Below, piece by piece: positions 1-23,978 of a stretch of DNA of 23,978 bases (within the stretch, counting starts at the first letter, position 1; every line of letters starts with the position of its first letter). Source of the stretch: a virus; the IMG/VR virus record IMGVR_UViG_3300035698_009070, positions 1 through 23,978 of that record. One strand, written 5' to 3'. The position numbers were made by a program, and so were the translations under genes. The notes beneath the pieces are model-generated. The model was not told where the DNA came from. It saw only the letters and a list, made by a program, of their open reading frames with translations, and did no database searches.

Positions 1-894
1 CAATCCTTGATCCCACGCTTTTCTGCGTCTGTTTAATGTTTCATGTAATCTAGATTCACCACGAGTGCCTCCATAATTTATAAAAAACCCATAATTAAAA
101 GGATTCAAATTATCCCTTATTAAGAAATCACTACTAAAACTAACATCACTTGAATATCTACATACTCTTATCTGTTTTTTCGTTTCTCGTTTACCATATT
201 TATAAATCATAACTGGGTGTTCTTCTTTAATATTTTCTTCCCCAGTATCATATAAACTTATTGTAGTTGTATTTAAAGCATTAAGTCCCCTACTTTCTAA
301 AGTATTTAACTCAACATTCATTGGTTTATCCAATTGAAAGAAAGTATCACAATCACCATATATAATCCACTTTGGCTTTTGTTCATGAATCACATTTAAC
401 ATCTCATTTTGTAATTGATCTAAATTAAATGATCCACCATTATCATATCTATGTGAACTTATATCATTTTCTTGAATCCATTCCCATGTACCATCATCTG
501 ACATATGATCAACAATATACATCTCAACACCGTTTTGCTTACACCATTCATATTGTAATGGTAACCAGACCTTTTCATTATAAGCACAATAAATTGCTAG
601 AACTTTATCTTCATTAAAATTCTCATTGAATAGTTCAGTCGATTGTTGATACTTATTTTTAATAACTGCCTTATGTGTATTTTTTCTCAATTCTGGATTA
701 TAATTATTAATAAACACACCACCAGACTCATCAAAGTTATTTGGATTATCAGGAATGAATCTTTCCCCTCTACTTGGTCTTTTCCTTTTAAACTCATAAT
801 GTATATTTTGGTATTCTACATTACCTTTATTATCCCATTGTTTTATTTGAGAATCTGGAAATCTCCACCTTTTATTACCTTTTATTATTAACAT
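1..894 (-). CDS. Glycosyltransferase, GT2/GT92-like, 3' end beyond window
   Basis: This gene is read leftward from an ATG at 894 and stays open to base 1, so 298 codons are visible and the C-terminus is missing. Residues 1-54 form a module also found at the start of the 1099-aa glycosyltransferase at 3408-6707 (RWRFPD, EYQNIH, FKRKR, FIPDNPNNF are shared). A glycosyltransferase fold begins near residue 98 with AIYCAYNE, then IVDHMSDDGTWEW, and a metal-binding-type GDCDTFF motif. Near the edge NYGGTRG and HETLNRRRKAWDQG resemble the end of the GT2/GT92-like fold. It probably transfers a sugar from a nucleotide donor in the cytoplasm; donor and acceptor cannot be read from sequence. It is the last visible gene of the operon, 6 bases after the epimerase gene. 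Confidence 0.85.
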   Translation of the reverse strand, partial: MLIIKGNKRWRFPDSQIKQWDNKGNVEYQNIHYEFKRKRPSRGERFIPDNPNNFDESGGVFINNYNPELRKNTHKAVIKNKYQQSTELFNENFNEDKVLAIYCAYNEKVWLPLQYEWCKQNGVEMYIVDHMSDDGTWEWIQENDISSHRYDNGGSFNLDQLQNEMLNVIHEQKPKWIIYGDCDTFFQLDKPMNVELNTLESRGLNALNTTTISLYDTGEENIKEEHPVMIYKYGKRETKKQIRVCRYSSDVSFSSDFLIRDNLNPFNYGFFINYGGTRGESRLHETLNRRRKAWDQGL

Positions 895-900
895 TTTATT

Positions 901-1986
901 TTATTTTATTTTTAAGAATTCTATTAATTCTATAATAATATTCTCACCAGCCATACCTTCACCGTATAGATTTTTCTTAAAATTTGGATTCAATTGTTGT
1001 AATCTATTAAATCCACTTACTATAATATCTCTATCACTCCCAACAATAATATTAAATGAATTATTTACAAGTTCTACCCACTCAGTTTCATCACGAAGAG
1101 TTAGACACATCTTACCAAAGAAAAAAGCTTCTTTCTGCAACCCACCACTATCAGTAACAACACAATCACAACTTTTCAATAGGTGTATCATTTCTAAGTA
1201 ACCAACTGGTTCTATCATAAGTATATCAGATACATCAATATCAATATTATTTAAAATATTTTTAGTTCTTGGGTGAATAGGAATTACTATTTTACTCTTC
1301 TTATTAATTTCCAACAGTGCAGAAAAAATAGACTTCAATCTATCAATATTATCAGTATTCTCTGCCCGGTGTACAGTACATAAAATAAAGTTTTTTGGTA
1401 GATTAACCAAATTTGGAATTTTCGATTTAGTTTCATAAAACAATGCTGCGTCTTGCATAACATCACCACTCTCAACTATCTTAATATCCATGTTTTTATA
1501 TCCCTCTTTTTCAAGATTTTTAACTGCTTGATTAGTTGGGCAAAATAAAATATCTGAAATCCGATCTGATAAAATTCTGTTTATTTCCTCAGGCATTAAC
1601 ATGTTGAAGGATCTTAAACCGGCCTCAACATGCGCGAGTTTAATATGTAATTTTTTAGCGGCTAATGCACCGGCTAAAGTGGAATTAGTATCACCATAAA
1701 TCAATACACAATCTGGATTTTCTATCAATAAAACATTTTCTATTTTTTCAAGCATTTGCCCAGTCATAGCACCATGCCCTAAGCCATTAACATTTAAATG
1801 GTAATGAGGTTTAGGAATGTCCAATTCTTCAAAAAAAACATCTGACATGTTTTTATCATAGTGTTGGCCAGTATGGATAATTATTTCCTCTATTTCCTCA
1901 TTATAAAAATCCCTAATATATCTACTTATAACAGCCGCTTTTATGAATTGAGGACGTGCCCCTATTATTGTTACAATTTTTAACAT
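901..1986 (-). CDS. wecB: UDP-N-acetylglucosamine 2-epimerase (WecB/MnaA family)
   Basis: The product interconverts UDP-GlcNAc and UDP-ManNAc, giving a precursor for ManNAc-containing surface glycans. At 361 aa it has the usual length for the non-hydrolysing bacterial enzyme. Family motifs are intact: GARPQFIK at residues 9-16, HTGQHYD at 38-44, YGDTNST with Asp99, HVEAGLRS with Glu121, MPEEINR with Glu134, TVHRAEN with His206, and TDSGGLQKEA near 290. Asp, Glu, Glu and His correspond to the catalytic residues known for E. coli WecB. It lies between the methyltransferase and the partial glycosyltransferase with gaps of 10 and 6 bases, so it is co-transcribed with them. A phage copy suggests the phage makes its own donor sugar, either to decorate virions or DNA or to alter the host surface; which of these is not evident. 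Confidence 0.95.
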   Translation of the reverse strand: MLKIVTIIGARPQFIKAAVISRYIRDFYNEEIEEIIIHTGQHYDKNMSDVFFEELDIPKPHYHLNVNGLGHGAMTGQMLEKIENVLLIENPDCVLIYGDTNSTLAGALAAKKLHIKLAHVEAGLRSFNMLMPEEINRILSDRISDILFCPTNQAVKNLEKEGYKNMDIKIVESGDVMQDAALFYETKSKIPNLVNLPKNFILCTVHRAENTDNIDRLKSIFSALLEINKKSKIVIPIHPRTKNILNNIDIDVSDILMIEPVGYLEMIHLLKSCDCVVTDSGGLQKEAFFFGKMCLTLRDETEWVELVNNSFNIIVGSDRDIIVSGFNRLQQLNPNFKKNLYGEGMAGENIIIELIEFLKIK

Positions 1987-1996
1987 CTTTATATTT

Positions 1997-2566
1997 TTAT
2001 ATTATAGTCGCATTCACAACAAAAATATAATTATTTTCTGATACAGTGAATCGTTTTATCGCGTGTATATCTAGAACATCTTTATAATAATTCATAATAT
2101 ATTCCTCATCTTCATATACCCTATAATGATTTACAGACATATAGCTTGGTACTGAAAATATTATGTTATTTTTTGGTAAATTCTGAATAACATTAATATC
2201 ATCATCAATATGTTCAAATGTCTCAACACTTAGAAAATCACAATCTCTGTATTCGGTAAAATCAAATTTTCGCAAATCACCCTCAACCCACTCATATTTT
2301 GAGACTTTATCCCTAGCCATATCTAATGCAACTTTACTAAAATCTATTCCTGTGTAATTTTTAAACCCTTTATCATACATTATATGACCAAGATGCCCTG
2401 GTCCACAGCCTAAATCAACATATTTTTTAGATATATTTAATATACTAATAATATAATTCCAAACGTCTATATAAAGTTCGATATCATTGTAATGTTTTGA
2501 ATATATACTATTCTTATTAAATATTTCATCATATGATACTGCTTCAAATATTTCTTTACTTTTCAT
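1997..2566 (-). CDS. Class I SAM-dependent methyltransferase
   Basis: A 189-aa Rossmann-fold methyltransferase. Motif I (VDLGCGPGHLG, residues 50-60) is the SAM-binding glycine loop. GIDFSKVALDMAR (73-85) supplies the acidic residue that binds the ribose, WVEGDLRKFDF (93-103) is motif III-like, and FLSVETFEHIDDD (111-123) matches the post-motif helix seen in the UbiE/Methyltransf_11 group. No target-recognition domain is present, so this is a small-molecule or sugar methyltransferase rather than an obvious DNA enzyme. Its start overlaps the end of the preceding gene by 11 bases, indicating translational coupling. In this operon the likely role is O-methylation of a sugar or glycan, which is an inference from context. 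Confidence 0.85.
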   Translation of the reverse strand: MKSKEIFEAVSYDEIFNKNSIYSKHYNDIELYIDVWNYIISILNISKKYVDLGCGPGHLGHIMYDKGFKNYTGIDFSKVALDMARDKVSKYEWVEGDLRKFDFTEYRDCDFLSVETFEHIDDDINVIQNLPKNNIIFSVPSYMSVNHYRVYEDEEYIMNYYKDVLDIHAIKRFTVSENNYIFVVNATII

Positions 2567-3407
2567 ATTGTTCTTTTATTATTTTAGTTATTACCCATGC
2601 AGACATCGCACGAACTCTAAAGTTTTTATGATTCAGATACGATAATGTCTTTTTATATATTAAACTAAGTCTGTTATTATATTTTTCTTCTCCTATTATA
2701 TTACTAATTTCCACACCATATATCTTATAAATTAAGTAACCAACTGGGACACCCCACCCAATAGATCCATCTTGTAACCAATCATTATCTGTCAATAGGA
2801 AAGTTTTTAATGAATTTTTAATTAGATTTACATCATAGAAATATTTTTTTAATACATTAAAGTGATAAAGCATTAAGCCTAAATGAAAATTATCTTCATA
2901 TCTACTGGTGATGTATTCACCATTTACTATTTTAAAATATTCCCAATTCCCATTTTTCTGATTATCTTTCAACATTGTAAATAGTTCCTTTGCTTCTTTA
3001 ATAAAATTATTCTCTGCATATATAACTGCTGCTGCACTTGAAACATTTGGTACAATATAATTTATCTCCTCACTACAATATCGTTGGTATCCATTTTGGT
3101 ATTTTCCTATTGTTTTCAAATTATTAATTATAGATAATACAGCTTCACTATTATTAATCTCTTTTAAAAACTCATAACAAGCCCAACCTGTATATATGTA
3201 AATATTTTCTTTTGTACACTGTGTATTTAATATTTTAATTGGTTCATTTAATGTTTTATTTCGGCTAACAACCTCATCTAACATAGCCGTGGTTGATAGT
3301 CCCAATTTATGATACGCATAACCCAAATACGCATAACCATCAGCCGAAGACTTTTCAAAATAAACATTAGTATCTGGTAGTTTAATATTCTCTATTTTTT
3401 TATACAT
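2556..3407 (-). CDS. Alpha-helical protein of glycan operon, unknown function
   Basis: I do not recognise this 283-aa protein. It reads as repeated helical pairs: YAYLGYAYHKLG (25-36), YTGWACYEFLKEI (72-84), then VSSAAAVIYAENNFIKEAKELFTML, YEDNFHLGLMLYHF, IGWGVPVGYLIYKIYG, and a helix near the C-terminus. Conserved-looking Trp, Tyr and Gly sit between the helices, a look shared by (alpha/alpha) toroid proteins such as glycan hydrolases, epimerases and terpenoid cyclases. No catalytic signature is clear. The ATG at 3407 follows directly on the stop of the 1099-aa glycosyltransferase, so the genes are coupled. Participation in glycan synthesis or modification is inferred only from position. Confidence 0.75.
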   Translation of the reverse strand: MYKKIENIKLPDTNVYFEKSSADGYAYLGYAYHKLGLSTTAMLDEVVSRNKTLNEPIKILNTQCTKENIYIYTGWACYEFLKEINNSEAVLSIINNLKTIGKYQNGYQRYCSEEINYIVPNVSSAAAVIYAENNFIKEAKELFTMLKDNQKNGNWEYFKIVNGEYITSRYEDNFHLGLMLYHFNVLKKYFYDVNLIKNSLKTFLLTDNDWLQDGSIGWGVPVGYLIYKIYGVEISNIIGEEKYNNRLSLIYKKTLSYLNHKNFRVRAMSAWVITKIIKEQYEK

Positions 3408-6400
3408 TTAACTCTTTTTTATTTTGGCTATTTGGTCTTCATTTAATTCTAAACCTTTAAATCGTTTTAAGATAGGTAAGTTGGTAACCATATCAATATT
3501 AGTATTTTCAAATAAATGTGAGTATTCATCAGGAACTACCAAAGGTTCGAAAAATCTATCTCTATCAGATATATTATTATAACCATGTATATCAACACCA
3601 TCAGTTCGTGTATTTTGACCTCTATATTTTTTGATTTTTCCATATTTTTCCAATGTGTTGAATATATAAACATCAATATTTTTTTTCTTATCATTTTCTG
3701 GTAATTTCTTAATAAGTTTTGTACACCAAGCCATATTTAATCTACAAGGGTGATTACATGAGTCGTGTGCATCGAAAAGCAATGCCTTATCATATTTATA
3801 TGAATAAAAATATCCTCTTTGTTCATCATAATAATCACAGTTTTGTGTGATGAATGCTTGATATGTCTCCTCAAGTCTATCAGGATGTGAATAACAATCA
3901 CCAGCGTGTAATAAAAAACATTTAGAATCAGATGCAATTTCTGCCAATTTTACCCATTTTAATCCTAGTGGTATCCACTCATCTAATTGAATATATTCGA
4001 TTCTTACACACCCGGACTCTTTTAATCTTTCAGACCAAGACATTAACTTATCACGCCCATAATCTTTATTATTTTTTTCTTCAATTACAAGTAATTCCCA
4101 AGTAGTAGTAGTCTTTTGTTTTGCTAAACTTTCAAGTGCTAATTCAACAATTCGACCCATATTAAAAATTGGGAGGGCAACTGTTAAATTTATTAAACCA
4201 TCTTTAAATTTGTTTCTAACATATTCCACATCACTAATTATTAGATTCATTTTTGCTGGATACATGACACCTTGTTCTCTGAATTTATCATCATTTATTT
4301 TTTTATGATATGGGTGCATAACACTAATATCTCCTCTATGTTCACATAATGCAAATTTAGTTTGTATTATTTTTTTACCGGTTTTTTCATTAAATACATC
4401 TCTAAATGAAGCACCAACACCTGACCCATATTTATTATTTTTATTTATGGAATTTTTTGGAATTTTTATTTGTATATTTTTCATTACATCATAAGTACTA
4501 ATAAAACAAGTATCTACCCAGTTAGTTTCCATTATTTTAGTTCCCATTATTTCAGCTTCTGGTATTTTCTCAAATATCTTCTCATGTGAGTTTAATGTAA
4601 AGAAATTAACACATAAAACATCTTTTGATATAAGTTTTGTTAACCTATTAAAAAAGTCATTAACTATTATAATATCGTCTGGAATTTGTATATAATAATC
4701 AAATCGTTTATTATTTAAATCTTTGTACATTTTGTTATTTAATTCCCAGAATCCCCACTTACCATAATTTCTATCTGTCTTCTTGTAATCCCATCCATTG
4801 GTTATACAGAATTTTTTTACATCACTGTAATTAGAATCACACCTGTCATGATAAACAGACACATTAATATCACAATCAGTATACTCATCTTGTTCTTTTA
4901 TTTGCTTTAATAAATCTAAACAAAACTCAGGTCTTTTATGTGTCATTATATTCAATTGTACTTTCTTCACAAAATCTATATTTATGTCTAAGAATTTAAA
5001 CATATCATTTGAAATTGTGTTTATGTCATTTTTCTTTCTGTTTTTATATTCTTGTAATATTGATTCACATATATCGTCAATATTTTCCCATTTAATACTA
5101 TGTGGTAGTCCACCGTTATAAATGCATCGTCTTCCCATTAGACCCATCTCAACTACAGTATTTGGTAAACCATCATGTGGTGTAAGTCTTAATCCGATGA
5201 AACATTTTTTATATACTTTCATTAATTCACTATTATTATATGAATCACGGTATGCAATAATGACTTTTAATTTAGTTCTCTCTTCTATTTCAACTACCAT
5301 ATCTTCGTTATAAAAACTTGGATTTTTTCGACTTGAATACATGTAAATACAGGTACCACGATTCTTGGGTGTAATTTGATTAATGTCTGTGGGTGTGACA
5401 GGTAAAATTGTATGTGTTATCCCAAGTACTTTTAAATCGACAGACACAAACTCACTCATTGCAATATGAGTAATGTTTGGTGCTTTCAAATTGTATCGTG
5501 AAAACTTCTCAATTACCATTGAATCAGAACCGCACCATATTACAGTCGCATTTGATTTATGGTTGACTAATTTTTCATAATCTTCCGTTCTATACAATCC
5601 GAAAAACACAGCATGTTTATTTTCATCATTATATTCAGTAAAGTTATATTTTGAAAAAAGTTTATCTTTGAATCTTTTAACAGATTCACTAACATTACAT
5701 TGCATTTTCTGTAACGGTTCTTGTAAATCTATTTCATTATGTGTAATAAATTCATTGATGATAGTAGTATCTTTTCGCTCTCTTATTAATTTTTGAATAT
5801 TTTTTCTATATTTACTTTTAATACCATATTTCTCACTATTGATTAGATTATGATCATGTATTCGTCTTAATATAGTCACTTTATTAGAATTATATATTGA
5901 TAACCCATTTCGTTTAAATCTATCAACAAGATCACTATCGGCACCACATCGCCAGATTTCAAACCCATTTAATGATAAGAAAATATTTCGACTAAATATG
6001 ATAGTACCACCTGGATTATATTCACACCCTCTATCATTTTTATTCGGGTGATTGAAGTTTACACACTTCACAACTACAAAATTTTCACTTTCTTTATATT
6101 CATTAATGTTAGTAACTAAGAAATCATCTAACATAATATCATCTGCACCAATTACACATATTGTATCATATTTACTATGTGATATTAATGTATTTAACAT
6201 AATATAGGGTCCTGAATTTTTAGATATATTTATTATTTTTAAATTATTATACTTATATTTAATTAAATTAACCTTATTAAGAGTTTCAAAACAACCATCA
6301 ATACCTAACAATATTTCATAGTTTTTATTAGAATTAAAATATGTTTGTCGTGAAATACTATCTAAACATTCTTCAATATATTCGGCCGCATTAAAGGCGG

Positions 6401-6707
6401 AGATACAAATACTGATTTTCTTAGATTCGATTGGTGTTTCTTTAACAGTAGATTCTATTGGTGTAGATTCGATTGGTATTTCTTTAACAGCTATATCTTG
6501 TAAATTTTTGTTATTTTTATTTCTAAAAAATCCTTTATCTTCTTTAAAATTATTTGGGTTATCAGGAATAAATTGCTCACCTCTCTTGGTCCTTTTTCTT
6601 TTAAACTCAAAATGTATATTTTGATATTCGATATTACCCTTGGAATCCCAAGATTTTATTTGTTTGTCAGGAAATCTCCATCTTTTATCTCCTAATATTA
6701 TTATCAT
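3408..6707 (-). CDS. Giant multi-domain glycosyltransferase (1099 aa)
   Basis: First gene of the glycan operon. Residues 1-54 are the module shared with the gene at 1-894. Residues 75-97 are a repetitive Pro-Ile-Glu-Ser/Thr linker. Domain 1 (about 97-300) is a GT2-type GT-A fold: ISICISAFNAAEYIEECLDS, an IGADD metal site at 186-190, and GADSDLVDRFKRNG. Domain 2 (about 365-555) looks like the C-terminal half of a GT-B enzyme: GLRLTPHDGLPNTVVEMGLMG at 505-525 has the EX7E-type arrangement. Domain 3 (about 582-800) is another GT-A-like fold, with LNIMTHKRPEF and IQIPDDI. Domain 4 (about 847-1060) is a second GT2 domain, with VALPIFNMGRIVELALESL and LLHAGDCYSHPDR. Such a chain could add several sugars in sequence. 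No signal peptide or membrane segment is seen, so it should act in the cytoplasm. Substrates are unknown. Confidence 0.9.
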   Translation of the reverse strand: MIIILGDKRWRFPDKQIKSWDSKGNIEYQNIHFEFKRKRTKRGEQFIPDNPNNFKEDKGFFRNKNNKNLQDIAVKEIPIESTPIESTVKETPIESKKISICISAFNAAEYIEECLDSISRQTYFNSNKNYEILLGIDGCFETLNKVNLIKYKYNNLKIINISKNSGPYIMLNTLISHSKYDTICVIGADDIMLDDFLVTNINEYKESENFVVVKCVNFNHPNKNDRGCEYNPGGTIIFSRNIFLSLNGFEIWRCGADSDLVDRFKRNGLSIYNSNKVTILRRIHDHNLINSEKYGIKSKYRKNIQKLIRERKDTTIINEFITHNEIDLQEPLQKMQCNVSESVKRFKDKLFSKYNFTEYNDENKHAVFFGLYRTEDYEKLVNHKSNATVIWCGSDSMVIEKFSRYNLKAPNITHIAMSEFVSVDLKVLGITHTILPVTPTDINQITPKNRGTCIYMYSSRKNPSFYNEDMVVEIEERTKLKVIIAYRDSYNNSELMKVYKKCFIGLRLTPHDGLPNTVVEMGLMGRRCIYNGGLPHSIKWENIDDICESILQEYKNRKKNDINTISNDMFKFLDINIDFVKKVQLNIMTHKRPEFCLDLLKQIKEQDEYTDCDINVSVYHDRCDSNYSDVKKFCITNGWDYKKTDRNYGKWGFWELNNKMYKDLNNKRFDYYIQIPDDIIIVNDFFNRLTKLISKDVLCVNFFTLNSHEKIFEKIPEAEIMGTKIMETNWVDTCFISTYDVMKNIQIKIPKNSINKNNKYGSGVGASFRDVFNEKTGKKIIQTKFALCEHRGDISVMHPYHKKINDDKFREQGVMYPAKMNLIISDVEYVRNKFKDGLINLTVALPIFNMGRIVELALESLAKQKTTTTWELLVIEEKNNKDYGRDKLMSWSERLKESGCVRIEYIQLDEWIPLGLKWVKLAEIASDSKCFLLHAGDCYSHPDRLEETYQAFITQNCDYYDEQRGYFYSYKYDKALLFDAHDSCNHPCRLNMAWCTKLIKKLPENDKKKNIDVYIFNTLEKYGKIKKYRGQNTRTDGVDIHGYNNISDRDRFFEPLVVPDEYSHLFENTNIDMVTNLPILKRFKGLELNEDQIAKIKKS
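6423..6491 (-). repeat. Tandem repeat encoding a PIEST-type linker
   Basis: Two near-identical 27-base units (6423-6449 and 6465-6491) flank a partial 15-base unit. They encode the repeated peptide VKEIPIEST / PIEST / VKETPIESK between the N-terminal module and the first glycosyltransferase domain. Repeats like this can change copy number by slippage, giving a linker of variable length without loss of frame because the units are multiples of three. Confidence 0.8.
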
Positions 6708-6740
6708 GAAACAAGTTGTTTTTTTTTATATATAAAAAAT

Positions 6741-6917
6741 ATGATTGTGGAATCGACGAAAACACTTAAAAATTATGGTATTAATGCAGAAAAAGAATTA
6801 ACTTCTATTCTATCTAAATATTTAAGTGATGAAATAAACAAATCCATCCTTAATAATTTAATACTAGGTGGTATTACTTTAAAAAGGATGGATAAAATTA
6901 AAAAAATATTTAATTAG
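6741..6917 (+). CDS. 58-aa protein resembling a segment of T4-type major capsid protein
   Basis: A short plus-strand gene (ATG 6741, TAG 6915-6917) among minus-strand genes. Its stop overlaps the stop of the tail-tube-like gene by 4 bases. Residues 8-40 read TLKNYGINAEKELTSIL followed by S-K-Y-L-S-D-E-I-N-K and a hydrophobic helix. From memory, the T4 gp23 capsid protein contains a segment ending G-M-D-A-D-A-E-L-S-G-I-L-A-T-E-I-M-L-E-I-N-R with the same spacing of G, A, EL, IL and EIN. The resemblance suggests a stand-alone copy of a capsid helix motif, or a small protein that pairs with the capsid or scaffold. It is too short to be a capsid protein. No Shine-Dalgarno sequence is present. Function unknown. 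Confidence 0.6.
   Translation: MIVESTKTLKNYGINAEKELTSILSKYLSDEINKSILNNLILGGITLKRMDKIKKIFN
6842..6893 (-). terminator. Long hairpin, possible terminator for tail-gene transcription
   Basis: A perfect 10-bp outer stem (ATCCATCCTT at 6842-6851 with AAGGATGGAT at 6884-6893) encloses an inner 6-bp stem (TAATAC 6859-6864 with GTATTA 6871-6876). Read on the minus strand it is followed by a T-rich stretch (TTGTTTATTT), as expected of an intrinsic terminator downstream of the tail-tube-like gene. It lies inside the 58-aa plus-strand gene, so the same DNA may serve as both coding sequence and terminator. Confidence 0.5.
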
Positions 6918-7513
6918 ATTTTTTGTATGATAATAGGAACATCTTTAGTTTCTATTACTTTACTCTTATCTAATAAGAATTCTATATCATAAAAGTTATA
7001 ATTAAAAGTTAATGTGAATTCTTTAGGGTTTACTTTTTGTTGAGAATAGTTAAAGTTGTTATCAGACAAACTTCTTAATATAATTTCAAAGAATTTTATT
7101 ACGTAAATCGCATCTCTGTGAATATCAACACAAGTAATTGTGAAAGGTTGTAAAAATGAATTCTCAACATCTAGATAATGTTTATTTATTATATCAAACA
7201 TCAACCAATAATTTAAATCGGCATCAACAGACCTAAAAGTAACCTGTAACTCACGAGTTGTTATAATATCCTGTATATTTTTAGCCGGTTTGAAATTTCT
7301 TTCCTTACCACGCATTCTTATCTGCATAGGCATATCAAATGATATACCAGGAAAGTTAACTGACTTAATAGTAGAATTTAAATAGTCGATTACACTCTCA
7401 TATTGAACCCAATTTTTTTCTAACACTGGGGTATAAGAATCTATTAGTTCATTTTTTAAGAATGAATTTGGTAGATTAAATATAAACTGACTCGATTGTG
7501 AACTTAAACGCAT
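6914..7513 (-). CDS. Tail-tube-like virion protein
   Basis: A 199-aa protein whose pattern resembles T4 gp19/gp54-type tail-tube proteins. After an N-terminal extension it has VNFPGISFDMPMQIRMRG (52-69), corresponding to the 'LPG' strand region. ELQVTFRSVDADLNYWLMFD (88-107) resembles the central strand plus helix, and the C-terminal block near 160-180 (VNPKEFTLTFNYNFYDIEF) resembles the last long beta-strands of the tube fold. It follows the 653-aa structural gene with a 7-base gap and is probably co-transcribed with it. It could be the tube monomer or a tube-fold baseplate or tail-terminator protein; fold resemblance alone cannot decide. Confidence 0.6.
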   Translation of the reverse strand: MRLSSQSSQFIFNLPNSFLKNELIDSYTPVLEKNWVQYESVIDYLNSTIKSVNFPGISFDMPMQIRMRGKERNFKPAKNIQDIITTRELQVTFRSVDADLNYWLMFDIINKHYLDVENSFLQPFTITCVDIHRDAIYVIKFFEIILRSLSDNNFNYSQQKVNPKEFTLTFNYNFYDIEFLLDKSKVIETKDVPIIIQKI

Positions 7514-7520
7514 TTTTTAA

Positions 7521-9482
7521 TTATTTATTTTTTGGTGAAACATCTGTAAATCTCACATTTTGATCAGTAATAACTTTATTAAATTGGTTAGCTATATCAT
7601 CACTTGTTATATTATTAGTTGTTGATTTACCATTACCTTTCTCTATCGGTATATTACTAATAGCCCTTGTTGTTACAGTTGCTATCTGTTTATTTATAGT
7701 AGGGTCTAAAATAATCTCTGGGTTCGATGAAGTTGCTACTTGTTGATTTAAATCATCAATGTTATTAATATCATCATATATCTTAAATAAACCGGTATAA
7801 ATAACTGATGTAGTTAAGCTGTTTTTACCTGTTATATAAAATATATTAACTCCACTATTGTATATCTTCTTAATATCCGAAATCTTTGCCTCATTTATTT
7901 TAAAAGTAATCATACCATTAACTAAATCAATTTCACCAGATTCAATAAATGGTGTGAATGATACAATAGTAGAATCATTCTTAATTGTTAACTTTATCTC
8001 TTTATAACCAGTCATGTCCAAGTATTTTGGTTGCTTTGCAGTTCCAGTTGCAATAGAGAAGCTTAGTATGTTATCAAATGGATAAAGTAAAATTTGCAAT
8101 TTACCAAACCCATAAAATGATTTAGTGTCTAAAATTGTAGAATCCGATTTAGCCATAATATTATACCTATCAACTAATACAGGGAATGGCACATTTACTT
8201 GTTCAATAGTTACACGGTTATTATTGTTAGCCGGATTATAAAGAATATCTGTATTTACTCTAGCAATTGGTGGTGATTTAGGATTATTATTTATAGGAAT
8301 TATACCAAAGGCATTAGAAACTCCAACTAAATCTGGGTTAATAGATGATTTGATATTATAGATTTTAGGTTTATAAGCATCAGTTAAATTTATCTTAGTT
8401 AAATTCAGTGAATATTTTGAAACCTCATCTTGTAACATACCATAAGATGCACGTCTTATTATATAAGAACCATCTACTGCATCAATCAATCTCATCTCAA
8501 CATCAATTATAGCAGTTGTAGTCGAATATTTTATGATTGGTCGATAATCTATCTTCTCATTGAAATTATCTGTTACTGTATATGTAATTGTCTTACCACG
8601 CACATTTTGTTCGTACATAGTTATATCATATTGAACGTAATATCTCTTATCTTGGTATACAGAATCATCAATGAATTTTTTAAAACCACCTATTGTATTA
8701 TCATAAGTACCATAAATTTCAAAGAAATCACCATTAGTAGAATTCTCAATTCTTAACCCTAATTTTTCATATTCTGGTGTTTGTGGTATTGAAGTTGATA
8801 TAGGGGCTTCTAATAAATAAGTAGTTACACCATTTATTGTTTGTATATTATTTATGAAGCGAAATTCTATAAAAACTGGAGATGTTAAACTTAACCCATC
8901 ACCATTTGTTAGATTAGAATTTATACTATTATCAATTGGTCTATTACCAGATAGTTGTGATGACACATCACTTACCGCAGGAACTTCGATTGTTATATTT
9001 TTACCCCACAATTTTTCTTGAAATAAAAGAGGTGGTGATGTGAAATTTAGAAGTTCTTGCTGATCAACATCAGTCATATCAAAATAAAAATTAGATATAT
9101 CATACTGATTTCTATTATTTGAATCAAACGCATATACCCTAATATTAAATCCAAGATATTCTCCAAATGTCCAATTTATTGGAATATGAAATTTTAATGT
9201 ATCATGTTTTATAGGGGATGGTGCAGAATAATTTTTTACTTGTAAAAATGAATAATAGCTAGGATCAACTTTACCATACTTATAAGTTATAGGGTCTACT
9301 GAGAATAATTGATTAACTTCTTGATTCCCAGTTCCACTGGTATCATATGCCATATAAGACCTTGTTTTATCTTTAGAATTAACTAGAAGATTATATGGTT
9401 CGCTAAGTAGGTTACCATCATTATAGACATATTCCAATAAAACGTTTTTGTCTAGTTTTATATATTTTGATATTTTAGCCAT
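7521..9482 (-). CDS. Large beta-rich phage structural protein (probably baseplate/tail)
   Basis: A 653-aa protein made mainly of alternating short hydrophobic strands with many Asn, Thr, Ser and Tyr residues and no membrane segment, as in baseplate and tail components. Recognisable blocks include KYIKLDKNVLLEYVYNDGN at the start, FHIPINWTFGEYLGFNIRVY (about 98-117), and SPPLLFQEKLWGKNITIEVP (about 149-168). To my recollection such proteins occur in T4-like phages of marine bacteria and are annotated only as structural. The C-terminal 70 residues are Asn/Thr/Ser-rich and look disordered. It sits between an intrinsic terminator (9544-9567) and the tail-tube-like gene, so those two probably form one transcription unit. 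Exact role unknown. Confidence 0.6.
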   Translation of the reverse strand: MAKISKYIKLDKNVLLEYVYNDGNLLSEPYNLLVNSKDKTRSYMAYDTSGTGNQEVNQLFSVDPITYKYGKVDPSYYSFLQVKNYSAPSPIKHDTLKFHIPINWTFGEYLGFNIRVYAFDSNNRNQYDISNFYFDMTDVDQQELLNFTSPPLLFQEKLWGKNITIEVPAVSDVSSQLSGNRPIDNSINSNLTNGDGLSLTSPVFIEFRFINNIQTINGVTTYLLEAPISTSIPQTPEYEKLGLRIENSTNGDFFEIYGTYDNTIGGFKKFIDDSVYQDKRYYVQYDITMYEQNVRGKTITYTVTDNFNEKIDYRPIIKYSTTTAIIDVEMRLIDAVDGSYIIRRASYGMLQDEVSKYSLNLTKINLTDAYKPKIYNIKSSINPDLVGVSNAFGIIPINNNPKSPPIARVNTDILYNPANNNNRVTIEQVNVPFPVLVDRYNIMAKSDSTILDTKSFYGFGKLQILLYPFDNILSFSIATGTAKQPKYLDMTGYKEIKLTIKNDSTIVSFTPFIESGEIDLVNGMITFKINEAKISDIKKIYNSGVNIFYITGKNSLTTSVIYTGLFKIYDDINNIDDLNQQVATSSNPEIILDPTINKQIATVTTRAISNIPIEKGNGKSTTNNITSDDIANQFNKVITDQNVRFTDVSPKNK

Positions 9483-9540
9483 TAATATTTAATATTTTTC
9501 CATATATATTAAATATCAAATGTTTCAATGAGTTAATTAA
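9483..9540 (-). promoter_or_regulatory. Probable promoter region of the structural-gene unit
   Basis: Between the terminator and the ATG at 9482 the minus strand reads TTGAAA and then TTTAATATATATGG. The second is one base off the TAATATATAG element found before four other genes. No Shine-Dalgarno sequence is present. Placement after a terminator makes a promoter here likely. Confidence 0.35.
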
Positions 9541-9543
9541 AAA

Positions 9544-9567
9544 AGAGCTCTATGTTTAAAGCCCTTC
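9544..9567 (-). terminator. Intrinsic terminator after the coiled-coil gene
   Basis: On the minus strand AAGGGCT (9567-9561) pairs with AGCTCTT (9550-9544) over 7 bp with one G-U wobble and a 10-base loop, followed by a T-run and AATTAA. The stop codon of the coiled-coil gene lies in the loop. It separates that unit from the structural genes downstream. Confidence 0.6.
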
Positions 9568-9951
9568 TTTTTCTAATCTACTTTGAACAGATGTTAGAAT
9601 CTGTTCATCTGAGAGATTTGTGTGTTTCTCTTTTATTTGTCGATACAACTCATTCTCCTCTTTCGATAACTTTTCAATCTCTTTGTTCATTGGATCTACT
9701 AATTTCTCAAGTCTTTCTCCCTCACTTTCAACATTCTGAATTATTTCCATAATTTCATTTATTGATTTCTCCGCCGTTATATCCTTTTTATTCTTGATTC
9801 TATTTTGTAAATCTTCAAGTTCTTTCACAGAGCCTTCCAAAATCTGAATAATCTCTTTAGCCCTCTTATGATAAAGATTCATATTATTAGATATCTTCAA
9901 ATATTGTCTTCTTATGTTAACTGCACTTTGTAAAAATAATTCATCAACCAT
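9556..9951 (-). CDS. Small coiled-coil protein
   Basis: A 131-aa protein that is almost entirely charged helix. From about residue 25 to 125 it has heptad-like spacing of Ile and Leu (IIQILEGSVKELEDLQNRIK, then EIMEIIQNVESEGERLEKLV, then EIEKLSKEENELYRQIKEK), so a coiled coil is very likely. No enzyme motif or signal peptide is seen. It follows the 338-aa gene by 16 bases and ends in an intrinsic terminator, so the two form a short unit. A structural, chaperone or assembly role is possible but not shown. Confidence 0.7.
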   Translation of the reverse strand: MVDELFLQSAVNIRRQYLKISNNMNLYHKRAKEIIQILEGSVKELEDLQNRIKNKKDITAEKSINEIMEIIQNVESEGERLEKLVDPMNKEIEKLSKEENELYRQIKEKHTNLSDEQILTSVQSRLEKEGL

Positions 9952-9967
9952 TTTATTATTATAATTT

Positions 9968-10984
9968 TTATATACCTTCGTTCAATTTTCTAACTTTTTC
10001 AGGGTCCACAACTGGGAGTGTTATTACTGGTTTAATAGTTTTGATTCTATTATTACCTGCTTCAATAACAGTCTTTGCTTTTTCACCTTTTAATGCCTCA
10101 TTAATTTCCTCAACTGATTGCATATTAGAAATTAAATCTATTCTTTCCTTAGCCGTCAATTTAACTGATTTTTTAGCAACTGGTTTATTTACTTTCTTTT
10201 CCGGTTTTCTATCACCATAAACTAATTTTTCAATCTTCTCTTTAAAAATATCTTTAATTTTAGAAGGGTCTTGTAATATCTTATTCGTAAATTCATTTGC
10301 TAAGAAATCAATTATAGAAGTATCATAAGAATCTTCCATCATTTCAATAAAATCTAATCTAGGGATTTTATCATTAAAATCAATTGTGATATCCAACTCT
10401 ATTATTCTTTTAACATGCTTAAACATGGTAAGAATAGGGTCTTCAACTGGTTGAGGTCTATTATGAACCTGTTGTTGAACAGGTTGGCTTTGTGGTTCAC
10501 CATTAACCACAACATTAGTTGGTCTAGATCGTATCTGTTCAATTTCTGGTACATTTGGGTTTAAAATCCTTTCAAATGCTTCATTTTGTTTCTCGACCAC
10601 ATTATCAACATTTGTTGATGATGCATCACCTTGAATTCCATATTTTTTAGCTAATTCTGCTTTTGCGTCCTCTTCGGAAGTTTGGTATACCGCACTTTCA
10701 CTAGTAGTAGGCATAACTTCGCCACCAAAATTACTGGCTAATGAATCATCAACCATATTTTCAGTTGGTATACTTTTAATCTTATCTGCTAATGAATCAT
10801 AAGCTGATTGTGTATTAAAAAATGTTGTTGGATCGATTTGTTCGGTGTATTGACTTGGATCTAATAGAGCAGTAACACTTACTTTTTCCTTGCTTTCCAA
10901 AATTGCAATATCCTCAAATGCATCTAAAACTTTAATAGTTTCACCTGTTTTATTATTTCTAAATGATTTATTTGAAATGTCCAT
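9968..10984 (-). CDS. 338-aa phage protein of unknown function, probable virion or assembly factor
   Basis: I do not recognise a named family. The N-terminus (about 1-60) is compact: KSFRNNKTGETIKVLDAFED then LDPSQYTEQIDPTTFFNT. Residues 60-190 are Ser, Asn, Pro and Gln rich and probably disordered (QSQPVQQQVHNRPQPVED near 165-182). Residues 185-255 form a helical domain, with IPRLDFIEMMEDSYDTSIID and FLANEFTNKILQDPSKIK. A basic linker with KKVNKPVAKKSVK follows. The unit starts just after the gp32 terminator and has its own promoter-like element (TATAATATATAG, 11006-11017). The mixture of folded ends and a flexible middle suits an adaptor or assembly protein; that is inference. Confidence 0.65.
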   Translation of the reverse strand: MDISNKSFRNNKTGETIKVLDAFEDIAILESKEKVSVTALLDPSQYTEQIDPTTFFNTQSAYDSLADKIKSIPTENMVDDSLASNFGGEVMPTTSESAVYQTSEEDAKAELAKKYGIQGDASSTNVDNVVEKQNEAFERILNPNVPEIEQIRSRPTNVVVNGEPQSQPVQQQVHNRPQPVEDPILTMFKHVKRIIELDITIDFNDKIPRLDFIEMMEDSYDTSIIDFLANEFTNKILQDPSKIKDIFKEKIEKLVYGDRKPEKKVNKPVAKKSVKLTAKERIDLISNMQSVEEINEALKGEKAKTVIEAGNNRIKTIKPVITLPVVDPEKVRKLNEGI

Positions 10985-11005
10985 ATATTATTTTGTTTTA
11001 TTTTT

Positions 11006-11017
11006 CTATATATTATA
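11006..11017 (-). promoter_or_regulatory. TATAATATATAG promoter-like element
   Basis: The minus strand has TATAATATATAG 22 bases before the ATG of the 338-aa gene, directly downstream of the gp32 terminator. The inner TAATATATAG recurs exactly at 21568-21577, 22421-22430 and 23139-23148, each just before a minus-strand start codon. It resembles a -10 box. Confidence 0.5.
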
Positions 11018-11037
11018 GGGGTATACTTTTGTTTGTT

Positions 11038-11075
11038 TAAAAAAAATCCTATACATTTCAAAAATATATAGGATT
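11038..11075 (-). terminator. Strong intrinsic terminator after gp32
   Basis: On the minus strand AATCCTATA (11075-11067) pairs perfectly over 9 bp with TATAGGATT (11053-11045) and is followed by a run of T. It begins 20 bases after the gp32 stop codon and is a textbook rho-independent terminator. It makes gp32 a monocistronic transcript. Confidence 0.85.
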
Positions 11076-11095
11076 CTTATTAAAAGTGGATATTT

Positions 11096-12052
11096 TTACA
11101 TATCATTGAAGAAGTCATCTTCGTCCTCTTCTGCATTATCATTAGTAGATTCGCTAAAATTTGAATCTAGATTAAAGTCATCTGTAGAAGGTGATTTCTC
11201 GGCATTAGCATAAGAATTTGCTGCTTTCCCAGTCATGAAATTTGTAATTTCTGAGATTTTTGCGTGTTGTTCATCTGTTAATACTTGAGGTGCGAAATCT
11301 TCGAGTTCGTTTTCACGGTCTAGTAAGAAATCTCTTACTTTACCTTGATACTTAGATTCAATCTTACCATCTTCATCAACTGGCACTGATTTAAATTCGC
11401 CTTTTTCTTTGAAGTAAATAGGTAGTGAAGAAACTTCAGGTTTGAACATACTCATTTTGTAATCTGGATATGTTTCATCACCAGTTTGAATTTCTTTAAC
11501 GATTAAAACTAAATCTTTACCTACACCAGGGTCAAATACTGTACATGGAACACCAGTGATATCACCATTTTTCTCTGCTTGGATTTTGTCTTTAATTGTC
11601 TTACCATATTGATAAATCATAATTTTACCAACTAATTCTGGTTGTTGTTCATCTTCTAAGACCAATACATATGAATAGTATTTCTTTGAGTAGTTCAACA
11701 TTTTTGATTTCTCCATTAAGATTGCATTTTTTGAATTTTGCATACTGTAATAAAGATCTGTTAGTGGACATTTTTCACCGAAATTCTTTGGTGAATCGAA
11801 CCAACCACTTAATTCTCTTGGGTTGCTAATTTTCACATAGTGTGCTATCTTCTCAATAGCTGATTGTCCTAGTTTGGAATCTTGTGTTAAGTTAGGTAAT
11901 AATCTAACTACTGATCTCCAACCTTTTTTCTTATCTTTCGCTTTTGAAAGATCGATACGGTAAATACCGTCATTGTTTGATTTTACTTGGTCTTTAAGGA
12001 AGTCCATTTTGTCGTCCAAATTACCATTAAATAATTCATCTAATTCTGCCAT
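11096..12052 (-). CDS. 32: gp32-like single-stranded DNA-binding protein
   Basis: A 318-aa homologue of T4 gp32, which coats single-stranded DNA in replication, recombination and repair. The core matches the gp32 OB-fold pattern: WRSVVRLLPN (45-54), the aromatic block KKYYSYVLVLEDEQQPELVG (123-142, compare YWANILVVKDPAAPENEG in T4), KIMIYQYGKTIKDKI (143-157) and FDPGVGKDLVLIVKE (173-187). The last 40 residues are Ser/Asn-rich and end in EEDEDDFFNDM, the acidic tail that in T4 recruits partner proteins. The T4 zinc site (His64, Cys77, Cys87, Cys90) is not conserved: only Cys95 and Cys170 are present. The T4 basic LAST-type N-terminal motif is also not evident. The gene has its own promoter-like element, leader hairpin and terminator. 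Confidence 0.9.
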   Translation of the reverse strand: MAELDELFNGNLDDKMDFLKDQVKSNNDGIYRIDLSKAKDKKKGWRSVVRLLPNLTQDSKLGQSAIEKIAHYVKISNPRELSGWFDSPKNFGEKCPLTDLYYSMQNSKNAILMEKSKMLNYSKKYYSYVLVLEDEQQPELVGKIMIYQYGKTIKDKIQAEKNGDITGVPCTVFDPGVGKDLVLIVKEIQTGDETYPDYKMSMFKPEVSSLPIYFKEKGEFKSVPVDEDGKIESKYQGKVRDFLLDRENELEDFAPQVLTDEQHAKISEITNFMTGKAANSYANAEKSPSTDDFNLDSNFSESTNDNAEEDEDDFFNDM

Positions 12053-12076
12053 AATTGCTTTTTATTTATTTTTATT

Positions 12077-12103
12077 TCGGCTTTTAAACCGATAGATATT
12101 ATA
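12077..12103 (-). promoter_or_regulatory. gp32 promoter-like box and 5' leader hairpin
   Basis: The minus strand has TATAATAT (12103-12096), 43 bases before the gp32 start, followed by a small hairpin TCGG-loop-CCGA (12092-12077). After it comes a G-poor leader of A and U reaching to the ATG. If the box is a -10 element, transcription would start near 12090, putting the hairpin at the 5' end of the mRNA. In T4, gp32 represses its own translation by binding an unstructured AU-rich leader downstream of a 5' pseudoknot, so this arrangement may serve the same purpose. Confidence 0.45.
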
Positions 12104-12138
12104 CTAAATAAGTTTAAAAAAGTTTTGTTTTTTTGTAA

Positions 12139-12336
12139 TTATTTTCGTATATTTGTAGGTTTTTTTCTAGATTCTTTTAAACTATTTCTCGTACCTAAAT
12201 AGTTGAAACTAAACTGTAGCCAATAATATATGGTATAATTCTGTAGAATCTTGTTTCTATTTTTCCGTTGTAAATTTTCATATCTCGCTTTAATTGTATC
12301 TGGTGATATATTAAAGTTTAAAGATATTATTAAATA
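12139..12336 (-). pseudogene. Open frame without a start codon, possible gene remnant
   Basis: Directly downstream of the 232-aa gene, a minus-strand frame stays open for 65 codons and ends in TAA at 12139-12141, but it has no ATG, GTG or TTG. The translated part looks protein-like rather than random: it includes ISPDTIKARYENLQRK, reminiscent of a helix-turn-helix, then YTIYYWLQFSFNYLGTRN and a basic tail. It may be the 3' end of a deleted gene, for example a DNA-binding or homing-endonuclease-type protein. It could also be chance in AT-rich DNA. It fills most of the 277-base gap before gp32. Confidence 0.35.
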
Positions 12337-13028
12337 CTATAATTATATTTTGGATTCAAACCAAATCTAATATCACTCAACATCAATAAACCACCACCAT
12401 CAGTTTCTATTTCAATGTCAAATTCTATTTCATATTTACTTAAACCTCTATGATTAATTTTAGTTTCTATGTTTAGATAATCATCATCACCTATTTTACA
12501 TTCTCCCATATATTTAATAATCGCATCTTTACAATCCTCTAATGCCTCAGAATCTGAAAATTCAAATGCTATATGAGATGAGTACTTAGATGACCTAGCA
12601 TTATAAAATTTTATATCACAATACCTCAAACCTAAAATCCTTTTTAAAGAATGCAAATTAAGAAACACATTACTATCATTATAAATAAAGAAATCACCTT
12701 TTCTAAAACCATTTATTAAAGTAATAAAGTAACCACCATTTCTTACACCAATATTCACACCAACTTCAAAATCATCTTTAATCCTATCTATCGCAGTTTT
12801 AATATCCTGTGTTACCTCAAATTCATTCTTCTTAGAATCATTTAACTCATCAATCGTATTGAAAGTTGTGTTTTTATTAAATGTACAAAGTATAAAAATA
12901 CTAATTTCGTTAGGCCCAGAATTATCTAATCTTGAACCAGAATCGATAAAATCGATAAATGCCATTCTACAAGTTTCAGTAAAATCAGATTTACTTTCGA
13001 ATATTTTCCAAGTCTTAATTTTTTTCAT
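12330..13028 (-). CDS. Leader-family small protein (232 aa), unknown function
   Basis: The last intact gene of the first minus-strand array. It begins MKKIKTWKIFESKSD, a variant of the leader shared across the array, with a candidate junction I-F-E|S at residues 9-12. After it TCRMAFIDFIDSG (19-31) matches the 'helix then IFID' motif of the family. The rest alternates short strands and helices (ISIFILCTF, VGVNIGVRNGGYFITLING, HSLKRILGLRYCDIKFYNA), ending with a strand-rich, acidic region. No enzyme signature, membrane segment or secretion signal is seen. Its ATG touches the stop of the preceding gene, so it is translated from a polycistronic message. Confidence 0.7.
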   Translation of the reverse strand: MKKIKTWKIFESKSDFTETCRMAFIDFIDSGSRLDNSGPNEISIFILCTFNKNTTFNTIDELNDSKKNEFEVTQDIKTAIDRIKDDFEVGVNIGVRNGGYFITLINGFRKGDFFIYNDSNVFLNLHSLKRILGLRYCDIKFYNARSSKYSSHIAFEFSDSEALEDCKDAIIKYMGECKIGDDDYLNIETKINHRGLSKYEIEFDIEIETDGGGLLMLSDIRFGLNPKYNYSI

Positions 13029-13886
13029 TTAATTTAATAATATTTTTAATGTATAATCGTAAAAATCAGTAGTATCAAATTGCCTAGTCCCCCTTGATTT
13101 ATCCCATATAACATGATTGTCATCAATTTCTGGTAAAATACTCAATAGGGCATCATCCAACAATTCTTCAATTCTATTTAAATCAAATTTGCCTGTTCTA
13201 TAAGAATCCTCATATCCACCAATATCAATAAGTAAACAAGGTGTAAAACACAATCCAATTATTTTATCTAATGAATATTTCTGCACCTTTCTAGACGAAT
13301 GTAATAAATGTTCATCAGAAGTTGTTAAATGTTTACTCATTTGATTAAGATAATCTAATATCTTAAAATTTGAACAATTGAACTCTTCTCGTGTTACTAA
13401 CTTCTGTGACTCTGTAGTTCTTACTAAAATATCAGTAGATAAAACACTCATATAAAGAGTTGGTTGAACAATCGTAATTAACATAGAAATCATTAATGAT
13501 AATTTATTATCATTATATTTATCTCCCATTCCCAGCATACCATTATAACGCCCATTTATATCATAATCATAATTATCATAATCACAATATGCAACAACAC
13601 GTCTTACAAAAATCTTCTTACCAAAAGGTAATTCATCCAAAACATCATACAATCTACTATAAACATTATCAGTATCAAGCTTTTCTAATGAACCTAAAAT
13701 TTCATCGACTCTATTAGATATTTTATTATAATACCCGACACCAATAAAATGTTCAGCCCAATGTTTTAAATCATTTTCTTTAATGGAATTATCCCATCTG
13801 TGCCTTTTTAAATCCTCAAACCAGTAATAAATACTATAATCTGAATTTTTCTTTGATTCTGTAAATTGTGTATATCTTTTTAACAT
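13029..13886 (-). CDS. Leader-family protein (285 aa), unknown function
   Basis: It begins MLKRYTQFTESKKNSDY, with the E-S junction at residues 10-11 as in its neighbours. The body is a mixed alpha/beta protein with many Tyr and Asp residues (WFEDLKRHRWDNSIKENDLK near 22-41, DELPFGKKIFVRRVVAYCDY near 85-104). No motif of a known enzyme is visible. It lies 2 bases after the 126-aa gene and abuts the 232-aa gene. Although longer than most array members, it shares only the leader with them as far as I can see. Confidence 0.65.
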   Translation of the reverse strand: MLKRYTQFTESKKNSDYSIYYWFEDLKRHRWDNSIKENDLKHWAEHFIGVGYYNKISNRVDEILGSLEKLDTDNVYSRLYDVLDELPFGKKIFVRRVVAYCDYDNYDYDINGRYNGMLGMGDKYNDNKLSLMISMLITIVQPTLYMSVLSTDILVRTTESQKLVTREEFNCSNFKILDYLNQMSKHLTTSDEHLLHSSRKVQKYSLDKIIGLCFTPCLLIDIGGYEDSYRTGKFDLNRIEELLDDALLSILPEIDDNHVIWDKSRGTRQFDTTDFYDYTLKILLN

Positions 13887-13888
13887 AA

Positions 13889-14269
13889 TTATGGTTTTAT
13901 TACTATTACTTGAAATATATCCTGATCAAATTTAACGAAAGTTGGATTATACATTCCAATAAATCTATTCAAATCGGTATCTAATTCATTCACGATATCT
14001 ATATGTGCTTTTAAATCACCAATCTCAACCATCGGTAAAATGTCTATATTTATCATATACCCTATATCACATTTATCAGGATGCCATTCTAAATCTTTAT
14101 TACTGAAATCATTACTAGCCCAGTTATCATCATCATTTGGATCAATATAAATTTCATGAATACCATGATCTTCACATAAATCAAATGTGTGCGCAAAAAT
14201 TAATTCCAAATCACCTTTATCAAATGGTTTCGATTTTTTCGATTCATTGTATTTTTTTAAATGTTTCAC
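13889..14269 (-). CDS. Leader-family small acidic protein (126 aa)
   Basis: It begins MKHLKKYNESKKSK, the clearest form of the shared leader, with E-S at residues 9-10. The mature part is strongly acidic, with Asp-rich segments (IDPNDDDNWASNDF near 42-55) and alternating strands (YMINIDILPMVEIG, DIFQVIVIKP at the end). A basic leader on an acidic body would suit a peptide that targets the protein and is then removed. DNA mimicry is possible for so acidic a protein, but nothing specific supports it. The gene abuts its upstream neighbour. Confidence 0.65.
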   Translation of the reverse strand: MKHLKKYNESKKSKPFDKGDLELIFAHTFDLCEDHGIHEIYIDPNDDDNWASNDFSNKDLEWHPDKCDIGYMINIDILPMVEIGDLKAHIDIVNELDTDLNRFIGMYNPTFVKFDQDIFQVIVIKP

Positions 14270-14830
14270 CTATTTATCAATTTTTTTATATATTTCTTCT
14301 AATTCTTCTCTTGACACGGGCTTTGATTTGATTAAATTTGCCGATTCTGAGTAATAACCATTGCTTCTACCCCACCACTTTATTGTAACATAACCATCAA
14401 TTGTTGCAAATTTATAAAAAGTCCAAGTTTGTGTATCAAAACCACATACTCCTGCTAGTTCAATAGTCTCTTGATTACTTGATACTTCCGCTTGTAATAA
14501 TGGTTGGTCTATCAAATCTGATAAATCACCTTCAATATCATCAATCATAACATTAACATCACAACTAGGATCTTCATCATTATAATAAACATATAAATTA
14601 TATTCTGCATGACCCTCAACAATGAATAAAATTTCATCATTCTCTTTATTTATTCTGATATCAATTATCATCTCACCTTTTAGTTTAGCTGTAGTGAATA
14701 TTTCACCAGTATATCTTGAATAGAACTCTATTCCTAAATCGGAACTATAAAAACTATCATATCCGCATCGAAATTTATTATTCGCTTCCTCATCATCAAT
14801 TGATTCATTATATCTTTTTAAATATTTCAT
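14270..14830 (-). CDS. Leader-family protein, duplicate of the third domain of the next gene
   Basis: I choose the ATG at 14830 because it gives MKYLKRYNES, the shared leader; an in-frame ATG at 14836, directly after the upstream stop, would add only two residues. From residue about 17 onward it matches the last 160 residues of the 434-aa protein upstream: FRCGYDSF, KLKGEMIIDIRINKENDEI, IVEGHAEYNLY, IDDIEGDLSDLIDQPLLQAE, WTFYKFATIDGYVTIKWW and SREELEEIYKKI all have near-identical counterparts. This is a tandem duplication. The fold appears to be beta-rich with a C-terminal helix. Function unknown. Confidence 0.75.
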   Translation of the reverse strand: MKYLKRYNESIDDEEANNKFRCGYDSFYSSDLGIEFYSRYTGEIFTTAKLKGEMIIDIRINKENDEILFIVEGHAEYNLYVYYNDEDPSCDVNVMIDDIEGDLSDLIDQPLLQAEVSSNQETIELAGVCGFDTQTWTFYKFATIDGYVTIKWWGRSNGYYSESANLIKSKPVSREELEEIYKKIDK

Positions 14831-14836
14831 ATACAT

Positions 14837-16141
14837 CTAACTTATTTTTATATATATTTCTTCTAATTTTTCTCTTGATATTCCACCTACTTTACTTAGT
14901 GTAACTTTTTCTGAATAATAACTATTTTCACTTGAGTTAAATGGTGAAATTCTAAACCATTTTATTGTGATATAACCATTAATTGATGCAAACTTATAAA
15001 AAGTCCAAACCCCAATCTGTTTACCTCCATAATATTCTTTGTTGCTTGATTCTTCTGCTTGTAATAGTGGCTGATCAATCAAATCTGATAAATCGCCTTC
15101 AATATCATCAATAGTTACGTTATCTTCATCATAAGGGTCATCTGGATAAAAAAGGTATAAATCATATTCTGCATGACCCTCAACGATTAATAATAACTCA
15201 GTATTATTTTTATTAATTTTAATATCAATTATCAACTCACCTTTCAACACAGATGTTTTTAAATCACTTGTAAATCCCAATTTTAAGAAACTATCATATC
15301 CACATTTAAACTTATCATTATTACTATCATCACCAAGTGATTCTGTTATCTTATATTTATCTTCTAAATAAGGTGATTTTGTCATTGTTCCCCATTTATC
15401 ATATTTTATCCTATAATTATAGAAACCTGATGTTATACTCCTCGCCTTCAACCCAAAAGATTCAGACTCATCTATAAATTCCTTAACTAGTTCTCTAAAA
15501 TTATTATTTGATATTTTATCAACAATTTGACCATCTTCATCAAGATCTAAATAATTATCAGGACTCCATCCCTTATGATAATCTTTATAGGATATTTCAA
15601 CACAAATAGAATTTTTGTCACTATATATCTGTTCTTGACCACCAACGCTACCACTATAAATTTTAACATCAAGACCATCATCTTTCAAAACTAATGCCAA
15701 GTCTTGTAATAATTCTATCTTATCTTGTACTTTACTCTCATTAATATCTTCAACAACTTCTATTTGCTCTTCCCATTTAATATCAAAACCAGTAAATTTA
15801 CCTAATTCACCCGCCTTACTAATATCATTCATATCCCCAAACAAATATTTCCTAACATTAACAAATTTATAATTTCTATATTTATCACCTAAGAAATCTA
15901 CCAATCTCAATGCAACATCTTCTATTTCATCAAATTCGAATTCAACTGGGTCTATTGTTCGACCATCAATATTTGCATATGGTCTCCTAATTTTAATTAA
16001 ATGTATATTAGTATCTGCGAAGATTTTATATTTTTCGAAATTCACCACAAATCCAATATCTGTCAATTCTAAACAAATATCTTTAATATCATCTAAGATA
16101 TTTTGGCCCTTAAAATTTTCAAATAATTTTATAAATTTCAT
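14837..16141 (-). CDS. Three-domain leader-family protein, possible polyprotein (434 aa)
   Basis: It begins MKFIKLFENFKGQ (leader variant). Domain 1 (about 10-115) has the family motif ILDDIKDICLELTDIGFVV. Domain 2 (about 137-250) repeats that plan with KIELLQDLALVLKDDGLDVK. Domain 3 (about 275-434) is the same unit that makes up the neighbouring gene at 14270-14830. The two junctions contain DINESK (132-137) and KITESLG (264-270), which copy the leader's end (x-E-S). In the single-domain paralogue the same position is YNES, followed by an equivalent acidic stretch and F-[RK]-C-G-Y-D-S-F. The gene therefore looks like a fusion of three array genes, with the possible cleavage sites kept. It ends with TAG directly before the next ATG. 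Confidence 0.75.
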   Translation of the reverse strand: MKFIKLFENFKGQNILDDIKDICLELTDIGFVVNFEKYKIFADTNIHLIKIRRPYANIDGRTIDPVEFEFDEIEDVALRLVDFLGDKYRNYKFVNVRKYLFGDMNDISKAGELGKFTGFDIKWEEQIEVVEDINESKVQDKIELLQDLALVLKDDGLDVKIYSGSVGGQEQIYSDKNSICVEISYKDYHKGWSPDNYLDLDEDGQIVDKISNNNFRELVKEFIDESESFGLKARSITSGFYNYRIKYDKWGTMTKSPYLEDKYKITESLGDDSNNDKFKCGYDSFLKLGFTSDLKTSVLKGELIIDIKINKNNTELLLIVEGHAEYDLYLFYPDDPYDEDNVTIDDIEGDLSDLIDQPLLQAEESSNKEYYGGKQIGVWTFYKFASINGYITIKWFRISPFNSSENSYYSEKVTLSKVGGISREKLEEIYIKIS

Positions 16142-16142
16142 T

Positions 16143-16673
16143 CTATTTCTTCTTTTTCTTTTGGAATGGTGATTTTAAATGTTTAAGATTCCAAGATGGT
16201 ACAAATGATTTATTATGATTTTCAAAATCCTCATATGATTCAATACCACTATCTATTGCATTTCTACAATATTGTATATTAGCACCCTGTTTTGTTAAAT
16301 CAGATATCCTATCACCGATATCAATACCCTTAGTCATTTTTCTTAACATCTTCCACTGATCAACAGTGTGTTGTCTAGGCAATGATTCAAATAACATCAC
16401 ATTATCTTCATCTATTTCGATAACACCATTCTCATTAAATAAAATAACATAATTGCTATTCTTTACTGGAATTACACTATCTACTAAGTCAGAATCTATA
16501 CTACCAACACCATATTCTTTTACAGTACTAACATTATCATGCTCAACAAGAAAATGAAATAATTTATTATCATTCTCTTGTATCAATGATTTCATATCAT
16601 TTGGTAATGATATAAATTCGGTTGATTCGCCATAAGGCTTCAATCTAGTTCTTATTATTTTCATATTAACCAT
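16143..16673 (-). CDS. Leader-family protein with lysine tail (about 176 aa)
   Basis: The first ATG (16673) overlaps the upstream gene by 8 bases; an in-frame ATG at 16664 gives MKIIRTRLKPYGESTEF, which restores the leader form with Y-G-E|S, so I prefer the later start. The body contains short strands (SNYVILFNENGVIEIDEDNV) and helices (QWKMLRKMTKGIDIGDRISD) and ends in PFQKKKKK, a highly basic tail unlike its acidic neighbours. Such a tail could bind nucleic acid. I do not recognise a family. Confidence 0.65.
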   Translation of the reverse strand: MVNMKIIRTRLKPYGESTEFISLPNDMKSLIQENDNKLFHFLVEHDNVSTVKEYGVGSIDSDLVDSVIPVKNSNYVILFNENGVIEIDEDNVMLFESLPRQHTVDQWKMLRKMTKGIDIGDRISDLTKQGANIQYCRNAIDSGIESYEDFENHNKSFVPSWNLKHLKSPFQKKKKK

Positions 16674-16935
16674 CGAATATATTTTTCAAGTATAAATAAG
16701 CATCACTATAACCAGCTTCTAATCCCCAATTATCTTCAACGTAATCACAAATAGCATCAGCCTTTTCTTGTGAGATCATATCAGAATCATTTGAAACTTC
16801 CTTAAACTTTTTTTCTAACTCATCTTCACCATCATGTGATTTAAAATCATGGCTATATAACCATGACCTAAATTGTCTCCAATTTAAATCCTCATCTGGG
16901 ACACTAAACTCTTCGAATATTTTTAAAAATTTCAT
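16666..16935 (-). CDS. Leader-family small acidic protein (89 aa)
   Basis: The first gene of the first minus-strand array, beginning MKFLKIFEEFSVPDED. The body is acidic and helical (WRQFRSWLYSHDFKSHDG, QEKADAICDYVEDNWGLEAG, AYLYLKNIFDG). No known motif. Its promoter must lie in the 63-base gap shared with the divergent gene at 16999, where the minus strand has TAATATATAAAG about 22 bases before the ATG, close to the TAATATATAG element seen elsewhere. Confidence 0.65.
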   Translation of the reverse strand: MKFLKIFEEFSVPDEDLNWRQFRSWLYSHDFKSHDGEDELEKKFKEVSNDSDMISQEKADAICDYVEDNWGLEAGYSDAYLYLKNIFDG

Positions 16936-16985
16936 AAAATATTATTTTTCTTTATATATTATTTTTCAATACTAATTTTTTTTAC

Positions 16986-16993
16986 TATATTTG
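16986..16993 (+). promoter_or_regulatory. TATATTTG, Bacteroidota-type -7 element
   Basis: TATATTTG fits the TAnnTTTG consensus known for Bacteroidota vegetative promoters and ends only 5 bases before the ATG at 16999. If used, it would start transcription at or next to the start codon and yield a leaderless mRNA. The TTTG element expected further upstream is not clear, so this is tentative. Confidence 0.35.
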
Positions 16994-16998
16994 TAATA

Positions 16999-17403
16999 AT
17001 GTTATTTTATTATAGAGATAAAGAATATCCATGTAATTGGAAGACACAAATGCGTAAAGATATGTTTTATAGCATGGAACCTGTTAAATTAAGAATAAGG
17101 GTGCCAATTACTACATATGATACCATTATGTTAGATATTAAAAATGATGAAGATAATAATACTTTATTAGATATAATGAGATTCAAAATTATAAAATCAA
17201 AAAACGAGATTCTGTACTTTAAACAATCAAATATAAATGACTTAGAAATTTGGGACTTAGTTGCATTTTTAGACACTAATACAATTTCCTCGAAATTTAA
17301 TGATGGGACTATTGGTGTTAATTTTAAATTATCAATATCTAATGAGGTGAAATTAAGTAAACAAGATACTCGTGACATACTATTAAACAATATACTATCA
17401 TGA
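16999..17403 (+). CDS. Unknown protein (134 aa), first gene of the plus-strand island
   Basis: It opens the plus-strand island and is divergent from the minus-strand array. The protein lacks the shared leader (it begins MLFYYRDKEYPCNWKT). It seems beta-rich: VKLRIRVPITTYDTIMLDIK (49-68), IMRFKIIKSKNEILYFK and TIGVNFKLSISNEVKLSK suggest a small sandwich or barrel, with a short helix at the end. No enzyme motif or membrane segment. Its stop overlaps the next start as ATGA, so the two are translationally coupled. Confidence 0.65.
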   Translation: MLFYYRDKEYPCNWKTQMRKDMFYSMEPVKLRIRVPITTYDTIMLDIKNDEDNNTLLDIMRFKIIKSKNEILYFKQSNINDLEIWDLVAFLDTNTISSKFNDGTIGVNFKLSISNEVKLSKQDTRDILLNNILS

Positions 17404-17762
17404 AATACCTATCATTCGAAGACTTTTGTAAACCTGTACATACCTTTATTTATAAGGGTAAGTTAGACATCAATGAGGTAATTTATGATTGTGAAGATAT
17501 TTTCTTAGAACTAAAAGATTCAAATTTAATTGTAGATATAATAGATAATGAAACCCAATTATTTTTCAGAAAAAAATATACTATAACTCTTAGATATCCT
17601 GAAATTTATTACATTGGTTCTGATTCTGATACATGTGAACTAATTGATGAATCTAGACAAAGAGTTGATGATTACTTTAAATTTAAAGGGTTTGAAAAAC
17701 AAGAAGTTTTAGGTATTAAAAATGATTTCTCTTATGGTAACATTGATAGTCTGTATGAGTAA
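17400..17762 (+). CDS. Leader-family domain protein on the plus strand (120 aa)
   Basis: It begins MKYLSFEDFCKP, a shortened leader variant, followed by VIYDCEDIFLELKDSNLIV (28-46), the array's 'DIFIDL.D' motif, and by ITLRYPEIYYIG. The closest layout in the window is domain 1 of the 434-aa protein (DICLELTDIGFVV then IKIRRPYANI). It shows that the family occurs on both strands. The ATGA overlap with the preceding gene indicates coupling. Function unknown. Confidence 0.65.
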   Translation: MKYLSFEDFCKPVHTFIYKGKLDINEVIYDCEDIFLELKDSNLIVDIIDNETQLFFRKKYTITLRYPEIYYIGSDSDTCELIDESRQRVDDYFKFKGFEKQEVLGIKNDFSYGNIDSLYE

Positions 17763-17856
17763 ATTTACACAAGGTTAAGAAAGTGAAAACACCGAGGAGC
17801 GAATTCGATGTTTCCTTATAGCCTATAACTATAACCGGTCCCAAAATGAGGTACAT
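17716..17856 (-). CDS. Possible 46-aa antisense ORF with a perfect Shine-Dalgarno site
   Basis: On the minus strand GGAGGT (17866-17861) precedes an ATG at 17856 with a 5-base spacer, the only strong Shine-Dalgarno site I see in the window. The 46-codon frame (MYLILGPVIVIGYKETSNSL, then LLGVFTFLTLC and a polar, His-rich end) is hydrophobic in its first 30 residues, as a small membrane peptide would be. It overlaps the 3' end of the 120-aa gene in antisense. The same bases form RNA hairpins on the plus strand, so the GGAGG may simply be one arm of a stem. Low confidence as a real gene. Confidence 0.25.
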   Translation of the reverse strand: MYLILGPVIVIGYKETSNSLLGVFTFLTLCKFTHTDYQCYHKRNHF

Positions 17857-17876
17857 TTAAACCTCCGGATATTATA
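17787..17876 (+). ncRNA. Structured leader upstream of the GMP reductase unit
   Basis: This spacer is visibly richer in G and C than its surroundings and can fold. Hairpin 1 is AAACA-C-CGA (17787-17795) with TCG-A-TGTTT (17805-17813), 8 pairs and one mismatch. Hairpin 2 is TATAA-TAT-CCGG (17824-17838) with CCGG-ATA-TTATA (17865-17876), enclosing AGGT/ACCT (17849-17852 with 17861-17864). CCGAGG (17792-17797) could instead pair with CCTCCGG (17862-17868), giving a mutually exclusive fold. It matches no riboswitch that I can recognise, including the purine class. It may be a regulatory leader for the two genes downstream, or a self-contained small RNA. Confidence 0.3.
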
Positions 17877-17970
17877 ACATATATATTAATTTTTTATAAT
17901 CTCTTTTTAAACTTTTCCTTTTTAAACACTAAAATAAGAACACTAATTTAAATTAAATAATAATAATAAT

Positions 17971-18279
17971 ATGAGTAAACATGAAATTAAAGTTGAATTC
18001 TCAGATAACACCGCACTTGAGAACCTTATAGAAAAAGCATATTTTGAAGAAGGTCAATTAGGTAAAATTTTAGGGAAGAATAATTTCTTACAAATTGAAG
18101 AATCTGATGTAGTAAACTATGTAATCTTCAAAGATTTGGATGGTGCAACCATTAAAATAACAAATGAAATGATAGATGGTTGTATAAGATTTATGATTGA
18201 GGAAATAGATGGTAATATTAAACTATACCCAATTTCAATTTACTGCATCAAAGAAGAAGGTAAATATATTTTTTACTAA
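17971..18279 (+). CDS. Unknown small protein (102 aa) upstream of GMP reductase
   Basis: It begins MSKHEIKVEFSDNTALENL, without the shared leader. The segment IKITNEMIDGCIRFM (61-75) resembles FKLSQEMIDCIIRS and FKLTQEIIDCIIRS in the 21-22 kb paralogues, so it may be a distant relative that lost or never had the leader. The rest is mixed helix and strand, with alternating Ile and Lys. No catalytic motif. It ends 16 bases before the reductase and is probably co-transcribed with it. Confidence 0.6.
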   Translation: MSKHEIKVEFSDNTALENLIEKAYFEEGQLGKILGKNNFLQIEESDVVNYVIFKDLDGATIKITNEMIDGCIRFMIEEIDGNIKLYPISIYCIKEEGKYIFY

Positions 18280-18295
18280 AAATAACAAATAAAAT

Positions 18296-19240
18296 ATGAA
18301 TCAAAATTTCGATTATGATAATATAAATCTAATCGCTAGATATAGTGACGTAGATAGTAGATCCGAATGTGAGACTACAATAAAATTAGGTGACTTTACA
18401 TTTAAGAACCCAGTAATTCCAGCCAATATGGAATCAGTAATAAATGAAAGTTTGTGTGAGAAATTAGCAACAGAAGGCTATTTCTATGTTATGCACAGAT
18501 TTAATATTGATATGGTGGCTTTTGTGAAAGACATGAAATCAAAAAAGCTATATTCATCAATATCTATTGGTGTTAATAAAGATTCCTATGACTTGATAGA
18601 GAATTTAGTTTCTGAAAAGTTAAAACCTGAATTTATTACAATTGATATAGCACATGGGCATTGTAAGAAAATGAAGAAAATGATTAAGTTTGTAAATGAG
18701 AAATTACCAGCTTCATTTATAATTGCAGGTAATGCTGCAACAATTGATGCTACCCGTGATATAGACAAATGGGGAGCAGATGCTATAAAAATTGGTATTG
18801 GACCAGGATCGGCATGTACAACCTACCCAACAACAGGATTTGGTTCTAGAAATATACAAGCTTCAGTAGTCAATGAATGTGCTAGTGTTACTAGAAAACA
18901 TATTATAGCAGATGGTGGTATTAAAAACCCAGCAGATATAGCGAAGTCCATTGTACTTGGCGCCTCTATGGTCATGGCAGGTGGTATGATGTCAGCATTC
19001 CTAGACTCACCTGGAAGAATAGTAGAAATAGATGATATAAAATATAAGGAATTTTATGGAAGCGCATCTGCTAGACAAGGTGATAAGAAAAATAGAGTTG
19101 AAGGCACAGTAAAATTAAATAAATTGAAAACAATGAATCTTACTGACCAATTAGAATATTTAACTGAATGTTTACAATCTGCAATTAGCTATGGTGGTGG
19201 TAGAAAATTAATTGACCTTCAATCGGTTAGGTGGAGATAA
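18296..19240 (+). CDS. guaC: GMP reductase (GuaC, IMPDH/GMPR family)
   Basis: This 314-aa enzyme reduces GMP with NADPH to IMP and ammonia, linking guanine to adenine nucleotide pools. It closely follows bacterial GuaC of the B. subtilis type: FDYDNINLI then SRSECETT (5-28), PVIPANMESVI (39-49), MHRFN (66-70), ITIDIAHGH (114-122), IKIGIGPGSACTT with catalytic Cys174, then TTGFGSRN, IIADGGI (203-209), VMAGG, the phosphate-binding YGSAS (254-258), VEG with Glu269, and SAISYGGG near 295-302. No CBS domains are present, which together with the GFG loop favours reductase over IMP dehydrogenase. The family signatures I can check are intact. It is flanked by small unknown genes on the same strand. 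A phage copy is unusual and may help feed dATP synthesis for this AT-rich genome, which is inference. Confidence 0.93.
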   Translation: MNQNFDYDNINLIARYSDVDSRSECETTIKLGDFTFKNPVIPANMESVINESLCEKLATEGYFYVMHRFNIDMVAFVKDMKSKKLYSSISIGVNKDSYDLIENLVSEKLKPEFITIDIAHGHCKKMKKMIKFVNEKLPASFIIAGNAATIDATRDIDKWGADAIKIGIGPGSACTTYPTTGFGSRNIQASVVNECASVTRKHIIADGGIKNPADIAKSIVLGASMVMAGGMMSAFLDSPGRIVEIDDIKYKEFYGSASARQGDKKNRVEGTVKLNKLKTMNLTDQLEYLTECLQSAISYGGGRKLIDLQSVRWR

Positions 19241-19252
19241 TATATACAATAT

Positions 19253-19585
19253 ATGAAACATATAAAAAATAAACAAGTATATGAGAGTATCAAGTCATAT
19301 TCGGATGAAGAATTAGATTTGATTAAAAGTATGGTAAATTCATATATTATATTCCATGACCAATTTGATTTAGAATCAACTAATACTCATGGGTTGATAG
19401 ATAAAGTAACTAATGGTGATTTGAACACAAATGACCTTAGAAGAATTATTAAAGTTTTAAATGGTGTGGATTCACTACCTTGTGTTGATCCTTTATGGGA
19501 TAGATATTTTAAACAAGATGTAATTGATTGGTTAGGGGAAAATGAAGAATTTTCATTAGAAGCCTATATAAAACAATTATTATAA
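19253..19585 (+). CDS. Leader-family protein (110 aa), last gene of the plus-strand island
   Basis: It begins MKHIKNKQVYESIKSYSDEE, an extended variant of the leader with Y-E|S at residues 10-12. The body is helical and acidic (EELDLIKSMVNSYIIFHDQF, TNDLRRIIKVLNGVDSLP, DVIDWLGENEEFSLEAYIKQ). No enzyme motif. It lies 12 bases after the reductase; TAATATATAC sits in that gap, near its ATG. It converges on the broken gene at 19589-19841. Its last bases are part of a 16-base perfect AT palindrome (19575-19590). Confidence 0.65.
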   Translation: MKHIKNKQVYESIKSYSDEELDLIKSMVNSYIIFHDQFDLESTNTHGLIDKVTNGDLNTNDLRRIIKVLNGVDSLPCVDPLWDRYFKQDVIDWLGENEEFSLEAYIKQLL

Positions 19586-19590
19586 TAATT
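19575..19590. repeat. 16-base perfect AT palindrome at a convergent gene junction
   Basis: AATTATTATAATAATT is its own reverse complement and spans the stop codons where plus-strand and minus-strand genes meet. It could act as a weak bidirectional transcription stop, but an A/T-only palindrome may also arise by chance here. Confidence 0.4.
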
Positions 19591-19841
19591 ATACTATATT
19601 TTTTAATTTACTTAACGCAATTTCAAAGTTTTTAATCCTATCATTTATAGTATCTTCTGATACCATTCTACTAATCACATCATGATCAGCAACTAACCTA
19701 AAGTTATTCAAATATCACATCAATATAAGACGTGTCTAATGGTTTAATCTCTGGCTTATCTGGATCACTCCAAGATTTCATATCCTTAAAATTTACAATC
19801 TTTAATAACTTATTTTCGTTTATATGTTTCATCATCATCAT
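19589..19841 (-). pseudogene. Leader-family gene with an apparent frameshift
   Basis: The gene starts with four consecutive ATG codons (19841-19830) and MKHINENKLLKIVNFKDMKS, then WSDPDKPEIKPLDTSYIDVIFE and a stop. One base over, a second frame continues without a gap: NNFRLVADHDVISRMVSEDT, then INDRIKNFEIALSKLKNIV and a stop at 19589. Joining DVIF to NNFRLV by skipping one base at about 19711-19714 gives one continuous protein of about 80 residues. The gene is thus disrupted by a +1 change, is read by a frameshift, or contains a sequencing error. It is the last gene of the second minus-strand array. Confidence 0.6.
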
Positions 19842-19844
19842 ATA

Positions 19845-20261
19845 TTAAATTTCATCATCAATAATAAACTCGATGTAAATGTCATTCTCTTTCTCTTTAC
19901 TCAATTTCACCTTTGGGTACATATCAAAGACTCTTTTTATAGAAGTATCTAAATCTAGGTAAAATTCTTTATAATAATCACCACCATCAATTAATTGTTT
20001 AATACTCATTTCCTTTTTTTTATATCTATATTTTTTGATTTTAATATTAAGGCAAGCAACAAATTCATAGTCATCATCCCACTCAAAATCAAGGTATTCG
20101 CCATCACCACCAATAATTTCAAATTCATAGTCATATTTTGAATTACTATCATCAACAAAATGGATAAATTCCATTATTATATTTTCATATATTTCTTCTG
20201 CCTTAGCATTTCTTTGTGGTGAAATTTCTTTTCCTTCGTTATATTTTCTTATATGTTTCAT
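19845..20261 (-). CDS. Leader-family acidic protein (138 aa), paralogue of 21097-21564
   Basis: It begins MKHIRKYNEGKEISPQ (leader with E-G in place of E-S). The body shares order and motifs with the 155-aa protein at 21097-21564: EFIHFVDDSN against EFIDFSDDN, an Asp-rich turn (FEWDDDYEF), then LIDGGDYYKEFYLDLDTSIK against LIKHSDYYKEFYLDLEVCVN, and a terminal strand. It is acidic overall, with a basic patch in the middle (KIKKYRYKKK). Function unknown. It follows the preceding gene by 5 bases. Confidence 0.7.
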   Translation of the reverse strand: MKHIRKYNEGKEISPQRNAKAEEIYENIIMEFIHFVDDSNSKYDYEFEIIGGDGEYLDFEWDDDYEFVACLNIKIKKYRYKKKEMSIKQLIDGGDYYKEFYLDLDTSIKRVFDMYPKVKLSKEKENDIYIEFIIDDEI

Positions 20262-20266
20262 TTTGC

Positions 20267-20680
20267 TTATTTATATTTTAAACGAAGTGTCAGTAATTCT
20301 GGCCAATTTTTATTTAATTCAATATCAAGTAATTTATTTCGCATGAAAAAACTAACAACTTTCACAAGTTTATCTCCATCAACTCTAAACTCACACCAAA
20401 CACCATCACTATTATATTCGAATTTCACCACATAATCTTTTTCTTTTGCGAAATCATTTGACCTAATTATACAATCTATAATTTCTTGAGTGAGTTTAAA
20501 ATACGTATTTTTTCTTTTAATAATTGTGAATGTAATAGTATCATCAAAAAAATTAACTCTACTATCAATTATGAAATTATCATCTTGTATCACATCTATA
20601 AAAACATCTTTCAAATCTTCATGCATTATATGAATATTTTCTTCATCAATCTTACCTTCGAATCTTTTAATATACTTCAT
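20267..20680 (-). CDS. Leader-family DIFID-domain protein (137 aa)
   Basis: The ATG at 20680 is chosen because it yields MKYIKRFEGKIDEEN, the shared leader; an upstream in-frame ATG at 20707 would add nine residues and overlap the preceding gene. The protein carries EDLKDVFIDVIQDDNFII and FKLTQEIIDCIIRSNDFAKE, matching the proteins at 20700-21110, 21580-21996 and the broken 22001-22416. The common plan is a helix, the IFID strand, a beta hairpin, a 'sQEmIDcIIRS' helix and two or three C-terminal strands. Function unknown. Confidence 0.7.
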   Translation of the reverse strand: MKYIKRFEGKIDEENIHIMHEDLKDVFIDVIQDDNFIIDSRVNFFDDTITFTIIKRKNTYFKLTQEIIDCIIRSNDFAKEKDYVVKFEYNSDGVWCEFRVDGDKLVKVVSFFMRNKLLDIELNKNWPELLTLRLKYK

Positions 20681-20699
20681 TATTTTTAATATCTCATTT

Positions 20700-21113
20700 T
20701 TAACCATTATAAAGCAACATCAAACCTTTTACTCCCATACCAACTTCCATTATCTCATAATTATAGTTTTTTAGCACATCATCAACGTACCAAAAGTTTT
20801 TCCATCTTATAGCAGTATACTCATCTGTCGTTTTATATTTGAAATCTACAGAATAACCTTTTACTTTTATATACTCACCAGATCTAATTATACAATCTAT
20901 CATCTCTTGGCTAAGTTTAAATGTATTACCACCTTTTATAAGTTCTATTATTATAAGAATAGAACTCGGTGTTCTTCCGATACCGCTACGATTTTCAACA
21001 CTAATATTAAAATCATCATCCTGAACCACATCTATAAAGATATCTTCCAAATCTGTTATTATGTCGTCATCCTGATTAGACACCGCTTCAAATGTTTTAA
21101 TGTGCTTCATCAT
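20700..21113 (-). CDS. Leader-family DIFID-domain protein (137 aa)
   Basis: Two consecutive ATG codons (21113 and 21110) are possible; the second gives MKHIKTFEAVSNQDDD, the shared leader. It contains TDLEDIFIDVVQDDDFNIS and FKLSQEMIDCIIRSGEYIKV, making it the closest paralogue of the next gene downstream. Its start overlaps the end of the upstream gene by 17 bases, a sign of coupling within the array. No enzyme motif or membrane segment. Function unknown. Confidence 0.7.
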   Translation of the reverse strand: MMKHIKTFEAVSNQDDDIITDLEDIFIDVVQDDDFNISVENRSGIGRTPSSILIIIELIKGGNTFKLSQEMIDCIIRSGEYIKVKGYSVDFKYKTTDEYTAIRWKNFWYVDDVLKNYNYEIMEVGMGVKGLMLLYNG

Positions 21114-21564
21114 TTATTTCTAAAATTTTATATGTGATTATGTCAGTAATAAATAAAGTAATTACAACATTTGAATTACTAAGCCGTTCTAATCCAAATG
21201 CTAAATTATTCGGATACTTGTCAACAATTCGATTAACACAAACCTCTAAATCAAGATAGAATTCTTTATAATAATCAGAATGTTTAATTAGGTCTTTAAA
21301 AGAAGTTAGATAGCTATTATCAGTGCTTTTTTCAATTCTAACATCAATAATAACACCATAATCATCATCTTCATCATATACGAAACCCCTATCATCACAA
21401 TAACTACAAGCAAACTCTGTATCAATGTCAAGAGAATATCTATTATCATCAGAAAAATCAATAAATTCTAACTCAATATCTTTAATTATATCAGTTATTA
21501 AAGAATCAATAATCTTATTAACCTCATAACTATTACTCTCATTATATTTCTGTAAATATCTCAT
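21097..21564 (-). CDS. Leader-family acidic protein (155 aa), paralogue of 19845-20261
   Basis: It begins MRYLQKYNESNSYEVN, a clear leader with E-S at 9-10. It carries ELEFIDFSDDNRYSLDIDTE, an acidic turn (YDEDDDYGV), and LIKHSDYYKEFYLDLEVCVN, all matched in the 138-aa paralogue. One Cys pair (SYCDDRG and an earlier Cys near AC) is not in a recognisable zinc motif. The promoter-like element TAATATATAGG ends 3 bases before its ATG. Function unknown. Confidence 0.7.
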   Translation of the reverse strand: MRYLQKYNESNSYEVNKIIDSLITDIIKDIELEFIDFSDDNRYSLDIDTEFACSYCDDRGFVYDEDDDYGVIIDVRIEKSTDNSYLTSFKDLIKHSDYYKEFYLDLEVCVNRIVDKYPNNLAFGLERLSNSNVVITLFITDIITYKILEINDEAH

Positions 21565-21567
21565 AGC

Positions 21568-21577
21568 CTATATATTA
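21568..21577 (-). promoter_or_regulatory. TAATATATAG element before the 155-aa gene
   Basis: An exact TAATATATAG (part of TATAATATATAGG) lies 3 bases before the ATG at 21564, in the 15-base gap after the upstream gene. If it is a -10 box, the resulting mRNA would be nearly leaderless. Confidence 0.4.
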
Positions 21578-21579
21578 TA

Positions 21580-21996
21580 TTATTTACTAGGTGATTTATC
21601 ATAGAAATTTAAGGATATTTTATAAACATTTGGATTATAACCATTTCCTAACCAAGCTAAATCTGAATTTCTAAATCTATCATTAACATTATAAATAAAC
21701 CTCTCATTATTACCGCTATTATAACTAAATGTAGTATAGTAATTATTCATTCTTGCATAATCATGTGCCCTAATAACATCTGATATTATATCATCGTTAA
21801 AACGGAAAAAACCACCATCTTTTGTCATTATTCTAATTCTAAGCTCATTACCATATATTGATAATGCAAAAGAAATATTATCAGCTTGTTCCAAATCTAT
21901 AAAAATATCTTTCATATCATGATACAATTGTTTAAGATCAATTTTAACTGGTAAATTTCTGAAATTACTCTCATTATATTTCTTTAAATGTTCCAT
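21580..21996 (-). CDS. Leader-family DIFID-domain protein (138 aa)
   Basis: The ATG at 21996 gives MEHLKKYNESNFRN, the shared leader with Lys2 replaced by Glu; an in-frame TTG at 22008 is less likely. LYHDMKDIFIDLEQADNISF and FFRFNDDIISDVIRAHDYAR place it with the DIFID paralogues, and its C-terminal half (FIYNVNDRFRNSDLAWLGNG) matches the end of the broken gene immediately upstream (FYVVRDRIRNFDTQWM). The two are adjacent tandem duplicates. Function unknown. Confidence 0.7.
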   Translation of the reverse strand: MEHLKKYNESNFRNLPVKIDLKQLYHDMKDIFIDLEQADNISFALSIYGNELRIRIMTKDGGFFRFNDDIISDVIRAHDYARMNNYYTTFSYNSGNNERFIYNVNDRFRNSDLAWLGNGYNPNVYKISLNFYDKSPSK

Positions 21997-22000
21997 AATA

Positions 22001-22416
22001 TTATACAAATGTTAATTTAATTACTCTTGTGCTTGGCCAATCTTCTGTCATCCACTGTGTATCAAAATTTCTAATTCTATCTCTAACTACATAAAATTTC
22101 TTCATTGTATTTTCCACTGAATATTGAAATGTTGTCTGCCACCCATTATCTTTTGCATAGTTATAAGACCTGATGATATCATCTATACCCTCTTGGGTAA
22201 ATCTGAATTCTCCAGAAGAATTATCATCACCATCGTATGATTTCTTAGAGATAGTAATTATTATTCCTTCAATTCCATAATATTTTTATGGTCTAAAAAA
22301 TATGAAACCCTCTTATCTTGTATAAAATCTACAAATATATCATTTAAATCAGATTTCATCTGAAAAATACTAATCTTATCTTTCCCCTTATTTTCAAAAG
22401 TTTCTAAATATTTCAT
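22001..22416 (-). pseudogene. Leader-family DIFID-domain gene broken by a one-base shift in an A-run
   Basis: The ATG at 22416 starts MKYLETFENKGKDK, then MKSDLNDIFVDFIQDKRVSY, and the frame soon stops at 22261-22263. The -1 frame continues the same protein: YYGIEGIIITISKKSYDGDD, FRFTQEGIDDIIRSYNYAKD, FYVVRDRIRNFDTQWM, ending TAA at 22001-22003. The switch point is the run of five A on the minus strand near 22283-22287; a sixth A would restore one frame of about 138 codons, the length of the paralogues. It is a recent frameshift, a homopolymer sequencing error or slippery translation. TAATATATAG precedes the start. Confidence 0.7.
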
Positions 22417-22420
22417 TGTC

Positions 22421-22430
22421 CTATATATTA
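22421..22430 (-). promoter_or_regulatory. TAATATATAG element before the second array
   Basis: An exact TAATATATAG lies 4 bases before the ATG at 22416, in the gap between the homing-endonuclease gene and the array. It is the best candidate for the promoter of the whole array 22416-19589. Confidence 0.45.
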
Positions 22431-22433
22431 ATA

Positions 22434-23135
22434 TTAAATATTTAAATTCTTATACCTCCAGATGAAACCACCTGCGGATTTATAAACTCCCTTACAACAT
22501 TTAATAATATTACTAACATCGATTTTCATCTTTTTACTCGCATTATTAAGAGATGGGTATTCGTTTATAAAATTCATTTCTTTATCATATTGAATAACAA
22601 ATTTATTATTTTGTTTTAAAATATCTTGCAACTTCTGTTCATTACTTTTAGAATCTTCATATCTCTTATTTGAAATTCGCAATTTTTCTCTCTCACTATC
22701 ATCTTTAAACCTCTCTATAGACTTCATACTTATTAACTCCTTAGTTTCCTTAGATAAGACTAGTTTAAATTTCCTATTCTTGGCAGATTCGGACATCTTT
22801 TTACGTGTTTCATCGGACATCTTTTTATTTTTATTTCCACCACTAGCCATATTTGTCAATTTATGACCCTCTAATTGATATTTATCAATATAATAAATTT
22901 CACGATCACAAACTTCATCATATGATGATATATCACTCTCAATGACTTCTATAATTGGCTTTAAACCCTTACTTCTAAGAGATTGAACCCAATTCGATTT
23001 GTGTGATTTTGATTTCTCTGAACAATGAGATTTTAATCGCTGCTTTAAGGTATTAAATGTTAATCCAATATATCTAATTTCACCCGAAATTGGATCAATT
23101 AGTTTATAAATAGTGTATTTTATTTCTTCTTCCAT
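22434..23135 (-). CDS. GIY-YIG homing endonuclease with NUMOD domains
   Basis: A 233-aa free-standing homing endonuclease of the seg/I-TevI type. The nuclease domain has YTIY (7-10) and RYIG (21-24), the family's GIY and YIG elements, Arg33 on the following helix, and Glu79 in DREIYYIDKY, which correspond to the catalytic Arg and Glu of I-TevI. It ends with TNMASGG (94-100). A NUMOD3-like DNA-binding segment follows (MSDETRKKMSESAKNRK, 106-122), then a basic helical linker, and a NUMOD1-like helix-turn-helix at about 190-230 (EYPSLNNASKKM and CCKGVYKSAGGFIWRY). Such enzymes cut a related phage genome lacking the gene and so spread. It lies next to a virion gene, as these elements often do. 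The signature residues are present, so it appears functional. Confidence 0.92.
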   Translation of the reverse strand: MEEEIKYTIYKLIDPISGEIRYIGLTFNTLKQRLKSHCSEKSKSHKSNWVQSLRSKGLKPIIEVIESDISSYDEVCDREIYYIDKYQLEGHKLTNMASGGNKNKKMSDETRKKMSESAKNRKFKLVLSKETKELISMKSIERFKDDSEREKLRISNKRYEDSKSNEQKLQDILKQNNKFVIQYDKEMNFINEYPSLNNASKKMKIDVSNIIKCCKGVYKSAGGFIWRYKNLNI

Positions 23136-23138
23136 AAA

Positions 23139-23148
23139 CTATATATTA
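23139..23148 (-). promoter_or_regulatory. TAATATATAG element before the homing endonuclease
   Basis: An exact TAATATATAG lies 3 bases before the ATG at 23135. Just upstream an AT-only inverted repeat (AAAAAATA ... TATTTTTT on the minus strand) follows the stop of the virion gene and may be a weak terminator. Confidence 0.4.
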
Positions 23149-23175
23149 AAAAATAACCACCCCTAGTAAAGTAAG

Positions 23176-23964
23176 CTATTTTTTCACCATTATGAAGAAC
23201 GAGCTGTTGCTCTGCCCATTAATAAACTCCTCCACCTCTTTAATTTCTGCTTGACCCTGTGATATTAAATCAGCACCCTGTATCTTTATCGCGCCCGGGA
23301 GCGTGAAATCGTACCTACCGACCATATTACCCAACTGTACTTTAGAATATCCAACAACATATTTGTAAAATAAATCATCTCTATATAAATTCTCATTTGG
23401 TATGTTCGCATATGCTTCCATAATCACATTATGTTCAACGTTAGTTAAAATGTGAAGTCTATGATTCAATTGATTGAAATGATGTTTAAGTGTATACTTA
23501 TTCAACTGATTTAGCATATCAGACATCGAATCTAGTATAGTTTTATAAACACCTAGTTCACCAATTGTGGTTACATAGGATGATAAATATGGTTGATTGG
23601 TGACCCCTAAATTAACTGAAAGATTTGGAGTGTTTATACCCAACTGATATAAAGAATCACCTCTTACTTCATATAAGTAAACAACTGATTGAATCTCACA
23701 TGGAACAGTCACATATCTATAATTTGTAAACTCCTCACATTTAAACGCGGCTTTGTGTATAAAAAAATATAATTTCTGCACAGCATATTGATATGATCTA
23801 TAAAACCAAGGAAGTGCACGTTTTTCAACAATTAATCTAATTGCTTCATCAGGTAATGTCTTAGGTAAAGCACAAGAAATATTTAGTTCTGTTTGTATAG
23901 AATCTATAAATTCTTCAATTGTAATACCACCTTGGTATGGAATATAGGGTGTTGTTGACGCCAT
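23176..23964 (-). CDS. Probable virion structural (neck/head-completion-type) protein
   Basis: A 262-aa protein. The N-terminus is typical of a phage structural protein (MASTTPYIPYQGGITIEEFI), followed by a helix with LPDEAIRLIVEKRALPWFYR, strands (YVTVPCEIQSVVYLYEV), a loop-rich middle and a long helical segment. The end has DDLFYKYVVGYSKVQLGNMV, then YDFTLPGAIKIQGADLISQG and an acidic helix (AEIKEVEEFI). I associate this 'K.QLG...G.FDFTLPG' ending with structural proteins near the head-tail region of large phages, but I cannot name a T4 counterpart with confidence. No enzyme motif is visible. The first Met at 23964 is close to the window edge and its promoter is outside. Confidence 0.5.
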   Translation of the reverse strand: MASTTPYIPYQGGITIEEFIDSIQTELNISCALPKTLPDEAIRLIVEKRALPWFYRSYQYAVQKLYFFIHKAAFKCEEFTNYRYVTVPCEIQSVVYLYEVRGDSLYQLGINTPNLSVNLGVTNQPYLSSYVTTIGELGVYKTILDSMSDMLNQLNKYTLKHHFNQLNHRLHILTNVEHNVIMEAYANIPNENLYRDDLFYKYVVGYSKVQLGNMVGRYDFTLPGAIKIQGADLISQGQAEIKEVEEFINGQSNSSFFIMVKK

Positions 23965-23978
23965 AATATAATCTTATA

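Follow-up and report, generated by a model that had tools for sequence, protein, structure and literature searches.

Many otherwise different proteins of the largest phages begin with one short leader that very probably serves as a capsid-targeting propeptide like those of T4, greatly expanded in huge phages. A first-pass annotation of the window, a 23,978-nucleotide stretch of viral DNA (IMG/VR record IMGVR_UViG_3300035698_009070), had proposed capsid targeting with gp21-type cleavage for its leader genes. This proposal gained support from a protease in related genomes, from scaffold and capsid-protein sites that match the end of the leader, from fusion of the leader to a capsid-protein segment, from the recovery of IPII and IPIII in T4 by a leader profile, and from an upstream motif common to leader and capsid genes. 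On these sequence features, packaging and cleavage of the leader proteins are well supported.

Judged from its sequence relationships, the window is a piece of a Mahaphage-clade huge phage genome. Its gp32-like protein (11096-12052) has 76% identity to a protein of LR745206, 71% to one of LR756502, 46.5% to one of LR756504 and 37% to one of LR756501. According to the huge-phage clade paper, this clade holds all genomes larger than 634 kb, and its hosts are predicted to be Bacteroidetes (PMC7162821). The complete or near-complete relatives used here are genomes from that paper, LR745206 (634,780 bases), LR756502, LR756504 and LR756501 (735,411 bases), designated W01 to W04. Gene calls in these relatives come from a simple script that scores coding potential, so gene counts, including those of leader genes, are approximate.

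Leader genes across huge phage genomes

Window positions 6914-12052 and 23176-23964 correspond to consecutive genes in LR745206, with the leader arrays of the window lying in between, and the gene content of these arrays varies among relatives at the syntenic site. Across 54 contigs anchored on gp32, we counted 224 leader genes upstream of gp32 (0.46 per kb) and 13 downstream (0.03 per kb), and leader gene content was unlike from contig to contig. At the other end of the window, a minus-strand sugar gene cassette (901-6707) encodes a UDP-GlcNAc 2-epimerase, a methyltransferase and a protein of 1099 residues that contains a glycosyltransferase 2 domain; homologues of this cassette are mostly absent from W01 and W02.

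The class A leader has the consensus M-K-[HY]-[LI]-K-x-[YF]-[NEK]-[E/I/L]. Profile A, which covers its first nine residues, was built from two complete relatives and used with a threshold of 6 bits. Whole-proteome profile searches extended the leader from the window to the relatives, with matches on 117 of 846 genes in W01, 143 of 828 in W02 and 49 of 804 in W03, where about 0.5 per genome would be expected from internal methionines. Comparable leader scans of reversed genomes gave 0 to 3 matches. W01 to W04 also contain a second, T4-like leader form, MIKKYxQFINE↓S (the arrow marks the predicted cleavage site), exemplified by MIKKYLQFIKEA, MKTFNQFINEG and MKNYKQFVNEY. Profile B, which represents this form, is anchored on the Glu and was trained on huge phages only; it identified 85 (W01), 95 (W02), 39 (W03) and 89 (W04) genes, and the two forms combined account for 154, 184, 75 and 89 genes, respectively. 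Both forms occur on homologous proteins (W02_0487/W01_0458 and W02_0621/W01_0600). The density of profile B matches was 11.6-29.1 per 100 kb in the four huge phages, compared with 0.6-2.9 in KVP40, S-PM2, GAP32, phiM12, T4 and Lak-B5. The Lak phage has an S77 protease, yet hardly any such leaders in 200 kb.

Attachment of the leader is modular. It is added to some homologues and absent from others, as in the paralogues of W03_0409, and an RNA ligase carries it in W01 and W02 and is without it in W03, where another motif type precedes the gene. A search of 11.3 million bacterial and archaeal contigs gave 0 matches to the class A DNA pattern, compared with 40 matching stretches among viral contigs, and an origin of the leader in host genomes was rejected on these counts.

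Leader genes of the window

At more than 6 bits, profile A matched 11 of the 29 window genes, where the internal-methionine null expects 0.017. The first-pass annotation had listed fifteen genes with a common leader, named here by their start coordinates. Eleven of these (13028, 14269, 14830, 16141, 16935, 20261, 20680, 21110, 21564, 21996 and 22416) exceeded the threshold, and 13886 and 19253 are plausible variants. The remaining two probably have no leader: the start of 16664, MKIIRTRLKPYGES, resembles that of its leaderless homologue W02_0597, and 17400 begins with MKYLSFEDFC, which falls below both profiles, and comes after 16999 with an early-type motif. The bodies that follow the leader had been described as very different, which holds for the 320 leader proteins as a whole (246 clusters) and fails for 20680, 21110 and 21996, which form one paralogous family.

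The left array lies on the minus strand and starts with 16935 (16666-16935; MKFLKIFEEF; profile A, 13.2 bits). Upstream of it is a late-promoter-like AATATATA element (16954-16961, minus strand) of the motif class that precedes the capsid genes of the relatives. Two adjoining genes of this array have a phrog_2650 domain in common, 16141 (14837-16141; MKFIKLFENF; 11.1 bits) at its C terminus (residues 299-428) and 14830 (14270-14830; MKYLKRYNE↓S; 21.5 bits; late-type motif at -28) in its body. Gene 14269 (13889-14269; MKHLKKYNE↓S; 23.1 bits) has a GTG start and a late-type motif at -25 (approximately 14287-14294). The neighbouring 13886 (13029-13886) is a probable leader gene with the T4-like start MLKRYTQFTE↓S; it reaches 5.5 bits with profile B, below threshold, and its homologues carry leaders (W01_0559 starts with MKYLTKYKLFES and W02_0591 with MKIKTYSLFLES). 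A long form of the leader, MKKIKTWKIFE↓S, is found in 13028 (12330-13028; 7.5 bits).

On the plus strand, 19253 (19253-19585) is a probable diverged leader gene that begins MKHIKNKQVYE↓S (MKHIKNKQVYES), below both thresholds, with a late-type motif at -15. An IMPDH/GMP reductase-like gene (18296-19240, plus strand) sits inside the leader array and is retained in three genomes.

The right array, again on the minus strand, includes 20261 (19845-20261; MKHIRKYNE↓G; 20.9 bits) and 21564 (21097-21564; MRYLQKYNE↓S; 16.5 bits; late-type motif at -13). The paralogous genes 20680 (20267-20680; MKYIKRFEGK; 16.5 bits; family E 5e-12), 21110 (20700-21110; MKHIKTFEAV; 18.6 bits) and 21996 (21580-21996; MEHLKKYNE↓S; 18.0 bits) constitute the DIxDIFxEL family in this array. 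The broken gene 22416 (22009-22416; MKYLETFENK...; 15.0 bits; late-type motif at -14) was placed in the same family by eye: its open reading frame ends at 22261, and three-frame reading showed that a second frame carries on the family sequence. Three-frame reading also revealed a broken leader-like gene, MKHINENK... (19589-19841, minus strand), with a frame change near 19710, which was absent from the earlier list. The frame changes in these two genes reflect decay or sequencing error. A GIY-YIG and NUMOD1 homing-endonuclease-like gene (22434-23135, minus strand) adjoins 22416.

A prohead protease homologue and matching predicted cleavage sites

Being a 24-kb fragment, the window had no match in a Pfam S77 search. 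The gp21-like protease anticipated elsewhere in such genomes was located in all four relatives as a weak but significant S77 match adjoining gp23 (E of 1e-4 to 4e-6 in Pfam, short of the curated cut-off). This predicted protease lies upstream of gp23 and, in comparison with T4 gp21, keeps the contexts of the active-site His (GEFDHP/GELNHP) and Ser (VSSRA/VSSRG; hhalign E 1.4e-6), which, with its position beside gp23, assigns it to peptidase S77. It forms the N-terminal part of a fusion of approximately 700-800 residues, the middle of which is composed of YSEYIAENLDKN repeats, each containing an IAE that resembles the site of T4 IPII and IPIII. The relatives thus hold a gp21/S77 prohead protease and a scaffold that is predicted to be cleaved in the same genome. 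In L027/L028 and their relatives, prohead protease and scaffold are joined in one protein with about ten tandem repeats. LR756501, the 735-kb genome, additionally encodes a second S77-like protein (L094; 11314-11850, minus strand) without the catalytic His/Ser context (GELGYP, FRPRA), which is possibly an inactive protease paralogue.

The end of the leader, xNE↓S, agrees with two kinds of predicted site, L/INES in the scaffold fusion and INE↓N in the capsid protein. Of 47 unique sequences, 44 have LNES or INES at the junction behind the protease. Of 35 unique capsid-protein sequences, 33 have INE↓N after WM[AS]EYA, and the other two have IHEN and MNEN. Ranked by hNE[SNAG] sites, the protease-scaffold fusion comes first or nearly so within each proteome. 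In two proteins, W02_0144 (MKHLKNYKSFNE↓DATANASTAGMGGV...) and W01_0152, the leader is joined directly to a capsid-protein segment, with the leader FNE on the capsid SINE, and this fusion point coincides exactly with the predicted maturation site. A PDB sequence search with the capsid protein and the protease found no match.

Comparison with the T4 capsid targeting sequence

Over 149 kb of T4 (1222 starts), the three highest-scoring matches to profile B were gp61.1 (MKTFKEFIKE), IPIII and IPII (MKTYQEFIAE), the latter two being established capsid targeting sequence (CTS) proteins of T4 (PMC9026906). The profile recognizes T4 CTS proteins and little else, and in the same 149 kb it did not pick up IPI, which has a longer leader, or Alt. 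Residues 4 and 7 of T4 IPIII govern targeting, and residues 8 and 10 govern processing (PMC9026906). In agreement with IPIII, the huge-phage leader conserves residues 2, 4 (L/I) and 7 (Y/F), followed by a Glu (P1) mostly at position 9 or 11 and then mostly Ser. It is a short N-terminal peptide on otherwise unrelated proteins, with conserved residues at the IPIII determinants 4 and 7 and a gp21-type h-x-E cleavage motif at its end. This motif was present at residues 7-26 of 87% (W01) and 83% (W02) of leader proteins, compared with 46% and 42% of other proteins; approximately 11% of class A leaders (29 of 260) have no h-x-E near the end.

Like the huge-phage proteins, T4 IPI, IPII and IPIII have an N-terminal propeptide of about 9-12 residues with K2, a hydrophobic residue 4, an aromatic residue 7 and Glu at P1, together with a gp21-type protease, varied cargo and late-type genes (Mullaney and Black 1996; PMC9026906). 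The huge phages differ in having 75-184 carriers per genome against about four in T4, in their new dominant form (MK[HY]LKK[YF]NE↓S), in the fusion of protease to scaffold and in cargo families that are mostly unannotated. DarB of phage P1, an anti-restriction protein, is likewise directed into the head by an N-terminal peptide, although this peptide has another sequence, about 30 residues have been shown to be sufficient, and it is no single label across many proteins (PMC9024508). The head ejection proteins of phiKZ and SPN3US are similarly numerous, packaged, cut after Glu by a gp21-like enzyme and ejected, whereas their propeptides are long (111-130 residues in SPN3US) rather than a short common label (PMC5694885, PMC7411985, PMC13282480). 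We found no mention of the leader or of a packaged-protein system in the passages of the huge-phage clade paper that we searched (PMC7162821).

An upstream motif common to leader and capsid genes

An TAATATATA-like element occurs within 80 bases upstream of 59 of 117 leader genes in W01, 79 of 143 in W02 and 38 of 49 in W03. The same element precedes 14 of 16 structural T4 orthologues and 9 of the 46 orthologues with roles in replication and metabolism; the share is 17-24% for other genes and 12-14% for shuffled upstream regions. In each of W01 to W04, T4-like leader genes are associated with it as well (P 2e-4 to 1e-7). Upstream of class A leaders, a TATTTG-type motif is depleted. The presence of this element before both leader and capsid genes is an association, and it could be a translation element. 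More generally, W01 to W04 have two promoter-like classes, TAATATATA (late-like) and the TATTTG type, which we take to resemble the Bacteroidetes -7 element.

Cargo proteins and alternative explanations

PHROGs and Pfam searches on the cargo gave almost no matches; Pfam detected 17 families in 116 leader proteins, compared with 83 in 114 length-matched leaderless proteins. The few recognized domains include RNA ligase 1 (tRNA repair), found with a leader in two genomes, SET and NUDIX. Lysozyme-like and PQ-loop proteins that carry the leader look odd as head cargo. An assignment of W02_0272 as a nicotinamidase was dropped, as it had neither Pfam nor PDB support. In W01, W02 and the window together, the DIxDIFxEL family comprises 81 proteins, of which 68 carry a leader. 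An AlphaFold2 model of its member 21110 (pLDDT 68, pTM 0.62) has leader residues 1-12 disordered, and the model yielded no credible fold match.

Prohead targeting and cleavage could be true while the cargo consists mainly of assembly or core proteins, such as scaffold helpers or DNA-condensing proteins, instead of injected effectors. In T4, head assembly is influenced by IPIII as well (PMC9026906), and the DIxDIFxEL family could be structural filler. We regard this as the less likely description of the cargo, though one to be taken seriously: the leader proteins are spread over a great many clusters, some bear RNA ligase, SET or NUDIX domains, and the arrays vary among relatives at the syntenic site, unlike core assembly genes.

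Sorting signals can be short conserved N-terminal peptides, and the leader might send proteins to a membrane, a phage nucleus or a host complex rather than to the capsid. Such a destination seems improbable for a peptide that has no hydrophobic core, ends in agreement with prohead-protease sites, is joined to part of the capsid protein at the maturation site and, in its T4-like form, identifies T4 CTS proteins. Even less probable is that the common 5′ end acts at the level of DNA or RNA (as an enhancer of translation, a regulatory site or a hot spot of recombination) and encodes a non-functional peptide, as could be imagined from adjoining leader genes that abut and have the TAATATATA element in common. 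Identical leader residues use different codons in 34% of cases, compared with 43% in the bodies, and the two peptide forms on homologous proteins have different DNA. Because leader codons vary synonymously at near genome-wide usage, selection acts on the leader peptide, and we reject the nucleic-acid explanation on the codon analysis.

Proposed mechanism and implications

Under capsid targeting, the reading that we favour, leader genes would be expressed late, together with the capsid genes. Each precursor may dock through residues 1-7 (MK[HY][LI]Kx[YF]) on the scaffold repeats of the fusion protein, after which the gp21-type protease would cut behind the Glu at 9 or 11 (xNE↓S, xFE↓S) and release the cargo in the maturing head. 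Points against this reading are the class A leaders that have no h-x-E near the end, the scarcity of such leaders in the Lak phage despite its S77 protease, the lack of a protease in the fragmentary window, the T4 proteins IPI and Alt missed by profile B, the odd carriers and the chance that the upstream element acts in translation. We infer that the freed proteins would be present in the virion, could enter the next host together with the DNA and could serve early anti-defence or take-over roles. Injection and anti-defence are suggested by analogy with T4 IPI and IPIII and by the few cargoes with an annotation, RNA ligase among them. In T4, a restriction enzyme is inhibited by IPI, and infection of one E. 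coli strain requires IPIII (PMC9391042); an anti-defence role is therefore a reasonable guess for some of the cargo.

We think it somewhat probable that roughly a tenth to a fifth of the genes of Mahaphage-clade phages encode fast-changing packaged and injected proteins with one universal cleavable label, so that the head would deliver about a hundred effectors to each new host cell. If so, the largest known phages would load approximately 75-184 label-bearing proteins into their heads, and a large share of their unannotated genes would have one explanation. Candidate anti-defence and host take-over proteins could then be recognized in metagenomes by a sequence rule, and the leader and protease would form a ready-made pair of targeting tag and enzyme with which very large capsids could be loaded with foreign proteins.

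Follow-up and report, generated by a model that had tools for sequence, protein, structure and literature searches.

The virus record IMGVR_UViG_3300035698_009070 (positions 1-23,978), analysed here as one 23,978-nt window, encodes a 434-aa protein that we consider, with a probability of roughly 70%, to be a T4-type capsid-targeted precursor polyprotein that would be cut by the prohead protease into three mature proteins. What we infer for its packaging, cleavage and injection, and for the role of each piece, is as follows. The N-terminal leader, MKFIKLFE, would direct the precursor into the prohead, as T4 capsid-targeting sequences (CTSs) do, and the S77-like prohead protease of the phage would cleave after Glu in a short hydrophobic-x-Glu motif. 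A cut after E8 would remove the leader, and cuts after E135 and E267, in linkers, would free three domains, D1, D2 and D3, which would remain in the capsid as three small proteins and presumably reach the host with the DNA. The internal sites may descend from leaders of formerly separate genes; because one leader is enough for targeting after fusion, the targeting half of the inner leaders would have eroded, the processing half being held by selection. The features are listed in Table 1, in which, as in the text, a slash marks a predicted or presumed cut.

Table 1. The predicted polyprotein gene, its parts and related genes in the window (feature, position, strand, evidence or remark)
434-aa three-domain leader-family gene, predicted capsid-cargo polyprotein	14837..16141	-	
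N-terminal leader, residues 1-8, MKFIKLFE/N, predicted capsid-targeting sequence	16118..16141	-	Leader class in ~10% of genes of related genomes
D1, residues 9-135, small alpha/beta domain of a large leader-borne family (KDIFLELxDxGF)	15737..16117	-	Profile search; AlphaFold2; leader-bearing homologues W02:569673, W01:37137
Junction 1, I-N-E/S, residues 133-136, candidate site	15734..15745	-	Aligned with leader ends of D2 homologues in W01, W02, L242; 124-134 pLDDT <50
D2, residues 136-267, D1 paralogue	15341..15736	-	Homologues W01:521113, W02:317972, L242
Junction 2, I-T-E/S, residues 265-268, context YKITE/S, candidate site	15338..15349	-	Aligned with neighbour leader end RYNE/S; 250-291 pLDDT <50
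D3, residues 268-434, DUF7448 domain (PF24240)	14840..15340	-	
Neighbouring single-domain DUF7448 gene, own leader MYMKYLKRYNE/S	14270..14836	-	
Upstream gene, second junction-bearing protein, LFE/SLPRQHTVDQW	16143..16673	-	Relatives: leader-bearing genes ending E/SLPR
Internal L-F-E/S of the 16143-16673 gene, residues 94-97	16383..16394	-	
Single-domain leader gene, MLKRYTQFTE/S	13029..13886	-	W01 orthologue 446618-447850 fused behind D1-type domain, LNE/S kept
Further leader genes	20267..22008	-	Two are recognised D1/D2-family members (20267-20707, 20700-21113)

The window comes from a relative of the Mahaphage genomes of 634-642 kb. For its gp32-like protein, identity reaches 76% with the counterpart in LR745206 (634,780 bp) and 71% with that in LR756502 (642,428 bp), with lower values for LR756504 and LR756501. 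The largest huge-phage genomes have been assigned to the Mahaphage clade, for which the predicted hosts are Bacteroidetes (PMC7162821). We read these four record genomes together with four IMG/VR contigs (one in part), and added about 76 shorter loci located via gp32; W01 (LR745206), W02 and W03 are labels among the four record genomes, and L- and G-numbers (such as L242, L397 and G008) denote other contigs and loci. Judged by eye only, the window also encodes a protein resembling IMPDH/GMP-reductase (18296-19240), a GIY-YIG endonuclease-like protein (22434-23135) flanked by leader genes and a head-tail adaptor gene, and a row of glycosyltransferase, UDP-GlcNAc 2-epimerase-like and methyltransferase-like genes (1-6707), perhaps for surface or DNA glycosylation.

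Across the relatives, a strict leader pattern (tightened from a looser version that drew false gp32 matches) was found in 686 proteins, compared with ~82 expected from shuffled N-termini, and leader-like starts are present in 111 of 969 ORFs in W01 and 123 of 998 in W02 (~10% of genes). Two forms are common: MKYLKxYNE/S or MKYLKxYKIFE/S, whose ends the YKITE/S context of junction 2 resembles, and KKYxxFIxE/S. The T4 CTS is MKTYQEFIAE/A. The leader of the 434-aa protein has the character of a CTS in being short, basic and aromatic/hydrophobic and in ending with hydrophobic-x-E. We rate as very unlikely the explanation that such leaders are another kind of N-terminal signal, for example, for a phage replication compartment or the membrane, with a different protease cutting after Glu. 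The leader core MKYLKxYNE does differ in detail from the T4 sequence MKTYQEFIAE, but the second leader form, K-K-Y-x-x-F-I-x-E, present in the same genomes, closely resembles the T4 layout by sequence, and the same motif recurs at the presumed capsid-protein site and in the scaffold repeats beside the S77-like protease described below. Among the other leader-bearing proteins are a T4 Rnl1-type RNA ligase, a polyA/CCA-type nucleotidyltransferase, and a fusion of a 2H-phosphoesterase, with a sub-threshold Acb1 match, to a DnaQ-type exonuclease (in W01, 470485-471747, 516201-517373 and 448257-449573, respectively). The internal proteins (IPs) of T4, which are injected, inhibit restriction enzymes (PMC12373910); it is plausible that the leader-bearing set is a counter-defence or RNA-repair kit delivered with the DNA.

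On re-reading the 434-aa ORF, which begins with ATG and has zero internal stops, the leader at its start and the sites DINESK (132-137) and KITESLG (264-270) were found exactly where the original prediction had placed them. Its statement that both junctions sit between domains existing as single genes also held, leader-bearing homologues having been found for all three domains. D1 and D2 each occur as leader-bearing genes in W01 and W02, the D2 genes starting with MINILSYEIFE/R (W01) and MIKKWSEFNE/A (W02). In L242, D2 is the first domain of a fusion and is followed by KIFE/A and a different domain, so that the site after D2 lies at the same place despite the change of partner. D1 and D2 are paralogous and belong to one large family of ~155 ORFs, mostly in leader genes, the tested members of which gave no Pfam match above the cut-off and no clear PHROG. 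D3 matches DUF7448, the sole Pfam domain found in the 434-aa protein, at 32.7 bits versus a Pfam cut-off of 27, whereas in most phages examined this domain is a free protein without a leader. In the alignment of D3 with the neighbouring protein, KITE/S falls, as claimed, on the leader end YNE/S of the latter, but to call the two proteins nearly the same was too strong, their identity being just 54-64%. In G008, a fused copy (56917-57702, KTNE/STEEDVHR) adjoins a free leader gene (57699-58124) with the same mature start, FNE/STEEDVHR, an arrangement like that of D3 and its neighbour in the window. DUF7448 proteins with T4-like leaders are encoded in L299 from 2716 (MKTKFEDFINE/S) and in L312 from 2464 (MKTYNQFINE/G), the latter with an extra N-terminal domain. 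At the boundary between the domains of the L312 fusion, such a site is missing, a point against the polyprotein reading. Searches of viral contigs with the 434-aa protein's own peptides gave no homologue; domain-wise searches alone succeeded.

AlphaFold2 predicted the 434-aa protein with moderate confidence (pLDDT 65.7, pTM 0.39) as three compact units; relatives of D1 and D2 were absent from the alignment, so in the full model these two domains are essentially single-sequence predictions. Of the two stretches of low confidence (Table 1), one is a long loose linker that contains E267, and the other ends just before E135, which opens the first helix of D2. D1 has the predicted topology helix-strand-strand-helix-strand. 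Foldseek found no match for the 434-aa model or D1 at E 0.001 or better, and the best VIA-align Z for D1 was 7.0, middling by the grading of the tool, with matches to unrelated folds including phage neck and terminator proteins, so we draw no function from a fold match. E-S alone is weak evidence, because the protein contains nine E[SNAG]. Four [ILVM]xE[SNAG] follow the leader, at 135, 225, 267 and 321, and only those at 135 and 267 are interdomain; the 225 motif lies in a predicted helix and the 321 motif within D3, both inside units of the model. We estimate the chance of a random match within 4 residues of one junction at ~5%. The 225 motif, IDES within D2, fits [ILVM]xE/S and counts against the polyprotein reading, as folding would have to protect E225.

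We assembled a set of junctions with the mature parts of all leader-bearing singletons as queries, the profile of the mature D1 family alone having yielded too few internal domains. With HNH-type repeat proteins and one DnaQ C-terminal artefact dropped, the set comprised 34 fusion junctions in 20 domain families, two of which come from the 434-aa protein. E/[SNAG] was found within 4 residues of the projected junction in 15 of the 20 families (2.6 expected), and, with a hydrophobic P3, in 13 (1.0 expected), whereas versions with D, K or Q/N in place of E were found in 0 (1.2-1.5 expected). At control junctions, formed by non-leader extensions, the excess was far weaker (29 of 162, 19 expected). 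Five of the 20 families have no motif at the junction, which again speaks against the polyprotein reading. A coincidence of common residues, for which the nine E[SNAG] of the 434-aa protein could be cited, is scarcely credible in view of the family-wide enrichment with matched controls.

The original prediction also proposed comparing the junction residues with the surrounding linkers among homologues. Run on independent fusions that share the leader system, this comparison showed that P1 and P1' of the junctions are more conserved than P4-P7: in six fusion families represented in at least two genomes, every pair agrees at P1 (a partly circular figure, as the members were chosen with the site), 89% at P1' and 13-30% at P4-P7. 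In the linker of trio A4 (D169 versus L189), only E182 and S183 are invariant, the sites of the trio being VKE/S, INE/S and VNE/S. Five aligned 2H-phosphoesterase/exonuclease fusions have variable linkers, all ending in [ILV]NE/NKMWYK (sites SINE/N, GLNE/N, SLNE/N, KVNE/N and KLNE/N). A 568-aa version of this fusion (L160 6609-8315, the same as G008 33638-35344) carries an inserted D1-type domain where the halves meet, together with one more site, KTNE/S, and L397 encodes the halves as two genes side by side, each behind a full leader of its own. In the 434-aa protein, with D1, D2 and D3 known as singletons, and in the 2H/exonuclease pair, which occurs both split and fused, one ORF combines several units that are independent elsewhere. 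A putative protease motif at unit boundaries, conserved relative to the linkers, is apparent across the families; the three-domain architecture of the window is a single case, found once only, and the remaining support is drawn from fusions of other domains.

For 33 curated junctions, the leader score over P4-P9 was -5.6 (leaders +6.0, random -7.0), whereas the score over P3-P1', partly circular as E was required, was 7.3 (leaders 7.8, random -11.3). Of the junctions, 78% have I, L or V at P3, where leaders mostly have F, I, L or T, and the junction P3-P1' is mostly I/L/V-x-E/S, kept across diverged fusions. These patterns bear on an alternative that we consider unlikely, namely, that the fusions are recent and the E-S sites are undecayed, functionless leftovers of inner leaders, in which case the protein would be one three-domain chain with N-terminal trimming only. 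Some fusions are clearly young and retain a whole inner leader (W02:22663, NMKYLKAYKLFE/S; W02:34154, YLKKYNE/G), leader genes in tandem make such fusions easy, and D3 remains as similar to its free neighbour as noted above. Leftovers would be expected to decay evenly, yet P4-P9 is near background with P3-P1' intact; moreover, P1 and P1' are fixed in families with diverged flanks, and P3 moves from F, Y or T in leaders to I, L or V at junctions, towards the canonical protease motif and not as drift would have it. The position of junction 1 directly before a predicted helix, together with the frequency of S and N as helix caps, could instead suggest that E-S/N at a domain start is a helix cap or linker feature kept for folding. 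This has a very slim chance of being correct, given that the motif is kept, at variable distance, before many unrelated domains (DUF7448, DnaQ exonuclease, D1-type, SLPR, KFTxQP and others), that D replacing E is not enriched, and that most DUF7448 proteins of other phages begin without the motif.

In all four relatives, matches to the S77 protease family (PF03420) were found near the gp23-like gene, at E-values of 4e-6 to 1e-4, below the Pfam cut-off. In W01 (198546-200669), W02 (225272-227371) and W03 (185342-187636), a single ORF adjoining the gp23-like gene combines the S77-like prohead protease with a long repeat region, in which YSEYIAENLDKNIA occurs many times; it is apparently a fusion of protease and scaffold. 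The scaffold repeats include many YSEYIAE/NLDKNIA and several LNE/S or IAE/S, with the sites YIAE/N and YLAE/S. In the gp23-like capsid proteins of the four genomes, a conserved N-terminal stretch ends in SINE/N, QINE/N, QIHE/N or QMNE/N before the Gp23 Pfam domain; this presumed propeptide site was read from the conserved N-terminal pattern, as the alignment to T4 does not reach it. INE/S and ITE/S of the window fit the presumed capsid-protein and scaffold motif. In T4, gp21 cleaves after L/I-x-E, and within the CTS, targeting depends on residues 4 and 7 and processing on residues 8 and 10 (PMC9026906), and the SPN3US protease cleaves A-x-E with Ser preferred at P1' (PMC10052503). The protease and capsid genes are both absent from the 24-kb window, a further point against the polyprotein reading.

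The mature parts of 329 short leader proteins contain [ILVM]-x-E more rarely than 2586 other short ORFs (odds ratio 0.72, p = 1.6e-14, a value that treats residues as independent), and, bootstrapped over proteins, the observed/expected ratio is 0.94 (0.89-1.00) for leader proteins versus 1.14 (1.11-1.16) for the others. [ILVM]-x-D, -K and -Q/N are not comparably depleted, and with the hydrophobic residue at P4 or P2 there is little change. The avoidance is modest (~17%), persists outside the D1 family and in cluster averages, and is the pattern that exposure to such a protease would produce. Together with the enrichment at junctions, the retention of P1 and P1' and the match to the capsid/scaffold motif, it argues strongly, on comparative grounds, that a kept junction is a protease site, as originally predicted. 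The feature appears to be general, support for it extending well beyond the 434-aa gene.

The kinds of components involved, that is, T4 CTSs, gp21-type proteases and DUF7448, are known already. With IPI-IPIII and Alt of T4, which carry CTSs processed by gp21 (PMC9026906), the present system shares a short basic/aromatic leader ending in hydrophobic-x-Glu, many small, fast-evolving cargo proteins, and, in the related genomes, a putative S77-like protease and a gp23-type capsid protein. However, T4 cargo consists of single proteins trimmed N-terminally (Alt also C-terminally), whereas here, several domains that elsewhere have a leader gene each are strung together, a candidate site lying between one and the next, and ~10% of genes have a leader-like start. 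The head proteins of SPN3US and phiKZ with long propeptides (PMC5694885, PMC10052503) are cut after x-x-Glu at several sites per precursor, with Ser preferred at P1' in SPN3US. Their extra pieces, however, are propeptides, which are cut up and for the most part discarded (cleavage at 13 of 14 sites takes off N-terminal propeptides), whereas here every piece is a domain also found as a leader gene. The polyvalent proteins that Iyer and Aravind described from phages and conjugative elements (PMC5512222) are similarly multi-domain, are presumed to pass into the host together with the DNA and are likened to polyproteins by these authors, but they embed a peptidase domain (MPTase), whereas the 434-aa protein would need the prohead protease in trans; the Pfam search of the latter, which returned DUF7448 only, detected neither an embedded peptidase nor the other effector domains listed for the polyvalent class. 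In the open-access literature, we found no report of prohead-protease polyproteins with all pieces kept as cargo, nor any mention of capsid-targeting leaders for huge phages.

Extending the polyprotein reading, we tentatively suggest, at somewhat below even odds, that huge phages of the Mahaphage group possess a general cargo delivery system, in which ~10% of the genes would be capsid-tagged and many of these chained into polyproteins. The prohead protease would free the units, including RNA-repair and 2H-phosphoesterase/exonuclease enzymes, which would be injected as a counter-defence kit, and domains would be gained or lost as cassettes, each with its own E/S site. The change at junctions from a whole leader to a bare putative cleavage site parallels the separation of targeting from processing residues by mutation in T4. 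If the polyprotein reading is true, it would represent a phage counterpart of the polyprotein strategy, in which the head-maturation protease ties cutting to assembly. Should the leader prove to be a capsid tag and the junctions protease sites, one could predict the cargo and its exact mature ends from the sequence of the largest, uncultured phages, for dozens of genes in each genome.
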